Virus record (IMG/VR): IMGVR_UViG_3300034101_001295
Location: 1 to 39,991 of that record
DNA length: 39,991 nucleotides
Source of the DNA: a virus
Direction: 5' to 3' (one strand)
Shown here: positions 1 through 39,991 of the stretch, one piece after another
How the letters are laid out: every line of letters starts with the position of its first letter
Position numbering within the stretch: the stretch's first letter is position 1
Notes under the pieces: generated by a model
What the model was told of the DNA's origin: nothing
The model's input: only the letters and a program-made list of their open reading frames with translations
Database searches by the model: none
Position numbers and translations under genes: made by a program

Positions 1-56
1 GCACTCGGGTCGCGTGGGACAGGATTCTTGCGATGATACCGAAGGCGACGAAATGA
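1..56 (+). CDS. 3' end of holin-like membrane protein (continues from 39673)
   Basis: The reading frame open at the right edge of the window (base 39991 is the first base of a codon) continues without interruption through bases 1-53 and stops at TGA 54-56. It adds a C-terminal tail ending AMIPKATK. The stop overlaps the lysozyme ATG at 53 as ATGA, the junction style used throughout this genome. The join therefore looks native and not accidental. The whole protein would be 124 residues; see the entry at 39673 for its membrane segments. Confidence 0.85.
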   Translation, partial: TRVAWDRILAMIPKATK

Positions 57-463
57 ATAGAGACGAGCTGCGGTCAATGCTGGTGCTCCACGAAGGGCTT
101 CGACTGTTCCCGTACCGTTGCACTGCGGGCAAGATCACCATCGGTGTCGGCCGCAACTTGGACGACGTGGGGATCACGCAGGCCGAAGCGTTTGCGCTGC
201 TCGAACACGACATCGATACCGTCGAAGCCGATCTTGACCGGACGTGGCCTTGGTGGCGGCAGATGACGGACGCGAGGCAGCAGGTCTTGGCCGACATGTG
301 TTTCAACCTCGGATTAGGCAGGTTGAAAGGATTCGTTAACACCATCGCAGCCATGAAAGCAGGCAATTACGAGGAAGCCTCCGAGGGCATGCTGTCTAGC
401 CTGTGGGCGCGGCAGGTTGGGGCTAGGGCGCAGCGATTGGCCAAGATGATGAGGGAAGGTTGA
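53..463 (+). CDS. Endolysin, T4-type lysozyme (GH24)
   Basis: This 136-residue muramidase would hydrolyse the N-acetylmuramic acid to N-acetylglucosamine bond of peptidoglycan at the end of infection. The catalytic region HEGLRLFPYRCTAGKITIG has Glu14, Cys23 and Thr29, spaced exactly like Glu11, Asp20 and Thr26 of T4 lysozyme, so the usual Asp is a Cys. No signal peptide or signal-anchor is visible, so release should depend on the holin. The start at 53 is preferred over the longer frame from 14 because it forms an ATGA overlap with the upstream holin-like gene and begins right at the conserved domain. GAAGG at 41-45 is a plausible ribosome site. Confidence 0.9.
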   Translation: MNRDELRSMLVLHEGLRLFPYRCTAGKITIGVGRNLDDVGITQAEAFALLEHDIDTVEADLDRTWPWWRQMTDARQQVLADMCFNLGLGRLKGFVNTIAAMKAGNYEEASEGMLSSLWARQVGARAQRLAKMMREG

Positions 464-573
464 GCGTTTCCTGCATGCTTGCCTCCTGGCTTTCGTTCCT
501 AGTCGGAATCGGGGCCGGTGCGATCCTGCTGGCCATCGTGCTGCACTATGTGGACAAGGCGATGCGGAAGTGA
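460..573 (+). CDS. 37-residue membrane protein in the lysis cassette
   Basis: A short frame between lysozyme and the next gene encodes one strong membrane segment (SFLVGIGAGAILLAIVLHYV) followed by a basic tail (DKAMRK). It can start at TTG 460, overlapping the lysozyme stop as TTGA, or at ATG 475 to give 32 residues. The ribosome site GGGAAGG lies inside the lysozyme end. The position suggests a pinholin, antiholin or other lysis regulator, but this is inferred only from size, topology and neighbours. Confidence 0.5.
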   Translation: MSVSCMLASWLSFLVGIGAGAILLAIVLHYVDKAMRK

Positions 574-582
574 GGAAGTGAC

Positions 583-1683
583 ATGGACGATTTCTTCGGT
601 TTCCTTGGCAGGACACTAGACCGGGCTAAGAGCGTTGGTCCGCTCGGATTGTTGGGCACGCCGAATCGGAACGTTGCCGGGTTGAAAGACTTGGCGCACG
701 GAGTCAGCCGTGGCATGTCCGCTGATTTCCTGGGCGCTCCGGTGGATCTCGCCGCGCAACTAATGACGGTTCCTAGGTATCTCGGTGCGCCTACGCCAAA
801 CTTCGCCGCTGCACCCTTTGGCGGGTCTGCGAGCATTGGCGGGGCGATGGAAGGGCTAGGGCTGCTGCGGCAGCAAACGGGGTCGATGAACGAGACAGCG
901 GGGCGGGTCTTAGGTGGGATACTGAACAGCCCGCAGGTGGTTGGCAAGGTCGGCATGCTCAGTGAAAACGCTGTCGCTAAGGCGTTGCAGAATGCGCAGG
1001 TGCCGAATCGGATGCACCCGCAGACCGGCGCGATTGTGTGGCACGGGAGTCCGCACAAGTTCGACAAGTTCGATTCTTCTAAGATCGGAACGGGGGAGGG
1101 GGCGCAGGCTTATGGGCATGGGTTGTATGTGGCGGAGAATCCAGCAGTTGCAAAGCAATATGCGGGCATGAATCCAGCCTCATCTGTGCGAATTATGCGA
1201 AACGGGAACAAATACGACGTTGTGGCTACTCGTGCAAGTGGGCCACTGGAAGAACTCGGGACATTTGCGACTAGGGCCGATGCAGAGAAAGCCGCAAGCG
1301 CCTTTACCGGATCATATCACTACAAAGCCGACCTCTCCGACGCCGCGATTCCGAAGATGCTGGATTGGGATGCGCCGCTGAGTCAGCAGGCAGAGGCAGT
1401 GCGCGCTGCGGCAATGGATTTAGGTTTGCCTAAGACGGCAACCGGCAAAGACATCTACAACGCACTAGCCACGCAAGCCCGAGACATGGCAATTATTCGC
1501 GGTAATAACGCAGCGACCACGCTTGGCGGATCGCAATCTTCCGCAAGCAGCCATTTGCGTGAATACGGCATCCCCGGCATCAAGTACCTAGACGGCGGCT
1601 CGCGCGCAGCGGGCGAAGGCTCACGCAACTACGTCGTATTCCCAGGCAACGAGGATCTGCTGAAGATCCTAGAGCGGCAATGA
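583..1683 (+). CDS. Polyvalent-type protein with ADP-ribosyltransferase domain
   Basis: This 366-residue protein has two parts. The C-terminal half matches the ADP-ribosyltransferase domain seen in phage polyvalent proteins (ART-PolyVal type). It has WHGSPHKFDKFD near residue 150, then IGTGEGAQAYGHGLYVAE, and a closing block with YGIPGIKYLDGGSR and NYVVF. The family would transfer ADP-ribose from NAD+ to a host target. The N-terminal part (about 1-140), with RGMSADFLGAPVDLA, resembles the leading part of phage proteins thought to enter the cell with the DNA. AGGAAG before ATG 583 is a good ribosome site, and the stop overlaps the Rz start as ATGA. Its place between lysozyme and spanin is unusual and suggests an added cargo gene. 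The target is unknown. Confidence 0.75.
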   Translation: MDDFFGFLGRTLDRAKSVGPLGLLGTPNRNVAGLKDLAHGVSRGMSADFLGAPVDLAAQLMTVPRYLGAPTPNFAAAPFGGSASIGGAMEGLGLLRQQTGSMNETAGRVLGGILNSPQVVGKVGMLSENAVAKALQNAQVPNRMHPQTGAIVWHGSPHKFDKFDSSKIGTGEGAQAYGHGLYVAENPAVAKQYAGMNPASSVRIMRNGNKYDVVATRASGPLEELGTFATRADAEKAASAFTGSYHYKADLSDAAIPKMLDWDAPLSQQAEAVRAAAMDLGLPKTATGKDIYNALATQARDMAIIRGNNAATTLGGSQSSASSHLREYGIPGIKYLDGGSRAAGEGSRNYVVFPGNEDLLKILERQ

Positions 1684-2138
1684 TCGGGCTGATACCACTC
1701 CCCTACCGTATCGGCATCGCCGCCGCCCTAGTCGGCATCCTGTGCGTGTCGTCCTACGTCGCCGGGCGCAAGGCAGTGCGAGGCCAGATGGACGCGCTAC
1801 GGCAGTCCTACGAGGTCGCGGCGGCGCAGGCTGCTGGACGTGAAGCCGAGCGGGTGCGGATGTGGACGCAGGCAGTTACCGTCGCAGGAGCGAAATACGA
1901 TGAGCGCGCGAAGATGGCTGACGCTAGTTTTGACAGCAGTCTTGACCGGCTGCGCAACGCCTATAGTTCAGTCAAGGGAGTGCGCTTTACCGCCGCCGTT
2001 GCCGGAGAGTGTCCAGCAGCAAGCGGACCGGCAGCAGGAGACTTACTCCGACATGGTGAAGCCATTGCTGAATTGGCTCGAAGGGCTGATAAGGACCGCG
2101 CCGCGTTAGCTAGCTGCGTGGCGGCTTGGCCGAAATAA
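1680..2138 (+). CDS. Rz: Rz-like inner-membrane spanin subunit
   Basis: This 152-residue protein has an N-terminal membrane anchor (about residues 8-28, IGIAAALVGILCVSSYVAG). A charged helical periplasmic region follows (about 33-100), the layout of an i-spanin. It would bridge to the outer-membrane lipoprotein Rz1 and fuse the membranes as the final lysis step. It starts at ATG 1680 with an ATGA overlap to the ADP-ribosyltransferase gene. The identification rests on topology, place in the cassette and the Rz1 frame nested inside it. Confidence 0.75.
   Translation: MIGLIPLPYRIGIAAALVGILCVSSYVAGRKAVRGQMDALRQSYEVAAAQAAGREAERVRMWTQAVTVAGAKYDERAKMADASFDSSLDRLRNAYSSVKGVRFTAAVAGECPAASGPAAGDLLRHGEAIAELARRADKDRAALASCVAAWPK
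1900..2109 (+). CDS. Rz1: Rz1-like outer-membrane lipoprotein (o-spanin), nested in Rz
   Basis: This 69-residue frame lies wholly inside Rz in another phase. From ATG 1900 it reads MSARRWLTLVLTAVLTGCAT, a signal peptide with lipobox LTGC and lipidated Cys18. A proline patch (ALPPPLPESV) follows, typical of Rz1. GCAGGAG at 1884-1890 provides the ribosome site. The same frame is open upstream to 1840, but that extension would spoil the signal peptide. The protein would be sorted to the outer membrane and pair with Rz. Fully nested Rz/Rz1 pairs are well known in phages of Gram-negative hosts. Confidence 0.85.
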   Translation: MSARRWLTLVLTAVLTGCATPIVQSRECALPPPLPESVQQQADRQQETYSDMVKPLLNWLEGLIRTAPR

Positions 2139-2151
2139 TGCATTTCGCCAA
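2126..2151. repeat. Inverted repeat at the end of the lysis operon
   Basis: TTGGCCGAAAT (2126-2136) and ATTTCGCCAA (2142-2151) form a ten-pair stem with one bulged C around the loop AATGC, spanning the Rz stop codon. No T-run follows, so it is not a standard intrinsic terminator. It may slow transcription into int or belong to the attachment region. Confidence 0.5.
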
Positions 2152-2349
2152 ATCTACGCCAAGGGGAGAAAAACCAGCGTAGAATCAGTACGCCTTGGTG
2201 CCGAGAAGAGGACTCTCGACATATTCTCCGTTTTTCTCCGTTCGTAACTCGTTGATTCCACGTAGCGCACCACATGGCGCTAGCGTGTTTCTTCGTCCTG
2301 CTTCTATTATCTCCGTCCATTTACGCCACGGCTACGCCAAGGGGTCGTT
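2139..2349. other. Probable attP region (no gene) upstream of int
   Basis: These 211 bases between Rz and int hold no convincing gene. They contain two perfect 13-base direct repeats, CTACGCCAAGGGG, at 2154-2166 and 2332-2344. Relatives are TTACGCCACGG at 2320-2330, GTACGCCTTGG near 2189, and an inverted GCGTAG near 2179. TTCTCCG also repeats near 2223-2240. Repeats of this kind beside a tyrosine integrase gene are expected for arm-type integrase sites. The crossover core cannot be identified without the host attB. Confidence 0.55.
2154..2344. repeat. Two copies of a 13-base direct repeat, CTACGCCAAGGGG
   Basis: Identical copies lie at 2154-2166 and 2332-2344, 178 bases apart, bracketing the gene-free region. 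The right copy ends five bases before the int start, and its AAGGGG can also act as the int ribosome site. Binding of integrase there could repress its own translation or transcription; that is inference. Confidence 0.75.
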
Positions 2350-3336
2350 ATGGGCAGCGTTCGGAAGCGGGGCGATTCCTGGCGGGCAGAGGTACGCCGC
2401 AAGGGTGTCTACCGCAGCCAAGAATTCAGGACGAAAGCAGGCGCGCAGGCGTGGATCGCTGAGATTGAAAAAGATTACGTCTCCTTCGTCCTCCGAGAAT
2501 CCAATGCGTATAGCTTGACTAAAGCGTTGGATAGATATTCCGTCGAAGTTTCCCCCAACCATCGTGGTGCCAAATGGGAGGAAGTCAGACTCGCCAAGCT
2601 GGTCCGCGACTTTGGCCCTATTGCTCATAAACCTATCTCCGAAATAGCACCATCAGACATCGCTGAGTGGCGCGACAAGCGTTTAACGCAGGTTTCCGCT
2701 GCCAGCGTCAACCGTGAGTGGAACCTGCTCCGTAGCGTGTTCTCCGTGGCTCGGCGTGAGTGGGGATGGCTGAAGGACAATCCTATGCAAGACGTTAAGC
2801 GGCCAGAATCGACTCGGCCACGGCACCGCAGAGTCCACAGCGATGATATAGCCATGCTCAGACGGCACGCAGCAATGATCGAAGGATACCCGCCAGTAAC
2901 TCAGACTCATCGCGTCGTCCTTGCCTTCGAGTTAGCCATCGAAACCGGCATGCGCGCCGGGGAGATCCGTACACTCGACGCAGCGAACATCGACCTAGAA
3001 CGCGGCGTGGCCAAGCTGGAGCTAACCAAGAATGGCGATGCTCGGGAGGTGCCGTTGTCGTCTCGTGCGCGGGAGATCATCGGCATTCTCAAGCCACAGT
3101 CGGGAGCGTTGTTGCCAATGACTGCGGGAGTGATGGACTCGACGTTTCGCAAGTTGCGTAAACGAGCCGGAATCCTCGATCTACACTTCCATGACAGTAG
3201 AGCCGAAGCGGCGACTCGCCTGTCTGCAAAAGTCGATGTGCTAACGCTCGCGCGTATTCTAGGTCACCGCGACGTACGCTCTTTGATGGTCTACTACCGA
3301 GAATCAGCAGCAGACATTGCGAAACGGTTAGGCTGA
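2350..3336 (+). CDS. int: Tyrosine-family site-specific integrase
   Basis: This 328-residue recombinase would integrate the phage at attB and, with an excision factor, remove it. An N-terminal arm-binding-like part (1-50) precedes a SAM-like core-binding domain (about 55-150) and the catalytic domain (about 165-328). Catalytic residues are Arg202 (TGMRAGEIRTL), Lys227 (LTKNGDAREVPL), His281 and Arg284 (HFHDSR), His306 (LGHRDV) and Tyr315 (LMVYY). The usual HxLR block is HDSR here. AAGGGG sits five bases before ATG 2350 and overlaps a putative arm site. The gene faces the excisionase-like gene, and their 3' ends overlap by nine bases. Confidence 0.92.
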   Translation: MGSVRKRGDSWRAEVRRKGVYRSQEFRTKAGAQAWIAEIEKDYVSFVLRESNAYSLTKALDRYSVEVSPNHRGAKWEEVRLAKLVRDFGPIAHKPISEIAPSDIAEWRDKRLTQVSAASVNREWNLLRSVFSVARREWGWLKDNPMQDVKRPESTRPRHRRVHSDDIAMLRRHAAMIEGYPPVTQTHRVVLAFELAIETGMRAGEIRTLDAANIDLERGVAKLELTKNGDAREVPLSSRAREIIGILKPQSGALLPMTAGVMDSTFRKLRKRAGILDLHFHDSRAEAATRLSAKVDVLTLARILGHRDVRSLMVYYRESAADIAKRLG

Positions 3337-3522
3337 CACCCTCTGATTTTCTAGCCATTGCAGCACCTCACGTCGTGCCCAGTAGCAACGCTTACCCGGC
3401 TTATACGCTCGCGGGAAGTCTGGACGATACACCCACCGATTGCGGACGGTGCTTAGAGGCGTGCGGCACAGCTTCGCAACCTCCTCGACCGTCATCAATT
3501 CAGGTTCCATTGTCATCTCCAT
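3328..3522 (-). CDS. Excisionase-like helix-turn-helix protein
   Basis: This 64-residue protein has a MerR/AlpA/Xis-type winged-helix signature: LMTVEEVAKLCRTPLSTVRN, then RPDFPRAYKPGKRCYW and REVLQWLENQ. Small proteins of this type bend DNA at attachment sites or regulate integrases. It is the last gene of the leftward early operon, and its 3' end overlaps that of int in convergent orientation. Early leftward transcription would therefore make excisionase while running antisense into int. Which in-frame ATG (codons 1, 3, 5 or 10) is used is uncertain. Confidence 0.7.
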   Translation of the reverse strand: MEMTMEPELMTVEEVAKLCRTPLSTVRNRWVYRPDFPRAYKPGKRCYWARREVLQWLENQRVSA

Positions 3523-3556
3523 AACGCCGACACCTCCGACGCGGTCAGCCGCTCGC

Positions 3557-4276
3557 TCACTTCGCTTTCTCCGAGTCGATGCGGGCGAGGATGGCGTCTA
3601 CTTCGTACGCCAGCATGTGAGGTTGATGACCCAGTGGTACTTCGTTGCGGTAACGACGTAGAGTCTCGGCGAGTTCGCGGAAACAATGCCCGCAGGCGAG
3701 AGCATGCGTCAGATCGTGCGTCATGCAGGCCACGCCAAGTTGCTTGGTTCGGACTCGCAGCGCCTCGGCGAGTTCGTTGCGCTGGCGTTCTGCCACTGCA
3801 TACCTCGCTCGATTGTCCTCTGCTACCGCACGAGCCGTATCGCGCTGACCTAATGCCACGCTTAATGACTTGCTATCGCGTTCCCACCAGATTTTGAACT
3901 CGTCGCGCTGGTCGACTCCGGCCTCGAATCCTGCGGCGTGGGCGGCTTGCCATGCCTGCCAAGCTAAATCGATATCAATGACTCGGTATGAGCCGGGCCA
4001 CGTTGCATCCGTTTGCGGGTAGCGCATTGGTATGCGCTCGTACGGCGGTGCTTTGATCCACGCCTCAAAATCCGCACGCACCTGCTCCTGCGTCGGCTCC
4101 CGGCTCGGCTCGGGCGTCGCCAGGGATGCGTCGGCGTAGTCGATCAACGCTTGCCGAAGAATGTCGCGCGCCTTCCTGCCGTCTGACGATCGCGCAATGT
4201 CTGGCGACATGTTCATGAGGTGAACCGCGTTACACACAGCCATGTGCAGTTCTTCGATCTTGTCAGGCATCATCAT
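3557..4276 (-). CDS. Phage protein of unknown function, 239 residues
   Basis: No enzyme family is recognised. The N-terminal part (KIEELHMAVCNAVHLMNM) is helical. A middle block (FEAWIKAPPYE, then DIDLAWQAWQAAHAAGFEAG) resembles a Trp/Ala-rich segment common in phage proteins of unknown role. A helical segment follows at about 150-190. CMTHDLTHALACGHCF near residue 200 could bind a metal. It lies nine bases after recT in the leftward operon. The first of three consecutive ATG codons at 4276 is taken as start. Confidence 0.65.
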   Translation of the reverse strand: MMMPDKIEELHMAVCNAVHLMNMSPDIARSSDGRKARDILRQALIDYADASLATPEPSREPTQEQVRADFEAWIKAPPYERIPMRYPQTDATWPGSYRVIDIDLAWQAWQAAHAAGFEAGVDQRDEFKIWWERDSKSLSVALGQRDTARAVAEDNRARYAVAERQRNELAEALRVRTKQLGVACMTHDLTHALACGHCFRELAETLRRYRNEVPLGHQPHMLAYEVDAILARIDSEKAK

Positions 4277-4284
4277 CGTCTCTC

Positions 4285-5094
4285 TCAGGCGTCGGCGGGT
4301 TCGGGCGTCGTTGCCTGCACCGTCATCGCCTCATCGCGCAGCTTCTTAAGCGCCTTCCGCTCCTTGCTATACGATTGAAGCATGCTCCAAATGGCCACGA
4401 ATTCGTCGTTATCTATGCGTCCTGCGTCCTTGTTTTCAACGTAGAGATACGTATACGCATCCTCGATTGCACCGGCCTGGAACATTTCGACGACTGCTTG
4501 CCCGATACGCTGCACGATCTCGATGCGATCTTCCGGCAATGACTCCATTGCGCCGGTAGTCGGCGTAATTGGAGCGGCAAGCATGGGCGGGCTTTCGCTA
4601 ACCTGACGGGCTTTCGCTGGCGCGAAGTCCTGCACTTCCTCGGGCACGTACATGCCGGAGGTCGCAGCAGGCCACACGGTGCGAACACCCTCGCTCACCG
4701 TCCTAGAACGGAGCATCTGACGGGGATACTTGGACCACATGTCCTTGCCGCCGAGCCCGGCTTTCTTCGCTCGCGGCATGTCCCAAACGATCCGTACGCT
4801 GCCGCCCTGTGCGTGCGAAAACGTCGCGTCGGCTATCGTGTCGTCGAGCTGGTGCCACTCGACTTTGCCACCGCCTGCGAAGAAGTCCCGGAGCATTGCC
4901 TCCGCTTTTTTTGCCGGTCGTCCCTGGATCACGTCGTAGTCGCGGGCGGCAAGCGCCGGGTGTCGTCCCTCGGCTTGCGACACGAGCATGAGGGCTAACG
5001 CCTGCTCGTGAGACTTGACGCCGAACAATCCCGACTTGGCGACCGCTGCGGCCATGATTTGCACTTCGTTCACTGGTATCAACTCGGTTCCCAT
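4285..5094 (-). CDS. recT: RecT-family single-strand annealing protein
   Basis: This 269-residue protein carries the RecT-type core: ALALMLVSQAEGRHPALAAR, then DVIQGRPAKKAEAMLRDFF, KVEWHQL and WSKYPRQMLRSRTVSEGVRTVWP. RecT proteins coat single-stranded DNA and anneal complementary strands. Here it could circularise or repair the genome, or recombine with prophages. The C-terminal third is variable and helical (DRIEIVQRIGQAVVEMFQ). GGAGATACGAAA precedes the ATG. No exonuclease partner of the RecE, Exo or YqaJ type lies beside it. The nearest nucleases are at 9902-10941 in the opposite operon. Confidence 0.8.
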   Translation of the reverse strand: MGTELIPVNEVQIMAAAVAKSGLFGVKSHEQALALMLVSQAEGRHPALAARDYDVIQGRPAKKAEAMLRDFFAGGGKVEWHQLDDTIADATFSHAQGGSVRIVWDMPRAKKAGLGGKDMWSKYPRQMLRSRTVSEGVRTVWPAATSGMYVPEEVQDFAPAKARQVSESPPMLAAPITPTTGAMESLPEDRIEIVQRIGQAVVEMFQAGAIEDAYTYLYVENKDAGRIDNDEFVAIWSMLQSYSKERKALKKLRDEAMTVQATTPEPADA

Positions 5095-5148
5095 TTTCGT
5101 ATCTCCGTTGTTCGTTCGATTGTGCTGCTGAGTAAATGTCGGCGGCGA

Positions 5149-5286
5149 TCACAACTGCACCCGCTTCGCCACCTTCGGCGCACTGCATTCCATGTTGTCC
5201 AACCATTCGCCCCATATTCCCGCCGTGCTGAACAGCCACAGGCACCCGATCACCGCCACCGTTGCAATCACGCGGTCGATTGTCAT
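5149..5286 (-). CDS. 45-residue membrane protein
   Basis: From ATG 5286, which overlaps the upstream stop as ATGA, the frame reads MTIDRVIATVAVIGCLWLFS and ends KVAKRVQL. It has one membrane segment and a basic tail. A longer frame to 5490 exists but is Arg/His-rich and looks non-coding. Last member of the chained small-gene block; function unknown. Confidence 0.6.
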   Translation of the reverse strand: MTIDRVIATVAVIGCLWLFSTAGIWGEWLDNMECSAPKVAKRVQL

Positions 5287-5483
5287 GCCGCCCACCATGC
5301 GAGCAGGATCACGCCAAACACGACCGCGCATCCGAGTCCCCAGGCTACAGCGGCACCCGTGGGCGCGTCGTCGTCGATGCCGCCGACCATGCCTGCGTCT
5401 TGCATGCTGCGGTTCCATCTGAGCGTCTGGTTGCTTTGGTCCATGCTGCGAAGCTCCCTGAGTTGGCGGATCGTTTGGGTCAT
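5283..5483 (-). CDS. 66-residue protein with C-terminal membrane segment
   Basis: A polar N-terminal half (MTQTIRQLRELRSMDQSNQT) is followed by one hydrophobic segment, AAVAWGLGCAVVFGVILLAWW, ending the protein. Both ends overlap neighbours as ATGA, so translation is probably coupled. Two consecutive single-span membrane proteins in an early phage operon could act at the host envelope, for example in superinfection exclusion. That is a guess from topology only. Confidence 0.6.
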   Translation of the reverse strand: MTQTIRQLRELRSMDQSNQTLRWNRSMQDAGMVGGIDDDAPTGAAVAWGLGCAVVFGVILLAWWAA

Positions 5484-5734
5484 CGCTCAAACTCCATCAG
5501 ATTGTCGTAAGCCATCTGCTCGATTTGCTCGTGCAGCTTTTCGGCGCTATCGAAGGCATTGCTCGGCAACTCGTACTCAAGTTCCATTTCACCCTCTGGC
5601 GGGTAGCAATCTTCCGGTGGACCAGATAACCGCCCGGAATCTGAGTAGCCGCGCCACTTGACGAGGATGGGCACTTCTTTCCCGTCGTCTACTTCCACGT
5701 AGAACGTGAATTCACCAGAGCCTTTGCGTATCAC
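5480..5734 (-). CDS. 84-residue acidic early protein, GTG start
   Basis: The protein begins at GTG 5734, overlapping the previous stop as GTGA. It has a beta-rich N-terminal half (EFTFYVEVDDGKEVPILVKW) and an acidic C-terminus ending AYDNLMEFER. The open frame continues upstream to 6055, but that part is the Arg/Ser-rich shadow of the neighbouring gene. No family is recognised. Its strong negative charge would fit a small protein-binding inhibitor, but nothing in the sequence proves this. Confidence 0.6.
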   Translation of the reverse strand: MIRKGSGEFTFYVEVDDGKEVPILVKWRGYSDSGRLSGPPEDCYPPEGEMELEYELPSNAFDSAEKLHEQIEQMAYDNLMEFER

Positions 5735-5901
5735 GCCGTCACCTCCGTCAACGCTGCAATCCGCTCGTACCGAATGAACAGTTCCGGAAACGCCGCCTCG
5801 ATTCGAGCCCGGTTTGACTCGTCTGCGGCGAGCCATGCTGCTGCTAGGGACCGCACGAAGCGGCCTCCGTGGTGCTGCATTGCTTGGATGGTGGGGGTCA
5901 T
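5731..5901 (-). CDS. 56-residue conserved-type phage early protein
   Basis: The protein runs from MTPTIQAMQHHGGRFVRSLA through AAFPELFIRYERIAAL. The combination of a GGRFV-type helix and AAFPELF-x-RY is familiar from small early proteins of many proteobacterial phages and prophages, but I know of no assigned function. Start ATG 5901 overlaps the upstream stop as ATGA, and its own stop overlaps the next GTG. The frame upstream of 5901 is non-coding. Confidence 0.65.
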   Translation of the reverse strand: MTPTIQAMQHHGGRFVRSLAAAWLAADESNRARIEAAFPELFIRYERIAALTEVTA

Positions 5902-6275
5902 GAGCGTGGCTCCTGTGCGATTTCGGCGTCCTGGCAACACGTTTGAATCGGCTTCGTATGTCCTTTGTGGACATGCCTGCCGCAGATTCTGTCTGCCGAA
6001 GGAAGCCCCGCGAGTACCGCAGCAACCTCGCACTTTTCGCAGACGAGTTTTTCATTTGGAGGCGATGCTAGGAACGTGAATATGCCGTGTCCATTCGCTC
6101 CGTTACCGCACCAATAATGGACAGCGAGGTACGGCGTTCGCAGGTGCTTGTAACGTTCGACAGTGACCGGACGATGGATAAGCGTGCCGCGCTTGTTTTC
6201 TACGAACGGCAGGCAGGTTTCCCATGAATACGCTGCGCCGCTTGGCTTCTTTGGCTGTCTTAGCGTTACCTTCAT
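5898..6275 (-). CDS. 125-residue early protein with Cys/His cluster
   Basis: Starting at ATG 6275 (ATGA overlap) the protein has a Trp/Tyr-rich middle (YLAVHYWCGNGANGHGIFTF). A C-terminal set of possible metal ligands follows: CEKC near residue 78, then ICGRHVHKGH and TCC. This could be a zinc site. No family is named. It is an interior member of the coupled chain. A start 36 bases upstream is possible but would overlap the previous gene further. Confidence 0.6.
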   Translation of the reverse strand: MKVTLRQPKKPSGAAYSWETCLPFVENKRGTLIHRPVTVERYKHLRTPYLAVHYWCGNGANGHGIFTFLASPPNEKLVCEKCEVAAVLAGLPSADRICGRHVHKGHTKPIQTCCQDAEIAQEPRS

Positions 6276-6565
6276 ACCAGTGCCCTTTCCGCCCCAACCG
6301 GAAACGGCCACTGCTTAGGCAGCTTCGGCAGCCGTGGCGACCGCCGCCGCTCCTGCTCGTCGGCCTCGTCTATCGCCATGCGCTCGCGGGTGTCGCGCAC
6401 ACATGCCCGGAGTTCGGCGACAGCGGTCATCAGCACGTCGTAGGCATCGCCGTTACCTTCACAGGCGATTGCGATCAGTTCGACGGCATGCGCTGCGGCT
6501 AGATCTTGCTCCTGCCACTGCTGCGGCGTGGACACGGGCATGGCTGCGATTTGGGCGGGGGTCAT
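6272..6565 (-). CDS. 97-residue helical early protein
   Basis: A mostly helical protein (DLAAAHAVELIAIACEGNGD, then VLMTAVAELRACVRD) with a basic, proline-rich C-terminus (RRRSPRLPKLPKQW). Both ends overlap neighbours as ATGA. No domain is recognised. It resembles the next gene upstream in size and helix content but not clearly in sequence. Confidence 0.6.
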   Translation of the reverse strand: MTPAQIAAMPVSTPQQWQEQDLAAAHAVELIAIACEGNGDAYDVLMTAVAELRACVRDTRERMAIDEADEQERRRSPRLPKLPKQWPFPVGAERALV

Positions 6566-6825
6566 GACTGCACCTTGTCGACAATCGAAGCCAGCGCATT
6601 GATAAGCAGCGAGGACGCCTCGTGCTGCCCGTTGAGCCGCAGCAGCCTGGACGCCTCAAGCACGGCATCGCATGCGCCGCTGCGGCGGCTGGTGAGCATG
6701 ACGCGGTCGAGACGGGGCGCGGGATCAATGGTCAGGGCGTCGGCGTCGGCGATGACCTGCGCGAGTTCGGGGCCGTTCGCGCGTCGGTCGCCGTACTGCT
6801 TGGTGGGGGCGGTCGCTGCTTTCAT
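6562..6825 (-). CDS. First gene of the leftward early operon, 87 residues
   Basis: The first gene after the leftward promoter has a clear ribosome site, AGGAG eight bases before ATG 6825. The protein is predicted helical (AVLEASRLLRLNGQHEASSL, then LINALASIVDKV). Being expressed first after repressor release, it is a candidate for an early host-interaction or regulatory protein, but no family is recognised. Its stop is coupled to the next gene by ATGA. Confidence 0.65.
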   Translation of the reverse strand: MKAATAPTKQYGDRRANGPELAQVIADADALTIDPAPRLDRVMLTSRRSGACDAVLEASRLLRLNGQHEASSLLINALASIVDKVQS

Positions 6826-6855
6826 CTGCTCATCTCCTGCGTTGGCGACGGAGAG

Positions 6856-6884
6856 AGTAAATCACGCCGCGTGATGATTGTCAA
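6856..6884 (-). promoter_or_regulatory. Leftward early promoter (PL-like)
   Basis: On the minus strand TTGACA (6884-6879) and TTTACT (6861-6856) are separated by 17 bases. The spacer contains a perfect repressor palindrome three bases after the -35 box, and a second operator overlaps the -35 from upstream. Transcription would start near 6850 and read the gene at 6825. The perfect -35 and operator placement make this a strong prediction. Confidence 0.75.
6861..6875. promoter_or_regulatory. Operator OL1, ATCACGCCGCGTGAT
   Basis: Perfect 6-base arms ATCACG and CGTGAT with a 3-base centre, inside the spacer of the leftward promoter. The same palindrome occurs at the rightward promoter (7685-7699), so one repressor probably controls both. 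Confidence 0.8.
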
Positions 6885-6897
6885 CACGCATCGTGAT
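6883..6897. promoter_or_regulatory. Operator OL2, AACACGCATCGTGAT
   Basis: One mismatch from ATCACG-N3-CGTGAT. Its centre is 22 bases (about two helical turns) from the centre of OL1, and it overlaps the -35 box. The spacing would let two repressor dimers bind side by side on the same DNA face. Confidence 0.7.
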
Positions 6898-6943
6898 TAT
6901 TTTTTGCAGCAGTCTGCCTGCATGGCATACGACTTAATGCAAA

Positions 6944-7114
6944 TTAATCTCTGGGGAAGGGAATGACAGACCCGCCGTTAGCGTCGTCGGCAGAGATTTC
7001 GGGTGCAGCCATTTCGAGAATGACTTCAAGCGCGATGTCGCGTTGACCAGCTGGTAGCGTGCGCAGGGCAGTGACAAGGCGTACCTCGTCATCCGTCAGT
7101 GCCAGTGACCGCAT
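6944..7114 (-). CDS. 56-residue protein downstream of the repressor
   Basis: A short frame starts at ATG 7114 behind AGGAAGGAAG. It reads MRSLALTDDEVRLVTALRTL, continues with PAGQRDIALEVILEMAAPEI and ends VIPFPRD. The LTDDEVRLVTALRTLP pattern looks like a compact helical protein. It follows the repressor in the same direction and ends just before the operators of the leftward promoter. It could be an immunity accessory or antirepressor; no family is recognised. TATAGT (7169-7164) could be its own -10. Confidence 0.55.
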   Translation of the reverse strand: MRSLALTDDEVRLVTALRTLPAGQRDIALEVILEMAAPEISADDANGGSVIPFPRD

Positions 7115-7177
7115 CGTGTGCTTCCTTCCTCTGTGTTCTTTTGTAATCGAGGCAGAAGAAGCAACTATACAAGCGGA

Positions 7178-7216
7178 AAGACTTGCGCGTAAGTCTTACT
7201 CAAGACGTAAATCTTG
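7178..7216. repeat. Cluster of AAGACTT-type half-sites between repressor and 56-residue ORF
   Basis: AAGACTT-N6-AAGTCTT (7178-7197) is a perfect inverted repeat. CAAGA-N6-TCTTG (7201-7216) follows, and GTCTT-N4-AAGAC (7193-7206) links them. The half-sites are about one helical turn apart. The sequence differs from the ATCACG operators. Read on the minus strand the stem is not followed by a T-run, so a protein-binding site is more likely than an intrinsic terminator. Confidence 0.6.
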
Positions 7217-7220
7217 CCGA

Positions 7221-7607
7221 CTATTTCGTATCGTGGTCTTTATTAGCGCCGGTGGAAACTTCGTTAAGATTCGGGCGCTTAGATCGACGTGGGCGTTTCG
7301 ACACTTTGACGATAGCTCGGAACACTTCCTTGCTGTCCGTGTTGGACAAACGCCATGCCTGTATCAGTTCGGCCTCGTCCTGGGATAGCCCAATCGAGCC
7401 GAAGGCCAGTTCTTCAGGAGGAAGCCCCAGGGCTTGCGCCATCAGAATGATGTCTCCCAGGGTCGGCTCGCGGCTGTTCGCCTCGTAGTTGGCGATACGT
7501 GACTGCGCAGGGCCATTGTCCGTGACCCATCCGCACGCCTCGGCCAGTTCTGGCTGATTCATCCCGGCCACGTAGCGGGCTTGTTTGAGTCGATCCCCAA
7601 AGCTCAT
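7221..7607 (-). CDS. cI: Lambda-type prophage repressor (HTH, no peptidase domain)
   Basis: This 128-residue protein starts at ATG 7607 (MSFGDRLKQARYVAGMNQPE) and holds an XRE/HTH_3 domain over about residues 3-68, with the helix-turn-helix around LAEACGWV to SRIANYEANSREPTLG. The remainder is short and basic. There is no S24/LexA-type autoprotease domain, so induction should not rely on RecA-triggered self-cleavage. It lies between the two operator clusters and is divergent from the Cro-like gene, the classical immunity layout. The frame continues upstream to 7682, but that would cross the intergenic control region. Confidence 0.85.
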   Translation of the reverse strand: MSFGDRLKQARYVAGMNQPELAEACGWVTDNGPAQSRIANYEANSREPTLGDIILMAQALGLPPEELAFGSIGLSQDEAELIQAWRLSNTDSKEVFRAIVKVSKRPRRSKRPNLNEVSTGANKDHDTK

Positions 7608-7632
7608 CTGTTTACCTTTTTTTGCACTCAGT

Positions 7633-7663
7633 CTTATAACCTGCGCGCCTCCATTCGATCCAA
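7633..7663 (-). promoter_or_regulatory. Possible repressor maintenance promoter
   Basis: On the minus strand TTGGAT (7663-7658) and TATAAG (7638-7633) are 19 bases apart and would start transcription about 20 bases before the repressor ATG. The -35 and spacing are imperfect, as expected of an activated promoter. No operator overlaps it, so how it would be controlled is unclear. Confidence 0.3.
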
Positions 7664-7675
7664 CAACAAAAGGTC

Positions 7676-7706
7676 TTGACATAAATCACGATGCGTGATG
7701 TAGAAT
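7676..7706 (+). promoter_or_regulatory. Rightward early promoter (PR-like)
   Basis: TTGACA (7676-7681) is followed by three bases and the operator, as at the leftward promoter. The -10 is either TGTAGA at 7699-7704 (17-base spacer) or, by better match, TAGAAT at 7701-7706 (19-base spacer). Either choice puts the transcript start at about 7711-7714, on or just before the Cro-like start codon. Confidence 0.7.
7685..7699. promoter_or_regulatory. Operator OR, ATCACGATGCGTGAT
   Basis: Perfect ATCACG-N3-CGTGAT palindrome in the spacer of the rightward promoter, at the same offset from TTGACA as OL1. No second copy is visible at this promoter. Confidence 0.8.
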
Positions 7707-7713
7707 GCGAAGC

Positions 7714-7956
7714 ATGGACGCATTACTACGAGCTATTGAAATTGCCGGCGGGGTTACCAGACTCGCCGACGCCCTTGACGTTAGTCAATCAACCGTCTCC
7801 ATGTGGCTGCTGCGAAAGAGCATTCCTCCCATCCGCGCCATCCAGATAGAACATGCGACGAATGGTCGCGTGAAAAGAAGTGAACTTTGCCCGCATTTAT
7901 TCGCAGAGGCGAAGAAGGCAAAGCGCAAGCCCGCCGACAAGCGAGCCGCAGCATGA
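7714..7956 (+). CDS. cro: Cro-like (YdaS-type) helix-turn-helix protein
   Basis: From ATG 7714 the 80-residue protein reads MDALLRAIEIAGGVTRLADA. Its helix-turn-helix LADALDVSQSTVSMWLLRKS is followed by IPPIRAIQIEHATNGRVKRSELCPHLF, the pattern of YdaS/Cro-type phage regulators. A basic tail ends the protein. It is the first rightward gene, divergent from the repressor. The upstream ATG at 7705 would lie inside the promoter -10, so 7714 is preferred. There is no ribosome site, and the message is probably leaderless or nearly so. Confidence 0.85.
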   Translation: MDALLRAIEIAGGVTRLADALDVSQSTVSMWLLRKSIPPIRAIQIEHATNGRVKRSELCPHLFAEAKKAKRKPADKRAAA

Positions 7957-8016
7957 CTCCCTCCCGCCACGCAGCGCAGTGCTCCCACCTCCTCCGGGTT
8001 GCGCGTGGCGGTTTTA

Positions 8017-8041
8017 CCGGGCTTCGGTCCGGCTTTTTCTT
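8017..8041 (+). terminator. Intrinsic terminator with UUCG tetraloop after cro
   Basis: CCGGGC (8017-8022), the loop TTCG and GTCCGG (8027-8032) form a six-pair stem, one pair being G-T, closed by C-G on a UUCG tetraloop. CTTTTTCTT follows. It would stop rightward early transcripts about 60 bases after cro, so downstream early genes may need antitermination or read-through. The flanking 7957-8171 region shows no convincing gene. Confidence 0.8.
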
Positions 8042-8171
8042 CAGCGTTGGACGCGAGACGCGGCCTGCCTCCGGTGGAATGGTCGGCCCAATCCCTACAT
8101 GGTGGGCACCCCCTGCACCCGGCAGGCATCGCGCTCGTCCGGGCATCCTCTCATTCTGAGTTGAAAACGAC

Positions 8172-8348
8172 ATGTACGCAGATCCTAAACGCATACGTAA
8201 GAACGTCGTGAAAGTGTGCCTTGACGACTACGAGTCGGAAGTTATCGACCGTCTCGTTCGTGAGTCCGGTGGACAACGCCAGACCGTGCTTTACGAACTG
8301 CTGAAGAAGGCCATTAAGCGCATGCAGTCTGACACGCCGGTTGCCTAA
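8172..8348 (+). CDS. 58-residue ribbon-helix-helix-type protein
   Basis: The protein starts MYADPKRIRKNVVKVCLDDY, with an alternating N-terminal strand (NVVKVCLDDYE). Two helices follow (SEVIDRLVRESGG, then QRQTVLYELLKKAIKRM), the fold pattern of Arc/CopG/MetJ DNA-binding proteins. It is the first gene after the early terminator and is probably an early transcriptional regulator. No strong Shine-Dalgarno precedes it. Confidence 0.65.
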   Translation: MYADPKRIRKNVVKVCLDDYESEVIDRLVRESGGQRQTVLYELLKKAIKRMQSDTPVA

Positions 8349-8398
8349 GACGAAGGTCCACACGATTCCTTTTAGCAGCCCTTTTAAGGCCCTCAAAA

Positions 8399-8554
8399 AT
8401 GCCTGACGAGTCCGTACCCATGGACAGCAACATGATCGAAGTCATCGAGTCATTGCGGGTTAAGTACCAGATGCTCCCGACCGAGGATGTGATCCGCACG
8501 CTTCTCGGCGCAGCTATCGAGCAGGAGCGCGGGGCAGGGGAGGCGTCGGAATGA
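8399..8554 (+). CDS. 51-residue acidic helical protein
   Basis: The protein reads MPDESVPMDSNMIEVIESLR, then VKYQMLPTEDVIRTLLGAAI and an acidic end. It starts at ATG 8399; an alternative in-frame ATG at 8420 lacks a better ribosome site. Its stop overlaps the next ATG as ATGA, which supports it as a real gene. No family is recognised. Confidence 0.55.
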   Translation: MPDESVPMDSNMIEVIESLRVKYQMLPTEDVIRTLLGAAIEQERGAGEASE

Positions 8555-8808
8555 CCGCAGCCAGAGCCAAATACCACAGCGCAGAAACCCGAGCCACTGC
8601 GATGCGAATGCACCAGTCGGGCCTCGCACCGTCAGCGATTGCGGCGCAACTGAACATCCCACGCAAGACCGTCCAGCATTGGGTATACGCCAAAGCAGAG
8701 GAGGACGAAAAGCGCGAGGTGGTGGTGAAGCGCAAGACCAAGTCCGGGTCGGGGGTGATTACGCCGCCCCCGTTTCGACGTGGCTCAGTTTGGGGCGCAG
8801 GCTGGTGA
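8551..8808 (+). CDS. Small homeodomain-like HTH protein
   Basis: This 85-residue protein carries a compact helix-turn-helix, ATAMRMHQSGLAPSAIAAQL then NIPRKTVQHWV, typical of transposase/NinH-like DNA-binding modules. A Lys-rich linker follows. It is linked on both sides by 4-base overlaps (ATGA before, GTGA after). Likely an early regulator. Its DNA target is unknown. Confidence 0.65.
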   Translation: MTAARAKYHSAETRATAMRMHQSGLAPSAIAAQLNIPRKTVQHWVYAKAEEDEKREVVVKRKTKSGSGVITPPPFRRGSVWGAGW

Positions 8809-9386
8809 TAGCCGCTCTTTACGTGCAGACGAACGGCTGTTACTACGGCATCGATGACGTGGACCCGTGGGACATCGAACGCGATGCTCGGCTGTACGCT
8901 GGACCGTGGTCGGTGGTGGCGCATCCTCCGTGTGACAGATGGCATCAGCTTTCCGCCGTGAATCATGCGCGATGGGGCTGGGAGATTAACGAGGACGGCG
9001 GTTGCTTCGCGGCTGCGTTGGCTGCTGTCAGAAATTACGGCGGCGTGCTGGAGCACCCGGCATTCACCCGGGCATTCTCACATCATGGTTTGCCCGCGCC
9101 ATATCCCGGCGCATGGCAATACACCTTAGACGGCGATTGGGTAACAGAGGTCAATCAGGCCGCATATGGGCACCGTGCGACCAAGCGGACATGGCTGCTG
9201 TATCACGGCGAAGAATTGCCGCCTGCGTTGAATTGGACACCGGCGCGAGGTTCGCACCAGATCGGCAACTTCGACCAGACCCTGCCGATTTTGCCGAAAG
9301 CTGAAACCTCCGCCACGCCTCCCGCCTTCCGCGACTTGCTGCTATCCATTGCACGTTCGGCAATCGTCAACCAGGTGGCTGCATGA
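8805..9386 (+). CDS. Conserved-type phage protein with AHPPCDRW motif
   Basis: A 193-residue protein starting at GTG 8805, overlapping the upstream stop as GTGA. It opens with a strand motif (ALYVQTNGCYYGIDDVDPWD), then GPWSVVAHPPCDRWHQL and GGVLEHPAFTRAF, and later RATKRTWLLYHGE. The VAHPPC-x-RW and EHP pattern is shared by a protein family found in many phages whose function I cannot name. HPPC superficially recalls the PPY/PPC loop of DNA methyltransferases, but no SAM-binding motif is seen. Confidence 0.65.
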   Translation: MIAALYVQTNGCYYGIDDVDPWDIERDARLYAGPWSVVAHPPCDRWHQLSAVNHARWGWEINEDGGCFAAALAAVRNYGGVLEHPAFTRAFSHHGLPAPYPGAWQYTLDGDWVTEVNQAAYGHRATKRTWLLYHGEELPPALNWTPARGSHQIGNFDQTLPILPKAETSATPPAFRDLLLSIARSAIVNQVAA

Positions 9387-9694
9387 GAAAACACGACTGC
9401 TTCTGCCAAATCCATCGCGTCTGGTATGCGCAGGACTGCCCACCCTGCGTCGCTGAAGCACAGGCCCGCGCCACGGTGATCTACATCGACGGCGAACCGC
9501 ACAAGCCCGCAGACGTGCTGAGGCGTGCTCGCAGAGTCAGCGGTATGTCACAGAACGCGGTCGCGAAGTCGGCGCATATCGCGTGGGCGCAGGTAAGCAA
9601 GTGGGAGACGGGGGTCGTCACGCCGATGCTGCCGTTGTGGATCAGGGCGATGGCGGCTTGCGGCTATCGGGTCACGGTCGAGAAAATCAAATGA
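9383..9694 (+). CDS. XRE-type HTH protein with N-terminal Cys/His cluster
   Basis: This 103-residue protein has two parts. An N-terminal cluster (CFCQIHRVWYAQDCPPC) could bind zinc. A helix-turn-helix domain follows over about residues 40-100 (ADVLRRARRVSGMSQNAVAK, then IAWAQVSKWETGVVTPMLPL). It overlaps both neighbours by ATGA. The combination suggests a DNA-binding regulator of early or replication genes. The exact role is unknown. Confidence 0.7.
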   Translation: MRKHDCFCQIHRVWYAQDCPPCVAEAQARATVIYIDGEPHKPADVLRRARRVSGMSQNAVAKSAHIAWAQVSKWETGVVTPMLPLWIRAMAACGYRVTVEKIK

Positions 9695-9912
9695 CGCTCC
9701 CGCTCAGCCCACGCCAGCGCGATGTCATGCGCGAACTGCTCAACGGCTGCTGCATCGAGGCGGTGGCGGCGCGGCTTGGCATCGCAGAGGGTACGGCCAA
9801 GTTTCACCGGCATGAACTCTACACGCGCCTGGGCGTGAACTCGCAGGCCGCGCTCATGAGCCGCTACATGGCCGTCACGGACGAGGCCAGGAGGCTGATC
9901 GATGGCGCGTAG
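9691..9912 (+). CDS. LuxR/GerE-type HTH protein
   Basis: A 73-residue protein made almost entirely of one helix-turn-helix domain: MTLPLSPRQRDVMRELLNGC, then IEAVAARLGIAEGTAKFHRH and ELYTRLGVNSQAALMSRY, matching LuxR C-terminal domains (LSPRE, then GTVKxH). No sensor domain is present. ATG 9691 overlaps the previous stop as ATGA, and the end overlaps the nuclease gene by 11 bases. It could activate late or replication transcription. Confidence 0.75.
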   Translation: MTLPLSPRQRDVMRELLNGCCIEAVAARLGIAEGTAKFHRHELYTRLGVNSQAALMSRYMAVTDEARRLIDGA

Positions 9913-10387
9913 GCCGACGTTTAAGCCATCCCTCGCCGAGACGAAGCGGCAGAACCAGCAGGCGCTCGACTGGATGCGTGTAGCGTCCTACCGCGAGGAT
10001 GCGCCGCGAATCGACGTGGGGGCGCGGGAGAAGCGCGCGGCTCCGGTACGCAGCACGCAACCGCTCGAGCGCGACATACAGAAAGCCATCCGGCAACTGC
10101 TCCGGGTGCATCCGCTGGTCGCGTGGCACGGTCGGATCAATCGCGGCGCGGTGCAGGACGCGCACGGCAACTACGTCGCGTTCAACGACATCAAGGGCTG
10201 CTCGGATCTCATCGGCATGCTCAAGACCGGGCACTGGTTGGCCATCGAAGTGAAACGACCGGGCAACGTGCCGACCGAGGACCAGCAGGAATTTCTCGAC
10301 GTGGTTGCGCTTAATGGTGGTCTAGCGTTTTGGGCCGATAGCGTCGATACGGTGGCGAAGCGGTTGGCGGATTGGGCGTTGCGATGA
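9902..10387 (+). CDS. VRR-NUC-type nuclease
   Basis: This 161-residue protein has the VRR-NUC restriction-like fold signature: Glu56 in the first helix (ERDIQKAIRQLLRVH), KGCSD with Asp102, IEVK with Glu116 and Lys118, and a Gln pair in PTEDQQEFLD. VRR-NUC proteins cut branched or other structured DNA. Phage members are often replication- or recombination-linked and sit near primase/helicase genes, as here. The final ADWALR overlaps the next start as ATGA. Confidence 0.85.
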   Translation: MARRPTFKPSLAETKRQNQQALDWMRVASYREDAPRIDVGAREKRAAPVRSTQPLERDIQKAIRQLLRVHPLVAWHGRINRGAVQDAHGNYVAFNDIKGCSDLIGMLKTGHWLAIEVKRPGNVPTEDQQEFLDVVALNGGLAFWADSVDTVAKRLADWALR

Positions 10388-10941
10388 CATTGCACATCGT
10401 CAAGAAGTGGCAACCCTCGAGCGTACCTGGATCGTACTTCAAGCCGGAGGCGCCCGAGGATCACAACGTCGAGATCATCTGCGCCGGGTTGGCGAAGCGC
10501 GCGATTCCGCATGAGAAGGAAGTGTGGCTCGAGAGTGCCACCGGCAACAACGGCCGAATCGACATCGTCGCCGACTTCAACGGCAACCTGTACGGGTGGG
10601 AGGTCAAGCAATACATCCTGGGCGGGCCGAAGCTGATCGCCGATGGGATTGCGCAGTCCGCCGATTACGCTCGAGCAGAGATCGCCTCCGGCACATGGCA
10701 GGGTCGCCGGTTGGATTTCGTATTCGTGGGGCCGACGCCGAATGTCAACGTGACGGATTATGGATTCGTCCATGCGGACATGCTCTCGAGGTACACCGCG
10801 CCGCTCGGTGTAGGCACATTCGATCAACAGATGTGCGTCTACGCATTCGGGACCGAAGCAATCAAGTTCAATCAGGACGGATACCGATTTTGCTTCAACT
10901 TCGACCGCATCAAGAAACACAAAAGAGAATTTCGCCGATGA
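10384..10941 (+). CDS. Putative PD-(D/E)XK nuclease
   Basis: From ATG 10384 (ATGA overlap) the 185-residue protein has GRIDIVADFNGNLYGWEVKQY. This places Asp60, Glu73 and Lys75 in the spacing of a PD-(D/E)XK active site, with a nearby Glu30 in a preceding helix (HNVEIICAGLAKR). The rest is unassigned. It follows a VRR-NUC gene and precedes the primase-helicase with a 4-base overlap, so a replication or recombination role is likely. Confidence 0.65.
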   Translation: MTLHIVKKWQPSSVPGSYFKPEAPEDHNVEIICAGLAKRAIPHEKEVWLESATGNNGRIDIVADFNGNLYGWEVKQYILGGPKLIADGIAQSADYARAEIASGTWQGRRLDFVFVGPTPNVNVTDYGFVHADMLSRYTAPLGVGTFDQQMCVYAFGTEAIKFNQDGYRFCFNFDRIKKHKREFRR

Positions 10942-13058
10942 CCCGGTTCGCAGACATTGCCGGGGCGCTCGTGGCCTCCGGGTATCGGCCGATTCCGATC
11001 AAACCGAACGACAAGGCGCCGGCCGTCGCCGCGTGGACGCAGTACCAATACTGCGAGGCCGATAACGCTCGGTACCGTGCCTGCGGCGTCGGCCTGCTCT
11101 GCGGCGAGCTTCGCGCCATCGACATCGATGTTCGCAACGAGCAAGTCAGCGCGCGGATAGAAGCGCTGGCCAAGTCGATGCTCAACATCGACGGCAAGGC
11201 ACCGCGGCGTATCGGGCAGTGGCCGAAGACGCTGCTGATGGTGCGCAGCGATGACGGGCCGAAGATGTCCACCGCACCGTACCGGCTCGAGTCCGAAATG
11301 CTCGACGACAAGCCGCACAAGGTCGAGATCCTGGGCGCGGGTCAACAGTTCGTCGCCTACGGCACGCACCCCGACACCGGCAAGGAATACGTATGGAACG
11401 GTGCAGGCGATCCGACGACGGTGTCGTTCGACTCGTTGCCCTACGTCGACCCGGCCGAACTCCATGCATTCCTAAGCGCAGCCGAGCAGATCCTGAGTGA
11501 GTACGGTACACGGTGCGGCAAACTCGGCCGCGACGAGTACGGGTCACTGAATCACGCAAGCGGCGAACTCACGGGCGACTATCTGACGATCGCATCCGCG
11601 ATTCGGCACGTCCCGAACGCGGACCTGTCTCGAGACGACTGGATCATCATGGGCATGGCGATCAAGGGTGCGCTCGGCGAGCAGGGCCGATCCCTCTGGC
11701 TCGAGTGGTCACGCTCTAGCAGCAAGTCGGGCGCATCGGGTAAGGCAGACAGCCCGGATCGGGCGTGGGAGTCATTCAAGCCTACCAAGATCGGCGCCGG
11801 TACCATCTACTACGAGGCGAAGCGCAATGGGTGGAAGCGCCCGGTTGCTGAGTTGCCTGATGTGCCCGAGCATCTGAACGAAGCGCCACCGCTCGAGGCG
11901 TACGCACAGGCATCGCCGGCGCCTGCGCATGACGAGATAGAGCCAGACGACAAACCACCGCTCGCAGACCTTCCTGCCTCGAGACTGCTCGACCTGAAGC
12001 ACCTACAGTCGATCGACCCGCCCCCGTTTGAGTGGTGGGTGCCGGGTTGGCTGTCACCGCACCCCACGCTATTGTCGGGCCGCGGCGGCATCGGGAAGTC
12101 ACTGCTGGCCATGCAGATCGCCGCGGGGTGCGCAGCCGGCAAGCCCATCATCGGACGGGCAGCGCGGCCGCTCCGGGTGCTGTATTGGGCCTGCGAGGAC
12201 GATCGGGACGAACTGCACCGCCGCCTACACTCGATATCTGCATCACTCGGGCGACCGCTCGATACGCTGGCAGACAATCTCTACATCGACGCCCGGCTCG
12301 GCCTGGACAACACCATCCTCGCCACGGCCTACGGCCGACCGGCATGGACACCGACAGTCGAGATCCTGCGCCAGCAACTCAACGACCTGCACATCGACCT
12401 ACTGATTCTGGACAACCTCGCGCACGTATTTGCCGCCAGCGAGAACGACCGCGCCGCGGTGACGATGTTCGCCGCGGGGCTGTGCGGGCTGATCCTCGAC
12501 CGGCCGTGGTGCCCGATGCTGATCGGTCACGTCGCCAAGTCCCAGGGCAGCGAATACGCCGGCTCTACAGCCTGGGAGAACGCTGTCCGCATGCGCTGGT
12601 TCCTGGGCCGGCAACTGCCCGACGCGCAAGAGGACGAGTCCGAAGAAGCCGGCGACATGCGCGTTTTAGCCAAGCGCAAATCCAACTACAGCGCCGACGA
12701 CGTGATGCGGTTGCGGGTTGGTGATCGCGTCTTCCACGTCGAAGAAGACCGCCAGGACGGCGGTACCGTGGTCGGGGCGCTGCGAGAGCAGGCAGTGCGC
12801 AAGGTCGTGCTCGAGGGGCTACAGGCTCTGCGCTCAAGAGGTATCGAGTCGATCGAACAGTACGGGAAGAACTATCTAGTGGCCAACCTGATGCGCTACC
12901 AGCTTGCCCAAGGCCACGACAAGCGCACGCTCGAGCGCGGCATGCGGCAGCTACTCATGTCGGGGAATATCCGCCGCGAAGTGGTCGGCAAGAAGGCCAA
13001 CCGGATGCCGAAAGAGGGGCTAATTGTGATCGATTCCGCATCGCAACAAGGGGAATAA
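10938..13058 (+). CDS. Bifunctional primase-helicase (prim-pol, PriCT, RecA-type ATPase)
   Basis: This 706-residue replication protein starts at ATG 10938. Residues 1-190 resemble a prim-pol domain (GYRPIPIKPNDKAPAV; metal-binding pair in IDIDV at Asp62 and Asp64). Residues about 205-300 resemble a PriCT region (DDWIIMGMAIKG to AGTIYYEAKRNGW). A RecA-like ATPase follows, with Walker A GRGGIGKS at 381-388 and Walker B LLILD at 488-492, like AAA_25/RepA-type helicases. A C-terminal winged-helix-like part is possible. It would prime and unwind the phage origin. No separate DNA polymerase is encoded, so host polymerase is presumably used. Confidence 0.88.
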   Translation: MTRFADIAGALVASGYRPIPIKPNDKAPAVAAWTQYQYCEADNARYRACGVGLLCGELRAIDIDVRNEQVSARIEALAKSMLNIDGKAPRRIGQWPKTLLMVRSDDGPKMSTAPYRLESEMLDDKPHKVEILGAGQQFVAYGTHPDTGKEYVWNGAGDPTTVSFDSLPYVDPAELHAFLSAAEQILSEYGTRCGKLGRDEYGSLNHASGELTGDYLTIASAIRHVPNADLSRDDWIIMGMAIKGALGEQGRSLWLEWSRSSSKSGASGKADSPDRAWESFKPTKIGAGTIYYEAKRNGWKRPVAELPDVPEHLNEAPPLEAYAQASPAPAHDEIEPDDKPPLADLPASRLLDLKHLQSIDPPPFEWWVPGWLSPHPTLLSGRGGIGKSLLAMQIAAGCAAGKPIIGRAARPLRVLYWACEDDRDELHRRLHSISASLGRPLDTLADNLYIDARLGLDNTILATAYGRPAWTPTVEILRQQLNDLHIDLLILDNLAHVFAASENDRAAVTMFAAGLCGLILDRPWCPMLIGHVAKSQGSEYAGSTAWENAVRMRWFLGRQLPDAQEDESEEAGDMRVLAKRKSNYSADDVMRLRVGDRVFHVEEDRQDGGTVVGALREQAVRKVVLEGLQALRSRGIESIEQYGKNYLVANLMRYQLAQGHDKRTLERGMRQLLMSGNIRREVVGKKANRMPKEGLIVIDSASQQGE

Positions 13059-13060
13059 AA

Positions 13061-13381
13061 GTGCTAACACCATCTGCTACCACCACTAAAGAAAATGCTA
13101 ACACCGCTCCGAACTGTCTGCTTGCTTCTACCACCCCCGGTTACACCGGGGGGATGGTAGCAGCAGAGCAGGCAGGGGGTGGTGATAGCAGCAGGGGTAA
13201 GAGCAGAGCACGTACGTCGCTCATCGAGCGCATGACCGCCGAAGCCCAAGCCGCCAGGGACGCATTCGATCACGGCACGGTCAAGGTCGACGGCAAGACC
13301 TACCGGATGCGCGAGGATTGGGAAGCCGTGATGGACCGGGCGGCGGTGAAGTTTGGACAACGCAAGGAGGGAACGAAATGA
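13061..13381 (+). CDS. Small protein of unknown function, GTG start
   Basis: A 106-residue frame from GTG 13061, two bases after the helicase stop. The first 50 residues are Thr/Ser/Gly-rich and low in complexity. The conserved-looking part is RTSLIERMTAEAQAARDAFD, then HGTVKVDGKTYRMREDWEAV. An alternative ATG at 13154 would remove most of the odd N-terminus. The stop overlaps the next ATG as ATGA. The DNA at 13130-13195 is rich in GGGG and CCCC runs. Confidence 0.55.
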   Translation: MLTPSATTTKENANTAPNCLLASTTPGYTGGMVAAEQAGGGDSSRGKSRARTSLIERMTAEAQAARDAFDHGTVKVDGKTYRMREDWEAVMDRAAVKFGQRKEGTK

Positions 13382-13761
13382 ACCACGACGCTTACCTAGT
13401 CTCGCGGTTACGCAGTTGCGACGTACTCCGAGCCATCGCAGCGGGAAACACCCGCCTCAAGACGATCCGCACCGCCATGCCCGATCACCGCGTGGCCGAC
13501 TTGCGGAACTCCATCGTCACCCTGCGCCGGATCGGGGCGATCTCCTCAGTCAGGACTGGCGGCAACGGGAACGAGGCGATCTACGAGACGACCGGGCCAA
13601 TCGAGCCGTTTTTCGAGCAGCTCGTGCCACGGACCACGGCGCCGGATGCGTCCGAACTGGAGCGGGCGATGGGGATGCCGGAATGCGTGCAGGAGACGCT
13701 GGCTTTGGAGCTTTGGGGCAGGGTCGTGCTCGGGGCTGCGGGATTGAATGCGAGGGGATGA
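13378..13761 (+). CDS. Winged-helix-like DNA-binding protein
   Basis: A 127-residue protein from ATG 13378. Its first 75 residues have a winged-helix layout (DVLRAIAAGNTRLKTIRTAM, then RVADLRNSIVTLRRIGAI and a wing SVRTGGNGNEAIYETTG). The C-terminal half is helical (ELERAMGMPECVQETLALEL). Both ends are coupled by ATGA. It may regulate the following small genes or replication. This assignment is by pattern only. Confidence 0.6.
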   Translation: MNHDAYLVSRLRSCDVLRAIAAGNTRLKTIRTAMPDHRVADLRNSIVTLRRIGAISSVRTGGNGNEAIYETTGPIEPFFEQLVPRTTAPDASELERAMGMPECVQETLALELWGRVVLGAAGLNARG

Positions 13762-13955
13762 TGACCGACGCCGAGCTATCGAGGCAGGAGTGGATCGAGG
13801 AACGGATTGCGATCATGGTCGAGTCGGGGTGCCCGGAGGACTTTGCACAGCGGGTTGCGCCTTCGCTGTGGGATAGATACCAGCGAAACATGCCCGCTAA
13901 GGCGCGCGGTAACGACCTAGAAGCGCGCGCCAGGGATGGCAAGCTAGGTGGGTAG
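13758..13955 (+). CDS. 65-residue protein of unknown function
   Basis: The protein begins MMTDAELSRQEWIEERIAIM, then VESGCPEDFAQRVAPSLWDR, and ends in a basic tail. The CPEDFAQRVAPSLWDRYQRN block looks like a compact helical domain. ATG 13758 overlaps the previous stop as ATGA. The 75 bases after it hold the repeat TTCTAGCG twice (near 13975 and 13985) and no gene. Confidence 0.6.
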   Translation: MMTDAELSRQEWIEERIAIMVESGCPEDFAQRVAPSLWDRYQRNMPAKARGNDLEARARDGKLGG

Positions 13956-14030
13956 CCTGATGGCTTTCCGAGCGTTTCTAGCGCGTTCTAGCGTGACCGC
14001 ACGGTTAACGAACATTTTTCAGGAGCGGCG

Positions 14031-14702
14031 ATGAGCGAGAGATGCGATGTGTGTGGCAGGGATGACGGGTGGCACGACTTGCGTACTCATTCGTGGCAGG
14101 GTGAAACGCAAGCGTATTTGCTGAGTTCCACGCTGGACGATCCCAATACGGGGAACGTCGAGACAGAGGCGCACATGATGTCGGCTCCGATGGAGATCGG
14201 CATCGAATGGAATCCGCGAACGGACGAGATCAAGACGGCCTATTCGTCGGCGCCGATCACGCTACGCGATCCGGGCGTGCAGGTGGATACGGTGACGATC
14301 ACGCGCGCCGAGCCGGAGCGCAAGCATGTCAGCGATGCGGCAGCAAAGGTTTACGAGCAATGGGCCTGTGGTGGCGGAATGCCGTTAGACGACTTTGAGA
14401 GTTTGCATGCCGGTATGGGCACTGTCCTCCTCACCGTCGCCGAGCACGACGCGCTGCGGGCGGAGGTGGAGAGGTTGACCGACGAAATCAAACGACTGCG
14501 AAAGGGGAAGGATGAAAGTAGATTGGGAACTAGTCGCAGTGGCGTTAATGCCTGCAATTCTGTTCGCGGCGATGTATCTCGGCTTCTGGTTGGGGAAGCT
14601 CATACCACTGCCAATTTAGACCCCCGCCTGGGAACGCAGCAACCCGACGGCGCACCGTGCGAGCCGATGAGTGCGCGCAAGTGGCGGTGGGGGGTGCTGT
14701 GA
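14031..14702 (+). CDS. Zinc-ribbon and coiled-coil protein of unknown function
   Basis: This 223-residue protein starts behind AGGAG five bases before ATG 14031. Its N-terminus CDVCGRDDGWHDLRTH could bind zinc. A helical part follows (AAAKVYEQWACGGG), then a short coiled coil (EHDALRAEVERLTDEIKRLR, about 143-164). The last 60 residues are Ser/Thr/Pro-rich and share their DNA with an out-of-frame membrane microprotein (14512-14619). The stop overlaps the next start as TGATG. No family is recognised. Confidence 0.6.
   Translation: MSERCDVCGRDDGWHDLRTHSWQGETQAYLLSSTLDDPNTGNVETEAHMMSAPMEIGIEWNPRTDEIKTAYSSAPITLRDPGVQVDTVTITRAEPERKHVSDAAAKVYEQWACGGGMPLDDFESLHAGMGTVLLTVAEHDALRAEVERLTDEIKRLRKGKDESRLGTSRSGVNACNSVRGDVSRLLVGEAHTTANLDPRLGTQQPDGAPCEPMSARKWRWGVL
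14512..14619 (+). CDS. 35-residue membrane microprotein, out of frame inside the previous gene
   Basis: ATG 14512 follows the ribosome-site-like AAAGGGGAAGG. The frame reads MKVDWELVAVALMPAILFAA, then MYLGFWLGKLIPLPI, a clean single membrane span with Trp/Tyr at the borders. It overlaps the long gene in a different phase. The strong hydrophobic pattern and ribosome site argue for translation. The host gene's low-complexity C-terminus at this point fits a region shaped by the other frame. Function unknown. Confidence 0.45.
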   Translation: MKVDWELVAVALMPAILFAAMYLGFWLGKLIPLPI

Positions 14703-14974
14703 TGTCGTGTCACGACTGCATGTTCTTGCTGAGAGATAAGCCGCGTGAGTGGAAGTCACCAGGGCAATGCACGCGCTATCCGACATGGGTTTCGGTCGCT
14801 CACAACCATTTTTGCGGGGAACAACGAGACGCGCAGGCAATCTACGAGAATCGAAATGGCGTGCGCGATGATGTGATGGCCCAAGAGGGGCGGCAGCAAA
14901 CCCGCGCAATTGCGGCCGAGAAGCTGGTCAAGGAACTGCGCGCTCGGATCAGGGAATTGAAGGCGGCTAAATGA
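14702..14974 (+). CDS. Small Cys-motif protein
   Basis: A 90-residue protein from ATG 14702. CHDCMFLLRD, GQCTRYPTW and HFCGEQRD give four Cys ligands spaced as in small phage zinc proteins of the CxxC, GxCxRYP, WCGE type. The C-terminus is helical and basic (RAIAAEKLVKELRARIREL). It sits at the end of the early region, and its stop overlaps the next start as ATGA. The role is unknown. Confidence 0.65.
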   Translation: MSCHDCMFLLRDKPREWKSPGQCTRYPTWVSVAHNHFCGEQRDAQAIYENRNGVRDDVMAQEGRQQTRAIAAEKLVKELRARIRELKAAK

Positions 14975-15147
14975 CCGACTGGCCAGCCATCATCGCCCGC
15001 CTGGAACGCCGCAAGGTCAACATTCGCGCGTTGCTCAATGTTTCACGCGTCACGCTCTGGTACTGGCGAACAGGCCGACGCAAGCCCAATGGCGACCATG
15101 CGGTACAAATTATTTTGATGGATAGGGCAAATGCAAACCACTGTTAA
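14971..15147 (+). CDS. 58-residue HTH protein at the early/late boundary
   Basis: The protein starts MTDWPAIIARLERRKVNIRA, then LLNVSRVTLWYWRTGRRKPN and GDHAVQIILMDRAN, a minimal Cro-like helix-turn-helix. It is the last gene before the packaging operon. An 8-base-arm inverted repeat spans its stop codon, so it may control itself or the late operon. ATG 14971 overlaps the previous stop as ATGA. Confidence 0.7.
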   Translation: MTDWPAIIARLERRKVNIRALLNVSRVTLWYWRTGRRKPNGDHAVQIILMDRANANHC

Positions 15148-15160
15148 CGCATACAGTGGT
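15137..15160. promoter_or_regulatory. Inverted repeat before the late operon, possible operator
   Basis: ACCACTGT (15137-15144) and ACAGTGGT (15153-15160) are perfect arms with an 8-base spacer. CCGCA-T-TGCGG (about 15175-15185) and GTTAT-N7-ATAAC (about 15194-15210) follow before the GTG at 15211. No clear -35/-10 pair was found, so a late promoter here is uncertain. Confidence 0.5.
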
Positions 15161-15210
15161 ATGGTGCGCGGATACCGCATTGCGGGACAACGGGTTATCG
15201 TTGAAATAAC

Positions 15211-15612
15211 GTGCCTGCACCGCTCGGAAATCAGAACGCCAGCAAGGGCCGCATGTTCGCGGACGCGATCAATCGCGCGCTCCAACTGCCGGGGCGGCAC
15301 GAGCGGCTGAAACGACTTGAGGCCATCGCCGACAAGCTCGTGACGCTGGCCGAGGACGGCGACATCCAAGCCATCCGTGAGGTGGCCGACAGGCTGGACG
15401 GTAAGCCTAAGCAGGCGGTAGAGCATGCCGGAGAGGGAGGCGGCTCCATTGGCATTACCACATCCGGCACTATCGACCATCGAGTCCTACCAGCGACTGC
15501 AGAATTCCTTGGCGCACTGCTCAGGGCCGGAGCAGATACACCATCTGCGCAACCTGATGCGGACGGATCTGTACTACCTGCTCCGGTACGGTCTGAGGCG
15601 GGCGGATCTTGA
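15211..15612 (+). CDS. Terminase small subunit-like packaging protein
   Basis: A 133-residue protein from GTG 15211. MPAPLGNQNASKGRMFADAI, then NRALQLPGRHERLKRLEAIA, AEDGDIQAIREVADRLDGKP matches a small-terminase-like family found directly before large terminases. It would recognise the packaging site. Its last 62 residues are encoded in DNA that also encodes the N-terminus of the large subunit in another phase. No ribosome site is obvious before the GTG. Confidence 0.7.
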   Translation: MPAPLGNQNASKGRMFADAINRALQLPGRHERLKRLEAIADKLVTLAEDGDIQAIREVADRLDGKPKQAVEHAGEGGGSIGITTSGTIDHRVLPATAEFLGALLRAGADTPSAQPDADGSVLPAPVRSEAGGS

Positions 15613-16972
15613 ACGGCAATGGTTGCTTGACCGATGCCGCGAAGTCCAGGCGCAGCCGAATGGAATGCTCGACCTGTGGGCGCGCGAGCACTACAAGTCC
15701 ACGATCATTACGTTTGCGCTCACTATTCAGAATGTTCTATGCGATCCCGAAATTACGGTCGGGATATTCAGCCACACGAGGCCGAACGCAAAGGGCTTCC
15801 TGCGGCAGATTAAGCGCGAGTTCGAGGGCAACGCGCTCCTTCAGGAGCTATTCCCCGATGTGCTTTGGGCGAATCCATCGAAGGACGCTCCGACGTGGTC
15901 AGAGGACGGCGGTCTCGTCGTCCAGCGCAAGGGCAACCCCAAGGAAGCAACCATCGAGGCGCATGGACTCGTCGATGGACAGCCGACCGGCAAGCACTTT
16001 GCGCTTCTCGTCTACGACGATGTCGTCACGATTGACTCCGTGACGAGCCCCGAGATGATCCACAAGACGACAAACGCGCTCGCACTGTCCTACAACCTTG
16101 GGGCTGATGGTGGGCAGCGTCGGATGATCGGCACGCGCTACGACTACGCGGACACGTACCGCGAGGTGATCGGGCGTGGATCGTTCGAGGTGCGCAAGCA
16201 TGCGGTCACGGTGGACGGCACCGAGGACGGTGAGCCGGTGCTGCTGAGTCGGGAGAAGGTCGCCGAGAAGCGGCGCGACATGGGCGCGTATGTGTTCTCG
16301 TGTCAGATGCTGCTCAACCCGAGTGGTGACAAGTCGCGTGAGTTCAAACGTGATTGGCTGCGCTGGTATCAGAGCTCACTCAGCGGCGAGGGCATGAACG
16401 TCTACATCCTCGTCGATCCGGCAGGCGAGAAGAAGAAAACATCCGACCGCACCGCGATGTGGGTGGTTGGCCTGAACAACGACGGCAACTACTACCTGCT
16501 CGACTTCCTGTACGACCGGCTGAACCTGACCGAGCGTGCGCGCGAACTCATGCGCCTGCACCGCAAGTGGCGACCGATGCGCGTCGGCTATGAGAAGTAT
16601 GGCAAGGATTCCGACATCGAGGCGGTCAAGATCGTCCAGGCGCACGAGAACTATCGCTTCGACATCGTGCCGCTTGGTGGCACGCTCAAGAAAGAGGACC
16701 GCATCCGACGCCTCGTGCCGTTGTTCGAAGCGGGCAAGGTGTACGCACCTCCGACGATGCATCGCACGCTCTCAGACGGGCGCACGATAGACATCCTTGA
16801 GCAGTTCTTGGTCGAGGAATACGACCGATTCCCCGTAGGCGCGCACGACGACGGTATGGACTGTCTCGCGCGGATCACGGACCCGGACATGAACGCGACG
16901 TTCCCGCTGTTGGACGCGGAGCCGGAGCGGTATAGCAAGCGCAGGACTAACGGCAGCGCATGGGCTGCGTAG
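15425..16972 (+). CDS. terL: Terminase large subunit
   Basis: This 515-residue packaging motor has an N-terminal ATPase with a deviant Walker A AREHYKST (86-93) and Walker B ALLVYDD (193-199). The C-terminal nuclease has Asp331 in YILVDPAGEK and a late Asp in VGAHDDGMDCLARI. It would pump DNA into the prohead through the portal and cut it. The start at 15425 makes a 188-base overlap with the small subunit gene. A later ATG at codon 45 would lose conserved-looking sequence (DLYYLLRYGLRRADLERQWL), so at least part of the overlap is genuine. Confidence 0.92.
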   Translation: MPEREAAPLALPHPALSTIESYQRLQNSLAHCSGPEQIHHLRNLMRTDLYYLLRYGLRRADLERQWLLDRCREVQAQPNGMLDLWAREHYKSTIITFALTIQNVLCDPEITVGIFSHTRPNAKGFLRQIKREFEGNALLQELFPDVLWANPSKDAPTWSEDGGLVVQRKGNPKEATIEAHGLVDGQPTGKHFALLVYDDVVTIDSVTSPEMIHKTTNALALSYNLGADGGQRRMIGTRYDYADTYREVIGRGSFEVRKHAVTVDGTEDGEPVLLSREKVAEKRRDMGAYVFSCQMLLNPSGDKSREFKRDWLRWYQSSLSGEGMNVYILVDPAGEKKKTSDRTAMWVVGLNNDGNYYLLDFLYDRLNLTERARELMRLHRKWRPMRVGYEKYGKDSDIEAVKIVQAHENYRFDIVPLGGTLKKEDRIRRLVPLFEAGKVYAPPTMHRTLSDGRTIDILEQFLVEEYDRFPVGAHDDGMDCLARITDPDMNATFPLLDAEPERYSKRRTNGSAWAA

Positions 16973-16981
16973 GAGATCGGA

Positions 16982-17407
16982 ATGGCTAGAGACTTTAAGC
17001 GCCCACTGGATTTTGACGTAGACGCCACGAGCGGATCGCAGCATGTGGCCGAGCAGGGCAACATCACCGGCCTGCGCAACCCGTCGAGCGGGACGAATGC
17101 GTACCTGCCGGTGCGCCAAGAGTGCAACCTGTCGATCATCAGCAAGACGACGGCGGTAACTATCGGCGGCGGCGCGGTGAGCGACACGCATCTGATGGGG
17201 CTGCTGATCTCGACTGCGCTGACCGGAACGTGTGCCATTACCGGCTTTGCAGACTCGGACGGCGCAGCGCAGACGTATACGCTTCCGGCTGGCACGGTTG
17301 GTTACCGGGACTTTCTCGGCGCTATCAACAGCGCAGGCGCTTTGACTATTACTTGCAGCAATGCGAGTGATGACAACCTCGTCGCCGTGTTCTGGAGGCC
17401 GGTGTAA
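16982..17407 (+). CDS. Probable virion-associated beta-rich protein
   Basis: A 141-residue protein with Thr/Gly/Ala-rich beta-strand character (TAVTIGGGAVSDTHLMGLLI, then AQTYTLPAGTVGYRDFLGAI) and no signal peptide. It lies between terminase and the NodB-like protein, 9 bases after terL, and overlaps the next gene by one base (TAATG). The composition and place suggest a decoration or tail-associated protein. No family is recognised. Confidence 0.6.
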   Translation: MARDFKRPLDFDVDATSGSQHVAEQGNITGLRNPSSGTNAYLPVRQECNLSIISKTTAVTIGGGAVSDTHLMGLLISTALTGTCAITGFADSDGAAQTYTLPAGTVGYRDFLGAINSAGALTITCSNASDDNLVAVFWRPV

Positions 17408-18756
17408 TGCCTACCTTTCGGGCATTGAGCGCACCGGCCCGCGAGCCGACTGTGTTTTACGACTATGCGGCCATGACCGCGAGCGGGTACACCATCGCGG
17501 ATCAATTTGGAACGGCCACGCGAAAAAGTCAGGCGGCGACTTACCTTGACCGTTCATGTATCCAAATGACCGGCATTGATTCGACGTTACAGTTAAACGT
17601 AACGAAGACCACGGCTCTTGCGTTGCAGTCAGATGCGGAAGGCGTGTTCGTGTTGCTTGCGTGTTCTGACCCGTTTCTCTTGGAGGCATCGACCGCAACC
17701 AGAGTCTATTGCTATCCAGAAACCTCGCCCGGCAGCAACACCGCAGACACCACGAACTACATATTCGGCGGCATTTGGGCGCAGCAGGAACTAGGCAATG
17801 GCTGGGTGCTGGCCTATGTACCATTTTCCCTGATGACGGTCGCCGGAACCGGAGCGGTCACGGATTTCCGGACGAAGAAACTAAGCCAAGTGGGTATCCG
17901 CGTTACTGTGTCCGGCACTAAGCCGGATGTGTACGTCGGCGGCGTGTGGGTGGGCGGGGCGACCCGTGCGAAGTGTGTGTTGTCCTACGATGGCGCTTAC
18001 ATTTCGCAAAAGACGCTCGGAAAGGTCGCGCACGATCTGTACGAAATTCCCGGAACACTGTACGTACCTTACTCGGTGATCGACAGCGGCGCTAACTACC
18101 TCACTTCTGCTGATCTCGATACGTTCTACGCTGCCGGATGGGCCATTGCGGGGCACAGTTATTCAGGCGTTGGGCTTGAGACGCTTGGAGAACAGCAGCA
18201 GTTAGACGAAATCGGGAACTTCCGGCGATGGTCGGTCGGTCGTGGCTATACACGAGGCGATGGGCATTGGGCGTGGGGATATTCTGTCGGGACAGTGAAC
18301 GCAACAGAAAGCGTGCGTGCGATTTGTGATCGAGTTATGCGTGCGTCTGGATTGAAATCAATTCGCGTGGGGTCTGCTGGTAGCGGGCTTTCGCATTTAC
18401 GAAGCAATGCGCTTGGATTGGCAATATCAGGTGCAACTGATCCGCAAACAATTTACTCGCCTCAGATCACGAGTGCGTTGACGGTCGCACAGATTCGGGC
18501 TTTCGTGGAGACGGGCATCCGGCACCGCATGCCGATGCATATGTACGCTCATGAGATCGCGGCGAATCAAGGGGCGACGGTAAGCGGATCGGCCACCAAT
18601 TACGTGACGCCGACCATCTACGACCAGACGACGACACCGGGCACGACGCAATCGGTGATTCCTTGGATCCGGTCTCAAATCGAGGCGGGAATGGTGGACT
18701 GCGTGACCGTGGATGACTGGTATACCGGCCTCACGCAGCCGGCGCTGGTGGCATGA
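17407..18756 (+). CDS. Virion protein with degenerate NodB-like (polysaccharide deacetylase) domain
   Basis: This 449-residue protein has a beta-rich N-terminal half (1-180) and a C-terminal half resembling NodB-homology carbohydrate esterases. CVLSYDGAYISQKTLG sits at 190-205, where TFDDG is expected. GWAIAGHSYSGVG has His250, where the metal-binding HxxxH is expected but the second His is missing. MPMHMYAHEI has His378 and His382, and VTVDDWY is near the end. The family removes acetyl groups from surface glycans. With one Asp and one His missing it may be binding-only or use other ligands. It overlaps the portal gene by ATGA and may be a tailspike or glycan-editing virion protein. Confidence 0.6.
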   Translation: MPTFRALSAPAREPTVFYDYAAMTASGYTIADQFGTATRKSQAATYLDRSCIQMTGIDSTLQLNVTKTTALALQSDAEGVFVLLACSDPFLLEASTATRVYCYPETSPGSNTADTTNYIFGGIWAQQELGNGWVLAYVPFSLMTVAGTGAVTDFRTKKLSQVGIRVTVSGTKPDVYVGGVWVGGATRAKCVLSYDGAYISQKTLGKVAHDLYEIPGTLYVPYSVIDSGANYLTSADLDTFYAAGWAIAGHSYSGVGLETLGEQQQLDEIGNFRRWSVGRGYTRGDGHWAWGYSVGTVNATESVRAICDRVMRASGLKSIRVGSAGSGLSHLRSNALGLAISGATDPQTIYSPQITSALTVAQIRAFVETGIRHRMPMHMYAHEIAANQGATVSGSATNYVTPTIYDQTTTPGTTQSVIPWIRSQIEAGMVDCVTVDDWYTGLTQPALVA

Positions 18757-21014
18757 TGCAACAAACATACGACGACCTCGCACAATGGATCAGCACCGCT
18801 CTGCAAGAGGCGAAGAAGCACTCCTCCGTATGGCGAATGCACGCTCGCGAATGGTATGACTTCTACGCCGGGAACCAGTGGGAGGAAGAAGCCAAAGCGC
18901 AGATGATCGAGCAGCGCAAGGTTCCGGTCGTGTTCAACAGAGTTGCGAGGACGGTGAATGCGGTCATCGGTCTGGAGATCCAGAACCGGCAGCAGGTGCA
19001 GTACATCCCGCGCGAGCCGGGTGATACGCAGGTGAACGAGCTATACACGAGCGCCGCCGATTGGATCAGGGACAACTGTGACGCAGAGGACGAGGAATCG
19101 GAGTCGTTCCAAGACCTGATGATCTCCGGTATCGGCGGCACCGAGACGCGGATGGATTACGACGAGAATCCAGACGGCCAGCCGGTGATTGAGCGCGTCG
19201 ATCCGCTGGAATTGTATTGGGACCCGGTTGCGCGAAAGAAAAACCTGCGCGACCGACGTTGGTGCGCTCGCATCAAGCGCGTGTCAGACGAAGATATCCG
19301 CGAGATGTGGCCGGATTACGTGCCGCCCGAGAAGTCGAGCGAGACGTATCTCGACGAGCAGGACAGCCCGCACGACAGCACGCGCCCGCTCTACAACGAC
19401 GACCAGCCTTCGGCTACGCAGCCCAAGCACCGGGAGTTGGTGTGCTTCCAGTGGTGGGAGCGGGAGCAGTATTACCGATTCCAAGACATCGACGGTCAGA
19501 TCAAGAGCATTAGCGAAGAACAAGCGCGCTCCTTGCAAGAGCGCATGACGGCACTCGGCATGCCTATGCCGCAGATGGTGAAGCAGACCAAGAAGGTCTA
19601 CTACAAGGCTTACATGGTCGGCGGCACGGTGCTTGAGTCAATGCCGCTGGAGGTGCAGAGCGGCTTTACGCTACACCTCATCACGGGCGCGCGGGACCGG
19701 AACAATAACACTTGGTTCGGCCTCGTAGCACTGATGATGGACCCGCAGCGGTGGGCGAACAAGTGGCTGTCGCAGATCATGCACATCCTCAACTCGTCGG
19801 CCAAGGGCGGGTTGATTGCAGAGCGCGATGCGTTCGCAAAGACCGCCGACGCGGAAGCCTCATGGGCTAAGGCCGAGACGATTACCTGGGCGAATCCTGG
19901 CGCGGTCAGTGGCGGCAAGATCCAGCCCAAGCCCACGACCGCAATGCCGGATGGGTTCGCCAAGCTGCTGGACTTCGCGGTGAACAGCATCAACGACGTG
20001 CCCGGCGTGAATATGGAACTCATGGGCCTCGTCGGAACGAATCAGCCCGGCGTGCTGGAAAACATGCGCAAGCAAGCGGGCATGACGATCCTTGCTGTGT
20101 TCTTCGATGCCATCCGCCTGTACCGCAAGGACCAAGGGCGGATCATGATCGAGATCATCCGCGACAAGATCAGCGACGGGCGGCTAATCCGCGTACTCGG
20201 CAAGGACGGGGCGCAATACATCCCGCTCATTCGCGACGAATCGGCGAAGGAGTTCGACGTAGTCGTGGACGAAGCGCCGACCTCGCCGAACAACAAAGAG
20301 CGCGTATTCGCCATGATGACGCAGTTGGCGCCCGTGTTGCAGAACTCGGGAATTCCGCTCACGCCTGACTTGCTGGAGTACAGCCCGCTCCCGGCCGCAC
20401 TGGTGCAGAAGTGGCAGCAGTTCATTAAAGAGAACAAGCAAGTCCCGCCTGAGTTGCAAGCGCAGATGATGCAGATGCAGCAAGTGATCCAGGCGACACA
20501 GCAGGACGCGCAAAAGCTCGCACAGGAAAACTTCCGGCTCAAGACAGATGCGAGCGTCGAGGTGTATCGCATCAACGAGCAGAGCAAGGTGGATCGGGAA
20601 CTGGCGTCGGTCAAGGCTGAAACGGAGTCTGGTAAGCGTGCCGTCGAGGTGTATGAAGCCAACCTACAGGCGGCGCTGGACCGCATGCAGATGATGGCGA
20701 ATTCAGTATCCGAGCAGATGCGCGCGGCATCGCAGGCGGCTGTGCCGCACACGGAGATGGCGATTAAAGGGCTTGGTGAGAGCCTGACGCCTGTGCTGCA
20801 ACGGCTCATGGAAGTGTCGGCATCTCAGGTCGAGAGCTTGCAAGGACTCGGGCCTGCGCTTCAGCAGCGGGACGCACAGTTCGCACAGGCCATCGCGGAA
20901 CTGGCAGCGGGGCAACAGCGGCTCGCCGAACTTGCGGCAGCTCCGAAGCGCTTGGTGCGCGATGCAAACGGGCGCGCGATTGGGGCTGAGTTGCAGCCTA
21001 CGACCATTCAATAG
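18753..21014 (+). CDS. Portal protein, P22-like
   Basis: This 753-residue protein begins with the typical segment of P22-type portals: DFYAGNQWEEEAKAQMIEQR, then VFNRVARTVNAVIGLEIQNR, IRDNCDAEDEESESFQDLMI and VDPLELYWDPVARKK. A long Gln/Ala-rich coiled coil occupies about 555-730 (ending ELAAGQQRLAELAAAPKR), which in such portals can form the internal barrel. The dodecameric ring is the DNA entry and exit gate and binds terminase and the tail adaptor. ATGA overlap with the upstream gene. Confidence 0.88.
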   Translation: MMQQTYDDLAQWISTALQEAKKHSSVWRMHAREWYDFYAGNQWEEEAKAQMIEQRKVPVVFNRVARTVNAVIGLEIQNRQQVQYIPREPGDTQVNELYTSAADWIRDNCDAEDEESESFQDLMISGIGGTETRMDYDENPDGQPVIERVDPLELYWDPVARKKNLRDRRWCARIKRVSDEDIREMWPDYVPPEKSSETYLDEQDSPHDSTRPLYNDDQPSATQPKHRELVCFQWWEREQYYRFQDIDGQIKSISEEQARSLQERMTALGMPMPQMVKQTKKVYYKAYMVGGTVLESMPLEVQSGFTLHLITGARDRNNNTWFGLVALMMDPQRWANKWLSQIMHILNSSAKGGLIAERDAFAKTADAEASWAKAETITWANPGAVSGGKIQPKPTTAMPDGFAKLLDFAVNSINDVPGVNMELMGLVGTNQPGVLENMRKQAGMTILAVFFDAIRLYRKDQGRIMIEIIRDKISDGRLIRVLGKDGAQYIPLIRDESAKEFDVVVDEAPTSPNNKERVFAMMTQLAPVLQNSGIPLTPDLLEYSPLPAALVQKWQQFIKENKQVPPELQAQMMQMQQVIQATQQDAQKLAQENFRLKTDASVEVYRINEQSKVDRELASVKAETESGKRAVEVYEANLQAALDRMQMMANSVSEQMRAASQAAVPHTEMAIKGLGESLTPVLQRLMEVSASQVESLQGLGPALQQRDAQFAQAIAELAAGQQRLAELAAAPKRLVRDANGRAIGAELQPTTIQ

Positions 21015-21021
21015 GTGACCT

Positions 21022-21459
21022 ATGGCAGTGACGATCAGCCTCTACAACCACACCGCAGCAAAGTTCGCTGATGGCAGCTACGCGGTTGGCGATAGCTACG
21101 TGATCAACCTCTATACCGCGTTCACGTTCGACGCGACCGCCACGACGAAGGCGGGCGCGGAATCGGGCGCAACGCAGGTGTCTACGGCATTCGGCTACAC
21201 GCAGAACGCCAAGACGCTGACCGGTGTGACCGTGACGACGGTGACGACGAATGATGCGACCTTCGACGCGGGTGATGTGACGTGGACCGCGAGCGGCGGC
21301 AGCATCACGGCGAGTCATGCGCTGATCTACAACGACACGGACGCGAATGATCCGCCTGTGGCGTACATCAATCTCGATGGTTCGCAGTCTGCCGGTGACA
21401 CCACGGAGTTCAAGATCATCTGGAATGCGTCCGGTATCGTGACGTTTACCGTCGCCTGA
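21022..21459 (+). CDS. Probable structural (decoration) protein
   Basis: A 145-residue protein, Thr/Ala-rich and beta-strand-like (KTLTGVTVTTVTTNDATFDA, then NDPPVAYINLDGSQSAGDTT). Similar small proteins follow portal genes in related phages and decorate heads or tails. It overlaps the DUF115-like gene by one base (TGATG). The many Thr residues make it a possible acceptor for the glycosyltransferases nearby; this is inference. Confidence 0.55.
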   Translation: MAVTISLYNHTAAKFADGSYAVGDSYVINLYTAFTFDATATTKAGAESGATQVSTAFGYTQNAKTLTGVTVTTVTTNDATFDAGDVTWTASGGSITASHALIYNDTDANDPPVAYINLDGSQSAGDTTEFKIIWNASGIVTFTVA

Positions 21460-22232
21460 TGACGATCCACTTCAAACCCTGCCTAGACGCAGCAGCGCGG
21501 CTCGTCAACATCCGCTCGGCGTTGCTTCGTGGCCTGGACACGCTGCCGGTGCTGCCTGCGCATGGCCGCGAGATGGTGCTGTGCTGCTACGGGCCGAGCT
21601 TGGCGGATACGCTGGAGTCTGCGGCGGGTGACGTGTGGAGCGTGAGCGGCGCGCATGATGTGCTCCTTGAGGCGGGCATTGTGCCTCGCGCGCATGTCGA
21701 GTGTGATCCGAGACCGCACAAGGCCGAGTTTTTGCGCCGTCCGCTCAAGGACTGCACGTACTTCATCGCGTCGTGCTGCGACCCTGCGGTATTCGATGCG
21801 CTCAAGGGTTACGAGGTCGTGCTGTGGCACTCAGACCAGTCCGACGAGGAAGCGGTGTATGTGGCGAGCGTGGACAATGGCGCTGCGCTGGTGCTTGGTG
21901 GCACCACTGTCGGGACTCGTGCGCTGTCTGTCGGTAGTTGCCTTGGCTACCGCAATTTCCGCGTGCTTGGTATGGATTGCAGTTTTCGTGATCGTCAGCA
22001 CGCTGGAGCACATCCTAACGACGATCCGAACGAGATAGAGGTGAGTGTCTACGGGCGGTCGTTCAAGACGACGAAAAACCTCATTCTTCAGATGCAAGAC
22101 CTTCTGCGGCATGTGAGCGACACGCAATCGTATCGGTACGTGCTGGAGGGCGACGGGCTGATGCAACACGTGGCCGACAACATCAAGCACTCGCGAGTGA
22201 GTGTGGCGCGTAGAGAGAGGCAGGCAGCATGA
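21459..22232 (+). CDS. MptE/DUF115-like protein (Maf-type glycosylation family)
   Basis: This 257-residue protein shows the MptE-like/DUF115 pattern: LCCYGPSLADTL (41-52), in place of the nucleotide-binding GNGPSL, then VWSVSGAHDVLLEAGIVPRA and HVECDPRPHK. A middle block LVLGGTTVGTRALSVGSCLG and FRVLGMDCSF follows. The family includes motility-accessory factors needed to glycosylate flagellin with nonulosonic acids, and a pterin diphosphokinase, so the chemistry is not certain. It lies just after the portal and a Thr-rich protein, between virion genes. Both ends overlap neighbours. Confidence 0.7.
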   Translation: MTIHFKPCLDAAARLVNIRSALLRGLDTLPVLPAHGREMVLCCYGPSLADTLESAAGDVWSVSGAHDVLLEAGIVPRAHVECDPRPHKAEFLRRPLKDCTYFIASCCDPAVFDALKGYEVVLWHSDQSDEEAVYVASVDNGAALVLGGTTVGTRALSVGSCLGYRNFRVLGMDCSFRDRQHAGAHPNDDPNEIEVSVYGRSFKTTKNLILQMQDLLRHVSDTQSYRYVLEGDGLMQHVADNIKHSRVSVARRERQAA

Positions 22233-22597
22233 CATTCCAAGTCGGTGACATCGTGCGCAAGGCAGGAGCCAATGACAACAGCATCACATACTGCGTTCAG
22301 GAAGTGGGCGACGAGTACGGGATCGAGCTAGTTAAGGTGGATGATCCGAGGGCGGATGGCTGGTGGGAACATCAGTTTTGGGAACTTGCGCCGGATGTGC
22401 GCGACGATGCCAGGACGGCCGAGGCGCAGGAACCGAAGCCGATTGTCGAGCAGGATTCCAAGGAACCGGACCCGGTATTGCTGGCGCTCAATGAGAAGCT
22501 GACGCTTGCGGCTGCTGCGGTCATCCACGGTGACAAGGACGCGATCAACCTCATCACGGACGCGCTGGTAGACGTTCGGACGGCCATCGAAGCATGA
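22229..22597 (+). CDS. 122-residue protein of unknown function
   Basis: An N-terminal beta part resembling a small barrel (MTFQVGDIVRKAGANDNSIT, then YCVQEVGDEYGIELVKVDDP, WWEHQFWELAP) is joined by an acidic linker to a C-terminal helix pair (DPVLLALNEKLTLAAAAVIH). ATGA overlaps join it to both neighbours. Probably virion-associated by location. No family is recognised. Confidence 0.55.
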   Translation: MTFQVGDIVRKAGANDNSITYCVQEVGDEYGIELVKVDDPRADGWWEHQFWELAPDVRDDARTAEAQEPKPIVEQDSKEPDPVLLALNEKLTLAAAAVIHGDKDAINLITDALVDVRTAIEA

Positions 22598-23733
22598 ACA
22601 TCCTCCAGGAATTGCAGAAGCTATCGCGCGGGTTGCAACCGAGGACTGCGCCTGTGCCGCTGGTGTGGCCGAGCATTGGCCCAGTGGGTCATCTGTCGTC
22701 GGACCACGGCGTATACATCAACACGGCGTATCGCAATCCCATCGACTCCATGCTGCGAGATCAGGCCAAGATAGACCTGTTGGCAGCGGATGTGAGCGAT
22801 GGGCGATTGCCTGCCGAGGCATTACTGGCCGCATCGAAGCGGGTATCGGACACGACCGATGCTGTGCGAGCGATCAAGCAGATGCAAGGCGCGATTACGT
22901 CGTTCAATGATGTGATCGATGCGCGAGGGAATGGGCAGTATTTCGACTACTTCGGCGTCAAAGCATCGCAGACGACCGTTGCGAATAACTGGTCATCTTT
23001 CCTGCGTACAAACGGCAATCCGACTGCGGCGAGCTACAGCAACATCCCAGGCGGCGGACGCATGACGAGCGCGACGACGGGCGCGGTTCCGATACCGGTG
23101 ACTATCGGCGGCTCGGATCACTTGTACCTGACGAACGCGGCAGCGAACCATGTGACCGGTTCAAACGTCCACATGTACGTGGATGTGCTGGTTTCAGCGG
23201 GCAACATTTCGGCGACATCGGCCACGTCTCAGAACATCAGCACGACATCGCTCTCTCGCTGGACATCCGGCGAGGGGCTGGCGATGACGCTGGAGGTCAC
23301 GGCGGCGCTCGGGGCGACAGCGGCGAATATCACGATCAGCTATACGGACCAAGCCGGGAATACGGCGAACAGTACCGGCGCGATTGCGTTGACGACGAGC
23401 GCAGCGACGGGTCGCCTCGTGCCTGTCCTCGATGGTCCGATGATCCGACTCGCAACCGGCGACTATGGTGTACGCACAATCGAGGGCTGCATCCTGTCGG
23501 CGTCGATGACGGGGTCGGGTGTTATGGCGGCGCTGATCTACAAGCCGCTGGTGGTGTGCCCGACGCTGACGGTTAACCTGTGGAACGAACGCAGCACGCC
23601 TGCGCAATTGTCTGGCATCAAGCAACTGACATCGGCGGTCGGAGGAGAATTGCCATTCGTCGGATCGTTCGTGCTCGCCTCTACAACGAGCACGGGAATA
23701 ATCTTGCAGTGGCTGGAGTTCGTTTACTCATGA
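22594..23733 (+). CDS. Tandem paralogous virion protein, copy A
   Basis: A 379-residue protein with a helical N-terminal domain (about 1-110: MNILQELQKLSRGLQPRTAP, then VSDGRLPAEALLAASKRVSD) and a Ser/Thr/Gly-rich beta C-terminal domain (GGSDHLYLTN, WTSGEGLAMTLEVTAALGAT, ISYTDQAGNTANSTGAIALT, VLDGPMIRLATGDYGVRTIE). The next gene is a clear paralogue of almost equal length. Likely a head fibre, tail or decoration protein. Start ATG 22594 overlaps the previous stop, and its stop overlaps copy B as ATGA. Confidence 0.65.
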   Translation: MNILQELQKLSRGLQPRTAPVPLVWPSIGPVGHLSSDHGVYINTAYRNPIDSMLRDQAKIDLLAADVSDGRLPAEALLAASKRVSDTTDAVRAIKQMQGAITSFNDVIDARGNGQYFDYFGVKASQTTVANNWSSFLRTNGNPTAASYSNIPGGGRMTSATTGAVPIPVTIGGSDHLYLTNAAANHVTGSNVHMYVDVLVSAGNISATSATSQNISTTSLSRWTSGEGLAMTLEVTAALGATAANITISYTDQAGNTANSTGAIALTTSAATGRLVPVLDGPMIRLATGDYGVRTIEGCILSASMTGSGVMAALIYKPLVVCPTLTVNLWNERSTPAQLSGIKQLTSAVGGELPFVGSFVLASTTSTGIILQWLEFVYS

Positions 23734-24875
23734 TCCTCGACGAACTGCGCAAGGTCGCCAGCGGATTGCAGGGCAAGTGTGCCCCTGTGCCGTGGGGAAT
23801 CGACGGCATGGGCGAGTTGGGCTACATGACGCGCGAGCGTGGTCTGTACGTAAATCCAGCCTATAGCCGCTCGTTGGATTTGGCGCTGCGTGAGAGCGTG
23901 GAGTACGAACGCACGGCGCGGGAAGTATCGAACGGACGATTCGGCGCGGATGTCTTGGCACCGATTGCGCGTCGTATCTCGGATCATTCGGACGTGATCC
24001 GAACCATGAAGCAGATGCGAGCGGCGCTGACATCCTGGGATCAAATTGTCACCGCGATCAATGCGGGGAAGTCGGCGCAGGTGTCATTTCTACGGTCATC
24101 CAGTGCCGTAAGTGCCAGTTTTTGGCAATTTGAATTTGCGTTAGCGGGGCTTCCGACTGCGGGCACGTTTGCAACGATTCCGGGCGGCAGTGCTTTCACG
24201 GGATCATCGGTCGGATCGATGGTGTCTCCTGGAACTGCAAACATCGGCGGCAGCGACCATTGCTATCTCACTAATGTTTCGCTGCACTCTCAGCCCTCGC
24301 AGATAAACCAGCAAATCGTGGGCGTTGTCGATTTGCTCGTCGGAGCTGGCAGTATTAACGCAGCAACGGGCACCAGCCAAGACATCTCGACGACGGCTTT
24401 ACCAAGGTGGACGACCGGCGAAGGGCTTTGCATGTCGCTAGTCGTGACTACCGCTTTGGTTGGCGGTACGGTTCCGACGATTGCGATCACGTACACGGAT
24501 CAGGCAAACAATACCGGCAATTCTACGGGCACAATCTCGGTAACGACCGCCTCGCCCGCAGGACGCATGCTGCCTGTGCAAGACGGGCCGATGATCCGAT
24601 TGGCCTCGCCAGATACCGGAGTACGGAAAATCGAGGCATGCATCATTGCAGGCACGATCACATCCGGCGTGATGGCGGGGATCATCTACAAGCCGATCAT
24701 GTTCATGGGGGTGCTGGCGAATCAATCCGTTGAGCGCACGACACCCTCGCAGGCGGGAGGAATGCGCAGGATTACGGAAACTGCGGGCGCGTTGCCTTGC
24801 TTGACGATGATCCGGTTTGCGTCAAACACGAGTAACACGCTTTTAGGCGGCTTCCTTGAATTCGCCTGGGGCTAG
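23730..24875 (+). CDS. Tandem paralogous virion protein, copy B
   Basis: This 381-residue protein aligns along its length with copy A: MILDELRKVASGLQGKCAPV for the start, then GGSDHCYLTN, TSQDISTTALPRWTTGEGLC, ITYTDQANNTGNSTGTISVT, QDGPMIRLASPDTGVRKIEA and IIYKPI. The variable regions are about residues 115-180 and the C-terminal 60. Start 23730 overlaps copy A's stop. The frame extends upstream to 23580, but that part is a shadow. Divergent duplication suggests two related virion components with different partners. Confidence 0.7.
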   Translation: MILDELRKVASGLQGKCAPVPWGIDGMGELGYMTRERGLYVNPAYSRSLDLALRESVEYERTAREVSNGRFGADVLAPIARRISDHSDVIRTMKQMRAALTSWDQIVTAINAGKSAQVSFLRSSSAVSASFWQFEFALAGLPTAGTFATIPGGSAFTGSSVGSMVSPGTANIGGSDHCYLTNVSLHSQPSQINQQIVGVVDLLVGAGSINAATGTSQDISTTALPRWTTGEGLCMSLVVTTALVGGTVPTIAITYTDQANNTGNSTGTISVTTASPAGRMLPVQDGPMIRLASPDTGVRKIEACIIAGTITSGVMAGIIYKPIMFMGVLANQSVERTTPSQAGGMRRITETAGALPCLTMIRFASNTSNTLLGGFLEFAWG

Positions 24876-24878
24876 CGC

Positions 24879-25529
24879 GTGAGCACGAATCGCTTCGACA
24901 ATCAATGGCTGGCATTTAAGGGCACGACGACCGGGTGGGATGGGTCGCTGGTCGCGGGGTCGGACAATGATGTGCCGATGCCGATTGCGGTGGCGACCGC
25001 AAGTGGCGTAACGATCAATGCGCCCGCAGCGAATATCACGATTGCAGGCGTTGCGCCAAGCGTTGCAGCGGGCAAATCGATCTCAGTTCCGGCTGCGAAC
25101 ATTACGCTTGCAGGGGTTGCGCCGTCGATCAGGGTAGGCGCATCGGTCGCAATCCCTGCGGCAAACATCGCCATAGCAGCGGTCGCGCCATCCGTATCGG
25201 CAGGCAAGTCGGTAATCGTTCCTGCGGTGGATGTGGCAATCGCTGCGCTTGCTCCGACTGTTTCTGCGGGTGCTGGCGTTGGCGTGACGGTCGATGTGCC
25301 GTCCGTGGATATAGCGGTTTCGGCCGTGGCACCGACCGTAAGCGCATCTGCCGTGCAGGAATTGATCGGACGGCGTAGGCGCAGTCGCCGCCCGATCTAC
25401 GAGCTTGACGGCTCAAAAAAAAAGTGTCGAGCGAGGCGCTGCGGCAAGAACGCGAATACATCGCTTCTATCGACAGCATCTACGATCTATTGGCAGAGCA
25501 GCAAATACTGCGAGAGGCTGTGGAACTAG
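24879..25529 (+). CDS. Five-repeat virion protein, zero-frame product
   Basis: From GTG 24879 the frame encodes an N-terminal part (MSTNRFDNQWLAFKGTTTGW) and five hydrophobic 22-residue repeats (43-156; consensus G-x-x-V-x-V-PAANI-x-IA-x-VAPSV). A basic segment follows, GRRRRSRRPIYELDGSKKK. It then reads into an unconvincing tail (CRARRCGKN to the stop at 25529). A run of nine A at 25415-25423 precedes the tail, and the -1 frame continues as a much better protein. The zero-frame product would have 216 residues, the frameshift product 251. Both may be made. Confidence 0.65.
   Translation: MSTNRFDNQWLAFKGTTTGWDGSLVAGSDNDVPMPIAVATASGVTINAPAANITIAGVAPSVAAGKSISVPAANITLAGVAPSIRVGASVAIPAANIAIAAVAPSVSAGKSVIVPAVDVAIAALAPTVSAGAGVGVTVDVPSVDIAVSAVAPTVSASAVQELIGRRRRSRRPIYELDGSKKKCRARRCGKNANTSLLSTASTIYWQSSKYCERLWN
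25005..25346 (+). repeat. Five tandem 66-base coding repeats
   Basis: Each unit encodes 22 residues, for example GKSISVPAANITLAGVAPSI plus two more; the last unit carries a four-residue insertion. Units share PAAN or PSVD and VAPS or VAPT. DNA identity is moderate, so the array is old or selected at protein level. The alternating pattern suggests stacked beta strands, as in fibre shafts. Confidence 0.75.
25415..25424 (+). promoter_or_regulatory. Probable -1 frameshift site, A AAA AAG
   Basis: In zero frame the codons are TCA AAA AAA AAG TGT, containing the heptamer A AAA AAG (25418-25424), the same slippery sequence as in E. coli dnaX. A -1 slip continues with GTG (Val) into the open frame ending at 25633. 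The nine-A run could also permit transcriptional slippage. Only a short hairpin (AGCG-AGG-CGCT, about 25430-25440) is seen downstream. Confidence 0.65.
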
Positions 25530-25633
25530 CAACCGCCTCGCAGCGTAAGACGATCTCGAACCTGATGACCACCATCACGCGGCGGGTGGACGAGATCGAA
25601 GAAGACGAAGCCGTAATCGTTCTCCTAACGTAA
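25424..25633 (+). CDS. C-terminal extension of the repeat protein in the -1 frame
   Basis: The frame reads VSSEALRQEREYIASIDSIY, then DLLAEQQILREAVELATASQ, RKTISNLMTTITRRVDEIEE and an acidic hydrophobic end, 69 residues of well-formed helix. It has no ribosome site before GTG 25424, since the upstream bases are the A-run, so separate initiation is unlikely. As a fusion it gives ELDGSKKK-VSSEALRQ, a continuous basic-to-helical transition. An ordinary frameshift mutation or sequencing error in the A-run is the main alternative. Confidence 0.6.
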   Translation: MSSEALRQEREYIASIDSIYDLLAEQQILREAVELATASQRKTISNLMTTITRRVDEIEEDEAVIVLLT

Positions 25634-25644
25634 CAAGGACACAC

Positions 25645-26505
25645 ATGAGCGAATTGACGCAGCAAGAGCAAGCATTCTTCGAGACGCAGGGCGAGACGGC
25701 ACCGGAAGCGCCGGAGGCCGAGACGCCGGTCGCCGAGGCGACGGAAGTGGCAGAGACGCAACCGGAGGCGACGGAGGCAGCAGAACCGGCCAAGCCTAAA
25801 CTGGTGCCGCTGGAGGCGCTGCATGAGGCTCGGGCGCAGGCGAAGGAACTGAAGTCTCAGCTTGCTCGGCTCAATCAGGAGCGGCAGGAGTTCGCACATT
25901 GGCGCGCGCAGATCGAATCCCGGTTGAATCCGCAGGCGCAGGCGCAGGTTCCGGCGTTCGAGGAAAACCCGGCCGAGAATCTACGGCACGAAGTGACGAC
26001 GGCCAAGGAAGAACTCGCAGCCATCAAGCGGCAAAGCGAGGACAGCGCGCGACAGGCTCAGTTTGCCAACTGGTATCAGACGCAGGCGGCGGCGTTCTCG
26101 CAGTCGCAGCCCGACTTCATGGAAACCTATTCGGCGTTCATCGAATCCAGGCAGACCGAACTGGCCGACGCAGGAATGACGCCGCAGCAGATCGTCGCCA
26201 AGGTGCAGCAGGAAGAACAACTGCTCGCGTTGACTGCCGCGCAGATGGGCGTGAACCCGGCGCAGATGGTCTATCAGACCGCGATTGCCAAGGGCATCAA
26301 GCCCAAGGCAAAAGCGCCTGCGGAAAATGCGACACAAAAGCTACAAAACGTGGCAGATGGGATAAAATCGAGCAAGTCGTTGTCACAAGTACCAGGGCGT
26401 CCGGTTCCGGCAATGACTGCGGAGTACGTGGCAAATATGTCGGACGCAGATTTCAAGAAGTTCGCGGCCAATTGGGATGACAACATTTCCCAACTGAGCG
26501 CATAA
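25645..26505 (+). CDS. Putative scaffolding protein
   Basis: This 286-residue protein sits directly before the capsid gene. The N-terminal 55 residues are very rich in Glu/Ala/Pro/Thr (ETAPEAPEAETPVAEATEVA), followed by coiled coil (ALHEARAQAKELKSQLARLN). A helical middle has QARFANW-like QAQFANWYQTQAAAFSQSQP, and the C-terminus is helical (MTAEYVANMSDADFKKFAAN). Charge, helicity and position match scaffolds that shape the prohead and leave. AAGGA precedes ATG 25645. Confidence 0.75.
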   Translation: MSELTQQEQAFFETQGETAPEAPEAETPVAEATEVAETQPEATEAAEPAKPKLVPLEALHEARAQAKELKSQLARLNQERQEFAHWRAQIESRLNPQAQAQVPAFEENPAENLRHEVTTAKEELAAIKRQSEDSARQAQFANWYQTQAAAFSQSQPDFMETYSAFIESRQTELADAGMTPQQIVAKVQQEEQLLALTAAQMGVNPAQMVYQTAIAKGIKPKAKAPAENATQKLQNVADGIKSSKSLSQVPGRPVPAMTAEYVANMSDADFKKFAANWDDNISQLSA

Positions 26506-26581
26506 GCTGCCGAGGCTCTAACTCGGAATCGCCCCGGAGGCGTTAACACCGGACAGCCGCCCGAGGCTATAAACCGGATTC
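26506..26581 (+). repeat. Three tandem 25-base hairpin repeats before the capsid gene
   Basis: Units at 26506-26530, 26531-26555 and 26556-26581 share the pattern GC-(C/T)-(n)-CCG-(A/G)-(A/G)GC-n-TAAC-n-CGGA. Unit 1 folds as CCGAG-N7-CTCGG and unit 2 as CCGG-N11-CCGG, while unit 3 has only a CCG/CGG stem. They begin at the scaffold stop codon and end about 80 bases before the capsid start. They may act as RNA processing, stability or attenuation elements. Confidence 0.6.
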
Positions 26582-26662
26582 GTTGCGTCCCGCGTGAGTG
26601 GACGAATCGCAAGACGAAGCGTGATCGCGTCAACCCGATTCTCCATTCACAAAGGAAACCTC

Positions 26663-27739
26663 ATGGCAACGACAGATTTTGGAGTGGGTCACCCACTCGC
26701 CGTCAAGCTGTGGTCCCGCAAGCTGTACGAAGACGTGGTAGGCAAAGGCTACTACGGGCGCTTCATCGGCAAAGGTTCCAACAGCCTGTTTCAGATCAAG
26801 GAAGAAACCAGCAAAGGCCCCGGTGACCAGATCACCATCGGCCTGCGTGGATTGCCGGTCGGCGCGGGCATTCAGGGTGACGCAACCCTGGAGGGCAACG
26901 AAGAAGCTCTGCTGACCTACAACGACGCACTTCTCGTCAATCAGCTTCGCCATGCGTTCCGCACGGGCGGCAGGATGAGCGAGCAGCGTGTGCCGTTCAG
27001 CGTCCGCGAAGAACTTCGCAGCGCCGCCGAGGACTGGTGGTTCGAGCGTCTTGAGGTCAGCATCGCCAATCAACTCGCGGGCTACGCCGACCAATCCGAC
27101 ACGCGCTACACCGGCAACAACGCGGCGCTGGAGCCGTCCACGGTATCCGGCACCAAGCGGATTCTGGTTGGCGGTGGGCACGATGCCGAATCGTCTCTGT
27201 CGGCAACGACCACGCACGCGATCAAGTTGTCCGATCTGGACAAGGCCGCTGCGATTGCCAAGACGCAGACGCCTCGCATTCGTCCGATTCGGGTCGACGG
27301 CAAATCGCTGTACGTGTGCTTCCTGCACCCGTACCAGATCAACCAGCTTCGACAGGACGCCAGCACGGCGGGCAACTTCTTCGACGTGCAGAAGGCGCAA
27401 CTGACGGGCGGGAAGATCAGCGACAACCCGATCCTCACCGGTGGCGAGTTCATCTACAACGGCGTGATTGTCTACGAGTGGCCCTACCTGCCCGTGGTCA
27501 AGAGCACCGTCTCGTCCTCGACCTCGTACCGTCGTGGTGTGTTCTGCGGCGCGCAGGCGCTGGCAGTGGCGGTCGGACAGAACGGCTCCGCGACGAAGAT
27601 GTCGTGGGAGGAAGAAATGTTCGACTACGGCAACCAACTGGGCGTGTCGGCCGGGATGATCTTTGGCGTTAAGAAGACGAAATTCAACTCGTCCGATTAC
27701 GCCACGATCGTCATGTCCGGTTACGCCCCGGCCCCATAA
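26663..27739 (+). CDS. Major capsid protein, N4-gp56/DUF4043-type
   Basis: This 358-residue protein matches the N4 gp56 family of HK97-fold capsid proteins: GHPLAVKLWSRKLYEDVVGK then FIGKGSNSLFQIKEETSKGP, GDQITIGLRGLPVGAGIQGD, TLEGNEEALLTYNDALLVNQ and LRHAFRTGG near the N-terminus. LYVCFLHPYQINQLRQDAS and VYEWPYLPVV come later. It would form the icosahedral head. ATG 26663 is chosen for AAAGGAAA just upstream; the frame extends to 26594 without conserved sequence. The leader contains three tandem hairpins. Confidence 0.9.
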   Translation: MATTDFGVGHPLAVKLWSRKLYEDVVGKGYYGRFIGKGSNSLFQIKEETSKGPGDQITIGLRGLPVGAGIQGDATLEGNEEALLTYNDALLVNQLRHAFRTGGRMSEQRVPFSVREELRSAAEDWWFERLEVSIANQLAGYADQSDTRYTGNNAALEPSTVSGTKRILVGGGHDAESSLSATTTHAIKLSDLDKAAAIAKTQTPRIRPIRVDGKSLYVCFLHPYQINQLRQDASTAGNFFDVQKAQLTGGKISDNPILTGGEFIYNGVIVYEWPYLPVVKSTVSSSTSYRRGVFCGAQALAVAVGQNGSATKMSWEEEMFDYGNQLGVSAGMIFGVKKTKFNSSDYATIVMSGYAPAP

Positions 27740-27751
27740 GGAGATAGAGAC

Positions 27752-28234
27752 ATGGCTGCTAGAACTCTGACTTACACCTTGGGGTATGCTGGACCGGTTC
27801 GTGAGGTCCATGCGGGCCTGAACGTCCTGACCTTCGATTGCAACTCGGGGACGACCAAGTTCGGAACGGTGTCGGATATGTTCCTGCTCGGTAAGATCCC
27901 GAATGGCGCGGTGGTCACGGGTGGCGGGATCACCTTCGGAACGCAGGGCAACGCGGCGAGCACGTTTACGCTGCTGCTCCTGTCCGACGAAGGCGCTGGC
28001 ACGTTCAGCACGTTGGCAACACTGCGTGCAGCGGGTGGCTCGATCACGGCGAACGCCAGCACGGTGCAGTCGTACAGCATCGTGGGGCCGGTAACCAAGA
28101 TCAGCTATTCGGATGATCGAGCAGTGCAGAACGCCGTCCTGGCGTTGAACTGCACGGTCGGGCCTTCGGAGACTGCCTCGTTCAGTTTCCAAGGGTTCCT
28201 GACCTACGTCACAGACGGTCGAAGCACGACCTAA
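27752..28234 (+). CDS. Probable head decoration protein
   Basis: A 160-residue beta-rich protein (VLTFDCNSGTTKFGTVSDMF, then GKIPNGAVVTGGGITFGTQG, ASFSFQGFLTYVTD) right after the capsid gene, with AAGGAG before ATG 27752. Similar small proteins follow N4-gp56-type capsid genes and may decorate the head or line the tail joint. It precedes the TPR-glycosyltransferase by six bases and is a possible substrate; that is inference. Confidence 0.6.
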   Translation: MAARTLTYTLGYAGPVREVHAGLNVLTFDCNSGTTKFGTVSDMFLLGKIPNGAVVTGGGITFGTQGNAASTFTLLLLSDEGAGTFSTLATLRAAGGSITANASTVQSYSIVGPVTKISYSDDRAVQNAVLALNCTVGPSETASFSFQGFLTYVTDGRSTT

Positions 28235-28240
28235 TCTGAG

Positions 28241-29611
28241 ATGAGCGTCATTCAGCAGACGCTTGAGCGCGCCCTAGACCTCCATAAACAGGGGGACTAT
28301 GGGCGCGCTGCCCATATGTATAACTGCGTGCTGAACCTGTCTCCGTTCCACGAGGGGACGCTGTATCTGCTCTCCGATCTCTATCTGCGGCAGGAATACT
28401 CCGGCCTCGCCATCAACCTGCTAACAAACCTGCTCGACCGCAACCCGTCGAACGCGCAAGCTTGGTGCAACCTGGGCGTCGGGTTCCGCAAGGAAGATCG
28501 CTACGACGAAGCAATCAAGGCTTGGAATCGTGCACTCGCCATTGAAGGCGACACGAGCGAAGTGTGCTCGAACATGGCGACGTTGTACTCCGACCGGGCG
28601 CAACCGGACACCGCGTTGAAGTGGTTGCGGCGTGCGCTGAAGTGCGACAGCACGAACGTCCATGCTCACTGGTCGATGGGGCTCGCACTGCTCACGCAAG
28701 GCAAGTGGGCAGAGGGTTGGGACAAGTACGAATACAGGCAGCAACTTCCGACCTGGGACCGCAGGCTATCGATTGACGTTCCGTGGTGGGATTTCGAGCC
28801 GACCGACCATCTCTACATTCACGGCGAGCAGGGTGTGGGCGACGAGATCATGTTCATGTCGTGCGTGCCGGATGTGCTGCCGCTTGCCAAGCAAGTGACG
28901 ATAGAACTCAACCCGCGTGTGTGCGAGATCGCGCGCAAGACGTGGCCGCAGATCCGGGTCATCTCAGAGCCTGACGACGACAAGACCTACACAGCGAAGA
29001 TCGCAATCGGGAGCCTTGCAGCGCGTCTACGGCGCTCGGTGGATGCGTTCCCCGGTACGCCGTACTTGAAGCCTGACCCGGAACTCGTGGAGCACTACAA
29101 GGCGCGTCTCACCGCTATCGGTCCGCGTCCCTGGGTGGCGCTCGCATGGCATGGTGGCACGAAGCAGACGCGGGTCAAGGATCGGTCGCTATCGCTGGCC
29201 GACCTCGATCCGATCCGCAATCGGTTCACCTGCGTCTCGGCGCAATACGAGCACACGAATCCGGTGCTGGCGCAGCAGCGCGAGGAAGCCGGGCTCGTGC
29301 GTCTGGACAACCTGTGCGTCGGCGAGGATCTTGCAGCGCAGGCGGCGCTGTTCGCCGCAGTCGATTACGTGGTCACGGTTCAGCAGACGGCGGTCCATGT
29401 AGCCGGTGCTGTCGGGGCGAAGACCTACGCGATCATCGGTCCCGCGCCGCACTGGCGCTATGGACTCACGGGTGACATGCCGTGGTATCGGTCGGTGCAA
29501 CTGTGCCGGGCTAAGAACGGTTGGGCAGAGCAAATCAATTTCGTGGAGCAGTCCATTGCTGATCAGTCAGGAATACGTCGAGCAGAACCGACGAATGCAC
29601 GAGCGGCCTGA
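28241..29611 (+). CDS. TPR-containing glycosyltransferase
   Basis: This 456-residue protein has about four tetratricopeptide repeats in residues 1-150 (ALDLHKQGDYGRAAHMYNCV, ALAIEGDTSEVCSNMATLY, WLRRALKCDSTNVHAHWSMG). A GT-B-like domain follows, related to the TPR/OGT-type or family 9-type transferases, with HGEQGVGDEIMFMSCV at 194-209 and WVALAWHGGTKQTRVKDRSL. The TPR part could bind protein acceptors. Related proteins attach sugars to Ser/Thr or extend glycans. Donor and acceptor are unknown. It lies among head genes and its end overlaps the methyltransferase gene. Confidence 0.8.
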   Translation: MSVIQQTLERALDLHKQGDYGRAAHMYNCVLNLSPFHEGTLYLLSDLYLRQEYSGLAINLLTNLLDRNPSNAQAWCNLGVGFRKEDRYDEAIKAWNRALAIEGDTSEVCSNMATLYSDRAQPDTALKWLRRALKCDSTNVHAHWSMGLALLTQGKWAEGWDKYEYRQQLPTWDRRLSIDVPWWDFEPTDHLYIHGEQGVGDEIMFMSCVPDVLPLAKQVTIELNPRVCEIARKTWPQIRVISEPDDDKTYTAKIAIGSLAARLRRSVDAFPGTPYLKPDPELVEHYKARLTAIGPRPWVALAWHGGTKQTRVKDRSLSLADLDPIRNRFTCVSAQYEHTNPVLAQQREEAGLVRLDNLCVGEDLAAQAALFAAVDYVVTVQQTAVHVAGAVGAKTYAIIGPAPHWRYGLTGDMPWYRSVQLCRAKNGWAEQINFVEQSIADQSGIRRAEPTNARAA

Positions 29612-30056
29612 ATACGGCGTTATCGGGCAGACCTACGCGCATATTGTCAGCGGCTTGGCAAATCAGTACCGAACGGCGTCGATCCTCGACTACGGCTGCG
29701 GAAAGCGGACGCTCGAAGCGGCGCTCGGCTACCCGATTTGGAACTACGATCCGGCGATTGAAGGACTCGACGAGACGCCGAAGCCGCGCGACATCGTGAC
29801 TTGCACCGACGTGCTGGAGCACATCGAGCCGGAATGTTTGGATGCCGTGCTGGACGACATGCGCCGATGCAGTTTGCAAGTGATGATGGCTGCGATCACC
29901 GTGGTGCCGGCGAAGAAGCTCCTGCCTGATGGAACGAACCCGCACAAGATCTGCGAGCCGTGGGAATGGTGGCACGAGCGTCTAAGCATGCGCTGGCGGC
30001 TGAAGAACTTCGTCGATATGAATAAGCGATTCGTCTGGATCGGCACGCCGCGATGA
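29556..30056 (+). CDS. SAM-dependent methyltransferase
   Basis: A 166-residue class I methyltransferase-like protein: motif I SILDYGCGKRTLEAAL, then NYDPAIEG and VTCTDVLEHIEPECLDAVLD, as in small phage methyltransferases. The start TTG 29556 is chosen because GGAG lies seven bases upstream and it keeps LLISQEYVEQNRRMHERPEY. ATG 29595 is the conservative alternative. It overlaps both neighbouring glycosyltransferase genes, so a sugar (for example O-methylation) is a plausible substrate, by context only. Confidence 0.75.
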   Translation: MLISQEYVEQNRRMHERPEYGVIGQTYAHIVSGLANQYRTASILDYGCGKRTLEAALGYPIWNYDPAIEGLDETPKPRDIVTCTDVLEHIEPECLDAVLDDMRRCSLQVMMAAITVVPAKKLLPDGTNPHKICEPWEWWHERLSMRWRLKNFVDMNKRFVWIGTPR

Positions 30057-30694
30057 ACATCGTATTTTTCGCAGTAGGTGACGAGCACGCCGCAATGGCC
30101 GAGCTTGCTGCGGAAGCGGCGCGGATCACGAATCCCGCCGCCGACCTGTACGTACTTACAGATATTCATACGCAGTTCAGGACGTTGACGCCGGTACGTG
30201 GGCACTGCTCGAAAGAGACGCTCATGTACGACCGCACGATTGCGCAGTATCACTTTCTGCGGGATCGGCGCGAGGCGATCTTCTTGGATTCCGACTGTGT
30301 GGTGCAGCGCGACTTGACGGGCGCCTTCGCCGGGCCGGTGGCCGTAACGGAGCGGATACCGCCCAAGAACGCAGCCGGGCAGATATACAACGGTGGCGTT
30401 CTCTACGGATCAGGGCATGCAGGCGTGGCGTTCTGGCTCTCGTGGTGCGAACTGTACTGGCTCATCCAGCGAGACGCCTGGGCGTGGTACGGGGATCAGG
30501 TGTTGCTGGCGAAGCTGGTGCCGAACTACACCTCGACGCAGGTTTATCCGTCGCACACGCACAACCTCGTGTTGTCTAGCGCCGTCGAGATCGACGCGCA
30601 CCCGGACGCCTACATCGTCCACTACAAGGGCAAGCGCAAGCACTGGATGCGTGACCATGTGGAAGCGATCAAACAGATGAAGGTGGCCGCATGA
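30053..30694 (+). CDS. GT-A-type glycosyltransferase, family 8-like
   Basis: This 213-residue protein starts MNIVFFAVGDEHAAMAELAA. The metal/nucleotide-sugar DxD motif is in IFLDSDCVVQRD (Asp79, Asp81). IYNGGVLYGSG (111-121) and a late HYKGKRKHW (190-198) match the acceptor-side and HxxGxxKPW-like blocks of family 8 enzymes. It would transfer a sugar from a nucleotide donor. It is coupled to the methyltransferase by ATGA and to the next small gene by ATGA. Confidence 0.8.
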   Translation: MNIVFFAVGDEHAAMAELAAEAARITNPAADLYVLTDIHTQFRTLTPVRGHCSKETLMYDRTIAQYHFLRDRREAIFLDSDCVVQRDLTGAFAGPVAVTERIPPKNAAGQIYNGGVLYGSGHAGVAFWLSWCELYWLIQRDAWAWYGDQVLLAKLVPNYTSTQVYPSHTHNLVLSSAVEIDAHPDAYIVHYKGKRKHWMRDHVEAIKQMKVAA

Positions 30695-30900
30695 GACGCC
30701 GACAGATTTACGCCATCCGAGAGCAGGAAGCCGAGCAACTACGAAGGGAGGTGATCCGAAGTGCGTTCAAAGTCGAAGAAGCCGATGCCAATGCCGGGCA
30801 AAGGCAAGAAGTAAGCACCAGCAGCGTCAATTGTCCGACGTGTGGGAAAGCGCTCCAGCCTCGCGGGGCGCATTTCCACATCCGCGCGTGCAAGGGGTAA
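30691..30900 (+). CDS. 69-residue zinc-finger-like protein
   Basis: A helical, charged N-terminus (IREQEAEQLRREVIRSAFKV) is followed by a C-terminal NCPTCGKALQPRGAHFHIRA plus Cys, giving C-x2-C, His-x-His and Cys ligands for a small zinc finger. ATG 30691 overlaps the glycosyltransferase stop as ATGA. Residues 24-41 are encoded in DNA that also carries a +1-frame basic microprotein with a strong ribosome site. Function unknown. Confidence 0.6.
   Translation: MRRRQIYAIREQEAEQLRREVIRSAFKVEEADANAGQRQEVSTSSVNCPTCGKALQPRGAHFHIRACKG
30761..30814 (+). CDS. 17-residue Lys/Pro-rich microprotein behind an extended Shine-Dalgarno
   Basis: GGGAGGTGATCC at 30746-30757 contains GGAGGTGATC, a ten-base match to the 16S anti-Shine-Dalgarno. 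GTG 30761 follows nine bases after GGAGG and opens MRSKSKKPMPMPGKGKK, ending at TAA 30812-30814. It is in the +1 phase of the zinc-finger gene. The very basic product could bind DNA or RNA. The ribosome site could be a coincidence of Glu-Val-Ile-Arg codons in the other frame. Confidence 0.4.
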   Translation: MRSKSKKPMPMPGKGKK

Positions 30901-30903
30901 GGC

Positions 30904-31521
30904 ATGGCTATTAGCACGTATTCCGAACTCAAGACCGCGATCTTCGCATGGGTCGATTCATCCTCCGGCGACTTCAGCGGCACGACGATTGACGACCTCA
31001 TCTTGATGGCGCACCAGCGGATCGGGCGCGAGGTGCGATGCCGCGAGATGGAGGCCGACATTTCCGCAACCGTCAGTGCGGGCGTGGTCCCGTTGCCTGC
31101 GGACTTCGTGGACCTGAAGTATGCCTACCTGAACAACGAGCAGCCGACCAAGTTTCTACAGAAGCGCACGGCGCGGTTTATTTACGAGCGATACCCGCAC
31201 CGGGATGCTGCCGGGCGTCCTGGCTACGTAGCACGCGAGGGCACGAATTTCATCTTTGGCCCGTACCCGGACAGCGGCACGACGTACAACTTAAAGGGCG
31301 TGTACTGGCGGCGCATGACGTTGACCACGACGCTGACGTTCAACGAAGTGTTCCGCGTGCATCCTGACCTGTATCTGGCGGCATCCGTGGCCGAAGCGAT
31401 CCCGTTCGTCGGGCAGGATGCTCGGTTGCAAGTGTGGGAAGCGAAGTATCAGCAGATCCGCAATGACCTGTTGAACGAGGTGAACACCGAAGGTTATGAA
31501 GGAAGCGAGGTCGAGTTCTAA
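30904..31521 (+). CDS. Head-tail adaptor protein
   Basis: This 205-residue protein resembles the phage adaptor family that docks under the portal. It starts MAISTYSELKTAIFAWVDSS, then IDDLILMAHQRIGREVRCRE, VPLPADFVDLKYAYLNNEQP, and a C-terminal helical part LYLAASVAEAIPFVGQDARL and VWEAKYQQIRNDLL. It would connect portal and tail hub. Its stop overlaps the next start as TAATG, so a glycosyltransferase gene is directly coupled to it. Confidence 0.75.
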   Translation: MAISTYSELKTAIFAWVDSSSGDFSGTTIDDLILMAHQRIGREVRCREMEADISATVSAGVVPLPADFVDLKYAYLNNEQPTKFLQKRTARFIYERYPHRDAAGRPGYVAREGTNFIFGPYPDSGTTYNLKGVYWRRMTLTTTLTFNEVFRVHPDLYLAASVAEAIPFVGQDARLQVWEAKYQQIRNDLLNEVNTEGYEGSEVEF

Positions 31522-32204
31522 TGTATCCGCTGAAAATCTTCTGTGGCTATGACCCGCGCGAGGCGTTGGCGTATCACGTCTGTTGCAACTCGATCATCCG
31601 GCATGCTTCGGTTCCGGTGAGCATCACGCCGCTTGCGCTCAATACCCTGTCGAGCTTCTACACCGAGACGCACAAGGGCACGAATCAGTTCGTTCACTCG
31701 CGTTTCCTCGTGCCGTATTTGTGCGGGTTCCAGGGTCGCGCGCTGTTCATCGACGGCGACATGATCTTTCGGGATGACGTGGCGAAGCTGTTCGACCTGA
31801 TGAGCAACGATGTGGATGTGGCCGTTGTCCAGCACGACTACAAGACCAAATACCCGACCAAGTATTTCGGGCAGAAGAATGAGGACTACCCGCGCAAGAA
31901 CTGGAGCAGCGTTGTCCTGTGGAACTGCGGCAACCATCCCAATCACATCCTGACGCCGCAATACATCGCGGAGAAGGACAGCAAGTTTTTGCACCGTTTC
32001 TCGTGGCTCAAGGACGAGCGCATCCAGGCATTGCCGCCCGCATGGAACCATCTCGTTGACGAGTACGACCACAACGACGACGCCAAACTGTTGCACTTTA
32101 CGCTGGCGATTCCGGCGATCTCGTCTTATGAGGACTGCGACCATTCGACCGAGTGGTGGGACGAGTACCACAAGGTCGTGGAGGTAAACGAGCGTGCCAC
32201 TTAA
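31521..32204 (+). CDS. GT-A-type glycosyltransferase, phage type
   Basis: This 227-residue protein begins LKIFCGYDPREALAYHVCCN, typical of a phage-encoded glycosyltransferase group. It has FVHSRFLVPYLCGFQGRALF and the DxD motif IDGDMIF (Asp78, Asp80), then SSVVLWNCGNHP and a late LHFTLAIPA and EWWDEYH. It would use a nucleotide-sugar. It sits between the adaptor and gp10-like tail genes, separate from the other transferases, yet in the same operon. Confidence 0.8.
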   Translation: MYPLKIFCGYDPREALAYHVCCNSIIRHASVPVSITPLALNTLSSFYTETHKGTNQFVHSRFLVPYLCGFQGRALFIDGDMIFRDDVAKLFDLMSNDVDVAVVQHDYKTKYPTKYFGQKNEDYPRKNWSSVVLWNCGNHPNHILTPQYIAEKDSKFLHRFSWLKDERIQALPPAWNHLVDEYDHNDDAKLLHFTLAIPAISSYEDCDHSTEWWDEYHKVVEVNERAT

Positions 32205-32382
32205 TCAAGCCCTAGACGTGGCGGCAGAGCTTCGCGTGCTGCGCGATCGTCTGAAGACGACGCAGGAGGAACTAAGCGACGTAAACGCTCGGCGCGCGTT
32301 GCTGCAAGCGGATGTGGCCTCGATTCAAGCGGAGATCACGCTCAAGCGCGCAGAACTCCGCACGGCGAGTTCCGATCTATGA
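32194..32382 (+). CDS. Short coiled-coil protein
   Basis: A 62-residue protein from GTG 32194, with GGAGG nine bases upstream. It is almost one continuous heptad pattern (ALDVAAELRVLRDRLKTTQE, then LLQADVASIQAEITLKRAEL). It overlaps the glycosyltransferase gene before and the gp10-like gene after by 4 bases. Possibly a small trimeric or dimeric virion or assembly factor. Confidence 0.65.
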   Translation: MPLNQALDVAAELRVLRDRLKTTQEELSDVNARRALLQADVASIQAEITLKRAELRTASSDL

Positions 32383-34004
32383 GAATCCCGCTCATCGGAT
32401 CGCTTGCCAGCCGAGACTCCACGAACACTGCGCTCTACGGAACCGGCAAGGATCAGAGCTTTAAGGACTGTACATTTACGGTCTACAAGAACGAGGCCAC
32501 GGGACGCACGACGCCTCGCGTTTACGGGCGGCAGTCGTATGCGCTGGCGGGTTCGCCTGCGTCAGCGAGCGGCGCGGGTACGGCAATCCGGCTGTGGCGC
32601 TATCAGTCGGGGACGCCAATTACCGCGTTCGGCTCGACCAACAGCACGATCTACAGCACATCCGCGAGCCTGGGTACGATTACCGGGCAGGCCAAGTTTA
32701 TCGACGAGGCGTTCGCGTCCGTGGCTACGCTGCTGATTTCGAGCACGGACAAGACGGCGTGGTATTACCCATCGGACGCGGGTACGGGTTCGCCGACGTT
32801 TACCGGAGATCTGAACAGCAACACGTCGATCACAAACGTCGTCAGTACCGCAGGCGTTTACGTCGGGCAGACGGTCACGCACGCGAACATTCCAGGCGGC
32901 ACCGTCATTACGGCAATTAGCGGGGCAACGATCACGATCTCACAAGCGGCGACGGCTACTGCTGCGGCGCAGTCGATCACCCGAACGCCGATTGCGAAGA
33001 TCCTCGATACCGACTATCCGGGCAACGCCACGCCGAGCCGAGTTCCGACCGGGCGGTTCGCGGTGCTGGATGGCATCGCGTATCAGATGGACACGACGGG
33101 GCAGATTTGGGGGAGCGACATCAACAACATCGCGTCCTACGATCCGCTGAACTTCATCGTCACGCAGGAAACCATCGATCTAGGCATCGGCTGCGTGCGC
33201 TATGGCAATGGCCTGCTGGCGCTGTCGTCGTCGTCGGTGGAGATGTTCCAGAACACAGGCAACCCGGTCGGGAGTTCGTTGACTCGGGTTCAGGAAGGAA
33301 CCTCACACGTCGGCTGCGTGAACCAGTACGCCTATTGTGAATTCGGCGACACGGTGGCGTTTGTCGGCAAGGAGCGTGGACTGCCTGGGGTGTACCTGAT
33401 GGACGGGCTGAAGCCTCGGCGCATATCCGATCAGACGATGGATGCGTGGCTCACGGCGACGGATCTGACGAATGCGCGGCTCAATGTGCTGTCGTCCTAC
33501 GGCGTGCCGGTGCTGGCGGTGACATCCGGGGCGAATGCGACGAGCTGCTACGTGTGGCACAGCAACGTCAATATGTGGCATCCGTGGGCGCTTGAATACG
33601 GCATGACGCAATCCGACACCATCGATAACCCATCGGCGCACGGTGCGCGGTTCGTGGGATCGGATTCCACGCAGACGGTGACGAATGCCGCCGCTCCGGC
33701 CTCGGGAACGATCCAGACGGGCGAGATCGATTTCGATAGCTCGAACGTGAAGCGGTTCAATCGGCTGTCCATTGTCGGCGACCGTGCGGCGTCTACGCTC
33801 AATCTCAGCGTGTCGTGGTCCACGGACAACTACAAGAACTTCTCGACGGCGCGGACCATTGACGCGAGTCAGACGAAGCAGCAGATCAGGAAGCTCGGTA
33901 CGGGTAAGGCAATCTCGATCAAGATCACCGGACTGTCGGGTGTATCCAATCGGCCACACGGGATCGAGGCAATCGACCTTGAAGCGGATCAGGGGACCAT
34001 ATGA
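32379..34004 (+). CDS. Tail hub/DNA-stabilisation protein, P22 gp10-like
   Basis: This 541-residue beta-rich protein resembles P22 gp10, which plugs and extends the tail below the adaptor. It starts MRIPLIGSLASRDSTNTALY. RVPTGRFAVLDGIAYQMDTT, IGCVRYGNGLLALSSSSVEM, FQNTGNPVGSSLTRVQEGTS and GDTVAFVGKERGLPGVYLMD are typical middle blocks. Position after the adaptor fits. ATGA overlaps join it to both neighbours. Confidence 0.8.
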   Translation: MRIPLIGSLASRDSTNTALYGTGKDQSFKDCTFTVYKNEATGRTTPRVYGRQSYALAGSPASASGAGTAIRLWRYQSGTPITAFGSTNSTIYSTSASLGTITGQAKFIDEAFASVATLLISSTDKTAWYYPSDAGTGSPTFTGDLNSNTSITNVVSTAGVYVGQTVTHANIPGGTVITAISGATITISQAATATAAAQSITRTPIAKILDTDYPGNATPSRVPTGRFAVLDGIAYQMDTTGQIWGSDINNIASYDPLNFIVTQETIDLGIGCVRYGNGLLALSSSSVEMFQNTGNPVGSSLTRVQEGTSHVGCVNQYAYCEFGDTVAFVGKERGLPGVYLMDGLKPRRISDQTMDAWLTATDLTNARLNVLSSYGVPVLAVTSGANATSCYVWHSNVNMWHPWALEYGMTQSDTIDNPSAHGARFVGSDSTQTVTNAAAPASGTIQTGEIDFDSSNVKRFNRLSIVGDRAASTLNLSVSWSTDNYKNFSTARTIDASQTKQQIRKLGTGKAISIKITGLSGVSNRPHGIEAIDLEADQGTI

Positions 34005-34381
34005 TTGCGCTTGACGGTACGACCATATCTTTGCAAGTCGTTCTGGCGGGCGCAGTGACCACGAACGAAGCGCAATGCTACTGCGTCTACTACGACGTGC
34101 TGTCGCAAACCAAGTCAGGCACGGAAGAATACAAGCGGGCAGCGCGTGTTCAAAACACCAATGGTGCAACGGCTGTAACAGCGGTCGCGTCTCCGGCGAA
34201 CACGAACGTCACGCGAATGATTGAGCACATCTGCGTCTACAACTACGACACGGTTAGCGTTACGGCGACTGTTCAGGTTTACAACTCGACGGGCACGGTG
34301 ACGACGCGGTTGAAGAAAACGGCGCTTAACGCAGGGCAAAGTCTAGTTTACGAGCACGGCGCAGGCTGGCTTGTTCTTTAG
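34001..34381 (+). CDS. 126-residue beta-rich virion protein
   Basis: A Thr/Val-rich protein (MIALDGTTISLQVVLAGAVT, then RVQNTNGATAVTAVASPANT, IEHICVYNYDTVSVTATVQV, SLVYEHGAGWLVL). The last block is a common ending of small phage tail-associated beta proteins. It overlaps the gp10-like gene by ATGA. Likely a tail or head-fibre component. Confidence 0.6.
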   Translation: MIALDGTTISLQVVLAGAVTTNEAQCYCVYYDVLSQTKSGTEEYKRAARVQNTNGATAVTAVASPANTNVTRMIEHICVYNYDTVSVTATVQVYNSTGTVTTRLKKTALNAGQSLVYEHGAGWLVL

Positions 34382-34390
34382 GGGTACACG

Positions 34391-35809
34391 ATGAGCGATG
34401 CAACCGAAGCGCGAGCAATGAGGCGGTGGCAGGAGCAACTTGCGCAGATGCGCAACGATGGCAACTGGAGCGCCGACGAGCTTGATTTCCTGCTACAGAA
34501 TCCCGAGAGCCGATCCGCTGGCGATTACATTCAGCCGGGAAACACGATTGAGCTTCCGCAGGGCGCGGACCTGTGGAAATACCTGAATAGCCTGGGCGTG
34601 GCGGGCGGGGCGTCACCGGACCCCATGACCGGGCTTCAGGCGTTCATGGCGCAAAAGGGTCTGACGCTGCCGCAGTATCAGCAGCAATACGGCGGGCTTC
34701 CTCTGTCGTTTTCCGAAGATGGGAAGACGGCGACGTATGACCCGTCATTCGTGAAGAATGCATATTCCTACGAGCCCGGCCCGGATTGGTTTGAGTCGGT
34801 GATCCCGGCGCTTATCCTTGGGATGGGCGCTGCCGGGTTAGGTGGATTTCTTCCGGGCACAGAATCTGTTTTCGGTGGTGCTGCGACCGCCGCAGCGGGC
34901 GAGACTGGCATCGGCGGATGGGCGGGCGCAATCGGCGAGGGCGGCACGTTATCCGGGGTATCTGACCTGGGATGGAACGTAGCCGGGCTTGCGGGTGAAG
35001 GTGCTGGCGCCGGGGCATTGGAAGGAATCAATTGGGCGTCGGACATTTTCAACCCGGACGCGCTTTCCACGTTTACCGGGGATGCGTCAGCCGGGTGGAA
35101 TGTTGCCGGAACTTCTGGCGGGACGGGTGGCGCCATCGCTGATGGTATCAATTGGGCATCCGACATTTTCGATCCGAATGCAGCGTCCGGGTTTACCGGG
35201 GACGCTTCTGCCGGATGGAATGTGGCTCAAACAGCAGGCGGAACGGGCGGGGCCGTTGCCCAGCAAGCCGCCAAGACGGGCCTATCCAAATTCCTGAAAG
35301 ACAAGTTCAACCTCGACGTTGACCAGAACACGCTCGGCATGCTCGGGCAACTGGGCGGCGCAGGAATTGGCCTGCTCGGCAGCAAGCAGCAGTCCGATGC
35401 GCTCAAGGATTTGCAAGCGCAGATGACCGGGCAGCGTGCGCCGTTCCTGAACAAGGCTGTCGGCTACCTGAACAATCCAGAATCGTTCTACACCAGCCCG
35501 GAGGCGACCGGCGCGGCAAACGCAACCATGCGCGCACTGTCGACGAAGTTTGGCAATCCGGGCGTGTCGCCGACTGCGCAGGGCTTGGCGACCGGGGCGC
35601 TCTATGACCGTTACTCCAATACGGTGAACTCGCTCGGATCGCTCGGGCTGTCGGGGCAGGGCATACAAGCGAATCTTGGGCAGCAGATCGCCAGCACGTC
35701 GGGGCAACCGTATGCCATTGCTGGCAACACGATCTCCGGGCTGACGAGCGACAACAGTATGGACGATATGATGAAACGGATGTTCCGCCAGCAGTTCGGC
35801 TTGCCTTAG
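34391..35809 (+). CDS. Putative ejection/internal virion protein 1, with tandem repeat
   Basis: This 472-residue protein has a helical N-terminus (ARAMRRWQEQLAQMRNDGNW), a hydrophobic Gly/Ala segment (VIPALILGMGAAGLGGFLPG, about 137-156) and two 40-residue repeats starting GINWASDIF. A helical C-terminus contains QQSDALKDLQAQMTGQRAPF. The hydrophobic segment and place between tail genes and two other internal proteins suggest a DNA-transfer protein ejected into the cell envelope, like P22 gp7, gp16 or gp20. Sequence identity to those is not claimed. Confidence 0.6.
   Translation: MSDATEARAMRRWQEQLAQMRNDGNWSADELDFLLQNPESRSAGDYIQPGNTIELPQGADLWKYLNSLGVAGGASPDPMTGLQAFMAQKGLTLPQYQQQYGGLPLSFSEDGKTATYDPSFVKNAYSYEPGPDWFESVIPALILGMGAAGLGGFLPGTESVFGGAATAAAGETGIGGWAGAIGEGGTLSGVSDLGWNVAGLAGEGAGAGALEGINWASDIFNPDALSTFTGDASAGWNVAGTSGGTGGAIADGINWASDIFDPNAASGFTGDASAGWNVAQTAGGTGGAVAQQAAKTGLSKFLKDKFNLDVDQNTLGMLGQLGGAGIGLLGSKQQSDALKDLQAQMTGQRAPFLNKAVGYLNNPESFYTSPEATGAANATMRALSTKFGNPGVSPTAQGLATGALYDRYSNTVNSLGSLGLSGQGIQANLGQQIASTSGQPYAIAGNTISGLTSDNSMDDMMKRMFRQQFGLP
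35024..35263 (+). repeat. Two tandem 120-base coding repeats
   Basis: 35024-35143 and 35144-35263 encode 40-residue units GINWASDIF-x-PNA-x-SGFTGDASAGWNVA-x-T-x-GGTGGA. A third, partial unit (LGWNVAGLAGEGAGAGALE) precedes them at about 34968-35023. High DNA identity suggests recent duplication within the ejection protein. Confidence 0.8.
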
Positions 35810-35818
35810 GAGCGATAC

Positions 35819-37072
35819 ATGGATCTCTCGCAACTGTACGGACCGGGGTATGCCGGGTATCTCCAGGGGATGCAATCCTCGCAGGACCGAAACATGCGAG
35901 CTTTGCAGGGGATGGGGATGCTGTCCAACATGCAAACCCAGGACATGCAGCGCAACGCTATGCAGGCGCAATTGGCTGAGCGGCAGCGCCAAGCGCAACA
36001 GCAAGTCGAGGCGCAGGAACGCATGCAGGGGTTGCTGTCGCAGCCTGACGACGTGATCCAAGGGATGCTCGGGATGCCTGCGAATCAGGTGCGCGCATTG
36101 TTCACGATGGGCGGGCCGGGATCGTTGTCGAAAGTGCTTGAGAAGAACTACGAGATGCCGTCCGATCTGCGGATGATCAATGCGCTGCCGGAGGGGCCAC
36201 AGAGAGAAGCGGCGCTACGGTCGAAGACGGGGATTAACCCGCAGTTCTTCCAGACTGACCTCGGCGGGCAGCAGGCGGGCTTCGTGCGAGATCCTGTCAC
36301 GCAGCAGGTACAGCCGGTGTTTCAGGCTGAGAAGACGGCTGCGCCGGGGTCACGTCCCGCATGGCTCAATGCAGACGGCAGCGTTAACGAGGAACTGTAT
36401 CAACGGCAGGCGGGGCTCAATAGAGCCGGGGCGGCGCAGGGACCATCGCTAACTATCAGTTCTCCGTTAATTCCGGGGCAGGCTGCGCAGAATACGAACG
36501 ATCAAGGCATATTGGACGCGGGACAGATGATGTCCGGTATGACCGCGATCCAGCAGGAATATCGACCGGAGTTCCAGACACTAGGAACGCGCTGGAATGC
36601 GCTCAAAACCGGCATGAAGGAGCGGCTTGGATTAGGCGTGACGAAAGACGATAAGGCGTTGCTGGAAGACTTCACGCGCTACCGTGGGCGATCTGCCAAT
36701 GCGCTGAATCAGTACATCAAGGCAATGACCGGCGCGGCACTGACTGAGGCAGAAGCAGAACGCTTGACGAAGGCAATCCCGTTTGCGGGCACGGGGATGT
36801 GGGACGGCGATTCCCCGACTGAGTTCAAGGCGAAGATGGACGCAGTGACGAAGGATCTTCGCATGGCGACGGCTCGACGCTCTTACATCAAGCGTCAAGG
36901 GTTCTCACTTGGTCAGGTGCAGTTAGATCAGATGCCGAAGATTATGAACGACCGGGGGGCGCAGATTAAGAGCGAGATACAGTCCGGCAATCCAAGCATG
37001 CAAGAGCAGGAGATCGGTCGCATGGTGCGACGACGCCTCGCCGAAGAATTCGGCCTAGTTTACGAGCAATGA
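35819..37072 (+). CDS. Putative ejection/internal virion protein 2
   Basis: A 417-residue Gln/Met/Ala-rich protein: SQLYGPGYAGYLQGMQSSQD, then MQAQLAERQRQAQQQVEAQE and a helical body (FTRYRGRSANALNQYIKAMT, GAALTEAEAERLTKAIPFAG). Long helices with many Gln and Met are typical of podovirus DNA-transfer proteins. AGGAG precedes ATG 35819. It precedes the third, larger ejection candidate by one base. Confidence 0.65.
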   Translation: MDLSQLYGPGYAGYLQGMQSSQDRNMRALQGMGMLSNMQTQDMQRNAMQAQLAERQRQAQQQVEAQERMQGLLSQPDDVIQGMLGMPANQVRALFTMGGPGSLSKVLEKNYEMPSDLRMINALPEGPQREAALRSKTGINPQFFQTDLGGQQAGFVRDPVTQQVQPVFQAEKTAAPGSRPAWLNADGSVNEELYQRQAGLNRAGAAQGPSLTISSPLIPGQAAQNTNDQGILDAGQMMSGMTAIQQEYRPEFQTLGTRWNALKTGMKERLGLGVTKDDKALLEDFTRYRGRSANALNQYIKAMTGAALTEAEAERLTKAIPFAGTGMWDGDSPTEFKAKMDAVTKDLRMATARRSYIKRQGFSLGQVQLDQMPKIMNDRGAQIKSEIQSGNPSMQEQEIGRMVRRRLAEEFGLVYEQ

Positions 37073-37073
37073 C

Positions 37074-39110
37074 ATGGAAGATTTCGCAAGCGACCTTCTA
37101 GCACCAAAGCCCGCGAAGCAAGCGCCGACGGCTCCAGTACAACAGCCGCGCGGCATCAACATGGGGGCGGTTTCTGATACGGCAAAGATGGTGCCTGAGT
37201 ATGCGGCGGGCGGCGCTCTCGGTCTTGTCAAAGGCATTGCAGACTATGGCGTAGGCACCGCTCAAGCGGTTGCTAACCTTCCGTTCATGCCGGAAGGCGC
37301 CAAGAGCGCAATGAACTCGTACATGCAGATGCGCGAAGATGCCTATCGCAGCGCGGTCCCTAATGCGCAAGATAGCGTAGAGATCAGCAGGGCATTCGGC
37401 CGAGCGATTCCTGCTATCGGCATGACGCAATCTCAGGCTGCGCCAAGTTTAGTCGGGAGAATGGCGCAAAGCGCAAAAGTCGGCGGACTATCGGCGGCAA
37501 TGACTCCGTACGAAAACGATCCCGATAACTTTTGGCTCGGGAAAGGAATTCAGACCGGAATCGGTACTGCTTTGGCCTTTGCTGCTCCAGCCGTCATCGA
37601 GCCGATGTTTCGCGGATTGGCTGCGACGGTGAACGGGCTCGCGTCGAAGTTCAAGGGCGCGGCCAAGACGATGACCGGGCAGACCTCGCAGTCATCCGTT
37701 GCCAATCAACTGAAGATCGAACTGCAAAAAGAAAACATCGACTTCGACAATCTATCGAAAGAAGTCCGCAACGGGCTCGTCGAGGAAGCAAGACGTGCGC
37801 TCAAGGCTGGCGTCGATCTTGACCCGGCAGCGGTAGCGCGTCTCGCCAAGGCAGAATCGCAGGGGATCAAACTTACGCAAGGGCAAGCTACTCGCAATCC
37901 TCTTGCATGGTCCAGGGAGCAAAATCTAGCGCGCACTGAAGCCGGTCAGGACATCGCAGAACGATTCACGCAGCAGAACCGCGCCTTAGTGGAAGGCATG
38001 GACGATAGGGTGCTACGCACGGGCGCTGAAAGCGTTGACCCCTACGACGTAGGACGGGCGAACATCAGTTCGTTGCGTGACACTGACAAGGCGATGCGCT
38101 TTACCGTAGACGGCGCTTATGCCGTGGCAAAAGATCATCTCGGGCGAGCGGCCCCGATGGATGCGTCGACGTTTTCGAGGCAAGCGAATCTCTCGCTAGA
38201 TGACGGAATGCTAGGGGCGTATCTACCGGCAGAAGTTCGGACGATCCTTAATGATGTTTCATCCGGGAAGATCCCATTCAACGTCAACACGGCGGTGCAG
38301 ATAGATCGCGTTATGTCTGCGGCTCAACGAACGGCGGGGCCGGGTTCTCCGCAAAGCATGGCAATCGGCAAAGTGCGTGATGCGCTCAACAACGCGCCCA
38401 TTGCGGACAACGTAGGCGAGGCGGCGAAGGGCGCATTCGATGCCGCTCGGGGCTTGGCAAAGCAGCGGTTCGACGTGCTTGATGCAACCCCGGCAATGAA
38501 GGCGGCAGTGGAACCTGGGGCGAAGATTGCGCCGGAGAAGTTCATAGAGAAGTACGTCATCAGCCCAAGCGCATCTATCGATGACGTATCGGCGTTGATG
38601 AAGCAACTGGGTCCGTCTGCCAAGATGCAAATGCAGGGACAGATTATGGATTACCTGCGCACTCAAGCAACCAGCGGCGCATCTGCTGAAACGGCCAAGT
38701 TCTCTCAGGCAGCATTCAAGCGCGCACTGAATCGCATTGGTGACCGGAAACTAGAGCTTGTCTTCGGCAAGTCGGTAGCGAAAGGCTTGCGCAGCACGCA
38801 GTCAGTCGCGGAACTGGTGCAGGTTGACCCGATAGCGTCGGGTGTCAATCGATCATGGACGACGCCAGCAGCAATTGATTTCTTCGACCGAGTCGGGCAG
38901 ATGCCGGTAGTCGGCGCATTGATGGGGAAGCCGGGCGATCTTTATCGAGGCTACCTGTCCGGGCAGGCATTGAATAATCCGCTCGGAACTCCGCAGCAAC
39001 TAGGGCAAGCGGTCCTGCCGGAAGACTTATTGCGGCGGATCGTCCCGAGAGTCGGAATGCTTGGTGCTCCCCTGGGAGCGGCGGGCGCTGCTGGTGTTGT
39101 CAACCAATAG
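37074..39110 (+). CDS. Putative ejection/DNA-transfer protein 3
   Basis: This 678-residue protein has an N-terminal region with Gly/Ala-rich hydrophobic stretches (YAAGGALGLVKGIADYGVGT, then GKGIQTGIGTALAFAAPAVI). A long helical region follows: LKAGVDLDPAAVARLAKAES, then GIKLTQGQATRNPLAWSREQ. It ends in another hydrophobic segment (RVGMLGAPLGAAGAAGVV). The layout suits a large protein packaged in the head and inserted across the envelope during DNA entry. The LTxGQATRNP block recurs in such proteins of other podoviruses as far as I recall. Confidence 0.65.
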   Translation: MEDFASDLLAPKPAKQAPTAPVQQPRGINMGAVSDTAKMVPEYAAGGALGLVKGIADYGVGTAQAVANLPFMPEGAKSAMNSYMQMREDAYRSAVPNAQDSVEISRAFGRAIPAIGMTQSQAAPSLVGRMAQSAKVGGLSAAMTPYENDPDNFWLGKGIQTGIGTALAFAAPAVIEPMFRGLAATVNGLASKFKGAAKTMTGQTSQSSVANQLKIELQKENIDFDNLSKEVRNGLVEEARRALKAGVDLDPAAVARLAKAESQGIKLTQGQATRNPLAWSREQNLARTEAGQDIAERFTQQNRALVEGMDDRVLRTGAESVDPYDVGRANISSLRDTDKAMRFTVDGAYAVAKDHLGRAAPMDASTFSRQANLSLDDGMLGAYLPAEVRTILNDVSSGKIPFNVNTAVQIDRVMSAAQRTAGPGSPQSMAIGKVRDALNNAPIADNVGEAAKGAFDAARGLAKQRFDVLDATPAMKAAVEPGAKIAPEKFIEKYVISPSASIDDVSALMKQLGPSAKMQMQGQIMDYLRTQATSGASAETAKFSQAAFKRALNRIGDRKLELVFGKSVAKGLRSTQSVAELVQVDPIASGVNRSWTTPAAIDFFDRVGQMPVVGALMGKPGDLYRGYLSGQALNNPLGTPQQLGQAVLPEDLLRRIVPRVGMLGAPLGAAGAAGVVNQ

Positions 39111-39203
39111 ACCGGCGATCACGACTACCACAGGAACGATGATCATGCTCCATATGGCGGAAATCGGTTGATTCGGCATCAGTGAATGCAGCCAATCAAT
39201 CAT
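39027..39203 (-). CDS. Possible antisense membrane protein, 58 residues
   Basis: On the minus strand ATG 39203 follows GGAG (five-base spacing). It opens MIDWLHSLMPNQPISAIWSM, then IIVPVVVVIAGLLV, a strong membrane segment, and a polar tail that overlaps the end of the ejection gene. It would explain the otherwise empty 39111-39260. The direction opposite to all neighbours counts against it. Confidence 0.35.
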   Translation of the reverse strand: MIDWLHSLMPNQPISAIWSMIIVPVVVVIAGLLVDNTSSARRSQGSTKHSDSRDDPPQ

Positions 39204-39260
39204 GACGACTCCACAAGATAAACAGCCCGCAACCCTAAACCGAAATCAGGAGCAACGCAA

Positions 39261-39698
39261 GTGATCGACCGCCGCAGATCCGAGTTCCGAACAGACAGCG
39301 CCACGCTCGGAGCGATCCTGCTCGTGATGGGCTGGTTCGCAAGTCCGTGGAACGGCGACGACACGTTGTTCACACGTGTACTCGCATCGCAGGGATTGGA
39401 GCACGCATGGGGGATCATCATGATGCTGACGGGCGGGGCGAAGATCGTCGTATCGCTGGTGCTGATCCCGCGTCCTTGGATCGAGCCGTATTGGGATCGG
39501 ATCAAGGTAACGACGACGCTGCTGCTGGTATTCGTTGCAAGTTGGACTTTCCTGCACTTTGTTGAAGCCGAGCTATACACGCCGACTGTGCTTGCTCTGG
39601 GCGTGATCGCATTCGGGGCGCTTGCGACCCTGATACGGGATGCAACAACGCGAAAGGCGCTCAGGTGCAGATATGGCCGACTCGGTAACCACGGTTAG
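39261..39698 (+). CDS. Multi-span membrane protein before the holin-like gene
   Basis: A 145-residue protein from GTG 39261 with AGGAG eight bases upstream. It has about four hydrophobic segments (ATLGAILLVMGWFA; WGIIMMLTGGAKIVVSLVLI; VTTTLLLVFVASWTFLHFV; TVLALGVIAFGALATLI). It overlaps the next gene by 26 bases. Location at the head of the lysis cassette suggests a holin, antiholin or superinfection protein. No family is recognised. Confidence 0.6.
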   Translation: MIDRRRSEFRTDSATLGAILLVMGWFASPWNGDDTLFTRVLASQGLEHAWGIIMMLTGGAKIVVSLVLIPRPWIEPYWDRIKVTTTLLLVFVASWTFLHFVEAELYTPTVLALGVIAFGALATLIRDATTRKALRCRYGRLGNHG

Positions 39699-39991
39699 CG
39701 TAACAATTGGCACGGCGGCGGTCCTAGCGGATGTCTCCGGGCTGCTGCACTCGTACCCGCTCGTTTCGTTCATGGGAATGGGCTGTATCGGAGGCATCGC
39801 GGGTTGGGCGCTGGCAATGGATCGCGGCGAACTCGACAAGTCGAACGCGCGGCAGATAGCGTGCTTCCTATTTCGGCGGCTCATGCTCGGCGCTTGCATC
39901 GGCGTGGCGGCGTCGGTGTGGTGGTCTGACACCGAAATGAATCAAGGGTTGTGGATGCTGGTCACCGGGTTACTGTCGATTGACCCGGTGC
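39673..39991 (+). CDS. Holin-like membrane protein (continues at base 1)
   Basis: From ATG 39673 the frame encodes 106 complete codons before the window edge and continues at bases 1-56 for 124 residues in all. It has two or three membrane segments: SFMGMGCIGGIAGWALAM (about 32-49), LMLGACIGVAASVWW (about 70-84) and GLWMLVTGLLSI (about 92-103). Between the first two is a polar loop with DRGELDKSNARQ. Its C-terminus is basic. Directly before lysozyme, it is the best holin candidate: it would permeabilise the inner membrane and time lysis. Confidence 0.7.
   Translation, partial: MADSVTTVSVTIGTAAVLADVSGLLHSYPLVSFMGMGCIGGIAGWALAMDRGELDKSNARQIACFLFRRLMLGACIGVAASVWWSDTEMNQGLWMLVTGLLSIDPV

Follow-up and report, generated by a model that had tools for sequence, protein, structure and literature searches.

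What do glycan-building enzymes modify when their genes lie among the head genes of a phage? The question is raised by a linear IMG/VR virus record of 39,991 bases, hereafter the window (the whole stretch of DNA analysed), in which five such genes are carried by an operon of podovirus-type head and tail genes. To our knowledge, phage capsids are usually taken as bare protein, and virion glycosylation has been documented in only a few isolates. The data presented here suggest that these phages probably decorate their capsids with sugars themselves, following a route undescribed for viruses.

The enzyme genes and their structural neighbours

The five enzyme ORFs of the original prediction are all present and intact at the positions listed in table 1. 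They are placed, as had been proposed, among structural genes: the neighbours are the portal (P22_portal match, 4e-107), scaffold, capsid, SU10 adaptor and nozzle-like Hc3 protein genes. The adaptor gene sits between the two GT8-like genes in the window and forms the right-hand edge of the cassette slot in most relatives. The NodB-like virion protein that had also been announced was not recovered, there being no Pfam match to such a protein in any of the scanned window ORFs.

Table 1. Main features of the window, with the matches on which their identification is based.
Feature	Position	Strand	Evidence
Integrase	2350-3336		
TerL	15425-16972		
Accessory MptE/DUF115-like protein (sialyltransferase/Maf-like fold family)	21459..22232	+	PF01973 6.4e-14
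Major capsid protein (MCP), Phage_capsid_3 / phrog_334	26663..27739	+	Pfam PF13252 7.5e-63; PHROG 4.5e-73
Capsid cement (decoration) protein, jelly roll, 160 residues	27752..28234	+	Profile and AF2 fold matches
TPR-glycosyltransferase (TPR-GT)	28241..29611	+	Pfam; N-terminal TPR superhelix (1-170), C-terminal GT-B domain, GT9 type (184-443)
Class I SAM methyltransferase (MT)	29556..30056	+	PF13489 Methyltransf_23 2.1e-6; phrog_24759 1.4e-18
Accessory DxD glycosyltransferase, GT8-like, optional	30053..30694	+	PF01501 0.003, sub-threshold; FLDSDC motif
SU10-type adaptor	30904..31521	+	PF24175 2.1e-26
Core GT8/GT24-like glycosyltransferase	31521..32204	+	PF01501 1.7e-6, over cut-off; phrog_28018 2.6e-44

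The TPR-GT combines TPR repeats (Pfam TPR, E 4e-16) with a C-terminus that weakly matches GT9 (PF01075, E 1.1e-3, 18.8 bits against a cut-off of 22). The enzyme has an invariant GxGDE motif. Its AF2 model (pLDDT 93.6, pTM 0.89) consists of a TPR superhelix and, after it, a GT-B domain, and SPINDLY and OGT occupy the top Foldseek ranks. Aligned with the bacterial OGT 5djs (VIA-align), the model gives Z 18.4 with an rmsd of 8.7 over 334 aa, the two domains being oriented differently; the GT domain alone gives Z 16.2 with the GT9 structure 3tov (rmsd 3.3 over 244 aa). Pfam, the AF2 model and the fold matches thus agree on TPR repeats at the N-terminus and a GT-B domain behind them, the arrangement of the flagellin glycosyltransferase FlmG.

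Among the other enzymes, the MptE-like protein exceeds the PF01973 cut-off (52.5 bits against 34.6), and the motif (Y/G)GPSL is found in 6/6 sequences. One relative (L039) carries an MptE homologue within its cassette, with 33% identity. The motif LDYGCG occurs in most of the MT homologues.

The enzyme genes are closely packed. The MptE, MT, 30053 and 31521 genes each start before the previous gene has ended, the overlap being 1, 56, 4 and 1 nt, respectively; the 56 nt overlap of the MT gene, which has a TTG start, is with the TPR-GT gene, and that of the 31521 gene is with the adaptor stop. The TPR-GT gene itself starts 6 nt past the end of its neighbour. Because of these overlaps, the translational coupling originally proposed is plausible. 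The dN/dS values of all the enzymes against their relatives are 0.08-0.35, characteristic of purifying selection, so these genes are maintained.

Conservation of the block in viral relatives

A capsid-profile scan of IMG/VR gave 80 loci, of which we used the 55 whose capsids are distinct and whose downstream sequence extends for 2.5 kb or more. The TPR-GT is present in 42 of these 55 relatives, with a median start 521 bases past the capsid gene. The MT is present in 37/55 and the 31521-type transferase in 33/55, and the gene order is kept. The MptE-like protein and the 30053 enzyme are missing from most of the same relatives; FkbM methyltransferase, radical-SAM protein or other enzymes replace them elsewhere. 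The conserved core is capsid–cement–(TPR-GT–MT–GT8-like transferase)–adaptor, to which MptE and the 30053 enzyme are optional additions. The expectation that five enzymes would co-occur with the structural module in related phages therefore holds for the TPR-GT, the MT and the 31521-type transferase; it fails for the other two, and the five do not constitute one set.

Since the block recurs in order in dozens of relatives and is under purifying selection, its composition reflects more than chance. The same gene order as in the window is found in a named relative, the metagenome-assembled ctDrO704 (MW202512). The block is missing from the isolates KLEP18-1, Mae-JY35 and RHph_Y1_10, related phages in which the head genes are present. 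On the capsid tree, the presence of the cassette requires 7 to 10 state changes, so it was gained or lost repeatedly.

A scan with a TPR-GT profile, applying no capsid criterion, was also conducted; the best 80 of at least 596 relatives were kept, and these include 54 distinct new loci whose upstream sequence is 1 kb or longer. The enzyme lies directly after the MCP gene in 53 of them, 41 with Phage_capsid_3 and 12 with SU10_MCP (PF17236, 1e-93); one has neither. With the SU10-lineage enzyme as the query (best 80 of about 600), the enzyme gene is preceded by an SU10 capsid gene in 48/50 loci, and in 46/46 the adaptor lies downstream of the TPR-GT. Pooling the best hits of both scans, the TPR-GT is directly downstream of the MCP gene in 101 of 104 distinct loci (about 97%), although more distant members of the family may behave differently. 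The MCP genes concerned belong to two unrelated capsid families.

In the phage collection, there are no isolates with a full-length TPR-GT; at 80% coverage or more, only ctDrO704 is found. Partial matches in other collection phages lie outside the head genes (the Synechococcus BUCT-ZZ01 match was left out). For MptE, tblastn gives no match in named phages, and a profile search finds only CcrColossus and Tetraselmis virus S20. Cassette-bearing prophages, sought as a clue to the host, were found in none of the 52 genome loci of capsid relatives.

These distributions bear on the main rival in our ranking, namely that the enzymes modify the host surface (LPS core or capsule) and thereby prevent superinfection or assist the release of progeny, and that their place in the late operon reflects only timing. 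GT8 and GT9 are typical enzyme families of LPS-core synthesis, and the integrase on the contig makes a temperate life with lysogenic conversion possible. Counter-examples to the head linkage also exist: Stenotrophomonas DLP6 and Pelagibacter phage Mosig carry related MT and GT genes away from the head genes. We nevertheless consider the host surface an unlikely target, given that the enzyme bears a protein-binding TPR domain, that it adjoins the capsid gene in almost all of the best-hit loci and in two capsid families, that the cassette is absent from capsid-related prophages of sequenced genomes, and that the block is exchanged with the cement gene (see below). The genes of Gtr serotype conversion are likewise absent: neither the GtrA flippase (PF04138) nor the GT2 transferase (PF00535) is found in any of the 29 records comprising the window and its relatives.

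The slot itself is mosaic. Between cement and adaptor, one relative (L099) has GT_PLOD (2e-29), GT2, Methyltransf_24 and a weak GT2, all non-homologous to the window enzymes. Another (L019), with a different capsid gene and the MptE region of the window, has a methyltransferase–GT9 fusion in the slot. HNH endonucleases occupy the slot of some relatives, and a dCMP-deaminase-like gene that of two (L063). Comparable genes are found near the structural genes of other viruses that have been isolated: a cluster of GT-D, DUF115-like, MT, GT2 and FkbM genes between the capsid and connector genes of Tetraselmis virus S20, and an MT gene directly after the coat gene of Roseobacter phage CRP-9.

Such mosaicism, with its HNH endonucleases, would be expected if a recombination-prone head/adaptor slot simply gathered unrelated genes and the glycan genes were passive cargo with no virion role. 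We regard this as very improbable, because the replacements are other glycan enzymes and not random genes, the gene order is conserved under purifying selection and the capsid adjacency is close to complete among the best hits. The dCMP-deaminase-like gene could instead point to DNA modification, the transferases and the MT acting on modified bases of the phage DNA; phage glycosyltransferases are often DNA enzymes (PMC12619734). However, the scanned window ORFs gave no recognizable gene for a base hydroxymethylase or for another kind of hypermodification, and the TPR–GT9 architecture and capsid linkage do not fit this explanation, which appears extremely unlikely.

The cement protein and its tie to the enzymes

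The small ORF between the capsid and TPR-GT genes encodes the outer cement protein of the capsid. Compared with solved structures, its profile matches the GP4 virion-associated protein (2.4e-8) and the Pam1 cement protein (1.8e-5), and its AF2 model (pLDDT 75.7) gives Z 13.7 to 8h89_J and 10.6 to 7eel_H (GP4 and Pam1 proteins). It is thus a jelly roll homologous to known cement proteins, with its gene just after that of the MCP, as in the GP4/Pam1 type. This gene had gone unmentioned in the original prediction although it is part of the actual unit.

Presence of the cassette was compared between nearest neighbours, leaving out close relatives (capsid identity had to be under 58%). The nearest neighbour by cement protein agrees in having or lacking the cassette 70 times out of 73; the corresponding counts are 31/58 for the adaptor, 36/68 for the scaffold, 36/51 for the portal and 49/81 for the MCP, these counts not being independent events. 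In a common set of 55, there are 24 cases that only the cement protein predicts correctly and one that only the adaptor does. Linkage accounts for part of this co-variation, the cement gene being adjacent to the TPR-GT gene. As a control, the adaptor, which bounds the block on the opposite side, shows no such tracking.

Comparison of the window with the relative L022 shows how the block is exchanged. Their capsid proteins are 99% identical. Precisely past the stop codon of the capsid gene, identity goes down from 0.97 to 0.61. It remains low across the cement, TPR-GT and MT genes and returns to 0.97-0.99 just before the adaptor, falling a second time in GTb (glycosyltransferase). Values of dS are 0.24 for the capsid gene, 1.31 for cement, 0.91 for the TPR-GT and 1.34 for the MT. 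It follows that the cement gene travels together with the enzyme genes as a single unit, which has cement at its left edge.

Two possible markers of the cassette were rejected. The Ser/Thr content of the C-terminal tails (cement or capsid) does not distinguish carriers from non-carriers. The N-terminal H[AV]G motif of cement is found in 29/52 carriers and 0/27 others, which corresponds to only four independent contrasts on supported branches, a number too small for statistics.

Judged from these sequence comparisons, cement is most likely the best candidate for the glycan acceptor in the lineage of the window. A sub-case overlapping this reading is that the acceptor is a different virion protein (capsid protein, adaptor, tail or fibre). 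In the SU10-type phages, the TPR-GT gene also follows that of the capsid protein, and there is no cement homologue; a different protein of 107-128 aa, with no Pfam match, takes its place, so cement cannot be the universal acceptor. If the glycosylation model holds in the SU10 lineage, the acceptor there is nearly certainly not cement. An analogous cassette follows tail genes in CcrColossus, and mycobacteriophage glycans are carried by the C-termini of capsid and tail-tube proteins, as reported in PMC12619734. The case against this sub-case comes from the capsid lineage of the window, where the cassette is tracked by cement and not by capsid, scaffold, portal or adaptor. On balance, an acceptor other than cement is a real possibility, though not the more likely one.

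Proposed function and comparison with known systems

Homologues of the TPR-GT are also encoded by bacterial chromosomes: of 61 genomes drawn from the order to which a Bradyrhizobium genome belongs, 9 contain them. They adjoin flagellin genes in two Rhizobiales genomes; in one, the homologue is on the same strand as two flagellins, alongside a gene that we take, from its sequence, to be FlbT-like. The TPR-GT profile A5 matches G070 (2.9e-67) and G029 (6.1e-51), the flagellin genes being about 1-4 kb away. The phage enzyme is therefore homologous to TPR-GTs encoded beside flagellin genes and, to judge from gene order, these homologues share the gene context of FlmG. The TPR domain of FlmG binds flagellins, which the enzyme glycosylates in the cytoplasm (PMC7591256).

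A reasonably probable interpretation is that the block is a cassette for virion-protein glycosylation, active in the cytoplasm of the host while the late genes are expressed. The proposal that virion proteins are the target thus appears supported, short of proof, by the capsid adjacency in 101/104 loci of the capsid-independent best-hit scans, the co-variation and block exchange with the cement gene, the flagellin-linked bacterial homologues and the absence of GtrA and GT2 from the 29 records. We infer the following route. Capsid, cement and enzymes would be produced jointly from the late operon. A new, repetitive capsid-surface protein, most likely cement, would be captured in the cytoplasm by the TPR half of the 28241 enzyme, and the GT-B half would attach the first sugar to Ser/Thr with a host-made nucleotide sugar as the donor, as FlmG does on flagellin. 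Further sugars may be added by the GT8-like enzyme at 31521 (plus the optional 30053 enzyme), the MT may cap or diversify the glycan, and the DUF115/MptE-like protein could be an optional extra transferase, the defining activity of Maf/DUF115 transferases being the transfer of nonulosonic acid to a surface protein. Extension and capping would take place before or during decoration of the capsid, and the benefit might be capsid masking or altered adsorption or stability.

More broadly, we put forward as an evenly poised proposal that, in a large uncultured phage group with two unrelated capsid types, an FlmG/OGT-like cytoplasmic glycosyltransferase belongs regularly to the head module and attaches sugars to the capsid surface (cement in the lineage of the window), the pathway being modular and exchanged as a unit with the acceptor gene. 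If this is true, sugar-coated capsids would be common in the uncultured virosphere, the TPR-GT being found in hundreds of metagenomic phage contigs, and this would matter for the stability and adsorption of phages, for predation and for immune recognition. As with flagellin and FlmG, an enzyme is here coupled to the gene of a repetitive acceptor, which suggests a general, self-contained design for surface-protein glycosylation.

In the literature searched, we found no description of this block or of an FlmG-like TPR-GT linked to capsid genes, in two capsid families; this FlmG-like, capsid-linked form of virion glycosylation appears to be undescribed. The novelty originally claimed for the combination of activities needs correction, since the isolated Caulobacter phage CcrColossus has DUF115-like, GT8-like, MT and GT9 genes together, directly after its tail genes. 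This block (gp126-gp131), shared by relatives of CcrColossus, is like that of the window in these gene families, the MT being of class I. CcrColossus and its relatives are large siphophages; their block is at tail/lysis genes, whereas the window cassette is at capsid and adaptor, and the GT9 enzyme of CcrColossus has no TPR domain, unlike the window TPR-GT. The function of gp126-gp131 is not mentioned in PMC3556154.

Mycobacteriophages offer a known case of virion glycosylation (Freeman et al. 2023, as cited in PMC11256854 and PMC12619734). Phage-encoded glycosyltransferases are thought to act there, too, on capsid and tail-tube proteins; the transferases are near the 3' end of the genome (PMC11256854), unlike the capsid-linked cassette of the window, and no TPR-GT is reported in the text consulted. 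The phages and hosts are unrelated to those of the window, whose cassette, in contrast, co-segregates with a cement gene. In the Gtr systems of temperate phages, sugar transfer is phage-encoded as it is here, but the 29 records have neither the GtrA flippase nor a GtrB-like GT2 transferase.

The closest likeness in architecture is with FlmG of Caulobacter crescentus, which has an N-terminal TPR and a C-terminal GT-B domain in one soluble protein, as does the window TPR-GT, and whose cytoplasmic substrate is a repetitive surface protein, as we propose for the phage enzyme. Enzymes of the FlmG type are defined by a TPR domain that binds the acceptor and a GT domain that transfers a nonulosonic acid to Ser/Thr. 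Unlike FlmG, the window TPR-GT is phage-borne, adjoins capsid genes and not flagellin genes, has a GT domain that matches GT9, and is accompanied by its own methyltransferase and GT8-like enzyme.

Enzymes between the cement and adaptor genes

The stretch between the capsid or cement genes and the SU10-type adaptor gene, where some of the glycan enzymes of the window sit, is refilled in other phages. The mosaic phage L019 shares with the window the block of the MptE/DUF115-like gene and the nozzle-like protein but has a different capsid module, and its corresponding slot is filled by a methyltransferase-GT9 fusion. In the phage contig L099 the slot carries GT_PLOD, GT2 and Methyltransf_24 genes; the placement of this contig in an archaeal MAG is probably a binning error. 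Loci L063 and L047 have a deaminase-like ORF between the TPR-glycosyltransferase and methyltransferase genes, and additionally a radical-SAM gene behind the GT8-like enzyme. The capsid genes of L106, from a Bacillus record, and of the alphaproteobacterial L107 are almost identical, and the Bacillus contig looks like contamination.

Features of the window and of the loci compared with it
Feature	Record	Positions	Remark
Mosaic phage L019	IMGVR_UViG_3300043773_000651	10481-16404
Phage contig L099	JAHEYD010000007		titled Nitrosotalea MAG
L106	JAHREI010000013		titled Bacillus subtilis SK6B4
L107	Pseudochrobactrum kiredjianiae		alphaproteobacterial
dCMP/cytidine-deaminase-like ORF	L063	13165-13632	8e-14
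dCMP/cytidine-deaminase-like ORF	L047	3847-4320
Neighbouring paralogous ORFs	window	22594-23733, 23724-24875	~380 aa each
Possible ADP-ribosyltransferase ORF	window	583-1683	weak ART-PolyVal match, 2.6e-5
Glycan cluster, L155	Tetraselmis viridis virus S20	6455-12038

Further ORFs of the window

The variable block with the MptE-like gene also contains two paralogous ORFs, neither matching Pfam or PHROG. They may encode proteins of the head or of fibres, which makes them candidates for what the MptE-like enzyme would modify. Another ORF may encode an ADP-ribosyltransferase: it matches ART-PolyVal weakly, under the cut-off, and the catalytic domains of other ADP-ribosyltransferases marginally.

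The glycan cluster of an isolated phage

The isolated phage L155 carries a dense cluster of GT-D, DUF115-like, methyltransferase, GT2, FkbM and GTa-like genes, mostly annotated as 'hypothetical' and flanked by capsid and connector genes.
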